DNA of 64,000 nucleotides, taken from contig QHVT01000003.1 of the NCBI GenBank assembly GCA_003223645.1, positions 434,001-498,000 of the forward strand, read 5' to 3'. The position numbers and the translations under genes were made by a program. The stretch's first letter is position 1. Every line of letters begins with the position of its first letter. Source of the stretch: Acidobacteriota bacterium (GTDB taxonomy: Bacteria; Acidobacteriota; Thermoanaerobaculia; Gp7-AA8). Below, piece by piece: positions 1 to 64,000 of this stretch. A model generated the notes under the pieces. That model did not search any database, was not told the origin of the DNA, and saw nothing but the letters and a program-made list of their open reading frames with translations.

Positions 1-1
1 G

Positions 2-1366
2 CTGCTCTTCCTGCTGCGCCCACTCCGTTGCCGCGACGACGGGCGTTCCGACGGGCGCGAGCGCGGCGCCGCCGGGCACGAGCAGTTCCTGCTCGCCGAT
101 TTGCACGTGGAGAAAATCGCCGGACGTGCGCGCCTCGGCGTTGGCGGGCAGCGCGACGGGACGCGTCGACGCGGTGGTCGACGTCACGAGCGGATCGGTC
201 GCCGCGCCGAAGCTGATCGTCGACGTGACGCTCGGACGATGCAGCACGGACCAGAACACGTCCGCGCCGAGGAGTTGCTGCCGCTCGACCGGACGCAGTA
301 TCCATCCCTGTCGCAGCATCGCTTCCGCTTCGTCGTCGCGCCTCTCGTTTGCTGCGACGACGGCGAGCGAGTAGTAGACGTCCGCGTCGCGCGAGCCGAT
401 GCGCGCGAGGCGCTGCAGATAGCTGGTCGCGCGCTCGTCGTAGCCGAGGGCCATCAGCGCGTCAGCGGACTCCATCCAGATCGCGTCACGACCGGGACCG
501 AGATTGAGCGCGTGCTCGAACGCGAGCGCGGCGGCCGACTCGTCGCTCTGCATCAGCGCTAGGCGTCCGCGCAGGATCTCGACGAGCGGGATGTCCGAGG
601 GAGAAGGAAACGCATCGAGAGCGCGCTTCGCCGCGTCGACGTTCGTCTGCTGCAGATCGAACTGAATCTTCCAGAGCTTCGCAATCGTGTTCGCGCCGGC
701 TTCGACGACGCCGTTGCCCGAGGTGACGGCGCGACGAAGGGGCAACAAACTTCGGAGCGCCGTCTGAGTGGAGCGGCGGGCTCTTAGCCCGCCGACGTCG
801 GCTTCCGGCGGGCTAAGAGCCCGCCGCTCCACATTCCAATACGGAATCACGACCAGCGCGAGGGCGGCCGCGATCATCACGATTTGAATGCTGCGGCGCG
901 CGCTGAGAAATGCGGCACCCGCGGTGAGCGCAGCAGCGAGCAGCACCAGCGCGAGTGGTTTTTGATTGTCGACCGGAGAAAGCGGCGGCGTAGCCGCCGC
1001 AGTCCAAAGAGGTTTCTTCTCCGACGGCTGCGCGAGAAAACGGATGTCGTAGATCTTCCCGTCTCTCATCTCGAAGATCAGCGCGTCATCGAATCCCGAC
1101 GGATACGACACCGAGAACGCCGCCATCTTGTCCTTGAGCGCCGGCACGACCGTCTGCAACTGCCACTGCGCGCCTTCGCGCGGTCCGACGCGTACTTCGA
1201 TCTCCTCGTCGAGATTCGGCAGCATGCGCAGCGGCGAATCCTTCGAGAGGTTCTCGTGGATCGCCGCCGGTCCGCGGCTCAGGTAATCCGCCGCGATCCG
1301 CACTCCCGCGTGCTCCGCGTCCGAGATCGGGCGGACAGCCAGCACCAGGGCGAGAACGAAGTTCAT
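2..1366 (-). CDS. Membrane-anchored TPR protein, C-terminus beyond window edge
   Basis: I read one open frame from an ATG at 1366 down to base 2 with no stop, giving 455 codons, so the C-terminus lies outside the window. The N-terminus has a short hydrophobic stretch (MNFVLALVLAV). Two hydrophobic segments follow at about residues 140-177. After residue 200 comes an alpha-helical region with tetratricopeptide-like helices, for example around ALAFEHALNLGPGRDAIWME. Residues about 179-200 are encoded by a palindromic mini-element (768-832) that stays in frame. The gene diverges from the GntR regulator with an 85 bp gap. No enzymatic motif is visible. A role as a protein-protein interaction scaffold is inference. 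Confidence 0.7.
   Translation of the reverse strand, partial: MNFVLALVLAVRPISDAEHAGVRIAADYLSRGPAAIHENLSKDSPLRMLPNLDEEIEVRVGPREGAQWQLQTVVPALKDKMAAFSVSYPSGFDDALIFEMRDGKIYDIRFLAQPSEKKPLWTAAATPPLSPVDNQKPLALVLLAAALTAGAAFLSARRSIQIVMIAAALALVVIPYWNVERRALSPPEADVGGLRARRSTQTALRSLLPLRRAVTSGNGVVEAGANTIAKLWKIQFDLQQTNVDAAKRALDAFPSPSDIPLVEILRGRLALMQSDESAAALAFEHALNLGPGRDAIWMESADALMALGYDERATSYLQRLARIGSRDADVYYSLAVVAANERRDDEAEAMLRQGWILRPVERQQLLGADVFWSVLHRPSVTSTISFGAATDPLVTSTTASTRPVALPANAEARTSGDFLHVQIGEQELLVPGGAALAPVGTPVVAATEWAQQEEQ
768..832. repeat. Palindromic mini-element (GTGGAGCGG family) inside a gene
   Basis: A 65 bp near-perfect inverted repeat begins GTGGAGCGGCGGGC and ends with the complement GCCCGCCGCTCCAC. 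It lies inside the TPR gene and is translated in frame as roughly 22 residues (starting VERRALSPP). The same terminal sequence recurs at 4583-4652, 22394-22479 and 24179-24267. Confidence 0.9.
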
Positions 1367-1388
1367 GGGGAAGCGCGCATTGTACCCC

Positions 1389-1434
1389 TTGACAGACGTC
1401 GAACGCAGACCTACTGTATTGGTAACCTAATACA
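1389..1434 (+). promoter_or_regulatory. Promoter and likely auto-operator of the GntR/YtrA regulator
   Basis: A consensus -35 TTGACA (1389-1394) is followed after 17 nt by TACTGT (1412-1417). An inverted repeat, TGTATT-N8-AATACA (1415-1434), overlaps the -10 and the start-site region. Its position and symmetry fit a dimeric YtrA-type repressor operator, as known for this subfamily. Self-repression of the downstream regulator-exporter operon is inference. Confidence 0.65.
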
Positions 1435-1451
1435 CTGGTCCAGCAGGAATC

Positions 1452-1853
1452 ATGAACATGTTTGATATCAATCCCAGTCAGGCCGCCCCGATCTGGCGGC
1501 AAATCGAAGAGGGAATGCGGCGGATGATCTCCCTCGGCACGCTCGCGCCGGGCGACACCGTTCCGTCGGTGCGCGAGCTCGCCCAGCAGCTCCGCGTCAA
1601 TCCCAACACCGTCGCCCGAGCCTATCAACGGCTCACCGACGCCGGCGTGTTCGCCGTGCGGCGCGGCGAGGGAACGTTTGTCAGCGAAGAGCCGACACAA
1701 CTCAAAAAATCCGAACGCCACGACACGCTGCGCGAGGCGGCCACGCGTTACGCCGGCACCGCAGTCTCCGTCGGCGCGACGCTCGATGACGCGTCGCGCG
1801 AGCTGGGGAACAGCTACGAGCGCGTCGTGCGCGAGCACAGGAGGAAAGCATGA
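1452..1853 (+). CDS. GntR-family transcriptional regulator, YtrA subfamily
   Basis: This 133-residue protein has an N-terminal winged helix-turn-helix: PIWRQIEEGMRRMI near residue 12, and SVRELAQQLRVNPNTVARAY near residues 35-55. The rest is a short helical tail, which is the YtrA architecture with no large effector domain. The ATG at 1452 follows a purine-rich AGCAGGA, spacing about 4. The gene overlaps the ABC ATPase by ATGA at 1850. In YtrA systems the regulator represses its own ABC-2 exporter operon until cell-envelope stress or an antibiotic is present. The operator-like repeat upstream supports the same arrangement here. Confidence 0.93.
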   Translation: MNMFDINPSQAAPIWRQIEEGMRRMISLGTLAPGDTVPSVRELAQQLRVNPNTVARAYQRLTDAGVFAVRRGEGTFVSEEPTQLKKSERHDTLREAATRYAGTAVSVGATLDDASRELGNSYERVVREHRRKA

Positions 1854-2731
1854 CCGGCATTCGAGCGGAACACGTGACGATCCGCTACGGAAAGCGGACC
1901 GCAGTCGATGACGTCTCTTTCGACGTCGTTCCCGGATCGGTGTACGCACTTCTCGGCCGCAACGGAGCAGGCAAGTCTTCGCTCGTTCGCGCGCTCACCG
2001 GAAACCTGCGCGCCGATCTCGGCAAGATGGAAGTTCTCGGCAAGGACGCCTGGAGCGGACGCGCGCCGCTGATGGAGCGCGTCGGAATCGTGTCCGAGGA
2101 ACCGGATGCGCCGCCGGAAATGCGCGTGAAAGAGCTGGCGTGGTTTTCGTCGCGGCTCTATTCGCGCTGGCAGCAGAAGGCGTTCGACGAGCGCATCGCG
2201 CGCTTCGGGATCGCACAGACGTCGCGCATGGGTGAGCTGTCGAAGGGACAGAAGAAGCAGGTGACGCTCGCGCTGGCGCTGGCGATCTCGCCCGAGGTCC
2301 TGATCCTCGACGATCCGACCCTCGGTCTCGACGTCGTCGCACGCAAGTCGCTGTTCGAAGAAGTGATCGCGCACATGGCCGACTTCGGCATCACCGTCTT
2401 CATGACCACGCACGACCTCGCGCCGGTGGAAGCGGTTGCGGATCGCGTCGGCATCCTGCGCAACGGCAAGCTCGTTCTCGACGAAGAGATCGACACGCTG
2501 AAGTCGCGCTTCCGCCGCATCCGCTTCGCGAGCCAGCCGGTCGCGCTGTCGACGGCGAACCTCATCGCCGCGACCGTGCGGCAGTGGGGGAGCGGCACCG
2601 AGGCAGTGGTCAGCAACTACGACGACCTCGCCTTCGAGCGATTCCGCGACGTGTCGCATCTGCAGGCCGAAGTGACGCCGATGTCGCTCGAAGAAATTTT
2701 CATCGCCGTCGCCGGCGAGCAGGGGGAATGA
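1850..2731 (+). CDS. ABC-2 exporter ATP-binding protein
   Basis: This 293-residue ATPase has Walker A GRNGAGKS at about residues 36-43, signature LSKGQ at about 130-134, Walker B LILDD near 151-155 and the H-loop MTTHD. The residue after the Walker B aspartate is Asp (LDDPT), where most ABC ATPases have the catalytic Glu. I recall this as frequent in YtrB-like exporters, but it is worth noting. The protein powers the permease encoded 1 nt downstream. The substrate is unknown; a peptide or envelope-active compound would be usual for a YtrA-controlled exporter. Confidence 0.93.
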   Translation: MTGIRAEHVTIRYGKRTAVDDVSFDVVPGSVYALLGRNGAGKSSLVRALTGNLRADLGKMEVLGKDAWSGRAPLMERVGIVSEEPDAPPEMRVKELAWFSSRLYSRWQQKAFDERIARFGIAQTSRMGELSKGQKKQVTLALALAISPEVLILDDPTLGLDVVARKSLFEEVIAHMADFGITVFMTTHDLAPVEAVADRVGILRNGKLVLDEEIDTLKSRFRRIRFASQPVALSTANLIAATVRQWGSGTEAVVSNYDDLAFERFRDVSHLQAEVTPMSLEEIFIAVAGEQGE

Positions 2732-2732
2732 C

Positions 2733-4583
2733 ATGAGCAGCACATTAGTGATCGCGAGCCGCGAGCTTCGCGAACGATCGAGAGTGTTCGTGATGGCGGG
2801 GGCGATGGCCCTGATGCCGTTCCTTGCCGCGCTGATTCCGGCGGTGAGCAGTGACCGTCCGCAGGCGATCGCCGGGGTAGGCGGATTCCTCGGCGTGGCG
2901 ATGGCGCTCGGCGTCGCGCTCGCGCTGGGCGGATCGACGATTGTTGGTGACCTGGTCTCGCGGCGGATGTCGTTTTACTTTTCCAAACCGGTTTCACCTG
3001 CCGCGATCTGGTTCGGGAAGATGCTCGCCGCGCTCGCGATGAGCGTCGCCTGCTTCGTGATCATCGCGGCGCCGGCGTTTCTCGCGACGGGCAATCAATG
3101 GATCGCGACGTTCGGCGGCACGCGCCTTCTTCCTTACCTGGGCGGCGGCATTCTGCTGATGTTCCTCATCAGCCACACGCTCAACACGATGGTGCGCTCG
3201 CGCTCCGCGCTGGTGGGACTCGACTTCGTCCTGACCGCCGTGTGTCTCGGCGCGATCTTCTACATCGTGAAGCCCCTCGTCCTTGCGGGCGCCGTGATCG
3301 GACTGATTCTCCTCGGCATCATCGGCGGAGCGATCATCCTGACGCTCTTCTTCGCGCCGCTCTGGCAACTCGCGCGCGGGCGCAGCGACATCAAACGGAG
3401 CCACATCGCGCTTTCGCGCGCGATCTGGACGTCGGCGGTGATCGTGCTCGCCGTGGCCGGCCTGTATGCCGCGTGGGTGGTGAATGTCGCGCCGAAGGAT
3501 TTCACGTACATCGTCGACCTCGAACAATCGCCGGGCGGCAACGCGATTTTCCTCACCGGCGCGACGCCTGCGCGCGGCGACTATCGCGCGTCGTACATCG
3601 TCGATCTGAACAGCGGCAAGTATGAGCGGATCGACACGCTGCCGTGGTGGGGAGTGCGCTTCTCGCAGAGCGGCAACGCCGTGGCGTGGATGCAGCCGGT
3701 GTCGCTGATCAAGCCCGCGGAGCAGCTCGAGATTTACACGAAGCGGCTGGATCAGCCGGACGCGCGTGCGGTCGCGACGGGAATCCGGCGAAGCATGGGC
3801 AACGACTTCGCGCTCTCGCCGGAAGGCACGCGCGTCGTGGTCGCGAGCGCTCAAACGATCGCGGTGCAGGATCTGGCGTCGCATCGCATCCTCGCGTCCG
3901 TTCCGAAGAGCGGCTTTGCGGTCGAGCTCTACTTCGTCACACCCGACGTGGTCCGCGTGCATCTGGCGCATCCCAACTCCTCGACGCTGGAGATCTACGA
4001 GCTCGACATCCCGTCGAAGAAGTTCGTGAAGACCGGTGAAGTGACCACGGACCGCACGTACGTGAACGCGCACGTGTCGCCCGACGGCTCACGCATCGTT
4101 CTTCCGCGATCGGGCGTCGTGGCGGACGCGCGGACCGGCGCGATCGTGACGAAGCTGCCGGTGGTCATGCCCAGTCACGCCGGTACGGCGATTCTGAGCG
4201 ACGGAACGATCGCGGTCTCGAAGCACGCCAAAGGCGCTCCGCAAGTCACGCTGTCGCTCTTCGCTCCCGACGGCACGCTGAAGCACGAAGTCGCGCTGCC
4301 GGGGCGCGGCGGCTGGATCATGGCAGAGGTGGAAGGCGGGAAGCTGGTCGTGATGAACAGCCTGGGCGAGAACGACGCGAGCGGAAACAAATCTCGAATG
4401 TACGTGGTCGATACCGCGCGCGGCACGATCGAGCGGGCGATCAACGATCTGCACGGACCGTGGAACTGGCGTAATCCGCAGCTCGCGCATTTCTCCGCGA
4501 ACGCGAAGCTCGTCGCGGTCAACGGGGACCGAAAGCTCGTGACGTGGAACCCGACGACGGGAGCGGTGACGCCGCTGAAGTAG
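2733..4583 (+). CDS. ABC-2 permease fused to a C-terminal WD40/propeller-like domain
   Basis: This 616-residue protein has about six membrane segments in residues 1-245 (for example LMPFLAALIPAV and AVIGLILLGIIGGAIIL), typical of ABC-2 transporter permeases. It is followed by about 370 residues of beta-rich repeats containing FSQSGNAVAW, LSPEGTRVVVAS, VSPDGSRIVLP and HFSANAKLVAVNG, which resemble blades of a WD40/TolB-like propeller. The propeller is unusual on an exporter permease and probably lies outside the membrane. The stop codon TAG is at the edge of a palindromic element. The start ATG is 1 nt after the ATPase stop, indicating translational coupling. Confidence 0.88.
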   Translation: MSSTLVIASRELRERSRVFVMAGAMALMPFLAALIPAVSSDRPQAIAGVGGFLGVAMALGVALALGGSTIVGDLVSRRMSFYFSKPVSPAAIWFGKMLAALAMSVACFVIIAAPAFLATGNQWIATFGGTRLLPYLGGGILLMFLISHTLNTMVRSRSALVGLDFVLTAVCLGAIFYIVKPLVLAGAVIGLILLGIIGGAIILTLFFAPLWQLARGRSDIKRSHIALSRAIWTSAVIVLAVAGLYAAWVVNVAPKDFTYIVDLEQSPGGNAIFLTGATPARGDYRASYIVDLNSGKYERIDTLPWWGVRFSQSGNAVAWMQPVSLIKPAEQLEIYTKRLDQPDARAVATGIRRSMGNDFALSPEGTRVVVASAQTIAVQDLASHRILASVPKSGFAVELYFVTPDVVRVHLAHPNSSTLEIYELDIPSKKFVKTGEVTTDRTYVNAHVSPDGSRIVLPRSGVVADARTGAIVTKLPVVMPSHAGTAILSDGTIAVSKHAKGAPQVTLSLFAPDGTLKHEVALPGRGGWIMAEVEGGKLVVMNSLGENDASGNKSRMYVVDTARGTIERAINDLHGPWNWRNPQLAHFSANAKLVAVNGDRKLVTWNPTTGAVTPLK

Positions 4584-4652
4584 TGGAGCGGCGGCCGCTC
4601 TCGGCCGCCGGATTCTCGCGGGGGTCGGCGCCCGAAGCGGGCGCCGCTCCAC
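4583..4652. repeat. Palindromic mini-element between converging genes
   Basis: GTGGAGCGG and CCGCTCCAC arms enclose two smaller perfect hairpins (GGCGGCCG/CGGCCGCC and GGCGCCCG/CGGGCGCC). The element fills the whole gap between the permease and rplT. Both genes end in TAG exactly at its edges. It probably also acts as a bidirectional terminator, which is inference. Confidence 0.88.
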
Positions 4653-5011
4653 TACTTCGGCCGTGCCGCTTTCGCGCTCTCGACGAGCACGGTGAATCCG
4701 GCGGCGTCGTGAACGGCGATGTCGGCGAGGACTTTGCGGTCCATTGTGTTGCCGGCCGCTTTCAGTCCGCTGATGAACTGGGAGTAGGACATCCCGTTCA
4801 GCCGCGCCGCGGCGTTGATGCGGGCGATCCAGAGCTTGCGGAAGTCACCCTTGCGATCCTTGCGGCCGGTAAACGCCGAGTTCAGCGCCTTGTCGACGGC
4901 CTGCTTCGCGATGCGGTGTCCGCGCGACTTCATCCCGTAGAAGCCCTTAGCGAGCTTCAGGATTTTCACGCGGCGATTCTTTCTCTTCGGACCTCGTTTG
5001 ACTCTTGCCAT
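4652..5011 (-). CDS. rplT: 50S ribosomal protein L20
   Basis: This 119-residue, highly basic protein begins [19 protein letters not shown] and contains the family motifs [18 protein letters not shown] and [12 protein letters not shown]. Length and sequence are canonical for bL20, which binds 23S rRNA early in large-subunit assembly. In many bacteria L20 also represses translation of its own operon; no recognisable pseudoknot site was identified here. It is the last gene of thrS-infC-rpmI-rplT. Confidence 0.99.
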
Positions 5012-5079
5012 GTTCTCCTCGTTCCTTTCTTTTCGAGCGGCCGGGTCAGGAGTAAGGTGTTACCCGGGCGCGCTCCGTT

Positions 5080-5157
5080 GTGAGGCTCAGAGGCTCACAG
5101 ACTCATGGGCTCACAGAATCGATGAGCCCATGCGCCTGTGAGCCCATGCGCCTCTAC
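5080..5157. repeat. Short direct and inverted repeats between rplT and rpmI
   Basis: The spacer carries repeated GTGAGCCCATG and GAGGCTCA units in both orientations (CTCATGGGCTCACAG near 5102 against CTGTGAGCCCATG near 5131), able to fold into an imperfect hairpin. It resembles the octamer-type simple repeats at 14.4-14.5 kb. No function is evident. Confidence 0.6.
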
Positions 5158-5351
5158 TTGTACGGCAACATGCGCTTCACGGTCTTCGCGTTCGCGCTCG
5201 AGACCTCGACTTCGGCGCCCAGCTTCGCCTTACGGCCCGGGCGCTTCTTGGTCAGGATGTGCGAATGAAACGCGTGATTGCGCTGGAGTTTGCCCGAACC
5301 GGTCTTCTTGAACCGTTTCGCGGCTCCGCGATGCGTCTTCATCTTAGGCAT
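5154..5351 (-). CDS. rpmI: 50S ribosomal protein L35
   Basis: This 65-residue basic protein, MPKMKTHRGAAKRFKKTGSG, carries the family motif NHAFHSHILTKK and ends KRMLPYK. Length and motifs are canonical for bL35. It lies between infC and rplT, in the standard order of this translation operon. Confidence 0.99.
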   Translation of the reverse strand: MPKMKTHRGAAKRFKKTGSGKLQRNHAFHSHILTKKRPGRKAKLGAEVEVSSANAKTVKRMLPYK

Positions 5352-5404
5352 AACTTTCCCCTAAAGGCTTGGTGCGTAACCTGGTTGTCCTGCGGATGAT
5401 TCCC

Positions 5405-5490
5405 GTCATCCTGAGCAAAGCGAAGGATCTCGAGTTGCGCGTTCTTGGCCTTTGGAGATCCTTCGCCGTCTTCGCGGCTTCAGGATGACG
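5405..5490. repeat. Palindromic element, GTCATCCTGAGC family
   Basis: The arms GTCATCCTGAGC...GAAGGATCTC and GAGATCCTTCGCC...CAGGATGAC pair with each other over roughly 35 bp. The element sits between infC and rpmI, inside the operon. Related copies, longer because they have extra outer arms, occur at 40762-40904, 49142-49284 and 49286-49429. Confidence 0.88.
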
Positions 5491-5502
5491 CGTCTTCGCG
5501 CG

Positions 5503-6054
<552 letters not shown>

Positions 6055-6057
<3 letters not shown>

Positions 6058-6070
6058 ACGAAAGTCCTCC
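6055..6070 (-). promoter_or_regulatory. Shine-Dalgarno and AUU initiation site of infC
   Basis: On the minus strand, AGGAGG is followed by 8 nt and then ATT, in frame with the conserved IF-3 N-terminus. No ATG, GTG or TTG in this frame lies close to a ribosome-binding site. This fixes the start codon and implies IF-3-sensitive initiation. Confidence 0.85.
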
Positions 6071-6104
6071 TGTTGTTGGGTCGATCAATGTACGTATAAA
6101 TGGA

Positions 6105-8024
6105 TTACAAAGTCAACGCGCGTGAACGCGCCTGTTCCTGAGCAATTCCAATCAGTTCCTCGACGCTCACGGTCGGCTGGTCGCCTCCGCTGCGCTTGCG
6201 CAGCGTGACGGTTCCGGCCGCGGCCTCCTTCTCTCCGACGACGAGCATGAACGGGATCTTCTGCAGCTGCGCGTCGCGGATCTTCGCGCCGAGCTTTTCG
6301 TTGCTGCGGTCGACTTCGACGCGCAGGTTCGCGGCCTTCAGTTTCTTCCCGACTTCGTCCGCGTAGTCGACGAATTTCTCCGACAGCGGCAGCACGATCG
6401 CCTGCACGGGCGCGAGCCAGAACGGGAACGCGCCGGCGAAGTGCTCGATGAGAATCGCGATGAACCGCTCGAACGATCCATAAATCGCGCGGTGCAAAAC
6501 GGCCGTTCTGTGCTCGGCGTTGTCTTCACCGATGTACATGAGATCGAAGCGCTCCGGCGCGTTGTAGTCGAGCTGGATGGTTCCGAGCTGCCACTTGCGC
6601 CCGATGCTGTCGGACACGTCGAAGTCGATCTTCGGACCGTAGAACGCACCGTCGCCCGGCTTCATCTCATAGGGGCGGCGGAGGGAATCGAGAGCGCGCT
6701 TGAGCATCGCTTCGGCACGGTCCCAGAGCGCGTCGTCGCCGATCCGCTGCTCCGGACGAGTCGCGAACTTCGCGATGTAGTCGAGACCAAAGGACGAGTA
6801 CACCTCATCGAGCAGCTCGACAAAGCGTCGAACTTCTTCTGTCACCTGCTCTTCCATGCAGAGGATGTGCGCGTCGTCCTGAGCGAACTGCCGCACGCGA
6901 GTGAGACCGCTCAACACGCCCGATGCCTCGTTGCGATGCAGGGGATCGTGCGTGCTGTAACGCACCGGCAGTTGGCGATAGCTGTGCCGCTTCATCTTGT
7001 ACAGCAGATAGTGAGACGGGCAGTTCATCGGCTTGAGAGAAAAATCGTGTTCCCCGGTCTCGCTGTCGAGCACGAGGAACATGTTCTCCTTGTACTTTCC
7101 CCAGTGTCCGCTGATCTCCCAGAGACCCTTGTTGAACATCAGCGGAGTCTTCACTTCGAGGTAACCGTTCTCGCGAGTCATCTCGCGCATGTAGTGCGCG
7201 AGGGTGTTGTACAGAGTGGTTCCTTTCGGGGTCCAGAACGCGGCGCCCGGCGCGAAGGGATGGAACTGGAAGAGATCGAGCTCTTTGCCGAGCTTGCGGT
7301 GATCGCGCGCTTTCGCTTGCTCGATCTGCTTCAGGTGGGCGTCGAGCTGCTCCTTGTCCGCCCACGCGGTGCCGTAGATGCGCTGCAGCATCGCGTTGCG
7401 CTCATCGCCGCGCCAGTACGCGCCGGCGACGGAGAGCAATTTGAAGGCGCCGAGGCGGCCGGTGGAGGGGACGTGCGGTCCGCGGCAGAGATCGAACCAT
7501 TCGCCCTGCCGGTAGACGGACAGCGCCTCGTCGCCGGGGATGGCCTTGATGATCTCGACCTTATACTTTTCGCCGAGCTTGTCGAAGGTTGCAATCGCCT
7601 CGTCGCGGCTCCACTCCTCGCGGCGGATCGGCAGATCGCGCTTCGCGATCTCGGTCATCTTCTCTTCGATGCGGCGCAGGTCCTCGTCGCTGAACGGACG
7701 CTCCGTTCCGAAATCGTAGAAAAACCCGTTCTCGATCACCGGACCGATCGTCACCTGCGTTCCCGGAAACAGCTCCTGCACCGCCATCGCCATGAGGTGC
7801 GCGGTCGAGTGGCGGATGGTGTCGAGACCCGCGTCCGACTTCGGCGTCACGATCTCGACTTTCGCGCCTTCGGCCACGGGCGCGTAGACGTCGACGACCT
7901 TGCCGTTCACCTTGCCGGCGATCGCGTCCTTCGCGAGACGCTTTCCGATCGACGCCGCAACGTCGGCGACAGTCGCGTTGTCGGGGACCTCTTTGATGGA
8001 ACCGTCGGGAAGCTGGATGTTCAT
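6105..8024 (-). CDS. thrS: Threonine-tRNA ligase
   Basis: This 639-residue class II synthetase, close to the 642 of E. coli, begins [19 protein letters not shown] (TGS domain). An editing domain follows with [20 protein letters not shown]. The catalytic core includes [23 protein letters not shown], a motif-2 type [20 protein letters not shown] and motif-3 [11 protein letters not shown], then an anticodon-binding domain. I chose the ATG at 8024; the frame stays open further upstream but that region holds the leader peptide and terminator. It charges tRNA-Thr. It heads the infC-rpmI-rplT operon with a 47 nt gap to infC. Confidence 0.98.
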
Positions 8025-8032
8025 GTTGACCT

Positions 8033-8066
8033 CATAACAAAAGCAGGGCCTTTTGGGGCCCTGCTT
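8033..8066 (-). terminator. Intrinsic terminator/attenuator hairpin ahead of thrS
   Basis: On the minus strand AGCAGGGCC pairs with GGCCCTGCT across a CCAAAA loop, followed by TTTTG. It stands only 9 nt before the thrS ATG, a position that makes sense as an attenuator. The 5' arm GCAGGGC can alternatively pair with GCCCTGC at the end of the leader peptide coding region. Confidence 0.8.
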
Positions 8067-8103
8067 CGGTGATCGTTTTGATTCGGGGATTTCAAACGGA
8101 CGA

Positions 8104-8172
8104 TCAACGGCAGGGCGACGAGCTCGTGCTCGTCGTTCGCGTCTGGCCGATAGTCGTCGTCGTTCGGAACAT
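8104..8172 (-). CDS. Threonine-rich leader peptide of thrS
   Basis: This is a 22-codon open frame from an ATG at 8172 to a TGA ending at 8104. Eight of 22 residues are Thr, in blocks beginning [16 protein letters not shown]. This is the hallmark of an amino-acid biosynthetic or synthetase attenuator peptide. Its last codons (CCC TGC CGT) contain the segment that can pair with the 5' arm of the terminator. An extended -10 (TGCTATACT) lies 13 nt upstream of the ATG, so the message would be nearly leaderless and no clear Shine-Dalgarno is seen. Confidence 0.8.
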
Positions 8173-8185
8173 AAAGAGGTCAGCG

Positions 8186-8194
8186 AGTATAGCA
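8186..8194 (-). promoter_or_regulatory. Extended -10 promoter for the thrS leader
   Basis: Minus-strand TGCTATACT is a TG-extended -10 (TATACT at 8191-8186). The expected start site is about 8179, a few nucleotides before the leader peptide ATG at 8172. No good -35 is visible, which an extended -10 can tolerate. Confidence 0.65.
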
Positions 8195-8233
8195 CGCGGG
8201 AACACTGCTTGATTCCCCGTGAGATTCCTGGCG

Positions 8234-10309
8234 TTAACGCCGCCGCACGATCACGTCTCCATTCACGGCCTTCACCTTGATCAGCGACTTGCCGCTGCCG
8301 ATCGTTCCTTTGCCGCGAATGTATTTGCGCGGCGTGCCTTCGCTGTCGTCCCAGCGATCGCTCTCCGTCGTGGTGAGCGCCCAATCGCTTTCGATGTGCG
8401 ACTTGCGCCGGTAGCCTTCCGTGTATGCGGTCTCGAGCTCGAAGAGCGCGTTGATCGACTCGGGCAGCTCGACGATCACGCGGCCGTAGCCGGTAAACAC
8501 GCTCACCGATTGGTCGGCGCCGTTCGCGTCGGCGAGTGAGATCGTCACTTTGCCGGCGCCCGTCGATGCGTCGACCGATCCCGCGATCGGACCGACGTCG
8601 ATGTCGCCGCCGCCGGTATGCGCTTCGATGCGGCCGGCGCCGCTGCCGATGCGCACGTCGCCGCCTCCGGTCGATGCGTACACGCCTTTCGGCGCGGAGC
8701 GCACTTCGATGTCGCCGCCCGCTTTCGTGATGTGCAGCCGTCCCTGGAAGCGATCTCCGACCGTGAACTTCGAGTCTTTCTCCGTCACGTCATCGAGAGA
8801 GGTGGTCACATCTTCGGCGTTGACGACCGGGCCGCTGCCCGATGTGGCGCTCAGACCGCCGCGCACGCGCGAGAGCCACACCTTGCCGCCGCCGGTGCTC
8901 ATCGATCCTGACATATCGACGTCGTCGACGCGGATCTCACCACCGCCGGTGGAGAGATGCGCGCTTCCTTTCGCGTTGCGGAACTCGAGCTCACCGCCGC
9001 CGGTCGTCCCTTCGAACGAGCCTTCGACGTCGCTCACCGAGAGTCCGCCGCCCGACGAATGGAGGCGGACGTTGTACTGCCGCGGTACGTTGATGGTGAA
9101 CTTCACGCTCGATGTGCGCATGCGAACGTTGGGTGCGAACCCCGACGTGACGCGCACGCCGTCACTGACGCGTTGCGCGTCCGCTTCCACGCCCTTCGAG
9201 CTGTTCGAGAGGATGCGGCCTTCGATGCTGACGCGCCGCTGGTCCCATCCGCGCACGACGACCGACCCGCCGGCTTCGAGCGCGAGGTCGAGCGTCTCGC
9301 CGGGCGCGGCGTCGAACGTGCGCGAGAACGTCGCGCGCACCGACTCATCGTTGTCATGTTCGGCGAACAACTCGGCGCGTGCGCGCGCGAGCGGAATGAT
9401 TGCGATCGACGCGACGATGACGGCCGCGATCGCGATGACCCGCGGAATCGACGTTCGCTTGCGCGATTCGTCGAGCACCGCTTCGACGCGCGTCTGAAGA
9501 TGCGAGGCCATGCCGAGAACGAGGAAGCCGGCGAGGCGGCGAAAGTGAGCGGCGTTGGCGACGGCGAGCAGGTGCGCCGCGTAGTCGGGGCCGACGATGC
9601 CGCCGGCAAGCACGCGATCGTCGCTGGCGTGCTCGCTCTCGCGACGCAGCTGGCGTACCGCGAGCCACATCAATGGATGAAACCAGTACGCCGCGCAGGC
9701 GAGGCTGGCGAAGAGTTGCGTGAGTGAGTCGCGGCGCGCGACGTGCGCGAGCTCGTGCAGCAGAGCGGCGCGGCGCCGGTCGAGCGGCCACGTCGCGGCA
9801 TCGGCGGGAAGCAGCACGACGGGACGTAGCCATCCCCACGTTACGGGCGCGCCGACCGCGGCGCTGTATGCGACGCGCGCGTTGCGTTTCCTATCGACGA
9901 GCGATTGCCAGTCGTCCATCGGCGTCGCGGAGCGCGCGATGCGTGCGAGTCCGATGTTGCCGGCGATGAACCACGCCAGCGTTGCCAGCGCGCCGGCGAT
10001 CCAGAGCATGGCGAAGATCGGCGGACGCGGAACGGCCGGTGCGGCGAGCGTGACCGCGCCGTCGGAATCGACGCGCGTGACTGTCTCCTGCGTCAAATTC
10101 GTGATCGGCGCCGGAGCTGATGCGACCTTGTAGTGAATCGGCACGATCCATGGCGACGCGAAGAAAGCGACCGCGGTCGCGAACAGCGTCGCGGCGATCG
10201 TCAGCGACCAGACGAAATGCCGCGCGGCAGCGGATCGCGCGCGCAGCAGCTCCGCGACGGCGAAGCCGCACAGCAACAGCAGCGTGACTTTGATGAGCAG
10301 CTGGATCAT
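8234..10309 (-). CDS. BlaR1/M56-family membrane metallopeptidase with C-terminal DUF4097-like domain
   Basis: This 691-residue protein has four likely membrane segments (residues 4-20, 32-52, 98-120 and about 375-390). The M56 zinc motif HELAH is at about 185-189, within [14 protein letters not shown]. After the last membrane helix comes a 300-residue beta-repeat region rich in STGGG and SSGGG turns, like DUF4097 adhesin-type beta-helices, in place of the penicillin-binding sensor of true BlaR1. The start ATG (10309) overlaps the BlaI stop as ATGA. The family cleaves a BlaI-type repressor after sensing an outside signal; the signal here is unlikely to be a beta-lactam. Confidence 0.88.
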
Positions 10310-10710
10310 TTTTTCTTTCTCCCGCGGCGCGCCTCGTCGATCAACTTCGCCATCCGCCTCAGCTCCTCGTCGGACGGCGGCTGCTCCGCGACGCCGAGCA
10401 TCGCCGCGACCGCCGACTCCATCGAGTTCGAGAAAAACGTGCGCAGCAGGTGGCGCACCGCCGACTTGCGCACGCGCTCCGGATCCGCCGTCGGCAGATA
10501 CACATACCGCGGCCCGTCCCATTCGTGGCGAACGTAGCCTTTTTCTTCCAGCAGCCGCAGCATTCCCCGAACCGCGGAGTAGCTCGGCGGATCGGGCAGC
10601 TCATCGCGAATCTCCGCTGCCGTCACGCGGCCATGGCGATGAACGACGTCCATGATCTGCCGCTCGCGCCGCCCGAGCTCGGTGGAGTCGGTGTGCTTGT
10701 GGGTTGGCAT
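10306..10710 (-). CDS. BlaI/MecI-family transcriptional repressor
   Basis: This 134-residue protein has an N-terminal winged helix (LGRRERQIMDVVHRHGRVTA, then IRDELPDPPSYSAVRGMLRL) and the EEKGYVRHEW wing typical of penicillinase repressors. A C-terminal dimerisation region follows, ending in a basic GRKKK tail. It is the partner of the M56 protein just downstream. The ATG at 10710 abuts a perfect palindrome with no room for a Shine-Dalgarno, consistent with a leaderless message. Confidence 0.93.
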   Translation of the reverse strand: MPTHKHTDSTELGRRERQIMDVVHRHGRVTAAEIRDELPDPPSYSAVRGMLRLLEEKGYVRHEWDGPRYVYLPTADPERVRKSAVRHLLRTFFSNSMESAVAAMLGVAEQPPSDEELRRMAKLIDEARRGRKKK

Positions 10711-10748
10711 GATGCTAGTACATTAGCATCACGATCGTCGGACGGCAA
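10711..10748 (-). promoter_or_regulatory. blaI promoter with overlapping palindromic operator
   Basis: On the minus strand TTGCCG (10748-10743) and TAATGT (10725-10720) are separated by 17 nt. The 20 bp inverted repeat GATGCTA-N6-TAGCATC at 10711-10730 covers the -10 and the predicted start, exactly where a BlaI dimer would block transcription. The start site would be within about 3 nt of the ATG. Confidence 0.75.
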
Positions 10749-10807
10749 GGAAACTTGTGGTTAACGGGCGAATGGCGCCTGGTTCATGCTTTGAGCGCAC
10801 CGGCCGG

Positions 10808-10985
10808 GAACGCAGAACGCAGAACGCAGAACGCAGAACGCAGAAGGCTGAAGGCTGAAGGCTGAAGGCTGAAGGCTGAAGGCAGAAGGCAGAAGTAAGA
10901 AGTGAGAAGCACGCCCCCCGGCCGCGCCTCTGGGGGCGGGTTTCTTAATTCTGACTTCTGCGCTCTGCGTTCTGCATTCCTGAGC
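10808..10985. repeat. Seven-base tandem repeat array with inverted partner
   Basis: About 14 heptads run in a row: GAACGCA x4, GAAGGCT x5, GAAGGCA x2 and degenerate units to about 10910. From about 10944 the complementary type (TTCTGCG-like units) runs back, so the region can form a long hairpin. Frames through it give low-complexity peptides (LRSAF, LQPSAF repeats) that I do not accept as genes. Shorter relatives lie at 11064-11090, 12930-12960 and 25105-25192. Confidence 0.85.
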
Positions 10986-11477
10986 CGTGCGCGATGATCG
11001 TGCCTCGAGCACAAGCGCCACGAGCCGGCCAGCACGCACGTCCTTCCGCATTACACCCGGCCGGGAACGCAGAACGCAGAACGCATTCTGCGTTACGCAA
11101 TCGCGGCGATCTGTCTCGCCATCGCTCGCGTCCTAAGCCGCTTCCTCGGAACGTTAAGACTTCTCCTCATCCGATCAAAGCGTTTGGTCCGAAGATCAGG
11201 GTCGAGGCTCAACGCCTGACCATCACGTCTCCTGACGATGACTCGTGCACTCGAAACGAATGCACGCGTGCTCGTCGGATCAAACGTTCCTGGCGATTTG
11301 AGACTCGCGTCTGTCGCGTCAGGAGGTGCCTGTCTCTCGTTGAGACGCGGTTCTTATCTTTCGAGACGACTGTGGGTCAACGCGTGATCAACACGTCATC
11401 CGAGGATCACGCGTGTGTCTCAAAAACGAGTGAATGCGCGATCTTCGGATCAAAAACTCTAACGATTCGAGACTCGC
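10986..11477. other. Gene-poor spacer with degenerate repeats
   Basis: No frame here has a recognisable protein, ribosome-binding site or homology. The stretch holds another short GAACGCA run (11064-11090) and degenerate GTCTCGCG-like and GAGACGCG-like units from about 11280. These look like a decayed part of the 21-nt array that follows. Confidence 0.6.
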
Positions 11478-11645
11478 GTGTCTCGCGTTGAGACGTGCTT
11501 GTCTCGCGTCGAGACTCGCGTGTCTCGCGTTGATACTCGAGTGTCTCGCGTTGATACTTACGTGTCTCGCGTTGATACTCGCGTGTCTCGCGTTGATACT
11601 CGCGTGTCTCGCGTTGAGACGTGCTTGTCTCACGTTGAGAGACGC
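11478..11645. repeat. Array of eight 21-nt repeats (GTGTCTCGCGTTGATACTCGC type)
   Basis: Eight consecutive 21-nt units share TGTCTCGCGTTGA and vary at the 3' end (actcga, acttac, actcgc, gagacg). As 21 is a multiple of three, both strands give heptapeptide-repeat frames, which I regard as by-products. A second array with the same CTCGCG core and 21-nt period occurs at 49440-49797. Confidence 0.88.
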
Positions 11646-11693
11646 TTCTGATCTTTCGTTAGAAGTGACTCTCAAAACGGACAGCACGTCCTA

Positions 11694-11733
11694 CTCCCCG
11701 GGAGGCGGGCAAGATGCCCGCTCTCTTATGCTG
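11694..11733. repeat. Partial palindromic element, GAGCGGGCA family
   Basis: CCCCGGGAGGCGGGCAAGATGCCCGCTCTC matches the right half of the elements at 26314-26366 and 29270-29322. The left arm is missing. It runs into the last codons of the small membrane protein gene on the minus strand, whose stop TAA is at 11728-11726. Confidence 0.8.
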
Positions 11734-12061
11734 TCTTTCGCCGCTCGTCGCCGTCCCACTCGCGCCGGCCGTTGAGAAAGACCAGGACGCCGGTGGCGAC
11801 GGTGAGCGCGCCCAACGAAACGACCAGCACTTCCGGATTGCGTTTCAGGTAAGCCGCGACTTCGTCGAACAGTTCGTCGAGGTCCGTCTCCTCGATGCGC
11901 GATTTCAGTCTGCCGAGAACGATGTCGACGAGGCCGAGGCGGTCGACGAGGTCGACCAGCGTCTCCGTTGCGGCCGCGGTCGTCACTACGTTGCGCAAGG
12001 TGCGGCCGGCGCTCGATGAGCCGGTGCGTTTGCGTGTCGAAGAAATCTTCGCTGTAGCCAT
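11726..12061 (-). CDS. Small protein with C-terminal membrane anchor, unknown function
   Basis: This 111-residue protein has a basic, Ser/Thr-rich N-terminus. An acidic amphipathic middle follows (LGRLKSRIEETDLDELFDEVAAYLKRN). There is one hydrophobic helix at about residues 78-95 (EVLVVSLGALTVATGVLVFL), then a charged tail. The layout is reminiscent of small ElaB/DUF883-like membrane-proximal proteins, but I see no specific family motif. It follows the osmoprotectant importer genes on the same strand after a 68 nt gap and may share their transcript. Confidence 0.6.
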   Translation of the reverse strand: MATAKISSTRKRTGSSSAGRTLRNVVTTAAATETLVDLVDRLGLVDIVLGRLKSRIEETDLDELFDEVAAYLKRNPEVLVVSLGALTVATGVLVFLNGRREWDGDERRKTA

Positions 12062-12129
12062 AGTTCCTCCGCGGTCAACAATTGCAACCTCTCGACCAAG
12101 AATGTGGCGACCGCGGCGGCAACCACAAA

Positions 12130-12984
12130 CTATCGCCGCAGGAACTGCTTCACCACCTCGGCTACCGCGCGCTTGTTCCCGTCGACTTCGAAATTGAGAT
12201 GGCGCATCGTCGCGTCGTCGATCGAATTGCGCAGCGACTCGAGTGTTTTCGACGCGTCGTGGCAGCGCGCGTCGAGGTCGTTGCGTTGTACGACGACGGC
12301 GTCGTAGGGCGGGAAGAAGTGCTTGTCATCGTCGAGAACGATGAGGCCGAACGATTCGATGAGGCCGTCGGTCGAGTTGCCGGCGATGAGATCGACCTGG
12401 CCGGAGACAAGCGCCCTGTAGGTGAGGCCGAGGTCCATCGTGCGCGGAGGTTTCGCGAACTGCAGCCCGTACGCGTGCTGCAGACCGGTCCAGCCGTCGG
12501 GGCGTTCTGTGAATTCGTAGCCAAAGCCGGGCTCATAGATCTTTGCGACGTTTACGAGATCGGAGATCTTGCGGAGTCCCTGGCTCTGCGCGCCGGCGCG
12601 GCGGACGATCATCGCGAACGTGTTGTTGAAGCCGAGCGGCGGCGACCAGCGCAAACCTCTCTTTTCGTACGCGGCGCGAACGAGCTCGTTCACCTTCGCG
12701 CGATCGTTGATCGCCGGCAGCTTGAGAATGGCGGTGAGCGCGGTGCCGGAGTACTCGACGTACGCGTCGATCGCGCCGGAGCGGATGGCCGTGTCGCAGA
12801 CGAATGTGCCGCCCATGTTCAAACGGCGCTCGACGTTGCAGCCGTTGGCTTCGAGTTTTTGCGCGAGCAGCTCGCCGAGGATGACGGACTCGGTGAAATT
12901 TTTGGAGCCGATCACGAGAGGCTTTTCGCGTGAAGAGCAAAAAGCAAAAAGCAGAAAGCAGAATGATGTGATGAGTCGTTTCAT
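12130..12984 (-). CDS. OpuBC/OsmF-type osmoprotectant substrate-binding protein
   Basis: This 284-residue protein has an N-terminal hydrophobic signal (MKRLITSFCFLLFAFC), possibly a lipoprotein although the lipobox is poor. The mature region has the family opening KPLVIGSKNFTESVILGELLAQ, then YVEYSGTALTAI, and a C-terminal lobe with GQVDLIAGNSTDGLI and FPPYDAVVV. It captures glycine betaine, choline or related solutes for the permease encoded upstream. ATGA overlap fixes the start at 12984. The signal peptide is encoded by imperfect TTCTGCT/TTTTGCT heptads like those in the nearby simple repeats. Confidence 0.9.
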   Translation of the reverse strand: MKRLITSFCFLLFAFCSSREKPLVIGSKNFTESVILGELLAQKLEANGCNVERRLNMGGTFVCDTAIRSGAIDAYVEYSGTALTAILKLPAINDRAKVNELVRAAYEKRGLRWSPPLGFNNTFAMIVRRAGAQSQGLRKISDLVNVAKIYEPGFGYEFTERPDGWTGLQHAYGLQFAKPPRTMDLGLTYRALVSGQVDLIAGNSTDGLIESFGLIVLDDDKHFFPPYDAVVVQRNDLDARCHDASKTLESLRNSIDDATMRHLNFEVDGNKRAVAEVVKQFLRR

Positions 12985-13595
12985 GATTCGCCTCTGCGTT
13001 TTGCGAAGTAGTGCTCGACTTGGGTGAGAAGCGCGTCCGCCGCGATCGCGAGCAGCGCCGCGGGCACTGCGCCTTGCAGGATCAGTCGCGAGTCGACCAT
13101 CGACACGCCGCGGAAGATGAGCGTGCCGAGTCCGCCGCCTCCGATCGCGGCGGCGATCGTCGCGACGCCGATCGCGGTGACGGTCGCGATGCGGATGCCC
13201 GCGACGATCGCCGGCGTCGCCAGCGGGAGCTCGATGTTCCACAGCAGTTGACGGTCGGTCATGCCCATCGCCGTCGCGGCTTCGCGCACGTGCGCGTCGA
13301 CGCGCTCGAGTCCGACGAGCGTGCTGCGCACGATCGGGAGGAGCGAGTAGAGGACGAGCGCGACGATCGCGGGACGCGGGCCGATGCCGCCGAGGAGCGG
13401 GAGCGGGATGAGGAAGCCGAACATCGCCAGCGAAGGAATCGTCTGCACGACGTCGGTGATGCGAAGCGCGATGCCGCCGAGGCGGCGGCGGCGATGCGCG
13501 AACGTGCCGAGGGGGACGCCGGCGGCGATGGCGATGACGACCGCGATCGAGACGATCAGCAGATGCTCGCCGGTCAGTCGCACGAGATCGCTCAT
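12981..13595 (-). CDS. OpuB/OsmW-type osmoprotectant ABC permease
   Basis: This 204-residue protein has five to six membrane helices (for example LLIVSIAVVIAIAAGVPLG and PAIVALVLYSLLPIVRSTLVG). The EAA loop EAATAMGMTDRQLLWNIELP contacts the ATPase. Length and motifs are typical of single-domain OpuBB/OpuBD permeases, which would act as a homodimer here because only one permease gene is present. It overlaps both neighbours by ATGA, giving the compact order ATPase-permease-binding protein. Confidence 0.92.
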   Translation of the reverse strand: MSDLVRLTGEHLLIVSIAVVIAIAAGVPLGTFAHRRRRLGGIALRITDVVQTIPSLAMFGFLIPLPLLGGIGPRPAIVALVLYSLLPIVRSTLVGLERVDAHVREAATAMGMTDRQLLWNIELPLATPAIVAGIRIATVTAIGVATIAAAIGGGGLGTLIFRGVSMVDSRLILQGAVPAALLAIAADALLTQVEHYFAKRRGES

Positions 13596-14347
13596 GCTTC
13601 GACGAATCGTCTCACGAGTGGATGCTGATGACTCATGAATGCGTCGGCCGGCGTGTCGACGACGACGCGTCCGGCATCGAACACGATCACGCGGCCGGCG
13701 ATGCGCAGCGCCTCGCGCACGTCGTGGGTGACGAAGACGAGCGTCGTTCGAGTGGTGCGCGCCTCCGGCGCGCCTGTGGGCGGGGGCGCGCCGGAGGCGC
13801 GCACCACTCCATCAAAGAGCGACTGCATCTCCGCCCGGATGATCGGATCGAGCGCGGAGAACGGCTCGTCGCAGAGAACGATCTCCGGCGCGGCGATGAG
13901 CGCACGCGCGATCGCGACGCGCTGCTGTTGCCCGCCGGAGAGCATGCGCGGAAATCGCGCACCAAACGTTGCCAGCGGCAATTCGAGCTGCGCGAGCAGT
14001 CGCTCCGCTTCCGCGCGCGTTTTCTCTTCGGGCCACTCGAGGAGCCGCGGAACGGTGGCGACGTTATCGAAGACCGTGCGATGCGGAAAGAGTGCGGGCT
14101 GCTGCATCACGTAGCCGATGCGGCGGCGCAACCGCGGCAGCTCGTGCCGCGCCATCGGCGCGCCGTCGACGAGAATCTCTCCCGCCGACGGCCCGACGAG
14201 ACCGTTGATGACTTTCAGCGCCGTCGTCTTGCCCGCGCCGCTGCGCCCCAGAAATGCGACATGCTCGCCCTTTTCGATCCGCAGCGAGACGCGATCGAGG
14301 ATCGCGTTCCCGCCGCGGACCACGGACACGTCGCGATACTCGATCAC
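13592..14347 (-). CDS. OpuB-type ABC ATPase carrying an in-frame palindromic insert
   Basis: This 251-residue ATPase has Walker A GRSGAGKT (about residues 34-41), signature LSGGQQQRVAIARAL, Walker B EIVLCDEPFSALDP and H-loop FVTHD. Between MQSLFDG and TTLVFVTHD lies an extra stretch of about 18 residues, beginning VVRASGAPPPTGA, encoded by the inverted repeat at 13750-13809. Normal family members pass directly from the helix to the beta strand at this point. The reading frame is intact, so the protein is probably functional with a surface loop. It energises uptake of osmoprotectants. Confidence 0.9.
   Translation of the reverse strand: MIEYRDVSVVRGGNAILDRVSLRIEKGEHVAFLGRSGAGKTTALKVINGLVGPSAGEILVDGAPMARHELPRLRRRIGYVMQQPALFPHRTVFDNVATVPRLLEWPEEKTRAEAERLLAQLELPLATFGARFPRMLSGGQQQRVAIARALIAAPEIVLCDEPFSALDPIIRAEMQSLFDGVVRASGAPPPTGAPEARTTRTTLVFVTHDVREALRIAGRVIVFDAGRVVVDTPADAFMSHQHPLVRRFVEA
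13750..13809. repeat. Palindromic element inside the OpuB-like ATPase gene
   Basis: A 60 bp inverted repeat runs from GAGTGGTGCGCGCCTCCGGC to its complement ending GCGCACCACTC. It adds about 18-20 in-frame residues between the D-loop helix and the H-loop strand. Its sequence family differs from the GTGGAGCGG copies but the design is the same. Confidence 0.88.
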
Positions 14348-14384
14348 GGGCGCATTGTGCCTGAACGGCGGCCTCTGGGTCTCC

Positions 14385-14535
14385 TGGCCTTCCAGCGCTT
14401 CCTAGCCTCCCAGCCTCCTAGCCTCCCAGCCTCCCAGGATATTGTCGCGAGAGGCGTGCGTGCCGCCCGGTAGTTCTCTAGGAGGCTAGGAGGCCAGGAG
14501 GCCAGGAGGCCCGGAGGCCCGGAGGCCCGGAGGCT
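14385..14535. repeat. Inverted pair of 8-bp tandem repeats
   Basis: CAGCCTCC/TAGCCTCC octamers run from about 14400 to 14440. The complementary GGAGGCTA/GGAGGCCA/GGAGGCCC octamers (seven units) run from about 14480 to 14533, up to the permease stop codon. The two arrays can fold on each other as a long stem. This fills the gap between the OpuB ATPase start and the exporter permease stop, and it may terminate transcription. Confidence 0.8.
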
Positions 14536-16927
14536 ACTCGTACCCCAACGCCTCCCTCACCGACGAACGCGACGCGTGCCAGGCCGGCAGGAAGCTCGCG
14601 ATCGCGCCTAATGCAATTGAGATGGCCAGCCAGATCAGAATTCCCGGAATTTCGATGATGGAGTCGAGGCGGGTCTTCATCATCGCCATGAAAAGCACGG
14701 CGGACACGCCCTTGCTGAGCGGAGCGGCGATGACGGTTGCCACGATCCAGCTCACGATGCCGATGAAGACGCCTTCAATGACGATCATCAGCCAGACGAC
14801 GGCGGGCGTCGCGCCGATCGCGCGGAGGATTCCCATTTCGCGGCGGCGTTCCATGACGTTGAGGCTCATCGTGGTCATGAGTCCGAGTCCGCCCACGAGC
14901 GCAATGACGGCCGACATGACGATGAGGAAGATGTAGATCATCAGCATGTGCTGGTCGAAGCCGTAACGGCCGTCGCCGTTGCTCATGCTCGCGATCGGCC
15001 GCAGACCTTCTTTGCGCAGGTTGGCTTCGAGGTCGGATTTCACTTGATTGATGGGCGTGCCGTCGAGTTTGAGGCGCAGCGAATTCGCCATTCCGGGATG
15101 GCGCGCGTCGAAAAATGCGCGCGGGATGTAGGCGACCGCCGGCGAAAAAGGCTCTCGTACGATTCCGACGACGCGAAACGTCGGCTGTCCAGGTCCCATC
15201 TGAATCCTGGCCGGCTTGTCGAGCGGCAATCGGCTGGCGAGCGCCGAATTGACGACCATGGTGTCCTCGTCGCCGGGCTTTAATGCGCGTCCGGCGATGA
15301 TCTCCGGCTGCATCAAGTGCGTGTCCGCGGGCATCGCGATGATGACGAATGAATTCTTGTCGACCGTCGTCGCACCGCCGTGTAGTCCGACACTGTGGGA
15401 TGCCGTTGGCTTTTTGCTGAATAGCGTCGAGCCCTGGCTCACGATCCATGTTTCCGCGCGCGCAATGCCGCGCGTATTGCGGACGGCGCGCTCGATGTTT
15501 TCCGTGGGCGAGAGCTCCGCGAATTGCACCATGAGGTCATATTTGCGCTGCGCGAAGAGACCGTCGAGCGTGTGAATCATCGACGAGCGGAGATTGAGCG
15601 CGGCCATGAAGAAGACTCCGCCCGCCGCGAGTGTGGCGATGGTGAGCAGGACGCGCGTGCGGCGCCGGAAGCTGTTGCGGATGGCGAAGAGCTGCGGCCG
15701 CGCGATGCCGGCGAGTGCGCGATCGAAGAACGACGTCCGCAATTTGTTGCCGGACACGCCATAGGACGTCAGCGCCTCGCGGATCGAGATGTCGGCCGCG
15801 TGCCAGACGGGATAGAGCGCGCACAGGAGCGGCACGATCATGCCGACGGCGGCGACCAGCAGATAAACCCACAATGGGACGGCGAAGCTGGTGATATCGA
15901 AATTGAGGAATTTCGCCATGTACAGCGACATGGCGCGCGCGCCCCACATGCCGGCGGGAATCGCGAGGATCACGGCGCATGCGCCGAGGAGGAGTGATTG
16001 AGCGAGATAAATGCGCGCGATCTGGAGGCGCGAGCCGCCGACCGCTTGCATGACGCCGATCTGCCGCACTTGCGAGGCCATCATGGCGGTCAACAAATTC
16101 GTGGCGATGATCCCGCTCAGAAACAGTACGAACAATCCGAAGGTCGAAATGATGAGGAGCAGTGTTCCGGTGAGCGCGGCGTGCGGGTGCTTGCCGGGCT
16201 CCGGAATCTCGACGCGGCGAACGGGATGGCCGTTCTTTTCCATCACGCGCTTCACGTCGTCGACCACGGCGCGGATGTGCGCTTCATCGTAGCGGTCGCG
16301 CGCGACGAGAATCTTCAATTGATCCAGATATGGCTCTTCACCGATTTGCGCGAGCGTCGCCAGCGTGATGTAGCCGTAGACCGCGTTCTCCATCCGCGCC
16401 TGCGCCTGTCCGACGTCGTGCACGCCGCCCGTGACGCGCAGCGTGTGCTCGTCGCCGTCGCTGTTCTTGATCGTGACGGTGTCGCCGATCTTCGCCTTCG
16501 CCACCTGGAACGCGTCGCGCTCAATGAGCATCTCGCCGGTTCCCGGCGGCCACGCGCCGGTCTCGCGATTGAGAGTGCTGACGCGGATGTCGCCGTAGTC
16601 CTTCACGATGAACAGGACGAGGCTGCGCCATTCCATCGGTCCGGTGCGAATGCGCGCACGCACGGTGCGGCGCGGTTCCGCGTCGCTGACGGCGGTCGAC
16701 GATTTGATTGCGGCGACGAGATTGTCGTCGATGGAATCGGTCCACAGCGTCGCGGAGGCGGGATTCGTCGCCAGATACCCGCGATCCAATTCGCGCGTAA
16801 GGATCGCGTAGGTCGACATCACGGCGGAAAATCCCGCGATTCCCAATGAAATCGCGAGGATGACGAGAATCGTGCGTGTCCGCTCGTGCCAGACGTCGCG
16901 GATTGCCTTGTGCCAGGGAGCGGTCAT
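14534..16927 (-). CDS. FtsX/MacB-family ABC transporter permease
   Basis: This 797-residue protein has two MacB/FtsX units. An N-terminal helix (TILVILAISLGIAGFSAVM) is followed by a periplasmic domain and three helices at about 255-390. A second helix (VLLTIATLAAGGVFFMAAL) is followed by another periplasmic domain and three C-terminal helices. The C-terminal motif MERRREMGILRAIGATP is diagnostic of FtsX-domain permeases. Such mechanotransducing transporters move lipoproteins, lipids or antimicrobial compounds. Its ATPase partner overlaps by ATGA, and a PhoP/PhoQ-like pair is divergently encoded next to it. Confidence 0.92.
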   Translation of the reverse strand: MTAPWHKAIRDVWHERTRTILVILAISLGIAGFSAVMSTYAILTRELDRGYLATNPASATLWTDSIDDNLVAAIKSSTAVSDAEPRRTVRARIRTGPMEWRSLVLFIVKDYGDIRVSTLNRETGAWPPGTGEMLIERDAFQVAKAKIGDTVTIKNSDGDEHTLRVTGGVHDVGQAQARMENAVYGYITLATLAQIGEEPYLDQLKILVARDRYDEAHIRAVVDDVKRVMEKNGHPVRRVEIPEPGKHPHAALTGTLLLIISTFGLFVLFLSGIIATNLLTAMMASQVRQIGVMQAVGGSRLQIARIYLAQSLLLGACAVILAIPAGMWGARAMSLYMAKFLNFDITSFAVPLWVYLLVAAVGMIVPLLCALYPVWHAADISIREALTSYGVSGNKLRTSFFDRALAGIARPQLFAIRNSFRRRTRVLLTIATLAAGGVFFMAALNLRSSMIHTLDGLFAQRKYDLMVQFAELSPTENIERAVRNTRGIARAETWIVSQGSTLFSKKPTASHSVGLHGGATTVDKNSFVIIAMPADTHLMQPEIIAGRALKPGDEDTMVVNSALASRLPLDKPARIQMGPGQPTFRVVGIVREPFSPAVAYIPRAFFDARHPGMANSLRLKLDGTPINQVKSDLEANLRKEGLRPIASMSNGDGRYGFDQHMLMIYIFLIVMSAVIALVGGLGLMTTMSLNVMERRREMGILRAIGATPAVVWLMIVIEGVFIGIVSWIVATVIAAPLSKGVSAVLFMAMMKTRLDSIIEIPGILIWLAISIALGAIASFLPAWHASRSSVREALGYE

Positions 16928-17598
16928 GCGGCGTTCTCCACGATGCGCCCGTCCGCGAGCTCGACCTTGCGGTCGATGATCTTCGCGAGATCGCGCTCGT
17001 GCGTGACCACGAGGACGGTCGTGCCGCCGTTCGCGATCTGGCGGAAGAGCTCGAGCACCGCGGCGGCGGTGACGGAGTCGAGATTGCCGGTCGGCTCGTC
17101 GGCGAGAATGACCGATGGCTCATTGGCGAGCGCGCGCGCAATGGCGACGCGCTGTTGTTGTCCGCCCGACAATGCCGCCGGCAATTTGTCCGCCTGATCG
17201 AGAACGCCGACGCGATTGAGCAGCGTCAGCGCTCGCGGGCGCCGCTCGCGGGCCGGAACCTTGCGGATGAAATCCATCGGCAGCATTACGTTCTCGGCCA
17301 CAGTGAGCGTCGGCAGCAGTTGGAAGAACTGAAAGACGAAGCCGATGTTGCGTCCGCGCCACGCCGCGAGTTTTCCGGCCGGCATTGTGTGAATCGACGT
17401 CCCGGCGATGGCGACGTTGCCGGATGTCGGATAATCGATGCCGCCGATGAGATTGAGCAGCGTCGATTTGCCGCTGCCCGACTTTCCGACGACGGCGACC
17501 ATTTCTCCTGCCGGCACGTTGAGCGTGACGTCGCGCAGGGCCGGAAACGCTCCGGCCGCGGTTTCATACGATTTGGTGAGTCCGCGCAGTTCGATCAT
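16924..17598 (-). CDS. LolD/MacB-type ABC ATPase
   Basis: This 224-residue ATPase has Walker A GKSGSGKST (about residues 37-45), signature LSGGQQQRVAIARALANEP, Walker B ILADEPTGNLD and H-loop VVTHE. The TGNLD signature and size place it in the LolD/MacB/FtsE group. It pairs with the large FtsX-type permease downstream. The ATG at 17598 lies about 8 nt from a -10-like TAGCAT, so its mRNA may be leaderless, mirroring the divergent response regulator. Confidence 0.93.
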   Translation of the reverse strand: MIELRGLTKSYETAAGAFPALRDVTLNVPAGEMVAVVGKSGSGKSTLLNLIGGIDYPTSGNVAIAGTSIHTMPAGKLAAWRGRNIGFVFQFFQLLPTLTVAENVMLPMDFIRKVPARERRPRALTLLNRVGVLDQADKLPAALSGGQQQRVAIARALANEPSVILADEPTGNLDSVTAAAVLELFRQIANGGTTVLVVTHERDLAKIIDRKVELADGRIVENAA

Positions 17599-17606
17599 AG
17601 TGCGGG

Positions 17607-17677
17607 ATGCTACGCTACACGCGCTGAACTCTCCCTGAATGCGCCGTTCAGGCTGCGTTCAGGTTGGTCCGTATAAT
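17607..17677. promoter_or_regulatory. Divergent promoters with mirrored TTCAG-N6-TTCAG boxes
   Basis: Towards the response regulator (plus), TTCAG occurs at 17647-17651 and 17658-17662, an 11-bp period, followed after 9 nt by TATAAT at 17672-17677. Towards the exporter (minus), the same pair lies at 17639-17635 and 17628-17624, followed after 11 nt by TAGCAT at 17612-17607. Direct repeats with an 11-bp step just upstream of the -10 are the known pattern for PhoP/OmpR-type activators. Binding by the adjacent regulator is inference. Confidence 0.72.
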
Positions 17678-17685
17678 CGACGTCC

Positions 17686-18342
17686 GTGCGCATTCTGGTC
17701 GTCGAAGACGAAGCCGCGCTGTCGCGGCAACTCGCATCCGCACTCGCGGACGCCGGCTACGCCGTCGATTGTGCGACCGATGGCGAGCGCGCCGACGAGC
17801 TGGTGGAAATCGAGCAATACGACGCCATCATCCTCGACCTCGGCCTTCCGAAAATCGACGGCCTGACGCTGCTTCGCCGCTGGCGCGAAGCCGGAATGTC
17901 GTCGCCCGTGCTGATTCTCACCGCCCGCGCGAGCTGGCACGAGAAGGTGCAGGGCATCGACGTCGGCGCGGACGATTACGTCGCCAAGCCGTTCCGCATG
18001 GAAGAAGTGCTGGCGCGACTTCGCGCATTGATCCGCCGTGCGAGCGGACAACTGAATCCCGAATTGCGCTGCGGTCCGCTCGTCCTCGATGCGCGGCTGT
18101 CGAAAGTCACAGTGGACGGCAATTCCGTGCGATTGACGAGCCACGAATTTCGAGTGTTGTCGTATCTCATGCACCATCGCGGACGCGTCGTGTCGCAGGC
18201 GGAATTGACGGAGCACATTTACGCACAGGACTTCAACCGCGACTCCAATACCGTCGAAGTCTTCATTGCGCGCCTGCGCCGCAAGGTCGGCGCGGGCATC
18301 ATCGAGACCGTCCGCGGCCTCGGATACCGGATCGCCTCGTAA
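17686..18342 (+). CDS. OmpR/PhoP-family response regulator
   Basis: This 218-residue protein has a receiver domain with MRILVVEDEA, the phospho-acceptor Asp51 (AIILDLGLP) and DDYVAKPF. A winged-helix DNA-binding domain follows, with VRLTSHEFRVLSYLMHHRGR and IETVRGLGYRI. The start is GTG at 17686, only 8 nt after a perfect TATAAT, so the transcript is probably leaderless. The partner kinase overlaps at the stop codon. It likely controls itself and the divergent ABC exporter through the TTCAG repeats. Confidence 0.95.
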   Translation: MRILVVEDEAALSRQLASALADAGYAVDCATDGERADELVEIEQYDAIILDLGLPKIDGLTLLRRWREAGMSSPVLILTARASWHEKVQGIDVGADDYVAKPFRMEEVLARLRALIRRASGQLNPELRCGPLVLDARLSKVTVDGNSVRLTSHEFRVLSYLMHHRGRVVSQAELTEHIYAQDFNRDSNTVEVFIARLRRKVGAGIIETVRGLGYRIAS

Positions 18343-19367
18343 TGGCCTCCCTCCGCACACGTCTCTTCCTCGGCGCGTTCGTCTGGATGCTGGCGATGGC
18401 CGCCGTCGCGAACGTGATCGCGTTTCTGTTCGTCGGCCCGGTACTCCACAACTACGCCGGACGTTACATCATCGTGAATCGCGTCACGGGCGGCAATGAG
18501 GTCCGCCACATCCAGCACCTCCTGGCAATGACGTCGGGGGCGCTCCTGCTCGTTGCGGCCGGTCTGTGGCTGATCCGAAAGAGCCTCGCGCCGTTCAATG
18601 AAATGCGAAATCGCCTCGCCGCCGTCCGCGACGGCAGCGAGCACACGATTCCGGGCAATTATCCGTCCGAGGTGCAGCCGCTGGTGAATGATCTCAACGC
18701 GCTGCTCGACGATCGCGAGCGTGCCATTACGCGCGCATTGGCGACCGCAGGCGATCTCGCGCACGGATTGAAAACGCCGCTGGCGATTCTCGCGCAGGAA
18801 GCGGAGCGCGCGAAAGTCGCGGGAGACAGCGAGCGCGCGACGATCATCGAACAGCAAGTGGAGCGAATGCGGAGGCAGATCGATTATCACCTCGCGCATG
18901 CGCGTGCGACGGCGTCTGCAGGTGCGGCGCCGGGTGTGCGTTCGCAGGTGGCCACCTCAGTCGAAGGCCTGACGCGTACATTACAACGACTGTATGCCGA
19001 TCGCGGGTTGACGATCGACACCGACGTCGCGCCGGAACATTACGTGCGCGTTAAGCGGGAAGACCTCGACGAAATGCTGGGTAATTTGCTCGATAACGCG
19101 TGCAAATACGCGCAATCGCGCATTACAGTGACCTCGCGACAGTCGGAATTGGCCGGCATTGTGATCATCGATGACGATGGCCCGGGTCTCGATCCGTCGA
19201 TGCACACTGCCGTCTTACAACGCGGTGTTCGCGCCGACGAAGCCGCGCCCGGCTCCGGCCTCGGCCTGGCGATCGTGCGCGATCTCGCTTCGCTCTACAA
19301 CGGCTCGATCACGCTCGGCACTTCGCCCGCCGGCGGATTGCGCGCGAGGTTGGAGCTCCCCGTGTAG
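18342..19367 (+). CDS. PhoQ-like sensor histidine kinase
   Basis: This 341-residue kinase has two membrane helices (about residues 8-32 and 62-78) around a very short external loop. A HAMP-like segment follows. The phospho-acceptor box DLAHGLKTPLAILAQE contains His141; its HxLKTPL form is that of PhoQ-type kinases. The ATPase domain has an N-box (LGNLLDNACKYAQ), G1 DDDGPGLDPS and G2 GSGLGLAIVRDLA. The ATG shares one base with the regulator's TAA. The small sensor loop suggests sensing at the membrane. The stop TAG sits at the edge of a palindromic element. Confidence 0.93.
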   Translation: MASLRTRLFLGAFVWMLAMAAVANVIAFLFVGPVLHNYAGRYIIVNRVTGGNEVRHIQHLLAMTSGALLLVAAGLWLIRKSLAPFNEMRNRLAAVRDGSEHTIPGNYPSEVQPLVNDLNALLDDRERAITRALATAGDLAHGLKTPLAILAQEAERAKVAGDSERATIIEQQVERMRRQIDYHLAHARATASAGAAPGVRSQVATSVEGLTRTLQRLYADRGLTIDTDVAPEHYVRVKREDLDEMLGNLLDNACKYAQSRITVTSRQSELAGIVIIDDDGPGLDPSMHTAVLQRGVRADEAAPGSGLGLAIVRDLASLYNGSITLGTSPAGGLRARLELPV

Positions 19368-19419
19368 GGCAGGTTTTTCTAACCTGCCGCCCGGGGGGCA
19401 GGCTGGAAAGCCTGTCCTA
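19365..19419. repeat. Palindromic element (GGCAGGCTGGAAAGCCTG family) between converging genes
   Basis: TAGGGCAGGTTTTTCTAACC and GGCAGGCTGGAAAGCCTGTCCTA form outer arms with two internal stems. It overlaps the kinase stop codon on the plus strand. On the minus strand it encodes the last residues of the GGDEF/EAL protein (VGQAFQPAPRAAG). A second copy is at 30931-30980. Confidence 0.85.
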
Positions 19420-21760
19420 CACCGCTGCTCTGTGCTTCTGCCATCCACGCGCGGAATTCCGGCGCCGGCAGCGGCTTGCTGATGAAATATCCCTGTGCCA
19501 TGTCGCAGCCGAGTCTCTTCAGAATCTGCCAGGCCTCGTCGTTTTCCACGCCTTCGGCGATCACGCGCAATCCCATGTTGTGTCCAAGCTCGATCGTCGA
19601 CCGCACGATGACGATGTCGTCCGTCGCGGCATTGCGCAGATTGAGCACGAACGATTTGTCGATCTTCAGTTCATCGACCGGCAATCGTTTGAGGTGGGCG
19701 AGCGACGAATACCCGGTGCCGTAATCGTCAATCGCCAGCTTCACGCCGCGATGTTTCAGGTCGCGCAGGATCCGCAACGCATAGATCGGATCCTTCATGA
19801 CCGCGCTCTCTGTGATTTCCAGGACGAGCTTCGACGGCGGCAGTCCGACTTCGCTCAGGAGGCCGCTGATGTACGTCGGCAGTTCCGCGTCGAACAAATC
19901 GAGCGCTGACAAATTTACGGCCACTGTCAGCTCGACCCCCGACGCGTTCCATTCGCCGCAATGCGTAATCGCCTTCCGCAGCACCCACTTCGTGATCATG
20001 CTGATGTTGCCCGACTGCTCGGCCAGCGGAATGAATTCGTCGGGCTTCAGATGTCCGTGCACGGGATGTTTCCACCGCACGAGCGCCTCGGCGTGCACGG
20101 CCTTTCCTGTGCGCACGTCGATTTTCGGCTGATAGTGCAGGTCGAGCTCGTCGCGAGCGATCGCGTGGCGCAACTCGGACAGGATCGCCAATCGCCGCAG
20201 TGAATGTTCGTCGCGGCCCGGCTCGTATATCGCGTACTGCAGGTGATTTTTCTTCGCGTCGTACATCGCGATGTCGGCGCGTTTCATCAGCGTCGCCGCA
20301 TCCTCGGCATGCGAGGGAAAGAGCGCGATGCCCATGCTGCCGGCGACTTCGATCGATACGCCGCCGAGGAGGAACGGAGTGACGAGCGCGGCGCCGATGC
20401 GCTGCGCGACGTCGATTGCGCGCGACTCGTCGTCGGCGAGAAACATGACGGCGAATTCGTCGCCGCCAAGGCGCGCGACCGTGTCGGCCTCGCGCAGCGT
20501 CTGGCGAAGACGGCGGCCGATCTCGATCAGCAATTGATCGCCGAAGTGATGGCCGAGCGTGTCGTTGATCTCCTTGAAGCGATCGAGATCCATCATGATC
20601 ATGCCGACGAGCGAGGAGTTTCGCTTCGCGCCGACGATGGAGTAGGCAACGCGGTCGAAGAACAGCGTCCGGTTCGGCAGTCCGGTCAGACTGTCGTGCG
20701 TCGCCTGCACCCAGATCTGCTCTTCACGCTCGGCGATCGCCTTGCGCATCTTGTCGAACGCGCCGGCGAGTTTTCCGATCTCGTCCTTCTGCCGGAACTC
20801 GAGGCCCGACGAGTAGTCGCCTTTCTCGATCTGCTGCGCCTCGGCCGCGAGGCGGTGCAGCGGACTGCTCACGCCGCGTGCGAAGAAAATCGCCGCGATG
20901 ACGGCGCCGATCAGCGCGAGCAGCGACAGCGCGAAGATTTGCAACTCGAGTTTGCGATACGGCCGGCGCGCCTCTTCGATCGACCGTTGCAGCAACATCT
21001 GAATATGCGAGCCGTCGCCGGTGACGAGCGGATGCAACAGCACCTGAAACGGATCGTTGTCGAGTTGGATCGTCGCCGTCGCGTCGCTGCGGCGCGGCCC
21101 GAGTTGCTGCATCTGCGATGCGAGCTCGGTGCGCTGCTGCTGCCGCAGCGTCGACACCATCAGCGGATTCTCGGCCGCCGGGTTCCACACCGAAGCGTCG
21201 AGAAGCGTCAGGCTGCGGACTTCGTTCAGCACCCGGTCGTCGATCGGGAATCCCATGCAGACCCAATCGATCGGGCGCGGCGCGAGGATCGGCACGATCA
21301 CGAATTGATATGGACGCCCTTCGAATGAAACGAACGCCGTCGACTCGCCGTGCTTCGCGGCTTCGCTGAGCAGCGACGGAACGGGAAACGGGCGGCCGAA
21401 GTACTGACCGCCGAGCGTACCGGCGAGCACGGTGCCGTCGAGCGAGATCAGGAACGCCGCGTCGGCGTGGACGCGATCGGCGTGATTGTTGAGCGCGGAG
21501 ACGATGGTGCCGCGATCGGCCGAGGCGACGGCCTCGCGAAACGCGAAGTCGGACGCCAGCGCGCGCACGGCGATCGAGAGTTGCCGTCCGCGGAGAGTGA
21601 GAGTCTGATCGAGCACCCGGCTGCCGACGTGCAATTCGTCATCGATGCTGCGCCGCATCGTCCGGTCGCCCGCGACGTGCACCGCGATCAGGATCGCGGC
21701 CAGCAGCAGCACCAGCACTGCGACTGTCAGATAAACGAGCTTCGCCTGGAAGCTGCGCAT
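19379..21760 (-). CDS. Membrane-bound GGDEF/EAL cyclic-di-GMP enzyme
   Basis: This 793-residue protein has a membrane helix at 10-30 and a periplasmic sensor region (about 31-270). A second helix lies at 272-293, then HAMP (about 295-348), GGDEF with intact LGGDEF (432-436) and an EAL domain with EALVRW (558-563) and IDDYGTGYSS. Both catalytic signatures look intact, so it may both make and break c-di-GMP. The C-terminal VGQAFQPAPRAAG is encoded by a repeat element. It starts 2 nt after the MauL-like gene, and with that gene and the porin it forms a three-gene module. Confidence 0.93.
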   Translation of the reverse strand: MRSFQAKLVYLTVAVLVLLLAAILIAVHVAGDRTMRRSIDDELHVGSRVLDQTLTLRGRQLSIAVRALASDFAFREAVASADRGTIVSALNNHADRVHADAAFLISLDGTVLAGTLGGQYFGRPFPVPSLLSEAAKHGESTAFVSFEGRPYQFVIVPILAPRPIDWVCMGFPIDDRVLNEVRSLTLLDASVWNPAAENPLMVSTLRQQQRTELASQMQQLGPRRSDATATIQLDNDPFQVLLHPLVTGDGSHIQMLLQRSIEEARRPYRKLELQIFALSLLALIGAVIAAIFFARGVSSPLHRLAAEAQQIEKGDYSSGLEFRQKDEIGKLAGAFDKMRKAIAEREEQIWVQATHDSLTGLPNRTLFFDRVAYSIVGAKRNSSLVGMIMMDLDRFKEINDTLGHHFGDQLLIEIGRRLRQTLREADTVARLGGDEFAVMFLADDESRAIDVAQRIGAALVTPFLLGGVSIEVAGSMGIALFPSHAEDAATLMKRADIAMYDAKKNHLQYAIYEPGRDEHSLRRLAILSELRHAIARDELDLHYQPKIDVRTGKAVHAEALVRWKHPVHGHLKPDEFIPLAEQSGNISMITKWVLRKAITHCGEWNASGVELTVAVNLSALDLFDAELPTYISGLLSEVGLPPSKLVLEITESAVMKDPIYALRILRDLKHRGVKLAIDDYGTGYSSLAHLKRLPVDELKIDKSFVLNLRNAATDDIVIVRSTIELGHNMGLRVIAEGVENDEAWQILKRLGCDMAQGYFISKPLPAPEFRAWMAEAQSSGVGQAFQPAPRAAG

Positions 21761-21762
21761 CG

Positions 21763-22344
21763 CTATTTCCGCACTGTGACGACGAGCTCTTGATTGTCTG
21801 AAGCGGCGAGCGTGAGCGGTACGGGCGCGGGCTCGGTGGTCATGTCGGGATACCACACGCGCAGCGAATACTTGCCCGCGCCGACCGACGAGATCGCACC
21901 GCGTCCTTTCCTGTCTGTCGTCGCGAAGTACGGCGTGTCGACGACGACGACGTACGCGGTCATGCGATCGTGAATGCTGCAACCGAGGGAGACCACGCCG
22001 GCGCGATCGAACACGACCGGGTTCGCGGGCGTGCCTTTGTACAACGGAATCTGAAACTGCTTCGCCGACGAGAACGAGTAGACCTGATGGCGGATGTCGT
22101 CGCTGTTCGGAAAGCGCACCGAGGTGCCGGTCTGCACCGGCAAAACGTGCGGCACGAACATGCGGTTCTTCTGATCCATGATCGCCGACTTTTTCGCCAA
22201 CGGCAGCTCGCGTCCCTCGGGGACGGCGTAGACGACGGCGTCGTTGACGGCACCGCCGCGCGCGTCGCGCACCGTCACGTTGACCGTCGCCGCGCGCGCA
22301 AGCGGACCGAGCAAAAGAAGAAGAAGGGGAAGGGTCCGGGTCAT
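21763..22344 (-). CDS. Secreted MauL-like protein with cupredoxin and carboxypeptidase-regulatory features
   Basis: This 193-residue protein has a clear signal peptide (MTRTLPLLLLLLGPLARA). The mature part opens with VNVTVRDARGGAVNDAVVYA. It then shows FVPHVLPVQTGTSVRFPNSD and the cluster SLGCSIHDRM, which resembles the copper-site region of cupredoxin-fold proteins annotated as methylamine utilisation protein MauL. It is co-directional with a porin upstream and a GGDEF/EAL protein 2 nt downstream. Copper binding is inferred from the Cys and His residues and is not proven. Confidence 0.75.
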   Translation of the reverse strand: MTRTLPLLLLLLGPLARAATVNVTVRDARGGAVNDAVVYAVPEGRELPLAKKSAIMDQKNRMFVPHVLPVQTGTSVRFPNSDDIRHQVYSFSSAKQFQIPLYKGTPANPVVFDRAGVVSLGCSIHDRMTAYVVVVDTPYFATTDRKGRGAISSVGAGKYSLRVWYPDMTTEPAPVPLTLAASDNQELVVTVRK

Positions 22345-22393
22345 GTTGCAAGACTCAAGCGCAACGATCCGCCGGAGATTCCAAACATCTCGT

Positions 22394-22479
22394 GTGGAGC
22401 GGCGCCCGCCCTCGGGCGCCGAGGGCATTCGCATTCGACAGGCGAGACATTCGGCGGCCGAGGGCGGCCGCCGCTCCAC
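22394..22479. repeat. Palindromic mini-element (GTGGAGCGG family)
   Basis: GTGGAGCGGCGCCC at the left and GGCGGCCGCCGCTCCAC at the right surround two internal hairpins (GGCGCCCG/CGGGCGCC and GGCGGCCG). It separates the porin from the MauL-like gene. The porin's TAG stop (22481-22479) begins at its right edge. Confidence 0.9.
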
Positions 22480-23543
22480 TAGTGAAAGCTGTAACGCAGT
22501 TCGACGATCACACGCTGCTCCCCATCCGAAGTCGTCACTTCGAATCCGGGGCGCAGGTGTCCGGGCGGCGTCCAGAGGAATGCGAACGTGAGCGCGCGCT
22601 CGTGCGTCCTGGCCTTGAAGTCGTCCGCGCGCAGCGTTGCGCGGAAGCGCGGGAAGCGGCGCGAGACGAGCGCGTAGCTCGCGCGCAGATCGGTCGTGTA
22701 CTTCACGCCTTCGACGATGAGGAACGACGGTCCCCATCCGCTTTCGGCTGCGAGCGTCCAGTCGCCCTGCGAATACTCGCCGCTGACGATGTCGAAGCGC
22801 GTGCCCCAGTTGAAGAGGCGTCCGTAGGGGAGACCGTCGCCGCGGTTGTCGATGTGCGTCAGCTGCACGAGCGCGTTCGCGCCGGTCCACGCGCCGCGCG
22901 CGGACCAGCCGGCGCGATGATCGTTTTCGGCGGAGGCGGACGTGTAGTAATCGGGATCGACGGGAATCCATTCGCCGAGGGTGATCCAGTGATCGCGCAT
23001 CGACCAGCCGCGCTCGACGGGGATGCCGCCGAACGTGTCGTTGCCGCGATAGATCGTCCCGCCGGCGGTGAGACCGCGATGCGTGAACGACGCGTCGATG
23101 CCGATCGGACGGAACTCTTCGCCGAGCCAGCTGTTCAGCGCCGACGGCGTGATCGTGTACGCCGGCTCCCACAGCGCGTCGACGTTCTCGCGCGACGTCT
23201 GTAGAAAGAACGCGCCGCCGCGCAGCCGCACGTATTTGTTCCGCGCCTCGAGATACGCCTCGACGATGCCGAAGTGTCCGCGCCGCGCATTGGCGTCGTC
23301 GCTGCGCGCGAGGAGATGCACGTGCGCCGCGAAAAACGGAGAAGGCGACCAGTCGACGCCGACGTGCAGCTGCGCGGAGAGCTCTTTCTCGCGGAGCGTG
23401 GTCGTGTCGGCGCCGTTCGATGCGCGCAGCAACGCGAAGCCGCTCCATTGCAGGGCGCCACCGGCATTTGCGTGAGACGCAAACGCGAGGACGAGCACGG
23501 CGAGGCCTGCTGAAGCGTGGCGCACTCGCGAACAGGATCGCAC
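22479..23543 (-). CDS. Predicted outer-membrane beta-barrel (porin-like) protein
   Basis: This protein of about 354 residues has a signal peptide (GLAVLVLAFASHANA, then GGALQWSGFALL). The rest shows alternating hydrophobic/aromatic beta strands (FFAAHVHLLAR, FGIVEAYLEAR, YVRLRGGAFFLQT) and the C-terminal strand RVIVELRYSFH. The annotated GTG at 23543 gives a long n-region; a GTG about 18 nt downstream is an alternative. It heads the module with the MauL-like and GGDEF/EAL genes. Palindromic sites matching a regulator box at 26472 lie just upstream. Confidence 0.72.
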   Translation of the reverse strand: MRSCSRVRHASAGLAVLVLAFASHANAGGALQWSGFALLRASNGADTTTLREKELSAQLHVGVDWSPSPFFAAHVHLLARSDDANARRGHFGIVEAYLEARNKYVRLRGGAFFLQTSRENVDALWEPAYTITPSALNSWLGEEFRPIGIDASFTHRGLTAGGTIYRGNDTFGGIPVERGWSMRDHWITLGEWIPVDPDYYTSASAENDHRAGWSARGAWTGANALVQLTHIDNRGDGLPYGRLFNWGTRFDIVSGEYSQGDWTLAAESGWGPSFLIVEGVKYTTDLRASYALVSRRFPRFRATLRADDFKARTHERALTFAFLWTPPGHLRPGFEVTTSDGEQRVIVELRYSFH

Positions 23544-23545
23544 AT

Positions 23546-23574
23546 GTCAGGTCGTCCGGACATGCGCTGTCGGG
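23546..23574. promoter_or_regulatory. Palindromic regulator sites in the divergent porin/glycosyltransferase gap
   Basis: The 19 bp sequence CCGGACATGCGCTGTCGGG (23556-23574) matches the perfect palindrome at 26472-26490 in 16 of 19 positions. A second half-site, TGTCAGG, lies immediately to its left (23545-23551). The sites probably bind the same dimeric regulator; the NtrC-type protein at 29569 is the obvious candidate. Confidence 0.55.
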
Positions 23575-23642
23575 ATTTACGGACGCGCCCGGCGGCGCTG
23601 CTCTCTGCGAGCGACCGGAAAAACGCGGTCTGACCGTTGCCC

Positions 23643-25103
23643 ATGAAGCGCGGCGTGCTTCGCGATCGAAAGCTCGCCGTTCTCGCCGCCGCGTCGGTCG
23701 TCGTGCGCATCGCGTTCATCTTCACGCACCGCATCGACTCCGATGAGCCGCAGCATCTGCACGTCGCGTGGGCGTGGAGCCGCGGACTCGTGCAGTACCG
23801 CGACGTCTTCGACAATCACTTCCCGCTGCTGCATCTCCTCTTCGCGCCGCTGATGGGCGTGATGCCGGAGAGCTCGGCGGTGTTCGTGATCGCGCGCTTC
23901 GCGATGCTGCCGATCGCGCTCGCGTGCTCGTACTTTGTCTATCGCATCGCCGAGCCGTTGATCGGCGAACGGAAGGCGGCCATCGCCGCGATCGTGTTCA
24001 GCGTGATGCCGCCGTGGCTGCCGAAGAGCGTCGAGTTCCGCAACGACACACTGTGGATTTTTTTCTGGCTGGCGATGCTGGCGCTGCTCGCGCGGAGGGA
24101 CTATTTCTGGTCCGGCGTTGCCGCCGCACTTTGTCTTCTCGCGTCAGTGAAGGCGCTGCCGCTGTTTCTCGCGATGGCCTGTGGAGCGGCGCCCGCCCTC
24201 GGGCGCCGGGATTCTCGCGATCGGCTAGCGATGCTTTCGGCGGCCGAGAGCGGCCGCCGCTCCACAGTGCGAGTCGCCTTCGGCTTCGCGATCCCGCTCC
24301 TCGTCACCGCACTCTTTTTCGCCGCGTACGGCGCGCTCGATGACATGTTGTACGCGACGCTCTTCTTCAACGCGTCGCTGCCGGTGCATGCGGCGCGGCG
24401 GATCGGCGGGGCGGTGGCGTTCGCGGCGGTCGCGCCGCTCGCGTTTCGTCGCGCGAACGTCGCGGTCTGGTACGGCCTGGTGATGCTCTGCTTCTGGCCG
24501 AGCCTTTCGCCGCGCGATTTTCTGCCGCTCGTTCCGCTCGCCGCGATCGCGCTCGCGTCGACGCGCATTCCTGCGATCGCGCTCTTCGTCGTGATGGCCG
24601 CCGCGAGCGTGTGGTGCTTGGAGCCCGGCGATCACTCGCGGCAGCAGTTCGTCGACGCCGCGGTCAAGCTCACGACGCCGAACGAATACGTCTTCGATCT
24701 GAAAGGCAACGCCGTTTTCCGGCGGCGTCCGATCCGTTCGATCTACGACATCGTCGGCCGCGCGCTCTTCCGCAACGACGGCGCGCCCGCGCAGATCGTC
24801 GCGCGCCGCTGCTGCGTCGCCATCGACGACATGTCGCACATCCCGCCGGCCACGCGCGCGTTCCTCAATCAGAACTTCGTCGACATCGGACCGCTTCGCG
24901 TCTGCGGCAGCGTCGCGCGCGACGGCGCATTCACGATCGCGATTCCGCAAACGTACGCCGTGGTCGCGCGCGATCCCGCGCGCGTGACGATCGACGGCAT
25001 GCCGTATCGCGGCCCGCGATTTCTCGCCGCCGGCCGCCACACGCTCGCCGCCGCGGAGCCCGTGACCGTCATCTGGTGGCGCGCGGTGAAAGGAAAGCGA
25101 TGA
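23643..25103 (+). CDS. Membrane glycosyltransferase (ArnT/GT-C type) with in-frame palindromic insert
   Basis: This protein of about 486 residues has roughly ten membrane helices. Its early charged motif RIDSDEPQHLHVAW follows helix 1, and the acidic residues there match the catalytic loop of GT-C dolichol/undecaprenyl-phosphate sugar transferases. Residues about 180-208 (CGAAPALGRRDSRDR... to RRST) are encoded by the palindrome 24179-24267 and interrupt a helix-rich region without breaking the frame. ATG 23643 was preferred over an upstream TTG. It overlaps the next gene by ATGA. It likely glycosylates an envelope lipid or protein. Confidence 0.82.
   Translation: MKRGVLRDRKLAVLAAASVVVRIAFIFTHRIDSDEPQHLHVAWAWSRGLVQYRDVFDNHFPLLHLLFAPLMGVMPESSAVFVIARFAMLPIALACSYFVYRIAEPLIGERKAAIAAIVFSVMPPWLPKSVEFRNDTLWIFFWLAMLALLARRDYFWSGVAAALCLLASVKALPLFLAMACGAAPALGRRDSRDRLAMLSAAESGRRSTVRVAFGFAIPLLVTALFFAAYGALDDMLYATLFFNASLPVHAARRIGGAVAFAAVAPLAFRRANVAVWYGLVMLCFWPSLSPRDFLPLVPLAAIALASTRIPAIALFVVMAAASVWCLEPGDHSRQQFVDAAVKLTTPNEYVFDLKGNAVFRRRPIRSIYDIVGRALFRNDGAPAQIVARRCCVAIDDMSHIPPATRAFLNQNFVDIGPLRVCGSVARDGAFTIAIPQTYAVVARDPARVTIDGMPYRGPRFLAAGRHTLAAAEPVTVIWWRAVKGKR
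24179..24267. repeat. Palindromic mini-element inside the glycosyltransferase gene
   Basis: CTGTGGAGCGGCGCCC and its partner GGCCGCCGCTCCACAG bound 89 bp with two inner hairpins, nearly the same as the intergenic copy at 22394-22479. It is translated in frame as about 29 residues between two hydrophobic segments. Confidence 0.9.
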
Positions 25104-26269
25104 ACGCAGAACGCAGAGCGCAGAACGAAGAATTGAGAAGGTCTTCGGGTGGGCTTTCGCCTTCTCCGTTCTGCGCTCTGCGTTCTGCGTTGCGGGCCAG
25201 TGCGCTGTGTCTGGCCTTGGCCTTTTCCTTCGCGCCAGTGACACTTGCACAACAGTGGCGCACATTCGCCGGCGGATTCAGCTCGCGCTGGAACACGATC
25301 GGGCATCACGGACACGATCAATTCTGCGCCAACGACTGCGACGCCGACGATTTCGGACGCGCGAACCTCGACGACTCGATCGGATTTCGCGCCGGACGCG
25401 AGCGCGATTTCTGGAGCGCCGGCGCGCTGCGCATTGCCGGCGGCGCGGACGCGAGCGTGAATCACACCGAGTACAACTCGAGCCAGCGCGACTTCTCCGT
25501 CGTCAGCGTCGCGATGTTCGCCGGCGCCGATCTCGATCTCTCCGGCTTTCGCATCGGCGCGCGTTACGGCGCGGGCGGATACGTGACGACGACCGAAGAG
25601 CAATCCGGCGCGATCCGTTTCTTCGAGATCGGCGCGACGATTCCGCTTCGCCGGGGGGCGGGCGTGCGGATCGCGAGGCGCACGTTCGAGATGACGCGCA
25701 TGGGCACCGGTCCGTCGCGCGACATCTCGATCGCGTTCGTCACTTCCGGCGACGCGCGCGGCGAATCGAATTGGGAGTTCGGCACCTCGACCGGCACGAC
25801 GATGCCGGGCGCGGGATTCGGCGGCGACCGCAAACTGCGCAGCACGTCACTCAATCGCATGAGCGTGCTGCGCACCTTTCGCCGCGTGCAGTTCGAGTTG
25901 TCGTGGTCGTCGACCGCACACGAGTCGTCGTTACCGTCGGTCTTTCGCGGCTACGACGGCAACTTCCGTAGCAAGACGATCGAAGGCTACGGCCTCGGCG
26001 TCGTGCAGTCGCACGCCCTCACGCGCGCGCTGTCGCTGCGCTGGAGCGGCGGCGTCGAAGTCGCCGACTGGCGCGACGATCACAAGCTCCTCACGCGCGA
26101 CGGCAAAGAGCTCGTCGCCGGCATCGAGCTCGCGCTCGCCGCATCGGCAGGCGTGCGCCTGCAACTCCAGCCGCACCTCGCCATCGAGTCGTCCCTGCAG
26201 CAACTCTACTGGCGCGCCCTCGACCTCGGCGAGCTGCGATGGACGACCGGGATCGTACTGACGCGGTGA
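25100..26269 (+). CDS. Predicted outer-membrane beta-barrel protein, unknown function
   Basis: This protein of about 389 residues has an unusual N-terminus: MNAERRAQNEELRRSSGG, then a hydrophobic signal (ALCLALAFSFAPVTLAQ) with AQQW at the cleavage site. The remainder is beta-rich with repeated Gly and aromatic strands (FRIGARYGAGGYVTT, LSLRWSGGVEVADW) and ends in ELRWTTGIVLTR. The first 30 codons are made of GAACGCA/TTCTGCG heptads, the same simple repeat seen at 10.8 kb. The true start might therefore be further in, nearer the signal peptide. It overlaps the glycosyltransferase by ATGA. Confidence 0.7.
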   Translation: MNAERRAQNEELRRSSGGLSPSPFCALRSALRASALCLALAFSFAPVTLAQQWRTFAGGFSSRWNTIGHHGHDQFCANDCDADDFGRANLDDSIGFRAGRERDFWSAGALRIAGGADASVNHTEYNSSQRDFSVVSVAMFAGADLDLSGFRIGARYGAGGYVTTTEEQSGAIRFFEIGATIPLRRGAGVRIARRTFEMTRMGTGPSRDISIAFVTSGDARGESNWEFGTSTGTTMPGAGFGGDRKLRSTSLNRMSVLRTFRRVQFELSWSSTAHESSLPSVFRGYDGNFRSKTIEGYGLGVVQSHALTRALSLRWSGGVEVADWRDDHKLLTRDGKELVAGIELALAASAGVRLQLQPHLAIESSLQQLYWRALDLGELRWTTGIVLTR

Positions 26270-26274
26270 CGTCG

Positions 26275-26461
26275 CCCCTCATCCGGCCTTCGGCGCCCTT
26301 CTCCCCGCAAGGAGGAGAGCGGGCGTCCCGCCCGCCCCCGGGAGGCGGGCAGGATGCCCGCTCTCCTCCTTGCGGGGAGAAGGGCGACGAGGGATGTTTT
26401 CCGTGTTGCCCCTCGCCCCGCTTGCGGGGAGAGGGTGGCGCGAAGCGCCGGGTGAGGGGCC
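26275..26461. repeat. Nested palindromic repeats
   Basis: A CCTTCTCCCCGCAAGGA/TCCTTGCGGGGAGAAGG palindrome is split exactly at its centre by a complete GGAGAGCGGGC...GCCCGCTCTCC element (26314-26366). A further CCCCTCGCCCCGCTTGCGGGG...GGTGAGGGG repeat follows (26404-26460). The arrangement shows one element family inserted into another. Confidence 0.85.
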
Positions 26462-26471
26462 GTCCGATAAA

Positions 26472-26490
26472 CCTGACGTGCGCTGTCAGG
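26472..26490. promoter_or_regulatory. Palindromic enhancer-like site (CCTGAC-N7-GTCAGG)
   Basis: This is a perfect 6+6 bp inverted repeat with a 7 bp spacer, about 85 bp upstream of a sigma-54-type promoter. That is the normal position of an NtrC-family activator site. A 16/19 match occurs at 23556-23574. Confidence 0.6.
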
Positions 26491-26574
26491 AATCACATAC
26501 ACTTCGCTCTGCAACGCACTGGCTGGCGCGCGTTCAAGTTACAGTCTTCGAATGGTTTGCGAAAAGTCGAGCAG

Positions 26575-26590
26575 TGGCACGCCGCACGCT
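26575..26590 (+). promoter_or_regulatory. Sigma-54-type -24/-12 promoter
   Basis: TGGCACGCCGCACGCT matches the sigma-54 consensus TGGCACG-N4-TTGCW except at the TT positions, with GG and GC at the required 10-base separation. The expected start (about 26601) lies just before GGAGG (26605-26609) and the ATG at 26614. The downstream operon encodes an NtrC-type activator. Confidence 0.65.
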
Positions 26591-26613
26591 CAATGAGCGC
26601 CCCCGGAGGCCAC

Positions 26614-27921
26614 ATGAAACGAACGTTTCTCACTGCAATCGCGGCGATTCTGATCGCCGGCACGCTGCGCGCGGACGATGCCGCGCCGGCGCGGTTCCTC
26701 GTCGAGCGCATCGAAGTGCGCAACACGAAGCGCGTCTCCAGCACGCTCGTGGTCTCGGAGACGCTGCTGCGCGAAGGGCACGAGTATTCGGAAGAGGATC
26801 TGCGCGCTGCGTCGCTGCGATTGAGCCGGATGCCGTTCATTCTCTCTTCCGACTTCGCGCTCGAAAAGGGATCGGATCGCGGACGTTACGTTCTCGCGAT
26901 CACGGTCCAGGAAGCGAAGCCGTTCTTCTATTTGCTCGACATCCGTCCGACGCTGTGGGACGACAGCCGCCGGTCGGCGCGAATCGACTCCGACATCGAC
27001 GTCGATCCGACGACGGAATCGAAAGACGCCGGCTTCGGCTTCCGCTGGTTCGTCGGCGGGCGCGGAGTCGTGCACGTCGGATACGTCTCGCATGCCGATC
27101 GTCAATCATTCACGCGCGACTTCAGCGGCGCCGCCATCGGCTATACGCAGTACGGTTTGTTCGGCACCGCGGCGTTCGCGACGATCAATCTGCGGTTGCC
27201 TCTCGGATCGTCGCAGACGAATCTGATCTCTCCGCAACTCGTCGTCGGCGTCCCGATCACGAAAACCCAGACGCTGTCTTTTGACGTCGAAAACACGCGC
27301 TTCAGCCGCTCGACGTTCCACATCTCCGACCAGGACTTCGAGCGCAGCGAGAGCGAGCAGCTGATCTCGCTGGCCTGGACGTACAACACCACGAACCAGC
27401 CGTTCGTACCGACGAGCGGAACGGTGCTCCGCGTGTCGGCGGTGCGATCGAATCAGGATCGCACGTCCTTCACGTTCACCACGATCGGGTTCGATGCGCC
27501 GCCGGTGCCGCTCGCGAGTCACCTCAACGGGACGGGCATCGATCTCGTCGGCAATCACTACTGGGAGCTGTCCGAGCGCAATTCCGTTTCGGCGGGCGTG
27601 CTGACCGGATGGGGCACGGTGCGGGAACGCAACAATCCGCCGACGTTTCGGCCGGCGAGCTTCGGGTACCGGCCCACATACGAGATTTTGCACGCCGGCT
27701 TTTCGCGCAATCTCTGGCGTACCGAATCGAAGAACGGCGACTCGCGCATCGAAGCGGATCTTCTCTACGTCTTGCGTCAGTTCGACGTGGAACACGGATC
27801 GTTCGTGTCCGCCAACCCCTATCCCTACAACCAGAGTGCAGTCGAAGGCGTGATCAGCTGGGCGCGCAGAAGCTCGTGGGGCATGCTGCGTTTAGGAGTT
27901 GGATACGCGTGGCAGCGCTGA
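26614..27921 (+). CDS. BamA/TamA-like outer-membrane protein with POTRA-like domain
   Basis: This 435-residue protein has a signal peptide (MKRTFLTAIAAILIAGTLRA). One POTRA-like unit follows: FLVERIEVRNTKRVSSTLVV, then LREGHEYSEEDLRAASLRL and a closing strand RYVLAITVQEAKPFFY. A beta-barrel domain follows, including FGFRWFVGGRGVVHVGYVSH and the final LRLGVGYAWQR. It is shorter than BamA, with one POTRA instead of five, and is closer to small Omp85 proteins. GGAGG with 4 nt spacing supports the ATG at 26614. It probably works with the secreted protein encoded by the overlapping next gene. Confidence 0.82.
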   Translation: MKRTFLTAIAAILIAGTLRADDAAPARFLVERIEVRNTKRVSSTLVVSETLLREGHEYSEEDLRAASLRLSRMPFILSSDFALEKGSDRGRYVLAITVQEAKPFFYLLDIRPTLWDDSRRSARIDSDIDVDPTTESKDAGFGFRWFVGGRGVVHVGYVSHADRQSFTRDFSGAAIGYTQYGLFGTAAFATINLRLPLGSSQTNLISPQLVVGVPITKTQTLSFDVENTRFSRSTFHISDQDFERSESEQLISLAWTYNTTNQPFVPTSGTVLRVSAVRSNQDRTSFTFTTIGFDAPPVPLASHLNGTGIDLVGNHYWELSERNSVSAGVLTGWGTVRERNNPPTFRPASFGYRPTYEILHAGFSRNLWRTESKNGDSRIEADLLYVLRQFDVEHGSFVSANPYPYNQSAVEGVISWARRSSWGMLRLGVGYAWQR

Positions 27922-28490
27922 TCCGGGTCGCAGCGGTCGCACTGGTGCTGCTGCCGGCGATTGCCGCGGCGGAGCCGCGCCCGACGTTCATCGCGCAGGC
28001 GGGACGCGTCGTCGCAGCCGCATTGCCGGCGGCCGTGCTCGCGGAGAAAGACGTCGAGAGACAATTGCGCAGCGGACTCACCGCGACGTTCGTATTGGTT
28101 GCGCGCCAGCGCGACTCGGATGCGAAAGGCGCGGCGCGGATCGAGATTCGATTCGATCTGTGGGATGAAGTGTGGATCGTGCGACGCATCGAGTTCGACG
28201 GACGCGAAGACCGCCAGCGCATCGCCACGCGCGAGCTGCTGGAGAAATGGTGGAGCGCGCCGCTGCGCCTGTTCGCGGCCGCGGCCGATCGCGTCGCGCT
28301 CAACGTCACTCTGACTGTGTTGCCATTCTCGGCAGCCGAAGGCGAAGACGCGCGGCAGTGGATCTCGAAGTCGGGCGGCGTCGCGCAGACCGAGGGAGGA
28401 TCGCCGCTCGTGGCGGCACTGATTGGAACGACGCTGAGCGCGAAGCCGATCCGCTCCTATCGCTGGCAGACGGAGCTCGTGTTCCGATGA
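27909..28490 (+). CDS. Small secreted protein of unknown function
   Basis: This 193-residue protein starts at a GTG overlapping the end of the barrel gene by 13 nt and has a good signal peptide (ALIRVAAVALVLLPAIAAAEP). The mature part alternates charged and hydrophobic segments and includes ARIEIRFDLWDEVWIVRRIEFDG and a C-terminal YRWQTELVFR. I do not recognise the family. Tight coupling to the Omp85-like gene and to the two-component system suggests an envelope-associated partner or the sensed ligand. Confidence 0.68.
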   Translation: MAALIRVAAVALVLLPAIAAAEPRPTFIAQAGRVVAAALPAAVLAEKDVERQLRSGLTATFVLVARQRDSDAKGAARIEIRFDLWDEVWIVRRIEFDGREDRQRIATRELLEKWWSAPLRLFAAAADRVALNVTLTVLPFSAAEGEDARQWISKSGGVAQTEGGSPLVAALIGTTLSAKPIRSYRWQTELVFR

Positions 28491-29578
28491 TTCGCGCGCA
28501 GTCGATCGCCGCGTTTCTCCTCGCCGTCATCGGACCGACGCTGTTGTTCTGGATGGTCATTCACCAGGTGTCGGGCTTGTGGCTCGACGTGGCGCTGCGC
28601 CCCGAGGTGCGGCAGGCGTTGCAGCAATCGATGGAGGACCAGAAGCGATTGCGATCGATGGACGCGGCGCATCGCGATGCGTACCGCAAGCGATTCGAGA
28701 CGACGGGCACGCTGCTGCATCGATTGGACGTCATTCGGATGAATCGTGCGCAGATGCTGCAGCGGTTCGAGATCACGGTCGTCGCGATCTTCGCGCTCGT
28801 TGCGATCGTCGTGGCCGCGTCGGTGACGATGCGCGCGCGGCGCGCACGCGCGCTGGAGCAGAAGCAGTACCTCGATCGCGTGTCGGTGCTGCAGGAGAAC
28901 GCGCGGCGTCACGCGCACGAGACGAAAGGTCCGCTGACCGCCGCGCGACTCGAGCTCGAGCGCGCCGGCGATGCGCTGCGCGGCGGCGCGACCGACGACG
29001 TTGCGAACGCGTTGCAGAGCGTCGCCGACGAGATCGATCGCTTGTCGCGACTCACGCGCAACCAGGCATCGTTCGCCGCGATCGGCAGGCCGGTCTTGCG
29101 CGAAGTCTCGCTGCGCACCGCCGTCGAAGAATTCTGCGCGACGTTCGCCGATGCCTGGCCGAATGTCACGCTGCGCTGCTCCGGCGGCGACGCGACGGTC
29201 TGCGCGGACCGCGACATGCTGCGGCAGGTGCTCGTCAACCTCTGCACGAACAGCGCGCTGGCGATGGAAGGAGAGCGGGCGTCCCGCCCACCCACGGGGG
29301 GCGGGCAGGATGCCCGCTCTCCTCACGGCACCATCACGTTCGCGATTTCGAAGCGGGCGATCGATGTCACCGACACCGGCGGCGGGATCGCCGAGTCGCT
29401 GCGCGCGCGCGTGTTCGATCCGTACGTGACGACACGCAGGACAGGGGAAGGGATGGGACTCGGATTGGCGATCTCGCGCAAGATCATGCTCGACCACGGC
29501 GGCGACCTGCAGCTCGCGTCGACGTCGAACGTGGGCACGACGTTTCGCGTGCTGTTCGGAGACAAAGAATGCAGTTGA
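28487..29578 (+). CDS. Sensor histidine kinase with in-frame palindromic insert
   Basis: This 363-residue kinase has two membrane helices (about 6-26 and 95-113) flanking a helical external domain. The H-box is ARRHAHETKGPLTAARLEL with likely His144. The N-box is VNLCTNSALAME, then DTGGGIAES and GMGLGLAISRKI. Residues about 262-279 (GERASRPPTGGGQDARS) come from a palindromic element (29270-29322) placed between the N-box helix and the next strand; this loop tolerates length variation in the fold. It overlaps its sigma-54-dependent regulator by 10 nt. Confidence 0.92.
   Translation: MIRAQSIAAFLLAVIGPTLLFWMVIHQVSGLWLDVALRPEVRQALQQSMEDQKRLRSMDAAHRDAYRKRFETTGTLLHRLDVIRMNRAQMLQRFEITVVAIFALVAIVVAASVTMRARRARALEQKQYLDRVSVLQENARRHAHETKGPLTAARLELERAGDALRGGATDDVANALQSVADEIDRLSRLTRNQASFAAIGRPVLREVSLRTAVEEFCATFADAWPNVTLRCSGGDATVCADRDMLRQVLVNLCTNSALAMEGERASRPPTGGGQDARSPHGTITFAISKRAIDVTDTGGGIAESLRARVFDPYVTTRRTGEGMGLGLAISRKIMLDHGGDLQLASTSNVGTTFRVLFGDKECS
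29270..29322. repeat. Palindromic element inside the kinase gene
   Basis: GGAGAGCGGGCGTCCCGCCC and GGCGGGCAGGATGCCCGCTCTCC form a 53 bp inverted repeat nearly identical to that at 26314-26366. It is translated in frame in the ATPase domain of the histidine kinase. Confidence 0.9.
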
Positions 29579-30930
29579 TCCTCGTAGTCGAAGACGACGA
29601 GAAGATCGCCGCGAACCTCACGCTGCGTCTGCGCGAGGAAGGCTACGGCGTCGTGCGCTTTCGGCGCGCGGAGGACGCGCTCGCGTATCTGCGCGACGCG
29701 CACAACGTGCAGCCGGACATGGCGCTGCTCGATGTCCGCCTGCCCGGCATGAGCGGCATCGAATTGCTGCGCGTCGCCGGCGAAGTGATGCCGGCCGCGA
29801 TCGTGATCTCCGGCGAAGCCACGATGGCCGAGACCGTCGAAGCGATCCGCCTCGGCGCGCACGATTTCATCGACAAGCCGTTCACGCGCGAGCGTCTGCT
29901 CAAGTCGGTGCGCAACTGTCTCGAGCGCGAGTCGCTGCGATTGCAGGTGCGCGCGCTGCGCGATCAGGGACAGGAAATCGTCGGCCGCTCCGACGCGATT
30001 CAGACGCTGCGCGCGACGATCGACAAAGTCGCTCCGACCGATTCGCGCGTGCTCATTCGCGGCGAGAGCGGCAGCGGCAAAGAGCTCGTCGCGAACGCGC
30101 TTCATCGCCTGAGCCGCCGCGTGTCGCGCACGTTCGTGCGGCTGAACTGCGCGGCGATTCCGTCGCATCTCATCGAAGACGAACTGTTCGGCCACGCGCG
30201 CGGCGCGTTCACCGACGCCAAGACCGCGAAGCGCGGGCTCTTCGAAGAAGCCGACGGCGGGACGCTCTTTCTCGACGAGATCGGCGACATGGAGCCGGCG
30301 CTGCAGGCGCGCCTGCTGCGCGTGCTCGAAGACGGACGCGTGCGACGCATCGGCGAGACCACCGATCGCAAAGTGAACGTGCGTGTCCTCGCGGCAACGC
30401 ATCGCGACGTCGAGTCGATGTCGCAGTCCGGAAGTTTTCGCGAAGACCTCTTCTTCCGCATCGCCAGCGTCCCCATCGACGTTCCGGCGCTGCGCGAGCG
30501 ACGCGACGACGTGCCGCTCCTCTTCTCGACGTTCCTCCAGCACTTCTGCGCACGCAGCCAGCGCACCGCGCTCTCCATCGACGCCGCGGTCTACGACGCG
30601 CTGAGCAAATACGCGTGGCCCGGCAACGTCCGCGAGCTGCGCAACCTCGCCGAGCGGCTGTCCGTCTTCGGCACCGATCCCGTCACCGTCGAGCAGCTCC
30701 CGTCGACGATCCTCAATCCCGGCGCATCCGAAAGCGGCATCGTCCGCATCACCGAAGGCGCGACGGTGATGCCGCTGCGCGATTTCAAAACGCAGTGCGA
30801 AAAGGAGTACATCGAGTCCGTCCTCCGCCGCACGCACTGGAACATCAGCCGCGCCGCGCAGCTGCTGGACCTGCAGCGCACGTACTTGCACGAGAAGATG
30901 GCCGCGCTCGGGATCACGCGGCCGGAGTAG
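29569..30930 (+). CDS. NtrC-family sigma-54-dependent response regulator
   Basis: This 453-residue protein has a receiver domain with Asp55 (MALLDVRLPG) and an AAA+ domain with Walker A GESGSGKE (165-172). The sigma-54 contact loop reads GAFTDA (212-217) where the consensus is GAFTGA. FLDEIGDM and PGNVRELRNLAERL follow. A C-terminal Fis-type helix-turn-helix (HWNISRAAQLLDLQRTYLHE) completes it. It should activate the -24/-12 promoter at 26575 by binding the palindrome at 26472, making an autoregulated envelope operon; this is inference. The stop is TAG at a repeat-element edge. Confidence 0.95.
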   Translation: MQLILVVEDDEKIAANLTLRLREEGYGVVRFRRAEDALAYLRDAHNVQPDMALLDVRLPGMSGIELLRVAGEVMPAAIVISGEATMAETVEAIRLGAHDFIDKPFTRERLLKSVRNCLERESLRLQVRALRDQGQEIVGRSDAIQTLRATIDKVAPTDSRVLIRGESGSGKELVANALHRLSRRVSRTFVRLNCAAIPSHLIEDELFGHARGAFTDAKTAKRGLFEEADGGTLFLDEIGDMEPALQARLLRVLEDGRVRRIGETTDRKVNVRVLAATHRDVESMSQSGSFREDLFFRIASVPIDVPALRERRDDVPLLFSTFLQHFCARSQRTALSIDAAVYDALSKYAWPGNVRELRNLAERLSVFGTDPVTVEQLPSTILNPGASESGIVRITEGATVMPLRDFKTQCEKEYIESVLRRTHWNISRAAQLLDLQRTYLHEKMAALGITRPE

Positions 30931-30980
30931 CGCAGGCTTTCCAGCCTGCGCCCCCGGAAGGCAGGCTGGAAAGCCTGCCC
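30931..30980. repeat. Palindromic element, CAGGCTGGAAAGCCTG family
   Basis: CGCAGGCTTTCCAGCCTGCG and GGCAGGCTGGAAAGCCTGCC form two stems in tandem directly after the TAG of the NtrC-type gene. A small further stem (GTAGGGAAATCCCT...) lies at 30995-31015. Together they may terminate the operon. Confidence 0.82.
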
Positions 30981-31030
30981 CACACCAAAAGCCGGTAGGG
31001 AAATCCCTCGCTACGGACACTCCTACCTGA

Positions 31031-32467
31031 GTGCGATCGAGTCTAAGCAGATACCTCGTGCCCTCGTCAGCGCCGCGTCCTCCCCTCGTGGCGGGGGAAG
31101 CCGCGCTCGCCGCGCCTGCGCCTCCTGAAGAGTTGCGCGAGCCGCCGTTCGAGCTTTCGTGGCATGACTACGCCGTTTATCTGCTGCATGTTGCGTCCGA
31201 GGTCGAGCACGCGCTGATGGTGCAATACCTCTACGCCGCGTACTCCCTCGGCGGCGCCGCGCTCGTCGACGTGGAGCAGCACGAAAAGGCGCGCAAGTGG
31301 CGCGAGGTCATCCTCGGCATCGCCAAAGAGGAGATGGGACACCTCATCACCGTGCAGAACGTCCTCCGTCTCATCGGCGGCCCGCTCCATCTCGAGCGCG
31401 AGGACTATCCGTTCCGCAGCGAGTTCTATCCGTTCCCCTTCGCTCTCGAGCCGATCTCGAAAGTGTCGCTGGCGAAATATGTCGTGGCCGAGGCGCCGGC
31501 GAAATGGCTGGACGAGGATCCGGAAGCGCAGCCGATCAAAGAGCTCGCGACCGATCCGGAGAGCGGACGCGAGACGCTTCCGGTCGGCAAGTTGTACGAG
31601 CGTGTCGTGAAACTCTTCCAGCGCGACGACGCGCTGACCGACGAGGACTTCCGCATCGACACGCTGCCGTATCAGGCGTCATTCGACGAATGGGGACGCG
31701 GCTACACGAGAGGCGAGCGCGGCAACATCGGCAAAGGATCGCCGGACAAGACGCCGAACGTGCTCGTGGAGCCGGTGGCGGATCGCGAGGGTGTGATCAA
31801 AGCGCTGCAGAACATCGCGCAGCAGGGCGAGAACCCGGCGATCAAAACCGAGACGCCCGAAAAACCGGAAGAGTCGCACTTCCAGCGCTTCCTCACGATC
31901 TATCGTGAATTTCCCGCGGACAATCCGCCGTCGCGGAACACGCCGGCGAATCCGACGACGAGTCCCGGCGAGCCCGGCTCCATCACCAACCAACACTCCC
32001 AGCTCTGGGCGCACCTCTTCAATCTGCGTTATCGCAAACTGCTTTACACGCTCAAGCACGCCTTCCACGTCGAAGAAGACGAAGTCACCGATCGTCCGAC
32101 CGCGCGCGGCAATCTCATCTCGTGGACGTTCGGCGAGATGTACAACCTCCGCTCGATCGCGGCGATCCTCGTCACGCTTCCTTTGAATGACGGCGATGAC
32201 GGCAAGCACGCCGGTCCGCCATTCCAGGCGCCGTACACGCTGTCGCTTCCCGACTGGGACTCCGACAAGTGGCGCGTGCATCGCGATCTCATCAACGGCT
32301 CGGTGGACCTCATCACCGAGATCGAGAAGAACGCGGCCGAAGAGCACCGGCTCTATCTCCGCGCGTTGCGCGAGCACGACGCGCTGACGCTGCAAGTGGT
32401 GCAGCGCCTCTTCTCCGTGCAGCTCGAAAAAGACGAGCGCGAAGAAGGGGAGGAGGACGAAGAATGA
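31031..32467 (+). CDS. Ferritin-like (VioB-type iron-containing) protein
   Basis: This 478-residue protein starts at GTG 31031. The N-terminal half shows the four-helix ferritin-like pattern: EVEHALMVQYLYAAYSLGG, EVILGIAKEEMGHLITVQN, later HLFNLRYRKLLYTLKHAF, and NAAEEHRLYLRAL near the C-terminus. Paired Glu and His residues (EVEHA, EEMGHL, EEHRL) are candidate di-iron ligands. The family includes the VioB/RebD-associated ferritin-like domain. It overlaps the split LodA-like genes by ATGA, so it is part of the same oxidase locus. Its substrate is unknown. Confidence 0.8.
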   Translation: MRSSLSRYLVPSSAPRPPLVAGEAALAAPAPPEELREPPFELSWHDYAVYLLHVASEVEHALMVQYLYAAYSLGGAALVDVEQHEKARKWREVILGIAKEEMGHLITVQNVLRLIGGPLHLEREDYPFRSEFYPFPFALEPISKVSLAKYVVAEAPAKWLDEDPEAQPIKELATDPESGRETLPVGKLYERVVKLFQRDDALTDEDFRIDTLPYQASFDEWGRGYTRGERGNIGKGSPDKTPNVLVEPVADREGVIKALQNIAQQGENPAIKTETPEKPEESHFQRFLTIYREFPADNPPSRNTPANPTTSPGEPGSITNQHSQLWAHLFNLRYRKLLYTLKHAFHVEEDEVTDRPTARGNLISWTFGEMYNLRSIAAILVTLPLNDGDDGKHAGPPFQAPYTLSLPDWDSDKWRVHRDLINGSVDLITEIEKNAAEEHRLYLRALREHDALTLQVVQRLFSVQLEKDEREEGEEDEE

Positions 32468-33822
32468 TCCGCGCGCTGCGCATTCTTCCGCCGCTCGCGA
32501 TCGCGCGCCTCGGCTCCTCGCCCGATCCGCTCGACAACTACAACGTCGTCGTCTCCGATGACGACCCGCTCGGCTTTCGCACGCTCGAGCCGGCGCGGAC
32601 GCTCGTCGTCGATCGCAAGTCCGGCGCGATCCGCCGCGAAGTGACGCCGAAGGCGGTGCGATTCAAAGACGCGAAGAAGCGCGTGAAGCCGGTCGCGCCG
32701 TTTCTCGAAGTGTGGGCGGACGTCGACGGCACGCTCGTGCCGCTCACGACGTCGCTGTTGCGGAAAGAAAAAGTACGCGTCGAAGACGTCGAGTGGCGCG
32801 CACACGTCGGCAACCAGAAAGCGTGGCGACGCACCGGCGATCCCGACGATCGCATCGACGCCGAAGTCGACTGGTTCAACGATCACGCGCCGCATCGACT
32901 GCTCGGCCGCTGCAAGAATTTCCTGAAAGGGAAGACGCTGCCGTTCGGCGACGTGCAGTTCATCCGTCCGAACGACAAGTTCCCGGAGGTTCGCCTGCGC
33001 TTCACGCCCGGCAAAGGCTCGGTATACGGATCGACCGGCGTCCGCAATGTGAAAGACGACGTGAAGGACGTCGTCTACGACAAGAACCGCGGCCGCTGGG
33101 ACGCGCACACCGACGCGAGTCTCGATCCGTGGCAGATCATGACGAATCCGGGCTACATCTACGCGAACCTGCGCGAGGTGAGCCGCGGCTATCTCGACGA
33201 CGAATGCGACGGCATCGTCGAAGTGCGCATCGAGAAGTTGAACCTCTCCGCGTTCGCGCGCATCGGCGCGGGTCCGCCCGATTACGCGCCCGACAGTTTT
33301 CCCGTCCGCACGATTGCCGACGAGCTCGAACAAATCCTGCTTGGTCCTGACGTCAAACAGAAGGACGTCTCGCCGGAATGGACCGAAGAGATCATTCGCC
33401 GCGCGTTCGAGACCGTGCGATTGCAGAACACGGTCGAGCTCAATGGCAACCCCGAGGATGCGAACAGCATGGCGTCGCACGACGAGCGCAACGGACGCGC
33501 GCTCGAGCCGATCATGGCGCGCGCGATCGTCGACTCCATCGCGTTGCGTGCGTTGCATCAGAGCATCTTCGCCGCGCTGCGCAGCGGCACCGCGCCGTGG
33601 TTCACGCAAGTGTTGCGCGAATGGGACGAAGTCGGCGATCTCACGAATGACGGACGCCGCAAGATGCCGGCGATGATGCGCGGCAGCGACGGATTGCACC
33701 TCGCGCTGACGCGCCGGCAGTTCAATGCCGTGCAGGGCTCCGGCAACAGCAGGGCAACGGCGAAAGACGCGAGCGCGGTCGTCTTCAGTACGCCGATGCC
33801 CGAAGGCGAGGAAAGCGAATGA
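32464..33822 (+). CDS. LodA-like oxidase, N-terminal half encoded separately
   Basis: This 452-residue protein opens with MIRALRILPPLAIARLGSSP, the characteristic start of LodA/GoxA lysine-epsilon/glycine oxidases. It keeps the long N-domain pattern (FLEVWADVDG, DVEWRAHVGNQKAW). It ends after a helical region with GLHLALTRRQFNAVQGSGNS. Known LodA proteins continue in one chain of about 700 residues into the domain that carries the cysteine tryptophylquinone. Here that domain is the next gene, with ATGA overlap. Few Cys are present (DDECDG, GRCKNF), so this half alone cannot hold the usual cofactor pair. Confidence 0.75.
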   Translation: MIRALRILPPLAIARLGSSPDPLDNYNVVVSDDDPLGFRTLEPARTLVVDRKSGAIRREVTPKAVRFKDAKKRVKPVAPFLEVWADVDGTLVPLTTSLLRKEKVRVEDVEWRAHVGNQKAWRRTGDPDDRIDAEVDWFNDHAPHRLLGRCKNFLKGKTLPFGDVQFIRPNDKFPEVRLRFTPGKGSVYGSTGVRNVKDDVKDVVYDKNRGRWDAHTDASLDPWQIMTNPGYIYANLREVSRGYLDDECDGIVEVRIEKLNLSAFARIGAGPPDYAPDSFPVRTIADELEQILLGPDVKQKDVSPEWTEEIIRRAFETVRLQNTVELNGNPEDANSMASHDERNGRALEPIMARAIVDSIALRALHQSIFAALRSGTAPWFTQVLREWDEVGDLTNDGRRKMPAMMRGSDGLHLALTRRQFNAVQGSGNSRATAKDASAVVFSTPMPEGEESE

Positions 33823-34679
33823 AGGCGCAGCCGAAAAACGAGACCGCGCGCGGACTGCCGCTCGCCGTGCAGGCGATGGAGGGAACGTTCGCGCCGAAAG
33901 AGATTGAAGCGAACGCGCTGCTCGAACAGCTCTCGTATCGCGCGGCCGGCAATCCGCCGGGTACGCTGCCGACGACCGCGATCTCGAATTGTTTCCCCGG
34001 ACTCGAATTCGACTTCCGCAACGTCTGGAAGAACATCTTCGAGGGAATCGAGCTGCACGAGTCCGACAACTTCGTCGTCAACGTCATCGATCCGAAGCTG
34101 AAGAAACTTCGCTATCGCCGTCTCATCAAAATTCATCTGCCGCGCGGCGAACAGGCGCTGATCACCGCGCTGAAAGGTCCGCGCACCGTCGGCGGACCGT
34201 CGCGCGACCTCGGCCCCGCCGCGCTCGAATGGGCGAACGCGCTCGTGTTCGTCGTGCGCGAAGCGGCGGGTCAGATCGTCAAGTGCGAGTTCACGCGCAG
34301 ACGCGCGGAGGACGCGGTCGGCGCGGACGTGAAGACTGAGGAGTTCGAGTTGAAGGTGCGCAACTTCTTCGAGCCCGGGACGGCGGTGATCGCGCGCGAT
34401 CTCGTAGCGCCGGGGCAGCTCACGCAGAGCCTCTGCTCGCCGTGGCAGAACGATTACCTCGAATGCGCGTGCTACTACTGGGCGGCGAGCCGTCCCGACT
34501 TCGTTAACGTCGACATTGACGCGAACGGCACGAGCGCGGGCGAGAACTGGGTGCAGAAGCGCGGCGAAAATCCCGGCGTGTACGTTCGCGACGGCAATGG
34601 TCTGCTGGACTATCCCGATCTGTTCCGCGAATGGGAAAAGAATCTCAAGTTCGAGATCCGCGGACGCGATAGCGAGTGA
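33819..34679 (+). CDS. LodA-like oxidase, C-terminal cofactor-bearing half
   Basis: This 286-residue protein contains ISNCFPGLEFDFRNVWKNIF (55-74) and, near the C-terminus, LTQSLCSPWQNDYLECACYY with Cys206, Trp209, Cys216, Cys218 and Trp221, then WAASRPDFVNVD. These match the LodA C-terminal region where a Cys and a Trp form the quinone cofactor. Together with the previous gene the total (738 residues) equals a normal LodA. There is no sign of decay at the break: the genes overlap by ATGA and each has its own start. A two-subunit oxidase is therefore likely. Confidence 0.75.
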   Translation: MKAQPKNETARGLPLAVQAMEGTFAPKEIEANALLEQLSYRAAGNPPGTLPTTAISNCFPGLEFDFRNVWKNIFEGIELHESDNFVVNVIDPKLKKLRYRRLIKIHLPRGEQALITALKGPRTVGGPSRDLGPAALEWANALVFVVREAAGQIVKCEFTRRRAEDAVGADVKTEEFELKVRNFFEPGTAVIARDLVAPGQLTQSLCSPWQNDYLECACYYWAASRPDFVNVDIDANGTSAGENWVQKRGENPGVYVRDGNGLLDYPDLFREWEKNLKFEIRGRDSE

Positions 34680-35941
34680 CGATGCACGCCTCGGCTCATC
34701 TCTTCGGCGAGCGTCACGTCCTCATCCCCAACGGCAATCGCATCTACGAGCTCGACGCCGAGGCGTTCGCATCGATCGCGAATGCGTCGAACGATGCGGA
34801 GATCGATGCGATTCTCGTCTCCCTCGGCATCGACGCGCCGCCGTTCGTCGACGACACGCCGCTCGTCGATCCGCCGTTGCGCGCCATCTCGCTCGCCGTC
34901 GCGCAGAAGTGCAACCTCGGCTGCACCTATTGCTACGCGCAGCAGGGCGACTTCGGCGGCGCGGCGAAGAACATGCCGCTCGCGACCGCGCTGAAGTCGA
35001 TCGACTTGCTGTTCGCTGACGTTGCCGAAGGCGAGAAGGTGAACGTAGCGTTTCTCGGCGGCGAGCCGCTCATCAATCGAGCGGTGTTGCGACTCGCGAC
35101 CGGCTACGCGTCGCAACGCGCGCGCGAGACCGGCGCGATGGCGACGTTCTCGATCACGACCAACGGCACGCTGCTGACGGAAGAGGATGCGGAGTTTTTC
35201 GAAGCGAACGGATTCGCCGTGACGGTCAGCATCGACGGCATCGGCGCGGCACACGACGCGCAGCGCCCGTTCAAAAACGGACGCGGAAGTTTCGACGCGC
35301 TGATGTCGCGCGTCGAGCCGCTGCTGCGCATGCAGCGGCGCATGCAGGTCTCCGCGCGCGTGACCGTCACGCCGCGCAACCTCGCGCTGCGCGAGACACT
35401 CGATGAATTGCTCGCGCGCGGATTTCACAGCGTCGGCTTCTCGCCGATGCTGACCGCGCCGACGCACGACTCCGAGATGCACGCGCGCGATCTCGAGCGC
35501 ATGCTCGCGGCGATGATCGAATGCGGCGACGAGTTCCGCCGCCGCACGCGCGCGGGCGAGCGCTACGCGTTCGCGAACCTCGTCAATGCGCTGCGCGAGA
35601 TTCATCGCGGCACTCATCGTCCCTATCCGTGCGGCGCCGGCGCGAGTTACCTCGGCGTCTCCGCGGACGGCGAGCTTGCCGCGTGTCATCGTTTCGTCGG
35701 CGACGAGGCCGGCGCGATGGGCGATCTGGAAAACGGTGTCGATAGCGAGCGCCAATCGCGCTGGCTTGCCGAGCGACACGTCGCACGGCAGGAGCCGTGC
35801 CGCTCGTGCTGGGCGCGCTACATGTGCGGCGGCGGATGCCATCACGAAGAAATCCATCGCGGCCGCCCCGCGTGCGACTACATTCGCGGCTGGCTGCACT
35901 ACTGCCTCGAGACGTACGCGGAGCTCGGATGTCCCGCCTGA
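34676..35941 (+). CDS. Radical SAM/SPASM peptide maturase
   Basis: This 421-residue protein has an N-terminal RRE-like segment. The radical SAM cluster CNLGCTYC has Cys79, Cys83 and Cys86. FLGGEPLIN and SITTNGTLL follow, then a C-terminal SPASM region with CGAGASYLGVSADGELAAC, CRSCWARYMCGGGC and a later CDY. The layout is that of PqqE/QhpD-type enzymes that modify peptides or protein quinocofactor precursors. The start is GTG 34676 (GTGA overlap) or ATG 34682. Its position directly after the cofactor-bearing LodA half suggests it cross-links that subunit. Confidence 0.9.
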   Translation: MTMHASAHLFGERHVLIPNGNRIYELDAEAFASIANASNDAEIDAILVSLGIDAPPFVDDTPLVDPPLRAISLAVAQKCNLGCTYCYAQQGDFGGAAKNMPLATALKSIDLLFADVAEGEKVNVAFLGGEPLINRAVLRLATGYASQRARETGAMATFSITTNGTLLTEEDAEFFEANGFAVTVSIDGIGAAHDAQRPFKNGRGSFDALMSRVEPLLRMQRRMQVSARVTVTPRNLALRETLDELLARGFHSVGFSPMLTAPTHDSEMHARDLERMLAAMIECGDEFRRRTRAGERYAFANLVNALREIHRGTHRPYPCGAGASYLGVSADGELAACHRFVGDEAGAMGDLENGVDSERQSRWLAERHVARQEPCRSCWARYMCGGGCHHEEIHRGRPACDYIRGWLHYCLETYAELGCPA

Positions 35942-37128
35942 CCGATGTCGATATCGACGTTGTGGTGGCCGGCGGCGGACCGGCCGGCAGCACGACCGCG
36001 CGCCGCCTCGCGCAGCTCGGACATTCGGTGACGCTCGTCGAGCGCCGCACATTTCCGCGCCCGCACATTGGCGAGTCGCTCTCGCCCGGCGTGTGGGTCC
36101 ACTTCGCAACGTTAGGCATTACAGAACGCATCGCCTCCGCCGGCTTTCGCCTCTCATCGACGACACTCCTTCGCTGGCGCGGCGAGACCGAGCGCATCGT
36201 CAGCGACAAGCCGTCGCTGATCGTCGACCGCGCGCTCTTCGACGCGCTCATGCTCGACGCCGCGCGCGACGCGGGAGTCGAGATCGTGTTCGGCATCTCC
36301 ATTCCACGCGCGCGATTTTTCGTCGACGCGACCGGCCGCGCCAACTTCTCGCGTCGCAAGCGCCGCTTCACCGCGCCGCGCGTCATCGCGTGGCACACGC
36401 GCTGGCAAGGCGAGGACTTTCCGGATGAAACAGTGGTCGAGCGATGCGGCGACTCGTGGATGTGGGGCACCAAACTCCCCGACGGCACCTTCAGCACGCT
36501 CGCCTTTGGCAATCCCTCGCTGAAGTTCAACTTCCTCGCGTCCCCGATCGCACCGCCGCACGCATTCGACGCGACACCGTACGTCTGCGACTCTCCTATC
36601 GATGCGACGTCCGCTGCAGTCGGCGAAGCCGCATTCGCAATCGACCCGATCTCCTCGTCCGGCGTGCAAGCCGCGATCGGCAGCGGCATCACCGCCGCGA
36701 TCGCGATCCACACGATCCTCGAACGACCGTCCAACGCGGAAGCCGCGATCCGCTTCTACACATCACACGTCCAGCGCGTGTCCTCGCAACACATGAAGTG
36801 GACCACCGACGCGTACAGCGGCGAACCGGATTCAAACGAGCTTCCGAACATTGCGAACGACGCGATCGTCGCAACGAACCGGGACGCACAAGTCATCGCG
36901 CCAACGATTCGCGGCGACTTCGTCGAGCTCGAGCCCGCGATCCGCACCGCCTCCGGCCGCGACGTCGCCTACCTCGGTGGCACGCCGCTCGCGCCGCTCA
37001 TCGCATCGCTCCCCGCCCGCACACCCGCGCACGCAATCGTCGATCAATGGTCGAACACGATCCCGCGACCGCACGCCACGGCAGTTCTATCGTGGCTCGT
37101 AGCCGAGGGAGTCATGCATGTCGTTTGA
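35929..37128 (+). CDS. LodB/halogenase-like FAD-dependent oxidoreductase
   Basis: This 399-residue flavoprotein has the FAD motif VVVAGGGPAGSTTARRLAQL near residues 10-29. RRTFPRPHIGESLSPGVW follows, and a late SSSGVQAAIGSG segment marks the second FAD contact. This is the tryptophan-halogenase/geranylgeranyl-reductase superfamily that includes LodB and QhpG, flavoproteins required to oxidise the Trp of CTQ cofactors. It overlaps the radical SAM gene by 13 nt. Participation in cofactor formation on the split LodA is strongly suggested by context. Confidence 0.87.
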   Translation: MSRLTDVDIDVVVAGGGPAGSTTARRLAQLGHSVTLVERRTFPRPHIGESLSPGVWVHFATLGITERIASAGFRLSSTTLLRWRGETERIVSDKPSLIVDRALFDALMLDAARDAGVEIVFGISIPRARFFVDATGRANFSRRKRRFTAPRVIAWHTRWQGEDFPDETVVERCGDSWMWGTKLPDGTFSTLAFGNPSLKFNFLASPIAPPHAFDATPYVCDSPIDATSAAVGEAAFAIDPISSSGVQAAIGSGITAAIAIHTILERPSNAEAAIRFYTSHVQRVSSQHMKWTTDAYSGEPDSNELPNIANDAIVATNRDAQVIAPTIRGDFVELEPAIRTASGRDVAYLGGTPLAPLIASLPARTPAHAIVDQWSNTIPRPHATAVLSWLVAEGVMHVV

Positions 37129-37684
37129 AGTCGACGAGATCGTCTTCCCGGTCCCGCAGTCGATCGAAAAACCGGGATGGTTCTCCGTCGCCCGCGCCAT
37201 CTTCACCGCCGCGCAATGCAAAGAGCTCATCGCCTTCGCGGAGACGCACGGCCGCTTCTACAAGAGCGGCGGACAACGCATCAAGCGCGACGTCCAATAC
37301 GCCTTCCTACGCCCCGAAGATCTTCAATGGCCGTTCGAAGCGATCGCCTTCGCCTTTGCGAAACACAACATCTGGCGCTTCGCACTGTCCGGAATCGTCG
37401 AGCCCATGCGCATCCAGAAATACGGCATCGACGGCTACACGAGACCCCACGCCGACTACGACTACACGACCACCGACCAAAGCAAAATCACCGCAATCAT
37501 GCCGCTCGTATCGTCACGCGCCTGGTCCGGCGGCGACCTGACCGTAGCTGGCAAACGCATGCCGAGGATCGAGCGCGGAGACTGCCTCTTCTTCCCGAGC
37601 TTCGCATGGCACGAAGTGACGCGGGTGGTGCGTGGGGAGCGGGTGGTGTTGTCGGCCTGGTGTGCGGGGCCGCGGCTGGTGTGA
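37118..37684 (+). CDS. 2-oxoglutarate/Fe(II)-dependent prolyl-hydroxylase-type oxygenase
   Basis: This 188-residue protein has the double-stranded beta-helix signature of this fold: YTRPHADYDYTTTDQSK supplies His and Asp ligands, SFAWHEVTRV supplies the second His, and GERVVLSAW carries the Arg that binds 2-oxoglutarate. It is small, like PKHD/YbiX-type hydroxylases. It overlaps the flavoprotein gene by 11 nt and is the last gene of the operon. It could hydroxylate the oxidase or the ferritin-like partner. No 2-oxoglutarate oxygenase is part of the classical LodAB or Qhp pathways as I know them. Confidence 0.85.
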   Translation: MSFEVDEIVFPVPQSIEKPGWFSVARAIFTAAQCKELIAFAETHGRFYKSGGQRIKRDVQYAFLRPEDLQWPFEAIAFAFAKHNIWRFALSGIVEPMRIQKYGIDGYTRPHADYDYTTTDQSKITAIMPLVSSRAWSGGDLTVAGKRMPRIERGDCLFFPSFAWHEVTRVVRGERVVLSAWCAGPRLV

Positions 37685-37698
37685 AAAGCAACGCATAG

Positions 37699-37727
37699 GT
37701 TGCTTTACGGAAGGCGGTATTTAAAGT
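37699..37727 (+). promoter_or_regulatory. Promoter for the carboxypeptidase-regulatory-like protein
   Basis: TTGCTT (37699-37704) and TAAAGT (37722-37727) are separated by 17 nt in a locally AT-rich stretch after the oxidase operon. A transcript from here would start near 37735, about 40 nt before the ATG at 37776. Confidence 0.5.
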
Positions 37728-37775
37728 AGCCTAACAGATACGCTCATCACACGAACGGTTTGCCTCGCAGTCTTC

Positions 37776-39911
37776 ATGGTCGCCGGCTCTGCCGCATCTG
37801 CGCGAGAAATTCTCGTCAAAGTCATTCCGCGCAACGCGCAAGGAACCGTAAGCGGCAAGCTCACAGTCGCTCGGGTCGACGATTCATCGGTCCGGCGGGA
37901 CGTACCGCTGTATTCCGGTGAGGCAACCATCGACATCCCATCGGATTCAGAGTGGACAATCAAACTCGATGCGAATGGCTGGTGGGCGGAGCCGCAAATC
38001 ATCAGCGCCGCCGGCGCCATGGCGAAGGTTGTCCTTCCGGCGTTTCAAACCGGAGTGGTGCGCAGCCGATTCACAGTCGCGGCCAACTCTTCGATGCCGA
38101 AGATCGCGCGGTTGGTGGTGGAGACACCGCCGGATCCGAAAACGCCGCCCGAGATTCCCCGCCACACGACATTCGAGTGTCCAGTCGATGACACCGGAGC
38201 GTGGTCCTGTCGCATTCCTGCGACGGCGCTCGATGTGGCGGTGGTCGTCGATGGCTTTATCCCTGTCTATCGATGGGACCTCAAAGCCGATCCTGCACGC
38301 GACACGATTCTGAGCGAGATTTCATTGCGGCGCGGCGCTTCGCTGGTGGCCTGGTTGGATCGCGAGTCGGCGAAGTCGCTCACCGGATTGGCGAAAGCGC
38401 GCCTCCTGCGCGGCGTCAGCAGCGATCCGTCCATCACAGGCGAGCGGTTGGCCGCGCCAGTGGCGGAGGCCACGTTCGGCAAGCGCGGCGGCGTGCAACT
38501 CGCGGGGATCCCGCCCGGCGTTTACCTCCTCGAAGTAACGGCGGAGGGATTCGCGCCGAGCCGCACGTATCCGGTCGAGATCCTCGATCAACGCGAAGCA
38601 GTCCTGCGGCATCCGATTCAGCTCGAGCCCCCGCTTACGCTGCGGCTCACGATCGATCCCCCGGCGGACCCGAACGGCGCGCCGTGGAGCATCGAGCTCC
38701 GACGGAACGGCGACTTCGGCAGACGCACCGACGCGACTCCGATCACTGTTCGACGGCTGGAGAACGAACCCGGAGTGTTCGAGGTACGCGACCAATCGCC
38801 GGGCCGCTTCACGATCGAAGTTGCCGACGCGCGCCAACAGTTCCGCGTGAATCGCCGGATCGAGATCACGAGCGCGATCGACGCACAGCAAACGATTTCC
38901 ATTCCGCTCGTCCGCGTACATGGCAGCGTGACGTTCGGCGATGAGCCAATCGCGGCGCGACTGTTCTTCGGTCGACGCGACGGAGCGGATCGGATGATCG
39001 TCGATGCGAATCGCGAGGGCTCGTTTGCGGCATTGCTGCCGCGTACAGGAACCTGGCCGGTCGACATCGCGTTCACCGGAGACGAGGTCACCACGAACAT
39101 GGAGGTCGTCATCGCCGACGACGATCGCGAAATTGCGATCGACATTCCCGACATCGAGGTCACCGGTACCGTGTTCGATGCGAGCGGCGAGCGTGCGGCA
39201 CATGCCGACGTCGATCTGATGACAAAAGGGGATTTGATCGGGCCAGTCGGGACACGAACGAACTCCGACGGTACGTTCCGCTTTCGCGGTGTGCCCGCGG
39301 GGAACGCCACGCTGTCTGCGCGCGATCGGTGGACCGGCGAGGAGAGTCAATTTGTTTCTGTTCCCGTCGCGGAGGGAGTCGCGAACCATGTCGAGTTGCA
39401 CATCGAGTCCCAGCGGAAGTTGGCCGGTGTCGTGACATCGCTTGGCGCTCCTGTCGCCGGCGCATCCGTGAGCGCTTTTCCCATCCTTGAAGGCGGGTCC
39501 ACGCAGGTTCGCGCCACTTCCGACATGATCGGAAAATTCGAGTTACGGATTCCGGTGTCGACGCGCCGTGTCCTGGTGAACATCCGGGCGCCAGGACGCG
39601 TCCTGCAGTCGTACGAAGTTGCGGCTGACGACAAGCCCGTCGTATTCGATCTTGCAGCGCAGGGGGGCACTGTTCGCGTGCTCTACCCAACAGACAGTTG
39701 GCCCGTAATTCTTCGTCGTGACGGAGTGCTCATTCCTTCAATCGATCTCGAGCAGTGGGCTTACGAGCAGGGACGGCCCAACAGTGAAGCCGGTTCTTTA
39801 GTTGTTCCGAATCTCGCGCCCGGGATGTACGAAGCGTGTCTGCTGGCGAGCTCAAAATGTGTACAACGCGTAGTCACGGCGAACTCCGTTGTAGAGATCG
39901 ATCTTCGCTGA
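37776..39911 (+). CDS. Large secreted protein with carboxypeptidase-regulatory-like repeats
   Basis: This protein of 711 residues or more is made of Ig/CarboxypepD-like beta-sandwich repeats with recurrent phrases (PPGVYLLEVTAEGFAPSRTY, VFEVRDQSPGRFTIEV, TFRFRGVPAGNATLSARD, LAPGMYEACLL). The ATG at 37776 gives only a stub of signal peptide (MVAGSAASARE). The same frame is open upstream to 37725 and would add a good hydrophobic core (TVCLAVFMVAGSAASA), but it has no ATG, GTG or TTG. The true start may be non-canonical, or the 5' end may be altered. Function unknown; probably cell-surface or periplasmic. Confidence 0.75.
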   Translation: MVAGSAASAREILVKVIPRNAQGTVSGKLTVARVDDSSVRRDVPLYSGEATIDIPSDSEWTIKLDANGWWAEPQIISAAGAMAKVVLPAFQTGVVRSRFTVAANSSMPKIARLVVETPPDPKTPPEIPRHTTFECPVDDTGAWSCRIPATALDVAVVVDGFIPVYRWDLKADPARDTILSEISLRRGASLVAWLDRESAKSLTGLAKARLLRGVSSDPSITGERLAAPVAEATFGKRGGVQLAGIPPGVYLLEVTAEGFAPSRTYPVEILDQREAVLRHPIQLEPPLTLRLTIDPPADPNGAPWSIELRRNGDFGRRTDATPITVRRLENEPGVFEVRDQSPGRFTIEVADARQQFRVNRRIEITSAIDAQQTISIPLVRVHGSVTFGDEPIAARLFFGRRDGADRMIVDANREGSFAALLPRTGTWPVDIAFTGDEVTTNMEVVIADDDREIAIDIPDIEVTGTVFDASGERAAHADVDLMTKGDLIGPVGTRTNSDGTFRFRGVPAGNATLSARDRWTGEESQFVSVPVAEGVANHVELHIESQRKLAGVVTSLGAPVAGASVSAFPILEGGSTQVRATSDMIGKFELRIPVSTRRVLVNIRAPGRVLQSYEVAADDKPVVFDLAAQGGTVRVLYPTDSWPVILRRDGVLIPSIDLEQWAYEQGRPNSEAGSLVVPNLAPGMYEACLLASSKCVQRVVTANSVVEIDLR

Positions 39912-39929
39912 TGAAAGTAAGAGGTTCAG

Positions 39930-40763
39930 ATGAGAGGGACGCGTCTGTTTTTCAGCTTGTTGATCATCCTGTGGGCTGACGCCTTGGTGTTAGGTCAGCC
40001 GGCGTGCGAGATCTGCACCGCGACATACAATCAAAATGGGCTGAAGATTGAATGTAAGCACCCGCCGAACAACGAATGGGGCAGTGAGCAATGCACCCTC
40101 ACTGAGAAGGACAATCACACCACGTGCACGTCCGAAGTACCGCCCGCCTGCTTGTACACGGAGACCTCTCCTCCACCTCCGCCGCCGGCGGAATACACCG
40201 TTTGCGTGACGGGCAATGCCGAGTGTCAGGATCCGCTCGTACTGGATCTCAATGGCGATGGCATTCATACGACAGGTACATCGGAGCTCGTCTGGTTCGA
40301 CATGGACGGTGACGGCAAGCCGGAGCAAACCGCGTGGACCGATCCTGCAACGGCCGAGGGCTTTCTCTACCTCGATCTCGACCACAAGAATCGAGTGACC
40401 AGCGGCCGCGAATTGTTCGGCGTCGGCACCGTAATGCCCGACGGATCGCGCGGTCACGACGGCTTTGCTGCGTTAGCGGTGTATGACCTGGCCGCACACG
40501 GTGGGAATGGTGACGGCATTCTCGATGCGAACGACGCTGTCTGGAATCGTTTGCGAATCTGGGTCGATGCGAGCCATGACGGGATCTGTGATCCCAACGA
40601 GACCGGGCCAATTCACAAATATGGCGTCGAGCAAATCGATATCGCGGCGGCATCCATGAATGCAGTGGATGACTCGGGAAATCTCCATGCGATGGCGTCC
40701 ACGTATCGCCACCGCACGAAAGGCGACACCATTCAAGCGATCGGTTTCCTTCGCGCTCGCTAG
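39930..40763 (+). CDS. Secreted EF-hand/calcium-binding repeat protein
   Basis: This 277-residue protein has a signal peptide (LFFSLLIILWADALVLGQ). A Cys-rich N-domain (PACEICTATYN, CKHPP, CTLTEKDNHTTC) and a proline linker (PPPPPP) follow. A C-domain holds acidic calcium loops: DLNGDGIHT, DMDGDGKPE, DLDHKNRVT, GNGDGILDANDAVW and DASHDGICDPNE. Such loops occur in hemolysin-type and dockerin-like calcium proteins. GAGG at 39920 is a plausible Shine-Dalgarno. The stop TAG coincides with the left edge of a palindromic element. A surface or matrix role is inference. Confidence 0.75.
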   Translation: MRGTRLFFSLLIILWADALVLGQPACEICTATYNQNGLKIECKHPPNNEWGSEQCTLTEKDNHTTCTSEVPPACLYTETSPPPPPPAEYTVCVTGNAECQDPLVLDLNGDGIHTTGTSELVWFDMDGDGKPEQTAWTDPATAEGFLYLDLDHKNRVTSGRELFGVGTVMPDGSRGHDGFAALAVYDLAAHGGNGDGILDANDAVWNRLRIWVDASHDGICDPNETGPIHKYGVEQIDIAAASMNAVDDSGNLHAMASTYRHRTKGDTIQAIGFLRAR

Positions 40764-40904
40764 GGAGCCTCTGAACAAGTGAGAACATCCGTCATCCTGA
40801 GCCGCGAAGACGGCGAAGGATCTCTAAATGCGCAACGTTTGCGTGACTGAGATCCTTCGGCGTCTTCGCGCCTCAGGATGACGGACTTTTCAGAAGTTCC
40901 CTAG
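40762..40904. repeat. Full-length palindromic element, GTCATCCTGAGC family
   Basis: Outer arms AGGGAGCCTCTGAA/TTCAGAAGTTCCCT enclose inner arms GTCATCCTGAGCCGCGAAGA/GTCTTCGCGCCTCAGGATGAC and AAGGATCTC/GAGATCCTT. The 143 bp unit can fold nearly end to end. The same outer arms occur in the two copies at 49142-49429. Confidence 0.9.
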
Positions 40905-40914
40905 TTCCTCCACG

Positions 40915-40946
40915 CAAACAAAACGCCGCCCTCCGGGCGGCGTCAT
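40915..40946 (-). terminator. Intrinsic terminator of tRNA-Val
   Basis: On the minus strand GACGCCGCCC-GGA-GGGCGGCGTTTTGTTTG gives an 8 bp GC-only stem followed by a T-rich tract, starting about 13 nt past the tRNA 3' end. Confidence 0.85.
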
Positions 40947-40958
40947 TAAGGTGTCGAA

Positions 40959-41035
40959 TGGTAGACCCCAGCGGACTCGAACCGCTGACCTCCACCGTGT
41001 CAAGGTGGCGCTCTAACCAGCTGAGCTAGGGGTCT
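40959..41035 (-). tRNA. tRNA-Val (anticodon GAC)
   Basis: The minus strand folds as a full cloverleaf. The acceptor is AGACCCC/GGGGTCT, and the D arm contains AGCTCAGCTGGTTAGAGC. The anticodon arm is CCACC-TTGACAC-GGTGG with anticodon GAC, and the T arm is AGCGG-TTCGAGT-CCGCT. The discriminator is A and the CCA is encoded. It reads GUC/GUU valine codons. A terminator follows. Confidence 0.96.
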
Positions 41036-41082
41036 GCAACGCTTGTCACAGAACTTGCCGTGGGCCGAGGACATTCCAGCCC

Positions 41083-41095
41083 TAAAATCGGGTCG
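41083..41095 (+). promoter_or_regulatory. -10 box immediately before a GTG start (leaderless)
   Basis: TAAAAT at 41083-41088 is followed after 6 nt by the GTG at 41095, leaving no room for a Shine-Dalgarno. No convincing -35 at standard spacing was found. Confidence 0.5.
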
Positions 41096-42477
41096 TGCAA
41101 TTCGGAGGATATCGCATCGACACGGTCCACCGCACGGTAGCGAAGCCGAACGGGAACGTCATCCGGATCGAGCCGAAGGCGTTCGATCTCCTCCTCTATT
41201 TTGCGGAGCACCCCGAGGAGACGCTGAGTCGCGAGCGGCTCATCACCGATGTGTGGGGCGGGAAGTTCGTGACCGATGATGCGGTGATGGTCGCGGTGTA
41301 TGCGCTGCGGCAGGCGTTCGATGATGACTCGCGTTCGCCGAAGTTCATCGAGACGATTCGCGGGCGTGGGTATCGATGGATCGCGAAGGCGTCGCAGGAA
41401 GTCGCGGCGCCGGAGGCGAAGCCGAAGCGCGCGCGCTCGTTTGTATGGGCCGCGCTGATCGCAAGCGGCGTGGCGGCGTTCGTGTGGGCGGTGGTGCGGC
41501 CTCCGGAGCCGATGCCCTCGATACTGCGCACGAACGATCTCGTGCGCGCGCATGCACGCGGGCTTTTTTTCAGCGAACGCAGCACGCAGAAGGATCTCGA
41601 AGAGGCGCGCGTGGAGTTTCGCAAGGCGATTCTCGTCGACAGCCGTTTCGCGGAGCCGCACGCGGCGCTCGCGGAAGCGTGCGTGCGATTGATCGAAGTC
41701 GGATCGCCGGACGCACAGGCTCGCGAAGCGGAAGCGCGCAAAGAATTGGCGACGGCGCTCGATCTCGCGCCGCGCACGGCCATCGCGCAGGCCGCGCTCG
41801 CGTCGGTGCAGTTCGTTCTCGATCGCGACGTCGTGCAGGCCGAGCGCAGCTTTCGTTATGCGATGGATCTCGATCCCTCGCTGCCCGATGTCCATCGCCG
41901 CTATTCGTATCTCCTCGGCGCAAGCGGACGGTTCGCCGAGGCGACGCAGCAGGCGCGGATCGCCTCGGACATGGAACCGACGTCTGTCGTCGCGATGAAC
42001 GATCTCGCATGGACGTATGTGCTCGCCGGCGACGTCGCGAGCGCGGAGCGCGTCTATCGCGAGTCGTTGCGTCTCGATCCGACGAACAGCGGAACGCTGA
42101 TCTCGCTCGGCTATTGCCGCGAGTTGCAGAATGCGCCAATCGAGGCGATGCAGTTTTACCGGCGTGGACTCGAAGTGCGCGGTGTGCCGTCCGACTTGCT
42201 CGCGGAATACGACAAGGCATTCGCGTCCGCGGGATTGCCGGCCGTGTACGCCGCATGGACGGACCGCTTGAAAGCGACGAAAGAGATTCCGCGATTCACG
42301 ATCGCGGCGTACGCGGCCCGCGCCGGACGCGACTCTGAAGCGATGCAACTGCTTCGCGAGTCGGTGCGGCAGCGCGAGCCGTGGAACCTCTGGTTACGCG
42401 TGCATCCCGCGTTCGCGTCGCTGCGCGGTCATCGCGAGTTCGCCGCGCTCGCCGCGTCGTCGTTCCAGACGAGGTGA
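41095..42477 (+). CDS. CadC/ToxR-like membrane regulator: wHTH-TM-TPR
   Basis: This 460-residue protein starts at GTG 41095. It has an OmpR-type winged helix without a receiver: IEPKAFDLLLYFAEHPEETL, VWGGKFVTDDAVMVAVYALR and FIETIRGRGYRWIA. One membrane helix follows at about residues 112-130 (FVWAALIASGVAAFVWAVV). About 320 residues of TPR repeats come after it (AEPHAALAEACVRLIE, DVHRRYSYLLGASGRFAEA, PTNSGTLISLGYCRELQN). The C-terminal TPR region would be periplasmic and may sense a protein partner. The 3' end overlaps the convergent gene by 49 nt. Confidence 0.9.
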   Translation: MQFGGYRIDTVHRTVAKPNGNVIRIEPKAFDLLLYFAEHPEETLSRERLITDVWGGKFVTDDAVMVAVYALRQAFDDDSRSPKFIETIRGRGYRWIAKASQEVAAPEAKPKRARSFVWAALIASGVAAFVWAVVRPPEPMPSILRTNDLVRAHARGLFFSERSTQKDLEEARVEFRKAILVDSRFAEPHAALAEACVRLIEVGSPDAQAREAEARKELATALDLAPRTAIAQAALASVQFVLDRDVVQAERSFRYAMDLDPSLPDVHRRYSYLLGASGRFAEATQQARIASDMEPTSVVAMNDLAWTYVLAGDVASAERVYRESLRLDPTNSGTLISLGYCRELQNAPIEAMQFYRRGLEVRGVPSDLLAEYDKAFASAGLPAVYAAWTDRLKATKEIPRFTIAAYAARAGRDSEAMQLLRESVRQREPWNLWLRVHPAFASLRGHREFAALAASSFQTR

Positions 42478-43688
42478 GTCCCGCCGGCGACGACGATCGT
42501 GCTCGCATCCGTCAGCTCAAGCGCGCTCTTCGGAACGCCGATCATCACGCTGCGATTGTCGTCCGCGATCGCGAGTTGGATGTCCGACGAGATCTTCGTG
42601 AGGCGCGCGCCGCGGCTGCCGGGATCGTCCGTCACGCCGGCGCGTCCGAAATAGCGATCGCCGCTGCGCGTGATCCACGCGGTGACGAGCCTGTCGAAGC
42701 GCGCGGTCGATCCGTTGCCCCACCACTTCATCCCCGTCGCCGGATCGCCGCTGCGGTTCACGACGATGTTGACGCCGAACGACGGCGGCAGCGGATCGTG
42801 AAACGCGACGCGATACCACCACCGATCGCCGTCTTCCGCGCGATCGACCGCAATGACGTCGGGATTCTTTGGCGACTTGCCGTCGCCCACTGCGTCGGTG
42901 AGAAACGGCTTCCACGTTACCGCGGGCGCGGCGACGAAGCAACGCTCGGTCACGTACCCGACGAGATCCTGCCCTTGCGCGAAGTCGGGACGCAACTCCA
43001 TCAGCCGCGCGGCCATCGTCCTCATCGTGTCGGCGCGCGGCTCGTCCTGCGCCATGCGCACGAAGATCTGCCACGCGCGCGCCTGCGCGTCCCACAGTCC
43101 GAAACGGCGTCCCGTCGCCGCGCGATCGGCATCGAGGCGCGCGACGAGATCGTCGAACATCTGCACGCCTTCCGGCGGCGCGGCGCCGAGCGGGTTCGAG
43201 GAGCGGATAACGCCGGCGAAGAACGCGACGCCCGGCGACTTCGCATCCAGCTCGATCGCGTGCGCGAATCGATTCGGCGCGCCCTCGGGGTCTTTCGGCA
43301 CGGCAATGCCCGCGCGCTGCGCGCTGCCGCGCAGCATCGCCGAGATCATCCATCCATCCGCGAACTTCGGATCGATCTCGACCACGCGATCGGCCTGCCG
43401 CACCGCGACGGTCATCAACTTCGCGGCGGCGGGCAGGTCGAGCGATCCCGAGAACAGCTCGAACATCGACGAGACCGCAGCGAGATAACGCGCGTCGCGC
43501 TCGACGGTGCGGTCGCCGGTCTCGGCCGCGATCCGCACGAGCCGCGCCCGGGCGAGCGCGATGCCCTCGACGTCGTTGCGGATGACGGCGTCCTCCATCA
43601 TGTCGCGCGCGAACGACAGCTCGCGATCGGCAGCGCTGACGTTGCAGGAGAGGATGAACAGGAAGAGAAGCAGAGCGAGTTGTTTCAT
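42429..43688 (-). CDS. Secreted TPR-like protein, unknown function
   Basis: This protein of about 419 residues has a signal peptide (MKQLALLLFLFILSCNVSAA; the SCN could be a lipobox variant). TPR-like helices (DMMEDAVIRNDVEGIALAR, VVEIDPKFADGWMISAMLRG) occupy the first half. The second half contains WWYRVAFHDPLPPSFGVNIVV and ISSDIQLAIADDNRSVMIGV, which look like beta-rich strands. No catalytic motif is recognised. ATG 43688 was preferred to 43700 because it starts the signal peptide directly. It is convergent with the wHTH-TPR gene. Confidence 0.75.
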   Translation of the reverse strand: MKQLALLLFLFILSCNVSAADRELSFARDMMEDAVIRNDVEGIALARARLVRIAAETGDRTVERDARYLAAVSSMFELFSGSLDLPAAAKLMTVAVRQADRVVEIDPKFADGWMISAMLRGSAQRAGIAVPKDPEGAPNRFAHAIELDAKSPGVAFFAGVIRSSNPLGAAPPEGVQMFDDLVARLDADRAATGRRFGLWDAQARAWQIFVRMAQDEPRADTMRTMAARLMELRPDFAQGQDLVGYVTERCFVAAPAVTWKPFLTDAVGDGKSPKNPDVIAVDRAEDGDRWWYRVAFHDPLPPSFGVNIVVNRSGDPATGMKWWGNGSTARFDRLVTAWITRSGDRYFGRAGVTDDPGSRGARLTKISSDIQLAIADDNRSVMIGVPKSALELTDASTIVVAGGTHLVWNDDAASAANSR

Positions 43689-43766
43689 GCCGCCCAACAT
43701 GCGTCGCGCGGGCGGCGCTTGGCCTGAGCGCAGGCTGAGCGTTCGCTGAGGAGTGGCTCTTGGCGG

Positions 43767-45605
43767 CTACGTCGACGTGAATTCCATCTCGATCCGATTC
43801 CGCCCGCCCTCTTTCGCGCGATAGAGCAGCGAGTCTGCGGCGGCGAGGGCGGCGGCGGAGTTGTATTCGTCCGCGACGAAAACGCCGAGGCTGATGGTGA
43901 CGCGAAGGACGGGGGCGATGGAGGTGAAGTCGAGGCGCTCGACGGCCGCTCGCAAGCGTTCGGCGACATCCGCGGCTTGCGGGGCGGTCGCGTTGTGGAG
44001 GACGACGAGGAATTCTTCGCCGCCGATGCGTCCCAGTTGATCGAACGCGCGGAGCTCGAGGCGGCACGCGCGTGCGATGCCCTGCAGCACCGTGTCGCCG
44101 GCGGCGTGTCCGTACGTGTCGTTGATCCGCTTGAATCGATCGATGTCGAAGACGATCACCGCCGCGGGACGCGCGTCGCGCCGGGCGGCGTCGAGTGCGA
44201 TCTCGGCGGCGGCGAGGATGTGGCGGCGGTTGGGGAGGCGCGTGAGCTCGTCGGTCATCGCCATCGCGCGCATGCGCCGCGTGTTCGCGACCTGGCGCCA
44301 GAACAAAATTGCCAGCGCCCCCGCGAGCAGTGCGGTGAGCGCGATGACGACGACCTGCAGTTTCTGGCTGCGCTCGCGGAGCGCGTTCTCGCGAAGGAGC
44401 GCGCGGTTTTCTTGATCCTTTTTCTCCGCGTCGAATTCGACGCGCAGGCGCGACGACAACTCGTCACGGCGCGTCTCGGCGAGCTTCTGCTGCAGCGCGC
44501 CGTGGCGTGTCGCAGCGATGTATGCGTTGCGCCAGTCGCCCAGCTTCTCGTACGCGAGCGCGGTCTCGTCCGCATTCTTTTCGAGATAACGGACGTTGTC
44601 GCCCTGCTCGTAATATCGCCGCGCCGCATCCAATTCGCGCAGCGCTTCTTCGAGCCGGCCGAGCCTCCGCAGCGCCATCCCGCGATACTGCCGCGTCATC
44701 GCGACGCCCTCCGCGTCGTGCGCTCCGCTGTAGTACGCGAGCGACGAATCCAACAGCGGCAGTGCCGTGGCCGCCTGTCCCTGTTTCGTCAGCGCGAGGC
44801 CGAGCGAGCGGTTGGTGTCCGCGACGTCCGGCTTTCTGTCGAGCTTCTGATAGATCGCGAGCGCGCGGCGATAGTGGTCCGCCGCCGCGCCGAAGTCGTT
44901 CCTGCGCTCGAACGTGCTGCCGAGGTTGAACAGCGTGTCCGCGACGTCGGCCTGCTCCCCATGTTTCTCGTAGTCGTCGAGCAACTGGCGGTAATACTCG
45001 ATGGCGCGGTCGTATTGCGCGACGTGCGCGTCGGCGTAGACGTTGGCGATCATCGACAGCGCGTCGAGCTGTCCTTTCCGATCGCCGATGCCGCCGCTGA
45101 TGCGATACGCCGACTGCACGTTCGCGAGCGCATCGGCCATCGCGCCACGGTCGTACTGCAGGTAGCCGATGCCGCGCAGCAGATCCGACTCGAGCCTCGC
45201 GTCGTGCGCCTGCCGCGCGAGAGCCAGCGCGCGGACGTACTCCCGTTCCGCATCAGCGCTCTTGCCGTCGAACACCAGCGCAGCCGCACGGCAGCGCGTC
45301 AGTTTCGCGCGCAATGGGACGTTGCCGGCGCGCTCCGCGGCGGCGATGCCGGTCGCGAACGCGCGATACGCGATTGCCGGCTCGTCGGCCCACGCGCATT
45401 CGAGGAGCTGCACGCGCGCGATGAGATTCGGATCGCGCTGCGCCAGCGGGTCGCGCTCGACCGCGTCCAACAGCTCGCGCGATTTCACCTTGTCATTCGC
45501 GCGAATCCGCTCCGCCTCGTCGAGCATCGCCGACAACTGCTGCACGTCCGCCGCGGACACGCGCAATGTGAGGAGGAGACAGGCTGCCAGAACGCGAAGG
45601 TTCAT
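43767..45605 (-). CDS. TPR-sensor diguanylate cyclase
   Basis: This protein of about 612 residues has a signal peptide (MNLRVLAACLLLTLRVSA). A long TPR array follows (LLRGIGYLQYDRGAMADAL, ADTLFNLGSTFERRNDFGAA, RSLGLALTKQGQAATALPLL), then a coiled helix and a membrane helix (VVVIALTALLAGALAILFW). The C-terminal GGDEF domain has DELTRLPNRRHILA, FDIDRFKRINDTYGH and the active GGEEF. It makes c-di-GMP in the cytoplasm, probably in response to a periplasmic ligand bound by the TPRs. ATG 45605 was preferred to a GTG at 45626. Confidence 0.92.
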   Translation of the reverse strand: MNLRVLAACLLLTLRVSAADVQQLSAMLDEAERIRANDKVKSRELLDAVERDPLAQRDPNLIARVQLLECAWADEPAIAYRAFATGIAAAERAGNVPLRAKLTRCRAAALVFDGKSADAEREYVRALALARQAHDARLESDLLRGIGYLQYDRGAMADALANVQSAYRISGGIGDRKGQLDALSMIANVYADAHVAQYDRAIEYYRQLLDDYEKHGEQADVADTLFNLGSTFERRNDFGAAADHYRRALAIYQKLDRKPDVADTNRSLGLALTKQGQAATALPLLDSSLAYYSGAHDAEGVAMTRQYRGMALRRLGRLEEALRELDAARRYYEQGDNVRYLEKNADETALAYEKLGDWRNAYIAATRHGALQQKLAETRRDELSSRLRVEFDAEKKDQENRALLRENALRERSQKLQVVVIALTALLAGALAILFWRQVANTRRMRAMAMTDELTRLPNRRHILAAAEIALDAARRDARPAAVIVFDIDRFKRINDTYGHAAGDTVLQGIARACRLELRAFDQLGRIGGEEFLVVLHNATAPQAADVAERLRAAVERLDFTSIAPVLRVTISLGVFVADEYNSAAALAAADSLLYRAKEGGRNRIEMEFTST

Positions 45606-45648
45606 CGATCGCGAACAGTGTCTCACGCGGCCTCACGGGCGCCTGCGA

Positions 45649-46091
45649 TCAACGGATGTTGTACAAGTACAGCACCGCCGCCCAGCCGCTCGGCAGCGGT
45701 GACGGCGGCTCATCCAATCTCTCGCCGTACTTGATCGTCATGTCGAGAAAGTAGCTGGCGTGGAAGAACGCTTCGAGCAGCGGCCGCGTCTCTGCATCCC
45801 AGCGCGCGTTCATTTCCATCGTGAAGGTCTTTCCAGTTCCATCCGCGACGATGCGCTCGAACTGTGCGTTCAGCGGTACGCCGGGCAAGAGGTCACGCAA
45901 TGCATCGCGAATCGAAAGAGTGAGCTGCTGGATGCCGAAGACCTTGAAGCTTTGATGGTAGAAGCGGTACACCGAGTCTTCCACTCCCCATTCGTGCTGA
46001 CTCGATCGCGAAGTTGTCGCAGAGCTGAAAGACGCTCTTTCAGATTCGTCAGCAGGCGTGTTTCGGTTGCGCGGCGATCGTTAAGGTTCAT
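45649..46091 (-). pseudogene. Small conserved hypothetical gene split by a frameshift
   Basis: The 5' part, from ATG 46091, reads MNLNDRRATETRLLTNLKER and continues to LRQLRDRVSTN. The conserved 3' part lies in a different frame, as EWGVEDSVYRFYHQSFKVFG through to WAAVLYLYNIR*, ending at 45649. The two frames cross near 46000, around a GGGG run (AATGGGGAGTGG). A net one-base deletion would explain it; a sequencing error or a programmed -1 shift are alternatives. The 3' part alone can start at a GTG (45984), giving 111 residues. I recall WGxEDxVYRFYHQSFKV as a conserved motif of uncharacterised proteins. Confidence 0.65.
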
Positions 46092-46250
46092 GATCCTTCC
46101 AGCGTTCAAGATTGTTTCACTATGCGGTGACCACTGGGGGCAGCGGTCAACCCGACCACGTACGATCCGGCAGCAGATCCGGAATCGCGTGAAATAGATG
46201 TGGAATGAACGCCCGGGCCACCTCGGTTGCGATCAAAAGAAGTTCGGCAT

Positions 46251-49100
46251 ATGGCGGGTCATGACGGTCAATCTCGCCTGACACGCGTTTTCGCGCGCGC
46301 GGTGGTTGGCTGCGCGCTTCTCGTGACTCTTGCCGCGCACGCCGATCCCTTTGTCCGTCCCGTGGTTTCCGGCCGCCGGCTCATGGTCAGTGCAGCTCCT
46401 TTCGAGCTGCGCTTCTTCGCCTATTCTCCCGTTCCCATCGGCGAGAATCCCAAGACCGCGGTGAGCACGGCCTACACCGATCCGCGTTTCCTGCGTCGCG
46501 ACGGTCCGCTCATGACCGCCGCGGGGGCAAACGGCATCCGCATTTTCGACGCCATGACGATCAAGTCCGACGGCACGGGCGAGGTTCATACGAACCTCGC
46601 CTTCATCCGTGAAGCTGCGTTGCAGGGCCTCTGGGTCGTCATGGGAACCGGTTTTCCCTGCGACCTCGACTTCGCCAACGCGACGGTCCGCGCAAATGTC
46701 ATTCAGGCGCACGTCAGCCTGGCGGCGCAGTTCGGTGCGGAGCCGAATGTGCTCATGTGGGCGCCGGGCAACGAAATGAATCTGGCCATCGCTGAGAACG
46801 ATCGCGCCGACTGGTACAGCCTTCTCGAAGCGATCGCCTCGGCCGTGAAGACCGCGCAGGGGCCGGGCGGTCCGCTGGTCTGCGGAATCAACGGCGACGT
46901 CAACAATCTCGACGACACCACATGCGCCGGCTTGAATTTCGGGAACGGCGGCGCGACGACCGGCATGACGCTCGCGCCGTCGGTCGACGTCTGGGCGGTC
47001 AATCTTTTTCGCGGCTCATCGCTGGGAACTCTGCGCGAGGAGCTGCTCGCGGCTCCGGCGAAGCCGTATTGGATCGCCGAAATGGGGATCGACAGCTTCA
47101 ATAACAACCTGTCGGTCCAGCAGGAGGCGCCCCAGGCGGCGGTGCTCACGGCTCTCTGGGACCAAATCCGTGTTTTCGATGACGTCCTCTCCGGCGCCGA
47201 CATCGGTTTCTGGAGCGACGAGTGGTGGAAATGCGGCGGCGCCTGTCAGCAGGACAATTGCGGGAATCCTTTCGGCAACGGACCGGACAACTTCATGAAC
47301 GAGGAGCATCTCGGCGTGATGCGGATCGCCGCGGGCGATCCCGGCGAGATCAATCTGGTCGTTCCCAAGCAGGCCTACAACGCTGTCCGCACGGCGTGGG
47401 CAGAAGCCTGTCCCAATGCGCTTGGACCCGAGCCTTTCCTGGCGGACTTCAACGCCGGAACTTCGAACAATTACGCCGGCTTTACCTTCGGGGAACAAAA
47501 CGGATCCGCCATCGCTTCGGCGAACAATGCCGGCGGCGCCTCCGGAGGCGCCAACGACGTTGCCCTGCGCGTCGCACAGGCCTCCGTTCCCGGCTCCACT
47601 CCTTACATCATCGCCGTCCTCACGCTTTTCCCGTCCGTCAATACGAGCTACGACCTCCACTCCTTCGATACGCTTTCCTTCGACATCCGCAAAGGAACGT
47701 CGACATCGTTCGGTTCGTGGCTCGCGCGGTTGGAGGACTCCAGCGACCCTCCCAACGAATTCATGAACACGAGCGTGGCGCTGCCCGCGCTCACGACGTC
47801 GTTCCAGCACGTGCAGATTCCACTGACGAGCTTCACGTCAGGGTCGAAACCGGTGGATCTCAGCCGCTTGACACAAATCGTCTTCGCCGCCGTCCCGCCG
47901 GGATCGCGTCCTGCGAGCTTCGAGATCGATTTCATTCTCGACAACGTCCGCATCTACTCGTCATCCGCCCCGGCATCCTGCAATCGAGCCCCGACGGGCA
48001 TTGCCCTGAGCTCCTCCAGCGTCGCCCAGGGCACGTCGAACGGTACGGTCATCGGCACTTTCTCTACGAGCGATCCCGACGCGGCCAACAGCCACACCTA
48101 CACGATCGTCAACGACCCGTCGAACGGCGGATTCGCATTGTCGGGCCCCGATCTCGTGATTGCCGACACGACCCTCCTGACCGCGGCGCAGTCGCCATAC
48201 AAGCTCACCATCCGATCGGCCGACAACGGCTCGCCGTCCCTCGCGCTGGAGCGGTATATCAATGTCGAAGTCTTCAGTACGTGTGCAGACCTGATCTCGC
48301 CGGTCGGAGCGAACCTGTCGTCGGCCGGCGGCAGCGGCTCGGTTCAAGTCACGGCCGCGGGAGGTTGCGCCTGGACGGCAACGGCGCCGGCCGGCAGCTT
48401 CGTGACCATTACCTCGGGCTCCTCCGGAACCGGAAACGGCATCGTGCAGTATTCCTTCACCGCGAACAGCAGCGGGAAGTTGCGATCCACGACGCTGACG
48501 ATCGCCGGCAAGAGCTTCATCGTGTCCCAGAACGCGAGCGGCGTCACGATGACTCTCGCCGCCGCGGCGTCGTCCTCGCAGGTGGCGCTCTCCTGGAATG
48601 CGGCGGCCGGCGCAACGTCGTATGCCGTCATGCGCAGCGCGAACAACGCTCCTTTTACCAGTGTGACCACGACCGCCAATCTCTTTTATACCGATGCATC
48701 GGTCGCAGCCGGGACCGGTTACCGCTACCAGATCCTGGCGCTCGACGCCTGCCCGCTTTCGCTCGGCTACAGCAATCCCGAATTGGTCGTGCCGTTCTCC
48801 TGGACCGATCCATCGCTGAGTCCCGGGGCCATCGTGAGAGCAAATCACCTGACAGAACTGCGAAACGCAGTCAACGCCGCGCGCGCAGCTCTCGGCTGGG
48901 CCGCGCTCACATTCAACGGGACGATCACTCCGGGGCAAACCGTCCTGCGTAGTCACCTCATCGACATACGTACAGCCCTCGACGCCGTGCGCACAGGGGC
49001 GGGCATGGCCGCGGCTTCATACAACGACCCGACTGTGACGGTGAACGTCACGCCAATTCGCGCAGTGCATATTCTCGATCTCCGAGCCGCGCTTCAATGA
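46251..49100 (+). CDS. Secreted multidomain glycoside-hydrolase-like protein
   Basis: This protein of about 949 residues has a signal peptide (ARAVVGCALLVTLAAHA). A TIM-barrel region (about 20-380) has WAPGNEMNLAI with a likely acid/base Glu, and PYWIAEMGID with a candidate nucleophile Glu, as in clan GH-A enzymes. After that come a carbohydrate-binding-like beta domain (FLADFNAGTSNNYAGFTFGE to FILDNVRIYS), a cadherin-like domain, a BACON-like domain (GCAWTATAPAGSFVTITSGS), and a fibronectin-III-like domain. A C-terminal helical repeat (HLTELRNAVNAAR, HLIDIRTALDAVR, HILDLRAAL) completes it. It probably degrades an external polysaccharide. ATG 46251 was preferred to an upstream TTG. Confidence 0.8.
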   Translation: MAGHDGQSRLTRVFARAVVGCALLVTLAAHADPFVRPVVSGRRLMVSAAPFELRFFAYSPVPIGENPKTAVSTAYTDPRFLRRDGPLMTAAGANGIRIFDAMTIKSDGTGEVHTNLAFIREAALQGLWVVMGTGFPCDLDFANATVRANVIQAHVSLAAQFGAEPNVLMWAPGNEMNLAIAENDRADWYSLLEAIASAVKTAQGPGGPLVCGINGDVNNLDDTTCAGLNFGNGGATTGMTLAPSVDVWAVNLFRGSSLGTLREELLAAPAKPYWIAEMGIDSFNNNLSVQQEAPQAAVLTALWDQIRVFDDVLSGADIGFWSDEWWKCGGACQQDNCGNPFGNGPDNFMNEEHLGVMRIAAGDPGEINLVVPKQAYNAVRTAWAEACPNALGPEPFLADFNAGTSNNYAGFTFGEQNGSAIASANNAGGASGGANDVALRVAQASVPGSTPYIIAVLTLFPSVNTSYDLHSFDTLSFDIRKGTSTSFGSWLARLEDSSDPPNEFMNTSVALPALTTSFQHVQIPLTSFTSGSKPVDLSRLTQIVFAAVPPGSRPASFEIDFILDNVRIYSSSAPASCNRAPTGIALSSSSVAQGTSNGTVIGTFSTSDPDAANSHTYTIVNDPSNGGFALSGPDLVIADTTLLTAAQSPYKLTIRSADNGSPSLALERYINVEVFSTCADLISPVGANLSSAGGSGSVQVTAAGGCAWTATAPAGSFVTITSGSSGTGNGIVQYSFTANSSGKLRSTTLTIAGKSFIVSQNASGVTMTLAAAASSSQVALSWNAAAGATSYAVMRSANNAPFTSVTTTANLFYTDASVAAGTGYRYQILALDACPLSLGYSNPELVVPFSWTDPSLSPGAIVRANHLTELRNAVNAARAALGWAALTFNGTITPGQTVLRSHLIDIRTALDAVRTGAGMAAASYNDPTVTVNVTPIRAVHILDLRAALQ

Positions 49101-49141
49101 ACCGGCGAACCTGCTCCGCGGAGCAGGGGGGTGAGACCACT

Positions 49142-49429
49142 AGGAAACCTCTGAACAAGTCGTCATCCTGAGCCGGCGAAGCGCGGCGAAGGATCTCAAA
49201 ATGCGAAACGCTTGCAATTTCGAGATCCTCCGCCGTCTATGCGACTCAGGATGACGTGCATCAGATGTTGTTCAGCGCTTCCCTAAGGAACCTCTGCACA
49301 AGTGTCATCCTGAGCCGCGAAGACGGCGAAGGATCTCCCGCCGACGGAGCGCTGGTCGTGCTTCGGCCGGGGATTCCTCGCCGTCTTCGCGGCTCGGAAT
49401 GACACGACACAATTGTGCAACGCTTCCCT
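49142..49429. repeat. Two tandem palindromic elements, GTCATCCTGAGC family
   Basis: Copy one (49142-49284) and copy two (49286-49429) each have outer arms AGGAAACCTCTGAACAAG or AGGAACCTCTGCACAAG and TTGTTCAGCGCTTCCCT or TTGTGCAACGCTTCCCT, with inner GTCATCCTGAGC/CAGGATGAC arms. They sit head to tail after the glycoside-hydrolase gene and differ in the central loop. Confidence 0.9.
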
Positions 49430-49439
49430 GACGTGTGAA

Positions 49440-49797
49440 AAATTTTGAGTCGCGAATCAAACTTTGACTGGTCGGGTCAACGTTTTGATTGACGCGACAA
49501 GACCTTTGCCTCGCGAGACAAGACCTTTGCCTCGCGAGACAAAACCTTTGCCTCGCGAAGCAAGTTTTTGATGCGCGCGGGCAGAATCATTGCCTGGCGA
49601 GTCGAAGTTTTTGCCTCGTGAGGAACATCCTGAGCTTCACACGGCAAATTTGAATACGCGAGGGGTCAAAACTTTGACTCGCGAGGGCAAACAGTTTTGT
49701 CTCGCGAGTCAAAGGTTTTGTCTCGCGAGGCAAACCCAATTGCTCGCGAGTCAACCACGTTGTCTCGCCAATCAACCGTTTGCCTCGCGCGGCGGCG
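49440..49797. repeat. Second 21-nt repeat array (CCTCGCGAGACAAGACCTTTG type)
   Basis: Three regular 21-nt units (GACAAGACCTTTGCCTCGCGA) at about 49496-49560 are followed by degenerate copies with the CTCGCGAG core up to the DUF885 stop codon. No convincing gene lies in this stretch; the frames give heptapeptide repeats only. The core and period match the array at 11478-11645. Confidence 0.8.
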
Positions 49798-51564
49798 TCA
49801 GTTTGCAGCGATCGCCGTCTGCGCTTTGATCCAGCGCTCGATGCGCGCATCGAGGAGATCGAGCGGCAGGCTGCCGCCCGCGAGGATCTGGTCGTTGAAT
49901 GTGCGGACGTCGAATTTCGCGCCGAGTTGTTTCGACGCGCGAGCGCGCAGCTCGCGAATCTTCAGCTGGCCGATCTTGTAGCTGCAGGCCTGGCCGGGCC
50001 AGGAGATGTAGCGGTCGGTCTCGGATTGGATCGTCGGCTCGTCGACCGCGTGCGACTTGCGCATGAATTCGACGACTTGATCGCGGCTCCATCCCAGATC
50101 GTGAATGCCGGTGTCCACCACCAGACGCACGGCGCGGAACAGTTCCGAACGGAGACGTCCATAATCGGATCCCGGGTCCTGATAGAAGCCGACCTCCTTG
50201 CCCAATTCTTCTGCATACAGCGCCCAACCCTCGGTATACGCCGAGTTGCCGCCATGCTTGCGAAACTCGGGAAGTCCCTGAAGCGTCTGCTGCACGGATA
50301 GCTGCATGTGGTGGCCCGGGATTCCCTCGTGATAGGCGACGGCTTCGTCGTTGATGAAGGTGCGGCTCGCGAAATCGAAAACCGCGACCGAGACGCGGCC
50401 GGGTCGCTTCCCGTCCGGCGTGCCGGTTTGATAATGCGTCGCCGCGGCCTTCTGATAATCGGGAATCGCCTCGACGGTGACGGGTGCGGACGGGATGAGC
50501 GTGAAGAGCTGCGGCAGCTTCGGCTTCATCTGACGCACGTAGCGATCGAAATCGTCGACGATCGATTGTGCGGACGACGGTTTGTATTTCGGATCGGCTT
50601 CGAGGTGCTCGCGGAATGCGGCGAGATCCGCATAGCCGTTCGCCTTCGCCAGCGCGGTCATTTCTCCGACGATGCGATCGTATTCGCTCAGTCCGATCTT
50701 GTGGATTTCCTCGGGTGTCAGGTTCGTCGTCGTCAATCTCCGCAACGCGGCCTGATACCGCCGCTTGCCGCCGGGAAGGCTCTCGATCGAGAGCGTCGTC
50801 CTGCAATGCGGGGCGTACTCCGTGGTGACCCATTCGCCGAACTGCTTGTATGCGGGGAGGACTTCGTCCGCAACGGTCTTGGTGATCGAATCGGTGATCC
50901 GCTTCTTGTCGTCGTCGGAGAAGCTTGCCGGAATCTTCCTGATCGGGAGCAGGAACGGGTTCGCGGCAATGATTCCATTGCATTGCGCCGGAATCTTCTC
51001 CGCCAGGAACTTGACCAGGACCAGATGGTCCTTCACTCCGGCGCTCAGGACGTCTTCGGTATCGCGCAGCACCTTCGGGATCTGATGCAGGCGCGCAATG
51101 TAGTCGTCGTACTGCTTGACCGTCTCGAACGGCGCGGCGTTCGGGAGATCGGCGAGGCCGGTGTGAATGCCCCCTTGTGCGGTGAGCGGCATTTCATACC
51201 CTTTCAGGTTGAAATCGTCCGCGTTCTCCTGCAGATTGCGCAGAAACAAATCGTGCGAGGTGCGATCCTCTTCACTGAACCCGTCGGTTGAAATCGCCTT
51301 GATGCGCGCGAGAAACTTCGCGTTGATCTCGTGCCGCTGCATGACTCCGGCGAGCGACGCGTCGCCGAGCTTGTCGTTGTAACGGTAATCACCGACCGCG
51401 GTCGCCTGAGTAGGCGACAGCTTCAGATTCGTTTGCCACGATTCTTCGAAGAGCGCGTTCTGCGCCGCGAGTCTGGACTCGACGGAATTCGCCGCGGGCT
51501 TCTCCTGCGCGAACAGCGGCGAGACGGCGATCAAGGCGAGAAGGGGCAGAAGGCGGGTGCGCAT
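49798..51564 (-). CDS. DUF885-family secreted metallopeptidase-like protein
   Basis: This 588-residue protein has a signal peptide (MRTRLLPLLALIAVSPLFAQ), possibly cleaved after FAQ. The zinc motif HEGIPGHH is at 412-419, and the second part of the active site is NSAYTEGWALYAEELG. These features and the length define DUF885, a family related to M2/M32-type peptidases, with few characterised members. A divergent MarR-type regulator gene lies 115 bp away. The repeat array abuts its stop codon. Confidence 0.93.
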   Translation of the reverse strand: MRTRLLPLLALIAVSPLFAQEKPAANSVESRLAAQNALFEESWQTNLKLSPTQATAVGDYRYNDKLGDASLAGVMQRHEINAKFLARIKAISTDGFSEEDRTSHDLFLRNLQENADDFNLKGYEMPLTAQGGIHTGLADLPNAAPFETVKQYDDYIARLHQIPKVLRDTEDVLSAGVKDHLVLVKFLAEKIPAQCNGIIAANPFLLPIRKIPASFSDDDKKRITDSITKTVADEVLPAYKQFGEWVTTEYAPHCRTTLSIESLPGGKRRYQAALRRLTTTNLTPEEIHKIGLSEYDRIVGEMTALAKANGYADLAAFREHLEADPKYKPSSAQSIVDDFDRYVRQMKPKLPQLFTLIPSAPVTVEAIPDYQKAAATHYQTGTPDGKRPGRVSVAVFDFASRTFINDEAVAYHEGIPGHHMQLSVQQTLQGLPEFRKHGGNSAYTEGWALYAEELGKEVGFYQDPGSDYGRLRSELFRAVRLVVDTGIHDLGWSRDQVVEFMRKSHAVDEPTIQSETDRYISWPGQACSYKIGQLKIRELRARASKQLGAKFDVRTFNDQILAGGSLPLDLLDARIERWIKAQTAIAAN

Positions 51565-51643
51565 CGCGTGAGGGTAGCGAATGCCGAGGAATGCTCATGT
51601 TACGGAAAAGAAACGGCCACGATCCGGACTTGACGTCGCCGCG

Positions 51644-51680
51644 TTGTCATGTATTTGCACATCGCCATACAATCGTCGTG
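51644..51680 (+). promoter_or_regulatory. Strong promoter with GTG start 7 nt after the -10
   Basis: TTGTCA (51644-51649) and TACAAT (51668-51673) are separated by 18 nt. The GTG at 51680 coincides with the expected transcription start, so the regulator mRNA would be leaderless. Inverted TTGT..ATG/CAT.ACAA flanks could be an operator. Confidence 0.6.
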
Positions 51681-52153
51681 TGAAGCGCAGCAGGCAGGCC
51701 TCCCGTGACCCGTCGCGTGACGATTGCGTGGCCATGGCGCGCAACTGCCTCAGCGCGAGCCTCCGCCGGACCGAACGGGTCGTGACGCGTCATTACGACG
51801 GATATCTGGCCGAGTCGGGCCTCACCGCGGTCCAGCTCCCGATCCTGGCCATCATCGCCGCGACCGAGGAGCCGACGTTCCGGTTGCTGGCGGAGGAGCT
51901 CGACCTCGACCGCTCGACGCTCTCACGCAACCTGGCCCTGCTCCGCGGCCGCCGCCTGGTGAAAATCGAAGCGTCCTCCGGACCCAAGCCCGGTCTCATC
52001 GCCCTCACCGCCAAGGGAAAAGAAGCGCTGCGCCTCGCGCACGGTTGCTGGCGCGAAGCGCAAGCGGCTCTCGCCGATTCCGTTTCCTCTCCCACCCTCG
52101 ACGAGGCGATTCGAGTGCTCAAGAACCTCCGCCGCGCGATGCGCAGCCGTTGA
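51680..52153 (+). CDS. MarR-family transcriptional regulator
   Basis: This protein of 157 residues has the MarR fold: an N-terminal helix (ERVVTRHYDGYLAESGLTAV), the recognition region FRLLAEELDLDRSTLSRNLALL, and a wing GRRLVKIEASSGPKPGLIALT followed by dimer helices. GTG 51680 is chosen because it follows a good promoter. The frame extends further upstream, but that would run through the promoter. It diverges from the DUF885 gene and precedes the subtilase, either of which it may control. Confidence 0.88.
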   Translation: MKRSRQASRDPSRDDCVAMARNCLSASLRRTERVVTRHYDGYLAESGLTAVQLPILAIIAATEEPTFRLLAEELDLDRSTLSRNLALLRGRRLVKIEASSGPKPGLIALTAKGKEALRLAHGCWREAQAALADSVSSPTLDEAIRVLKNLRRAMRSR

Positions 52154-52350
52154 GCAGCAACCCGGCCTGTTGATGATGCGGCGCTGTGCCGGCACAGAAT
52201 CGTTTCCATATGTCCATGGCAATTCTCTGTGATGCATATACATTAGTAAACAGGTCGACCGCAAAGATCGGAATTGAAATCGATGAGAGTTCTGCGAGCT
52301 CGCTGTTCGTTCGAGCCGGCGTTTCAGCGCGTTCCAAATCGAGAGAAACC

Positions 52351-55300
52351 ATGATGACTAAACTACGCCGCTCGCTTTTCCCGTCGCTGTTCGCCATGTC
52401 CATCATGCTGCTGACCGTCACCGCCGTCGCGCAGAACAAGATCGTTCGCGCCGGCAAGGACAAGATCGAAAACGAGTACATCGTCGTCCTCCAGGACGAC
52501 GTCCTCCCGCAACAGGTGCCGGAGCTTGCCCGCCAGATCGCGAGCGCGCACGGCACACGCGCCGAGAAAATCTGGCAGTACACGATCAAAGCGTTCTTCG
52601 TCAGGATGAGCGAGGAGCGGGCGGAGCAGCTCAGCCGCCACCCGCTCGTCAAATACGTCGAAGAGAACGCGCGGTGGTATCTCTCCGCCAGTCAACAGAC
52701 GAACGTCAATTCCATCACGTGCGATCCGGCCGTCAACTGTCCGGTCGTCGACGACAATCGCCTGTGGCACCTCGACCGCGCGGACCAGAACTATGCGTCG
52801 TCCACGAACCGCTACTCGTATACGAGCGACGGAACGAACGTCACGGTGTACGTCGTCGATACCGGCGTCAATAAAAACCATCAGGAGTTTGCCGGCAGCG
52901 GACGCGTACAGGCCGGATTCAACGCGACGGGGGATCTGATACCGGCCGATGACCCGTGCATGGGCTTCGCCGCGCCGCTCAGTGTCCCTGCCCAACCTTA
53001 TGAACAGTCGCTGCTCAAGTCCGAGTTGCTCCTGAATGGTCACGGCACGGCCGTGGCCTCGGCGCTGGGCGGCAGACGTACGGGCATTGCGAAGAATGTC
53101 ACGATCGTCCCGATCAAAGTGGCCCCTTGCGATGGCAATTCCGGCCGCCAGCGCCAATCGAGCCATTTCTATCAACAGAACCAGATCATGTATCACTCTC
53201 CAAACAGCGGCGCCAATTCGGGGGTGATCTGGCGCGCCATGAATAGCGGCACGACGGCGGCCACCGATCCGGGAGACTGGCCTAATTTGGTTGGCACGGT
53301 GAGAGTCGACGGCACGATCACCTGGAAAGCGGTCCTGGACACCATTTCGACCACAGACACCATCATCGCTGGATTGGACTGGATTCTCTCGCCCTCCAAT
53401 CCGGGGCCGAAAAGCTACGCCGTGGTAACGCTGAGCACCTACAAGCTTGCAACGGACCTGCAAGCCTCCGGGGTCGAACAGTCGATCAAGAATCTTCTGG
53501 CGAACAACATCACCGTCATTGCGTCGGCGAACAATCAGAACGGCAATGCCTGTGATACCACCCCGGGCCGAATGTCGATCAACAATCCCGATTCCAATAT
53601 CGCCAACAACGTCATCACCGCGGGCGGCACGATGATCATCAACCGGCCGTGGACCGTCGATATCTCCGATGTCGGCGGCAATGTCGCCGACGGTCCGAAT
53701 CCCAACGGCTTTTATGGTCTCGAGCCCGCGTACGACTCGACGAAAGCAGTGCGTGATGGCCGCTGGATCTGCGGTGCCGGCGACTCATCGGAAATCTGCT
53801 CGAACACGACCGCTATTCAGTCGGGAAATCCGGGAAACTCCAGCAATTACTATTTTTTCCAAGGCGGCTCCAATGCCGGTCCATGCGTGACGCTGTTCGC
53901 GCCGGCGAAAAATCTGTTTGTCGCCTCGATCGGGAGCGCAAATAGCTATCGCGATGCGCGCGTCCGCGGAGGGCATGCCAGCGGTACGTCGTGGTCGGCG
54001 CCGATCGTCGCCGGATTCGCCGCGCGCCTCCTGCAGAACAACCCGACATTTACTCCCGTGCAAATGCGAACCGCGCTGCTGAACAACAGCGTCGGCACGC
54101 TCGACGCGGCGACGCTGAACACGTTCGATTATCAGGGACAGCCGATTTCCGGTACTCCCAACAAGCTGCTCAAGCTCAGCGACGTGAACATCACCAGCCA
54201 GCCCGTTTCCGTGACGAGCTCCGGACCGGCCACGCTCACCGTCATCGCCAGCGGTACCTCGGCGCTGTCCTATCAGTGGTACCAGGTGAGCTCCGGCTTC
54301 GATCTCGCGACCTACAACTACGGCGCGCACTCGTCCACGCCGATCGCGGGTGCGACCGCAAGCACGTTCACCGCGCCCGTGTCCTCGACTCCCAAATCGT
54401 ATTGGGTCCGGGTCACGAATGCCGGCGGCTCCGCGGACAGCACCATCGCGACGGTCACGCCGGGGCAGCAGTGCGTGGCCGGTATGATCACCCAGCAGCC
54501 GCAGTCGCAGACGATCATTCCGGGCGCCTCCGCCACCATCAGCGTCGCGGTCAGCGGCACCGGACCGTTCAATTATCAGTTCTATCAGGCGCCGGTCGGC
54601 TTCTACCAGAATCCTACCGGCATCAGCACGGCCACCATCAATACCGGCCCGCTGGTGACGACGAAGCAGTATTGGGCCGAGATCAACGATACCTGTCAGG
54701 GAACGCTCCTCCGCAGCGATGCAGCCGTCATTACGGTGCAATGCACGGCGGCTCCGATGATCACGCAGCAGCCGACGTCGCGGGTGACGTCCCCCGGCCA
54801 GTCGACGACGCTGAGCGTCAGTGCGACGCAGGCGGTGTCGTACCAGTGGTATCAGGGGAATTCCCCGTCGACAGCCACACCGATTTCGGGTGCGATCAAT
54901 TCGACGCTCACCGTGGCGCCGCAATCGACGACGAATTACTGGGTGCGCGTGATGAACGGGTGCGGCAACGCCGACAGCGTGACTGCGACCGTTTGTGTCC
55001 TGCCCGGGATCACCGCGCAGCCTACGCCGCGCATCATCAATCCCGGCCAATCGACGACGCTGACCGTGACAGCCATCAACGCCACCTCTTATCAGTGGTA
55101 TCAGGGAACGGCTCCGTCGACGGCGACGCCGGTCGGCACCAACAGTAATTCGCTCACCGTGACGCCGGCGGCGACGACCAGCTACTGGGTACGCGTGAGC
55201 AATTCCTGCGGATCGGTCGACAGCAACACCGTGGTCGTCACGGTCGCACCGGCTCAGCCGCCGCAGATCACGCGGCTTCAATCGGCATCTTCGCTGGCGA

Positions 55301-55887
55301 ATTCACAGACGAGCATCACCGCCAACTGGCCCCAGCCGACGCAGGCGGGCACGTTCCTCGTCGCAGTGGTCTCCGTGTGGCTGGATCCGTACGCGAATTT
55401 CACCGCCCCTGCCGGATGGTCCCACGCCGTGACGTCGGAGTGGAACAACGTCAAGGTCGCGATCTACTACCGCCCCAACAATCCCGGCGCGCGAACTTCC
55501 GAGACGTTCACCTGTTCGCCCGGCTATCACGACATGACGCTCTACATCCTCGAGTACGCCGGCATCGCGGCGACGAATCCGCTCGACAAGACGGCCCTCA
55601 ACGGCGCCGCCACGAACAATGGCTACGTCCAGACGGGATTCACGGCCAACACGACCCAGGCGAAGGAGCTGGTGATCACCGCGCTGACGACCTACACGCA
55701 GACCGAGTTCACCACCACCCCCGCGGACGGTTACACCGAGGTCTATGACCAGTACATGCTGTACCACCTGACGACGGCCATGTACGAGAAGATCACGACG
55801 GCGATCGGCTCCTACGGCCACGGCGCCACGGTGGGCGTACCCGCCGAATATGTGGGCGCGGTCGCCACATTCAAAGGCGCGAACTGA
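52351..55887 (+). CDS. Secreted subtilisin-like serine protease with Ig-like repeats
   Basis: This 1178-residue protein has a signal peptide (LFAMSIMLLTVTAVAQ). An I9 propeptide (ENEYIVVLQDDV to LVKYVEENARWYL) and an S8 catalytic domain follow, with Asp170 (YVVDTGV), His231 (NGHGTAVASALGG) and Ser547 (GTSWSAP). Between His and Ser there is an extra segment at about 262-335 (QRQSSHFYQQNQ to VDGTITWKAV) that resembles a phage-tail or carbohydrate-binding module. Three to four Ig-like repeats (SYQWYQGNSPSTATP, SYQWYQGTAPSTATP, YWVRV) and a beta-rich C-terminal domain follow. ATG 52351 begins MMTKLRRS. Confidence 0.93.
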   Translation: MMTKLRRSLFPSLFAMSIMLLTVTAVAQNKIVRAGKDKIENEYIVVLQDDVLPQQVPELARQIASAHGTRAEKIWQYTIKAFFVRMSEERAEQLSRHPLVKYVEENARWYLSASQQTNVNSITCDPAVNCPVVDDNRLWHLDRADQNYASSTNRYSYTSDGTNVTVYVVDTGVNKNHQEFAGSGRVQAGFNATGDLIPADDPCMGFAAPLSVPAQPYEQSLLKSELLLNGHGTAVASALGGRRTGIAKNVTIVPIKVAPCDGNSGRQRQSSHFYQQNQIMYHSPNSGANSGVIWRAMNSGTTAATDPGDWPNLVGTVRVDGTITWKAVLDTISTTDTIIAGLDWILSPSNPGPKSYAVVTLSTYKLATDLQASGVEQSIKNLLANNITVIASANNQNGNACDTTPGRMSINNPDSNIANNVITAGGTMIINRPWTVDISDVGGNVADGPNPNGFYGLEPAYDSTKAVRDGRWICGAGDSSEICSNTTAIQSGNPGNSSNYYFFQGGSNAGPCVTLFAPAKNLFVASIGSANSYRDARVRGGHASGTSWSAPIVAGFAARLLQNNPTFTPVQMRTALLNNSVGTLDAATLNTFDYQGQPISGTPNKLLKLSDVNITSQPVSVTSSGPATLTVIASGTSALSYQWYQVSSGFDLATYNYGAHSSTPIAGATASTFTAPVSSTPKSYWVRVTNAGGSADSTIATVTPGQQCVAGMITQQPQSQTIIPGASATISVAVSGTGPFNYQFYQAPVGFYQNPTGISTATINTGPLVTTKQYWAEINDTCQGTLLRSDAAVITVQCTAAPMITQQPTSRVTSPGQSTTLSVSATQAVSYQWYQGNSPSTATPISGAINSTLTVAPQSTTNYWVRVMNGCGNADSVTATVCVLPGITAQPTPRIINPGQSTTLTVTAINATSYQWYQGTAPSTATPVGTNSNSLTVTPAATTSYWVRVSNSCGSVDSNTVVVTVAPAQPPQITRLQSASSLANSQTSITANWPQPTQAGTFLVAVVSVWLDPYANFTAPAGWSHAVTSEWNNVKVAIYYRPNNPGARTSETFTCSPGYHDMTLYILEYAGIAATNPLDKTALNGAATNNGYVQTGFTANTTQAKELVITALTTYTQTEFTTTPADGYTEVYDQYMLYHLTTAMYEKITTAIGSYGHGATVGVPAEYVGAVATFKGAN

Positions 55888-55901
55888 GACACATCACAAA
55901 C

Positions 55902-55929
55902 CGCCGCCGCGTCTAACGACGCGGCGGCG
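55902..55929. terminator. Bidirectional terminator hairpin
   Basis: CGCCGCCGCGTC-TAAC-GACGCGGCGGCG is a perfect 12 bp stem with a 4 nt loop, placed between the convergent subtilase and YCII genes. It is followed by TTCGGATTT on the plus strand and by GGTTTGTG on the minus strand. Confidence 0.8.
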
Positions 55930-55937
55930 TTCGGATT

Positions 55938-56294
55938 TCACTCCGGAGCGGGAAAAAACAGCAGCTCGCGCACCTCACCCACCGTATCGCAGGCGATGGC
56001 GCCCTTGCGCGCCCACGCCAGTGCCTCGTCCATATTGGCGGCCTCCAGAATCCAAAAGCCGCCCATGTGCTCTTTGGTCTCGGTGTACGGTCCGTCGGTG
56101 ACGAGCACTTTACCGTCGGACTGCTTCCGCACCGTCCTGGCGTCGGCGGCCGGGGCAATCCCGCAAGCGAACTTCCTGATGCCGGCGGCAATCATCTCGC
56201 GGTTGAGCGCATGGATCTCTTCGATCATCGCTTCGGTGACGGTGGACGGGTCAAAGTCGTCGGGCATGTAATTCGCGATCAGGTACTGAGGCAT
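55938..56294 (-). CDS. YCII/DGPF-domain protein
   Basis: This 118-residue protein has the YCII-related signature VLVTDGPYTETKEHMGGFWILEAANMDEAL (the DGPF-like DGPY is present) and a C-terminal VRELLFFPAPE. GGAGAAG upstream supports ATG 56294. Small YCII proteins are typically encoded beside ECF sigma factors of the ECF42 group, which is the case here (85 nt downstream of the sigma gene). The biochemical role is unknown; a sensor or partner of the sigma factor is inference. Confidence 0.92.
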   Translation of the reverse strand: MPQYLIANYMPDDFDPSTVTEAMIEEIHALNREMIAAGIRKFACGIAPAADARTVRKQSDGKVLVTDGPYTETKEHMGGFWILEAANMDEALAWARKGAIACDTVGEVRELLFFPAPE

Positions 56295-56378
56295 GAATTC
56301 TTCTCCTTCACGTTTCGTGGTGACTGCGTTTGCCCTGTAGTCGTCGGGGAGACCGGAAATCGACAGCCACTCCAACTT

Positions 56379-57641
56379 TTATTTCAGCTGGCGAATCCGC
56401 GCTTGCAGGAATTGCCGCTCCGGCTCCTGTTGCGTCAGCGCCAGAGCTTTCTCATAAGAAGACCGGGCCTCGGCCGTCCTGCCGAGTCTGCGGTACATCT
56501 CGGCACGGGCGGAATGCGCCAGGTAGTAATTCGTCAATTCGCCATGTTCCAGCAGCGCATCGATCTGCGTCAGACCGGCTGCCGGACCATCGCACATGGC
56601 AATGGCCACGGCACGGTTGAGATAGACGACCGGCGAAGGCTGGATTCGCAGCAACTGGTTGTAAAGCGCAACAATCTGCCGCCAGTCCGTCGCAGCCGCC
56701 GATTCCGCCTCTGCATGGACGACGGCAATCGCAGCCTGCAGGGTGTAATGGCCGAAGCGGCGGGTTTTCAGCGCTTTCTCCACCAAGGCCACTCCCTCCG
56801 CGATCTGTTCGCGGTTCCAAAGCGCGCGGTCTTGATGCTCCAGCAAAATGAGCTCTCCGGCCGGCGAGGTCCGCGCCGCGCGGCGGGATTCCTGCAGCAA
56901 CATCAGAGCAAGCAGCCCAAGGACTTCCGCCTCCGGCTGGAGCTCGGTCAGCAGCCGCCCCAACCGAATCGCCTCGCCGGTCAGCTCGGGCCGCGTGACC
57001 TCCGCTCCCGCCGCGGCCGAATAGCCCTCGTTGAAGACGAGATAGACGACGTGAAGCACCGCGTCCAGCCGCTCCGGCAATTCCTGCGGCGCCGGCACCT
57101 CGTAGGGAATCGGCGTCTCGCGAATCTTTGCCTTGGCGCGCACGATGCGCTGAGCGAGCGTCGCCGGCGTCACGAGAAATGTGCGAGCGATTTCTTCCGT
57201 GGTCAGACCGCAGACTTCGCGAAGGGTGAGCGCAACCTGCCCCTCCAGAGGCAGAGCGGGATGGCAGCAGGTGAAGATCAGGCGAAGGCGATCGTCCTCG
57301 ATCTCTTCCTCTCCGGTCTCTTCATTCCCGCCGGAAGCGTCGTGGACGCGCGATTCCATGTGCGCAACAAGATCTCGCTGCGCCCCGTCGAAGCGCGCGC
57401 GCCGGCGGATCCCGTCGATGGCCTTGAAGCGTGCCGTTGAAATCAGCCAGGGACGCGGCTTCTCCGGAATCCCGGTCTGCGCCCACGATTCCAGAGCGGC
57501 GGCGAATGCCTCATGCATGGCCTCTTCGGCGAGATCCAGATCCCCGAGGAGACGCACCAGCGTCGCCAGAACCCGCCCCGATTCCGAGCGGTAAAGGGTT
57601 TCGATGGTTTTGCTGAGCTGTTCGGGTGGGGGTGGCGGCAT
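56379..57641 (-). CDS. ECF sigma factor with C-terminal TPR-like extension (ECF42 type)
   Basis: This protein of about 420 residues has sigma region 2 (LLGDLDLAEEAMHEAFAAAL and PRPWLISTARFKAIDGIRRR) and region 4 (LTLREVCGLTTEEIARTFLV, TPATLAQRIVRAKAKIR). A long C-terminal extension (IPYEVPAPQELPERLDAVLH, VYLVFNEGYSA, then LNRAVAIAMCDGPAAGL and YYLAHSARAEMYRRLG) is the hallmark of ECF42 factors. These lack a classical anti-sigma and work with YCII-type proteins. ATG 57641 was chosen over a TTG at 57677. It likely drives its own YCII-containing operon. Confidence 0.92.
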   Translation of the reverse strand: MPPPPPEQLSKTIETLYRSESGRVLATLVRLLGDLDLAEEAMHEAFAAALESWAQTGIPEKPRPWLISTARFKAIDGIRRRARFDGAQRDLVAHMESRVHDASGGNEETGEEEIEDDRLRLIFTCCHPALPLEGQVALTLREVCGLTTEEIARTFLVTPATLAQRIVRAKAKIRETPIPYEVPAPQELPERLDAVLHVVYLVFNEGYSAAAGAEVTRPELTGEAIRLGRLLTELQPEAEVLGLLALMLLQESRRAARTSPAGELILLEHQDRALWNREQIAEGVALVEKALKTRRFGHYTLQAAIAVVHAEAESAAATDWRQIVALYNQLLRIQPSPVVYLNRAVAIAMCDGPAAGLTQIDALLEHGELTNYYLAHSARAEMYRRLGRTAEARSSYEKALALTQQEPERQFLQARIRQLK

Positions 57642-57845
57642 CGACGGCACGCTACCAAAGGGGAGGCTGCCGTACAACGGCGCTCGGGCTTACCTGGGCG
57701 CAAAGCACGATGAACCGCCACCTTCAAACCGCCAAAGCGCTCGCCGATATCACGCGCTGCTTCCGCTTCCACGGCCAACGCCACACTTTCGCAGCACCCT
57801 TGCAAGTGGGAGAAGCCGCCGCTCCGTCTTGTGGCGAAGCGGTGT

Positions 57846-57998
57846 CTAACATCCTCGGTGTACTACACGTGCGGACCGGCCGCGCCGCACTGCTCCACGC
57901 CTGGTGCGCACGTGGCCACTACGGGCGGGATCATCGCTGCGATGCTTGCCCACGGCTATTCCGTCGAGGACGTGCGGAAACACGATCTCGATCTCCTT
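57846..57998 (+). pseudogene. Possible remnant of a DUF433-type antitoxin gene
   Basis: In one frame the sequence reads ATTGGIIAAMLAHGYSVEDVRKHDLDLL, close to the core of DUF433 proteins (VxxIxxMLAxGxSxEDILxxYPxL). The preceding residues YTCGPAAPHCSTPGAH look like a mutated CGGRP-x-RGTR segment needing small indels. The frame then runs into antisense of the nuclease fragment. No start or ribosome-binding site is seen. DUF433 proteins are usually antitoxins, so this may be the relic of a toxin-antitoxin pair. Confidence 0.35.
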
Positions 57999-58359
57999 CC
58001 AAAGGAGTGGATTCCCTCGACTCTGCCGCCAGCCACGATGGTTGCGACGTCGTCCTTGATCTTTGGCGCGATCACCTGCTGGAGGAAACATGCAAAGACA
58101 AGCGGACGAGGAGAGACGAGTCCGATAAAATGCGAGTTGTCTCCCACTGGATGCTGGTCGAGGTACGTCCGATAAGTTTCGAAGTCGCGGCCCTGATCGC
58201 CTCCAGCAGCAACGGGACCGGTTGCAGGCGGGATGTTTGAGCAGATGCGCTGCCGCGTAGGTGACGACACAAGTGCTTGAACTGATGGTGCGCGTTCTCC
58301 GCGTGTAGTTGACTGAGCTGATACCGAATCTGCTTTCGTAAGCTCTCAAGGTCCGTCAT
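57999..58359 (-). pseudogene. Truncated, frameshifted N-terminus of a restriction-like nuclease
   Basis: The 5' end MTDLESLRKQIRYQLSQLHA then ENAHHQFKHLCRHL (frame 1, from 58359) continues in another frame as ICSNIPPATGPVAAGGDQGR, DFETYRTYLDQHP and IAPKIKDDVATIVAGGRVEGIHSF, then breaks off near 58000. The GGDxGRDFE segment and the KIKDDVATI helix match the N-terminal Mrr-like/PD-(D/E)XK-like domain that I recall from large ATPase-linked hypothetical proteins near defence genes. There is one internal frameshift near 58255, and the rest of the gene is missing. Confidence 0.6.
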
Positions 58360-58384
58360 GAGCGATCACGGCGAGATTCGTATG

Positions 58385-59329
58385 CTAGGTTGCCGGCCCG
58401 AGGAATTTGTCTCCGTTGAAGTGGATCATGTGGTCTGGGTTCTCGGCGATCCAGACCTCCGTCTCCCACGCGATATTGTCGATGTGCCGGCGGAACTCCT
58501 TGAAGTCCGGGAAGGCGGAGACGTAGATCCGTTCGGCTGTGCATGACTTGAGCGCACGCTCCATTTCGAGCTTGCGCTTGGGCGAGACCGGGCCGTGCGA
58601 GGTGACGGCTTCGATGAGGAAGAGCCAGTTCCGTGACTTGTCGTAGAGAACAATGTCCGGAAGCTTGTCGTGCTTCGTGATCGGCACACACAGCTTGCGT
58701 AGCGCGTCCTCTTCAAGGATGAGCGTCTTCTTTGCCGTGTCGCCGAAGTAGAGGATCGTGGAGCCGGGCACGAAGCGTGCGGCAAATTCGCCGACGACGG
58801 CTGCTTGCACTTGGTTGTGCTTTCCCGGTGAGAGCGTGAACTTCCTTCCGTCCGCGAGCTTCACGGGCACGAGGTGCATGCGCTTGCTCGCCGTGTAGAC
58901 CGCGAGCAGGCTGCCGTGGCTCTCCCGAAAGGCCGCTGCCTCCGCTGCGAACTGCTTCGTGCCGTAGCTGCGAATCACCTCGAGCGCGCTATTCGACAGC
59001 GCGTATTGCGTGTTCGGACTATTTGTCGCGAGATCATCGGCATTGCGATCGACGACGCGCGCCTGTTCGAACTGATGGATGGCCTGACGCCTGAAGGTCT
59101 CGCGCGTGTTCTCCTTGTACGGCTCGATGCCGGCGGGCACGCGGTACTTCGCATTCGTAAAGACGATCATGTCGTGAATGCGCAGAGGGCGTCGTTCGGC
59201 CGCGGACCAGCGTGATCGTTCGCGCATACCGGCGAGCGCGAGGAGCGTGTACGCTGCGACGTCGTTCTGCTGCTTGGGTGGAAGCCCGAGCGCTTTCAGG
59301 ATTTCCTTCGCGTCCTCAAGTTTCGCCAT
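58385..59329 (-). CDS. BsuBI/PstI-like type II restriction endonuclease
   Basis: This 314-residue protein is about the size I recall for BsuBI. The N-terminal helical domain has EILKALGLPPKQQNDVAAYT and LALAGM. The C-terminal nuclease domain has KHDKLPDIVLYDKSRNWLFL and IEAVTSHGPVSPKRKLEME, giving a PD (224-225) and Glu240 as candidate metal ligands. The family recognises CTGCAG in its type members; specificity here is untested. ATG 59329 gives a 14 nt overlap with the methyltransferase gene; an upstream ATG at 59371 would lengthen the overlap. The gene looks intact in a region of broken genes. Confidence 0.9.
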   Translation of the reverse strand: MAKLEDAKEILKALGLPPKQQNDVAAYTLLALAGMRERSRWSAAERRPLRIHDMIVFTNAKYRVPAGIEPYKENTRETFRRQAIHQFEQARVVDRNADDLATNSPNTQYALSNSALEVIRSYGTKQFAAEAAAFRESHGSLLAVYTASKRMHLVPVKLADGRKFTLSPGKHNQVQAAVVGEFAARFVPGSTILYFGDTAKKTLILEEDALRKLCVPITKHDKLPDIVLYDKSRNWLFLIEAVTSHGPVSPKRKLEMERALKSCTAERIYVSAFPDFKEFRRHIDNIAWETEVWIAENPDHMIHFNGDKFLGPAT

Positions 59330-60908
59330 GCGCTGTCCCGGCCAAGTCTTCCGCGAGATCAGCCGGGACATCTAACGCGTCGGCGATGACGCGGTCAAGT
59401 TCCTCGGTACCTCCCCGCTCGATGAGCCGCCCGATCGCCTTGATTGTCTCGGCCGGAGGCAAGGGAAGGTTGCGCAGCTCTGCCGCGCTCACCTGCGTGT
59501 TGCCATTGGAGATGCGGAAGAACCGGTCGATGATTGCGCTGTTCAGGAGCGCGGCGAGTCCCAACGCCTCGGCATGCGTCAGCTTGCCCTTAGGTCGGTG
59601 CACGTAGTTGAGATGATTCTCGAGTCCGATCATGCTGCCGGGCAACTGGCCCTCGAAGAGGGGAGCGGCGACGATGCGGCGGTGCTCCTCCTTCGCGCTG
59701 AAGCGTCGCATGACGACGTACGTCGCATTTGGTAGCAGCAGGTACTTCGAGTCGGCGCGGTTCGCGATGTACTGGCGTTTATTCGAGCCATCGACTGGCC
59801 ACCGGATATCCATTCTTCGCACATGCTGGAGCCAGAGCAGCGGTACCTCCTTCGTGCCGTTGGGCTTCTCGTGGAGGAACTCCAGCGCGCGGAAGGCAAC
59901 CACGGGACCGGTGGAGACGCTCAGGCCGAGCGTGTGTAGCGTTTCCGGCCAAGACCTGATGAAGGTGAGCACGCGGTCGTCCACGTCGGTGGTCGGGATG
60001 TGCACTGCGAGGTCACGGGAGCGCAGGTCGACGACGTCGCGGACTGGGACGCTGCGGGTGGTGCAGTGGTCGAGGTCGCGGACACCTGCGCTCGTCGTGA
60101 TGGTGACCGGTGACTCGACGCGTGTACGGCGCGCCCGCATAATGACGTTCTCCTGGAGGATTTCGTCCTTGCGGAAGGCATCCTTACGTGACCCGAAGAG
60201 ATGGATTGCCTCCGGCAGTACGTTCGCGAAGAGAACTTCGCGGAAGCGACGGAAGTATTCGCCGGTCGTGAAGCTGCGCGGCGTGATCGTTACCATCACG
60301 CCGTCCTTGCGCAGCAAGCTGGCCATGATCGCCATGAAGATCGCGTAGATGTTCGGTTGGCCGTGCACGATGTGCGCTGCGGCTCTAGCGCGACGATCAT
60401 CCTTGAGGAGCTTGAAGTATGGCGGGTTTGCGATCGCGATGTCGTAGCGCTCGCGATGCTCGTTGAAGAGCGAGGGTTGGAGGTATGAAGCATTCTCCAG
60501 GACGAAGTCGTCACGGTGCACGCGGAACGTACAGGCAATGTCGTGATCACCGAGCCACTCAGCGGTGTGCGTGAGCACGTGCTCGCATACGGTCGCGAGC
60601 CGTGGGTGCAGCTCGTACACGTCGATGTGGATCGTCGCTGCACGGCCGACGAGCCGCTCGCAGACTAAGGCGGTCAGAATTGCGGTGCCCGCGCCCGGCT
60701 CAAGGATTCTCACTTCGCGTCCAACCGGTAGCGCGAGATTGGCCATGAATGCGGCGACCTCTGGCGGCGTGAAGAACTGGCCAAGTGCGCGGCGCTCGTC
60801 CATCGAGGCACTCGCACAGTACTCAGTGAACGCGCGTGCCGCGAACGCCGAAGGACTTTCCTGCGGTGTTGCTTCTTCCTCGCGTTGCGTCGCTGTCGAA
60901 CGCCTCAC
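59316..60908 (-). CDS. N6-adenine DNA methyltransferase of the BsuBI/PstI-like system
   Basis: This protein of 530 residues has the SAM motif ILEPGAGTAILTAL (EPGAGTA at about 70-76) and the catalytic NPPYFKL (about 161-164), both diagnostic of N6-adenine methyltransferases. The C-terminal target-recognition region has GSMIGLENHLNYVHRPKGKL. The open frame continues upstream to 61391, but that section is a broken isomerase gene. A GTG at 60908 preceded by GGAGG with a 7 nt spacer is the credible start. It protects host DNA from the endonuclease encoded downstream. Confidence 0.9.
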   Translation of the reverse strand: MRRSTATQREEEATPQESPSAFAARAFTEYCASASMDERRALGQFFTPPEVAAFMANLALPVGREVRILEPGAGTAILTALVCERLVGRAATIHIDVYELHPRLATVCEHVLTHTAEWLGDHDIACTFRVHRDDFVLENASYLQPSLFNEHRERYDIAIANPPYFKLLKDDRRARAAAHIVHGQPNIYAIFMAIMASLLRKDGVMVTITPRSFTTGEYFRRFREVLFANVLPEAIHLFGSRKDAFRKDEILQENVIMRARRTRVESPVTITTSAGVRDLDHCTTRSVPVRDVVDLRSRDLAVHIPTTDVDDRVLTFIRSWPETLHTLGLSVSTGPVVAFRALEFLHEKPNGTKEVPLLWLQHVRRMDIRWPVDGSNKRQYIANRADSKYLLLPNATYVVMRRFSAKEEHRRIVAAPLFEGQLPGSMIGLENHLNYVHRPKGKLTHAEALGLAALLNSAIIDRFFRISNGNTQVSAAELRNLPLPPAETIKAIGRLIERGGTEELDRVIADALDVPADLAEDLAGTAHGET

Positions 60909-60930
60909 CAGACAGCCTCCTTCAAGCGAT

Positions 60931-60948
60931 GGTACCTCGGTACCTCGC
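60931..60948. repeat. GGTACCTC direct repeat before the methyltransferase gene
   Basis: GGTACCTCGGTACCTCG contains two 8-bp direct repeats, each with the palindrome GGTACC, about 25-40 bp upstream of the methyltransferase GTG. It resembles a dimer-binding site such as those used in restriction-modification control, but no controller gene is seen. Confidence 0.4.
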
Positions 60949-60974
60949 GAAGATCGAGAACATCGGTGCGTAGT

Positions 60975-61379
60975 GAGCGCACCGTCTAAGAGCACCTGCA
61001 ACTCCGCGATCGTGCGTCCGGTCGTCTTTCGGTTATCCATGTTCTCCAGGCAGAGACGCTCGCCAAGTTGCCCGCCAGAGCGACGGCGTCTGCAACAGTT
61101 CTGGATGCACGATGACCGGCCACGAGTCGGGCAATACGAGCAGGAACTCGAACACCGCGTGTTCGTCCAGAGTCTGCAGCTTGCTCGGCGCATGGAAGGA
61201 GACGTACTCGAACCCTCGAGATCCAGACTCGGGATCGCGTCAACGAGCAACGGCAGCTCGTGATCCCGCAACGCAGAAAGCTCCACGGCGTCAATCCGCG
61301 GCACATCGCGCTGGACAGCCAACCCTGTAGCGAAATCGCCCTTGGCCAGTGCGCCGGTCGAGAACCCAATCGGTTTCAT
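60975..61379 (-). pseudogene. Frameshifted, truncated sugar-phosphate isomerase/epimerase (TIM-barrel)
   Basis: Frame A begins MKPIGFSTGALAKGDFATGL and runs to ELPLLVDAIPSLDLE. Frame B continues GFEYVSFHAPSKLQTLDEHA through LVLPDSWPVIVHPELLQTPS to a stop. Frame A then resumes with RLCLENMDNRKTTGRTIAEL. Read together this is the front half of an AP-endonuclease-2/xylose-isomerase-like TIM barrel (VSFHAPS, IVHPE, IENMDxRK). Two frameshifts and a missing C-terminal half make it a pseudogene. It was absorbed as a false 5' extension of the methyltransferase frame. Confidence 0.7.
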
Positions 61380-61409
61380 CAGAACACTCAAAGTCGCGAA
61401 TCAGCATCT

Positions 61410-62090
61410 TCAGTTCTGGATGGACATCGAAAAAGAGCCGTGTGATGCCTTGCCGGACCGTTGGCTGACGTCTCGCAGTCCTGCGTAAGTCGGATCATCG
61501 AGCGCATCTTCGAACCGGACTGTTTCGAGCTTCGTGCATGCATCAGGGTCGGCGAGGGCATGCAGGAACTGATCGTACGACGAGAAGATGTCGTCCGCGA
61601 TATCGTTGTCGCCGGCTTCGAGCACGACGCGAGCGAGTAGCTCCAGCGGCGGGACGTCGGTCTGGCTCCGAATCAGGTCGGCGAGCATGAGGAAGTACTG
61701 CTCATCATTCTCCACCTGGTGGAGTTCAGGCGGTGCGAAAAGGTCGCCCGAAAAGGCAGCAAGCAAGCCCCAGATGAAGAGCAGCTTTCGTGAAAAGCGC
61801 AGCTTCACGTTCCGAATCCCCCAGCCCTGCCGGCTGCGCTCCCACATCTTCGAGGCGTAATCAGACGCCATCGTTCGCCAGTAGCGAACGACATCGTTGA
61901 GCAGAAAGTGCGGGACGACCTGTCTCCGCCCGCTTCTGCTGCGGACCGAGCGATCGTGAAGGACGTACCGTGCGAGGATGTTGCGAATGACCCGCTCTCG
62001 CACGACGGCAGCCGATGTCAATTTGCTTTCCGCGAAGTCATCGATCCTTTCGGCGATGTCAATTTGCTTTCCGCGAAAGCAGTAGTGCAT
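61410..62090 (-). pseudogene. C-terminal part of a nucleotidyltransferase-like protein, 5' end lost
   Basis: The frame contains VPHFLLNDVVRYWRTMASDY, ASKMWERSRQGWGIRNVKLR and FSRKLLFIWGLLA, which I recognise as the C-terminal helical region of uncharacterised nucleotidyltransferase-domain proteins. The expected N-terminal GS-x-D-x-D catalytic segment is missing. The apparent start (MHYCFRGKQIDIAER) lies in a 21-bp duplicated sequence shared with the tail of the upstream ATPase gene, suggesting a recombination or deletion junction. The remaining 226 codons are open and might still be translated. Confidence 0.5.
62013..62078. repeat. Direct duplication at a gene junction
   Basis: CGATGTCAATTTGCTTTCCGCGAA occurs twice, about 41-43 bp apart (near 62015 and 62056). 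One copy forms the last codons and stop of the ATPase gene; both lie at the start of the nucleotidyltransferase-like fragment. A tandem duplication at a deletion breakpoint is the simplest reading. Confidence 0.7.
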
Positions 62091-63768
62091 CGGCGACTTG
62101 CCGAGCGTCCGCGGGACGACTGGACATCGCCAGCGTGAGGAGAATGCGCGTCATGGCCGAGCGCAAGATATGCGGCGCGCTCGGCGCCTCTTGGAAGATC
62201 GACAGCAGTTCGCCGAACGCCTGCAGCGCCTGGCGCGGCTTCATCAACCGGACGAATAGCTGAATGCGCTGGCTGAGTGCGCGACAACGCCACAACGTCG
62301 TCTCGCCACGAACCGGCCACCCGCGCTCCTCGCGGGCGGCGACCTCGAGCACCTCGCGCAGCGCGCGATCGGCCCGCACCATCGATCCGCCGAGGAGTTC
62401 CGCCTCAGCTAGCGAGAGTTCGATCTCCGCGTAGCGGCGCGTGAGGTCCGTCGTGCCGGTGTGCGACGGCGCGAGCACCTCGCGCGCGCCGTCCAGAGCG
62501 ACGCACTGTTGGTGAAAGGCTGCCGCGTTGCGCGCAAGCTCGTAGCCGCCGTTGTAGAAGTCGAACGCGGCGCGGCTGCGACCCAACGCGGAGCTGAGGC
62601 GGCCGCCGAGCAACGTGTCGTCGAAGACCGCGGAATCGAGATGCGCGACGATGCGCGACCCGGCTTCGACGAATGCGCCTTGCTTAGCCACCGCCAAGCG
62701 CGCTGACAACATCATGATCTCGTGTGCGAAGGTCGATTGCGGGCCAGAGATCGATTCCGAGATGATCGCTTTCGCGCAGAGATACAGGCGCGCGGCCTCC
62801 ATGTCTGAAGGTTGCAGTTCCGTGATGCGCTGCACCTGCGCGGCGTCGATCTCGAAGCCGCCAAACGCTGCGGCGGTCAGGTACGGCAGCACTATGCGAC
62901 CGTCCGCACGATCGAGCACGCTGCCGATGCGGCTTTCGAGGAAGTGGTCGAGGACCGCGGGCAAGCGGGTCAGCTCGCGCTCGAATCCAGGCACGTCGTT
63001 GACGCGGACCCGCTCGTTGTAGCGCGTTACGTAACCCCCGTCGATCGCCCAGAGGAGGACGTTGGTGACGAACAGCGCGTTGCCACCGGCCTTGCGGTAG
63101 ATTGCGTGCGCGAAGTCCTTGCGTTGCTCCGCGCTGACGCGTGACTCTAGCGCGGCCGCCAGCTCGGTCTCACTCAACGGACAAATATCGGCGAAGGCAA
63201 CTCGCTGAGTGTCGGTGCGCAAGCGGTCGAGCAGCTCGCCGAAGCGAGGGTTGTCGTAGCCAGTGCGGTACTCGAGCAGCAGGCGCATATCGCCCCATCC
63301 GATATCGCCGATCGCGGAGAACAACAGTTCGAGAGCGCGCACGACGCGGGGCGCGAGGTGATGCGCGTTGCTGATCAGCAGCATGCGCCGCCGCGGGTTC
63401 TGGGACAGCAATCTCGCGCAAAGGAACGTGAGCACTTCGACGTCGACTGCGTGCAGCTCGCCGTCCGCAAGCAGCCGCGCGACGACCTCGGCATCGGTGC
63501 GCCGGTCGTCGGTGAGAAGGCGCTCCAGCGATGCTGCGAGCAACTCGCGGTCAGGAGGCTCCGCCGCCTCGCCGAATTCGGGGACGATCAGCCACCAGAG
63601 CATGCGAAAAAAGACGCTTTCGCTGCTGTCCGGCGTGGCGGTGATCGTCAAGCATCGGTAGTCGCGCTGCGTGTGCAACGACGTGCAGAGCTTCAGGCAA
63701 AGGTACGTCTTGCCGACGCCACCCTCGCCGCCGATTACCAGCACATTGGGGGCCCGCCGGATCGGCAA
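62059..63768 (-). CDS. AAA/STAND-type ATPase with TPR-like C-terminus, 5' part out of frame
   Basis: About 569 residues are open. Near the start is Walker A VIGGEGGVGKTYLCLKL. A Walker-B-like RRMLLISNAHHLAPRV and a sensor region ADICPLSETELAAALESRVS follow, with winged-helix and alpha-solenoid-like stretches to the C-terminus (GGSMVRADRALREVLEVAAR, VRLMKPRQALQAFGELLSIF). The only start in frame is a TTG at 63768, with no good ribosome-binding site and placed directly before the P-loop. The gene's real 5' end lies in another frame that continues past the window. STAND ATPases of this shape are common regulators or defence proteins. Confidence 0.6.
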   Translation of the reverse strand: MPIRRAPNVLVIGGEGGVGKTYLCLKLCTSLHTQRDYRCLTITATPDSSESVFFRMLWWLIVPEFGEAAEPPDRELLAASLERLLTDDRRTDAEVVARLLADGELHAVDVEVLTFLCARLLSQNPRRRMLLISNAHHLAPRVVRALELLFSAIGDIGWGDMRLLLEYRTGYDNPRFGELLDRLRTDTQRVAFADICPLSETELAAALESRVSAEQRKDFAHAIYRKAGGNALFVTNVLLWAIDGGYVTRYNERVRVNDVPGFERELTRLPAVLDHFLESRIGSVLDRADGRIVLPYLTAAAFGGFEIDAAQVQRITELQPSDMEAARLYLCAKAIISESISGPQSTFAHEIMMLSARLAVAKQGAFVEAGSRIVAHLDSAVFDDTLLGGRLSSALGRSRAAFDFYNGGYELARNAAAFHQQCVALDGAREVLAPSHTGTTDLTRRYAEIELSLAEAELLGGSMVRADRALREVLEVAAREERGWPVRGETTLWRCRALSQRIQLFVRLMKPRQALQAFGELLSIFQEAPSAPHILRSAMTRILLTLAMSSRPADARQVADALLLSRKAN

Positions 63769-64000
63769 GGCTCGCGATCCATGCTGACGTCGTGTCGCTG
63801 CGAAGGTCGTCGATGAGAGTACCGATGCCGTGCTGCGCGAGTTCGCCGAGCGAGACGGTGAACTGGCCGGAGGTCTTGCAGTCGACGCTCAAGGCGATCC
63901 GCGCACCGTCCGGCAGCGCGGAGAGCAACTGCGGCGAGATCGTGCAGACCGTCTTGCCCTGCGACTTGCGAGTGGATGGCGTACAGGCGCCGCGAAGGTG
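63769..64000 (-). pseudogene. Upstream part of the ATPase gene, shifted by one base
   Basis: From the right edge the minus strand is open as QLLSALPDGARIALSVDCKT, SGQFTVSLGELAQHG and TLIDDLRSDTT. The Walker-A frame is one base further, as QHGSRALPIRRAPNVLVIGG. The two join near 63785-63800 if one base is gained or lost. The 5' frame itself runs on to a stop at 63551 as nonsense. This is either a real frameshift, in line with the other broken genes nearby, or a sequencing error. Confidence 0.5.

Follow-up and report, generated by a model that had tools for sequence, protein, structure and literature searches.

How a short palindromic element comes to be translated within a membrane protein, and what it does to its host, are the questions raised by a glycosyltransferase gene in the window studied here (the whole stretch analysed, 64,000 nucleotides of an Acidobacteriota genome). 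With its flanks, the element reads CT-GTGGAG...CTCCAC-AG (24179–24267, 89 bp, the ends given in an earlier note on this DNA), of which TGTGGAG...CTCCACA (24180–24266, 87 bp) corresponds to 29 codons. Each end is a 27-nt REP, consisting of a GTGGAGC tag followed by a G+C-rich hairpin, and the two REPs are inverted around a spacer (Table 1). The tag is GTGG, a recorded variant, versus the canonical GTAG found 5′ of the REP hairpin. The intergenic sister copy mentioned in the earlier note was readily recovered; its final base also belongs to the TAG stop codon of a minus-strand gene (22479–23543). REPs and spacer together fold into one hairpin: as single-stranded DNA, the target and the sister copy reach −39.8 and −44.3 kcal/mol (z −5.3 and −8.4), and none of 200 dinucleotide shuffles folds as well as either; as RNA, the target copy reaches −67.5 kcal/mol (z −6.3). 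The inverted-repeat structure of both copies is not due to chance. We are confident that the 89-bp stretch is one copy of a REPIN. Such mobile elements are non-autonomous, consist of a pair of REP hairpins in inverted orientation and would here be moved by a REP-associated tyrosine transposase (RAYT).

Table 1. The glycosyltransferase gene, its element and the other copies of the family in the window
Feature	Positions	Strand	Description
Membrane glycosyltransferase gene, PMT_2-like, complete	23643..25103	+	486 aa from ATG 23643
REPIN core GTGGAG...CTCCAC	24181..24265	+	85 bp, in frame in the glycosyltransferase gene
Left REP	24181..24207	+	tag GTGGAGC + hairpin GGCGCCCG-CCCT-CGGGCGCC; sequence reading
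Spacer separating the two REPs	24208..24238	.	sequence reading
Right REP, inverted	24239..24265	-	hairpin GGCGGCCG-AGAG-CGGCCGCC + GCTCCAC; sequence reading
Intergenic sister copy	22394..22479	.	86-bp core; sequence, motif search, ssDNA fold
GGGCTCTTAGCCC-arm subfamily copy, same ends	768..832	.	in frame in a minus-strand 852-aa long ORF (genome C21:432871-435426)
Fourth window copy	4583..4652	.	70-bp core, classed outside genes

The family is abundant and dispersed in this genome. The pattern GGAGCGGC-N45..75-GCCGCTCC occurs at 201 places in the 6.38-Mb genome, versus 4 for the reversed control. When 18 genomes of the taxonomic family were scanned, it was found at no place in the same-genus genome G001 and at 0–8 places in each of 16 other genomes, where the interiors are mostly unrelated. 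Since a looser motif search yielded mostly chance matches, copies of at least 50 bp were collected with a strict motif over the 2.59 Mb that were readable (41% of the genome). This search gave 111 copies, the majority of 69–72 bp, and the length of the family elements ranges from 60 to 94 bp. Subfamilies differ by their arms: 57 copies have two GGCC arms, 38 have one GCCC and one GGCC arm, and a few have GGGCTCTTAGCCC arms with the same ends as the other subfamilies. At G000:C10:73696-74288, four copies lie in tandem with a 175-bp spacing, which suggests local amplification together with the flanking DNA.

The window also harbors repeats of other kinds. A separate family of palindromic mini-elements (GAGCGGGCGTCCCGCCC...GGGCAGGATGCCCGCTCTCCTC) is represented at 26313–26368 and 29269–29324 by copies that are 95% identical, and REP-like, GTAG-tagged GTAGGGCAGG...CCTGCC palindromes lie at 19359–19423, overlapping the 3′ end of ORF 19379–22351, and at 30922–30986. 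A further dispersed palindrome, of the inverted-repeat family CGTCATCCTGAGCCGCGAAGACGGCGAAGGATCTC, is found at 40790–40883, 49184–49256 and 49302–49405. Finally, there are a 21-bp tandem array of GAGACTCGCGTGTCTCGCGTT (11448–11640), a large inverted repeat of TTTGCCTCGCGAGACAAGACC units (49485–49775) and intergenic blocks of the 7-bp repeat ACGCAGA/CTGCGTT (10803–10889 and 25097–25205).

The glycosyltransferase carries the element as 29 codons, in frame; a TTG at 23637 is a possible alternative start. Its homologues (34–42% identity) can be aligned with it on both sides of the insert, between residues 14 (approximately) and 483 of 487, so that the reading frame is real and the element does lie in frame in a membrane glycosyltransferase, as first noticed. 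The element residues are missing from these homologues; that all of them share these residues, the outcome that the earlier note had set against its own reading, was not seen. A search of genome contigs with the glycosyltransferase found no relative. The distance from a conserved K to an IP/VP position is 26–43 residues in 17 homologues, and 47 residues in the window protein with the element or 18 without it. The net gain is thus 4–21 residues versus 29 encoded: the element does encode the announced 29 residues or so, but it is not a simple addition of that length, and most of the stretch joining two membrane helices is now encoded by the element. To judge from its intact, conserved frame, the glycosyltransferase may still be active.

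How often copies lie in genes was assessed with a fifth-order coding model of our own, trained on element-free ORFs and scored on 180-bp flanks, rather than with a standard gene caller; the resulting gene classes cover 41% of the genome. In this classification, 17 of the 111 copies (15%) are in frame in an ORF with a coding signal on both sides, 5 (4.5%) break the frame between same-strand coding flanks, 2 lie between coding flanks on opposite strands, 47 have coding sequence on one side and 40 on neither side. For random 71-mers, the corresponding figures are 51% in frame and 3% same-strand broken. The family is therefore mostly extragenic, copies being depleted in genes about threefold, and those that break the frame do not clearly exceed the background. 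These figures agree with one half of the earlier proposal that elements keep an open frame or are purged, namely the half concerning broken frames. The hosts of in-frame copies include Nnr, a Uup/EttA-like ABC-F ATPase, an HpnD/phytoene-synthase-like enzyme, a YheT-like hydrolase, a PilT-family ATPase, a Ser/Thr kinase and further membrane proteins.

We estimated the net gain in other hosts, each of which has 24 encoded element residues, from alignment coordinates in relatives, the sequences themselves being read for the glycosyltransferase only. The net gain is 15 residues in 7 of 13 relatives of Nnr (8–18 in the others), 13–18 in 13 of 14 relatives of the HpnD-like enzyme, 1–7 in 11 of 12 relatives of the ABC-F protein and 0–9 for an amino-acid ABC transporter. 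For a glycosidase-like host it is 2–19, as measured on a short aligned fragment because full-length coordinates are confounded by other indels. In the YheT-like hydrolase, by contrast, all seven relatives read indicate a gain of 25 residues for 24 encoded, that is, a clean insertion. Altogether, six of the seven host proteins tested gained fewer residues than the insert encodes, and in these, as far as alignments tell, the element occupies the place of loop or linker residues native to the relatives. Solved homologues of Nnr and CrtM/HpnC have loops at such places. Both flanks of the host genes are conserved in relatives, in one frame; in particular, residues 1–299 of the HpnD-like enzyme fall in a single alignment at 78–79% identity, and residues 1–200 of Nnr align at 71%.

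Two accounts of these small net gains can be given: flanking residues were deleted later, or DNA was exchanged in the insertion event itself. The second is a variant of the REPIN–RAYT explanation that differs in the insertion step, the RAYT joining the hairpin between two target sites so that the intervening DNA, i.e. the native loop, is lost. The deficit in six of seven hosts points that way, as does the fact that elements are intact to their ends though adjoining native residues are missing; however, our search demanded intact ends and would hide deletions that reach into the element. Furthermore, the YheT-like hydrolase has a clean insertion, loop lengths vary among relatives, and later deletions selected for loop length would give an identical picture. 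We therefore consider a one-step replacement unlikely, though the most serious of the alternatives; if it were true, REPIN movement in this lineage would swap protein loops and linkers for element-encoded ones of similar length. Insertion followed by deletion is the more economical account, as later flanking deletions would be favored because they restore loop length.

The in-frame copies are also biased in length and reading phase. A core length equal to 1 mod 3, which should be favored were the core inserted together with 2 bp, is found for 11 of the 17 in-frame copies versus 28 of the other 94 (p 0.011); this excess could reflect subfamily age, but it persists after permutation stratified by subfamily (p 0.017). 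Phases 1, 0 and 2 are used by 11, 5 and 1 in-frame copies, against 27.5, 18 and 54.5% expected for insertion after CT in the genes of this genome (p 0.0002). The common phase reads GAAAASAADFSR... and the rare one LWSGARFGRR..., so that the bias favors an Ala/Gly/Ser-rich peptide. Openness itself is another matter: none of the six frames contains a stop in 81 of the 111 copies, most of which lie outside genes, indicating that openness is a property of the family, owing to its GC-rich, stop-free sequence; that retained elements keep an open frame, as the earlier note put it, is not supported. On average, copies have 5.45 open frames, shuffles 4.65 and genomic stretches 4.20. Filtering thus appears to act on position (15 versus 51%) and on reading phase. 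Note that the GTGG tag, unlike canonical GTAG, contains no TAG. Among the genomes surveyed by Di Nocera et al. (PMC3733652), O. terrae ranks highest in intragenic GTAG repeats, and most of its GTAG-20 elements carry GTGG; a causal link between a TAG-less tag and more numerous intragenic copies is only an idea.

The openness of most copies in every frame, regardless of context, would also suit a spurious in-frame reading, with the ORFs arising by chance in GC-rich DNA or belonging to dead genes and the element being no part of a working protein. We deem this very improbable, given the same-frame homology on both sides of the element in the glycosyltransferase, the HpnD-like enzyme and Nnr, and the biased reading phase.

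A RAYT-type nuclease, for which this genome has a gene, probably spread the REPIN family. The genome's only Y1_Tnp match (C4:53122-53433) lies in a 181-aa ORF (L047:8044-8589, i.e. G000:C4:53044-53589) with the HUH motif DHVHLIV and REYIFNNPVRAGL, which contains the likely catalytic tyrosine. This ORF matches the NCBIfam model of the REP-associated tyrosine transposase (NF047646) with 103.5 bits for a cut-off of 80. An IS200 identity was rejected (22.8 bits, under the cut-off of 55). The gene is flanked by the same repeat, with one copy just upstream (C4:52935-53004), one over its 3′ end (53500-53569) and two further ones at 124-bp spacing (53624-53693 and 53748-53816). Its final 30 or so codons, past the end of the family model, read through the overlapping copy, and the frame continues, so that the last RAYT residues are REPIN-encoded. 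No Y1_Tnp was found in G001, which lacks REPINs. Elsewhere, the nearest RAYT found in a search of genome contigs is 53% identical, belongs to an Acidobacteria gp1 MAG and is flanked by a different repeat, which is what a joint change of RAYT and REP would produce. The palindromes adjoining this relative (AGCGGAGCTTTGCTCCGC..., L226:2601-3000) are perhaps its own REP family.

The ends of the elements are informative as well. CT precedes GTGGAG at 78 of 222 ends, versus 10.8 expected (7-fold), followed by CA (30 versus 11.3), TA (27 versus 2.9) and TT (26 versus 8.1); the glycosyltransferase copy has CT at both sides. CT or CA is the dinucleotide at which cleavage next to the REP is expected in REPIN–RAYT systems. 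TnpA-REP of E. coli cleaves at a CT adjoining the REP, the tag serving as guide (PMC8266576). Palindromy of the flanks beyond the ends was seen at position 3 only, and the target duplication that the earlier note suggested looking for was absent at lengths of 3–10, apart from a single 6-bp case. CT at the ends and the lack of target-site duplication fit a single-strand HUH mechanism, not a DDE transposon. Accordingly, a classical DDE-transposase MITE with a RAYT nearby by coincidence, which would account for short, dispersed copies with terminal inverted repeats, is hardly tenable in view of these ends, the internal two-hairpin REP structure and the copies surrounding the RAYT.

In the REPIN–RAYT explanation, the RAYT, a single-strand HUH nuclease, would nick next to CT and move or copy the hairpin to new sites, and selection would remove most insertions into genes. 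The survivors in genes would be those that keep the frame, bring no stop and fall in a loop, a linker or a helix end, and they would be read mostly in the phase yielding a small, Ala/Gly/Ser-rich peptide.

REPIN–RAYT systems (Bertels and Rainey 2011, PMC3116915; TnpA-REP biochemistry, PMC8266576), intragenic REPs and Rickettsia elements have already been described (PMC3116915, PMC3733652, PMC10969869). Our family shares with the first the inverted REP doublet hairpin, high copy number, mostly extragenic location, copies on both sides of the RAYT, a CT next to the REP and the lack of target duplication; it differs by its GTGG tag and by a RAYT whose C-terminus itself runs through a copy. Moreover, 15% of its copies are intragenic and in frame, whereas in P. 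fluorescens SBW25 an overlap with genes was seen for 14 of 1,067 REP 16-mers (PMC3116915). For intragenic GTAG- or CGTC-tagged REPs and REP dimers, which encode 20–30 residues in unrelated ORFs, tolerance in linkers and loops has been proposed (Di Nocera et al. 2013, PMC3733652); here, the family is new and lies in another genome, and controls were used in measuring intragenic share, frame, reading phase and net gain. As the earlier note anticipated, the element resembles Rickettsia palindromic elements in effect, both being palindromic mini-elements kept in frame in unrelated proteins, and belongs to another family: Rickettsia elements are about 150 bp long or CGTC-tagged and have no known dedicated transposase, whereas ours are 60–94 bp long, GTGG-tagged and accompanied by a RAYT. 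The novelty lies in the family itself, in its 15% intragenic share, in its biased reading phase and in native loops that appear to have been displaced.

The in-frame REPIN shows a route from selfish DNA to protein, although elements of this type have been described before. This genome has a single RAYT and one dominant REPIN family, and the 17 copies found in frame within 2.6 Mb can be scored together for insertion, for frame and phase of reading, and for native residues lost; a net gain below the length of the insert poses a clear alternative between one-step replacement and insertion followed by deletion. The question of how mobile DNA becomes protein thereby becomes testable outside Rickettsia.
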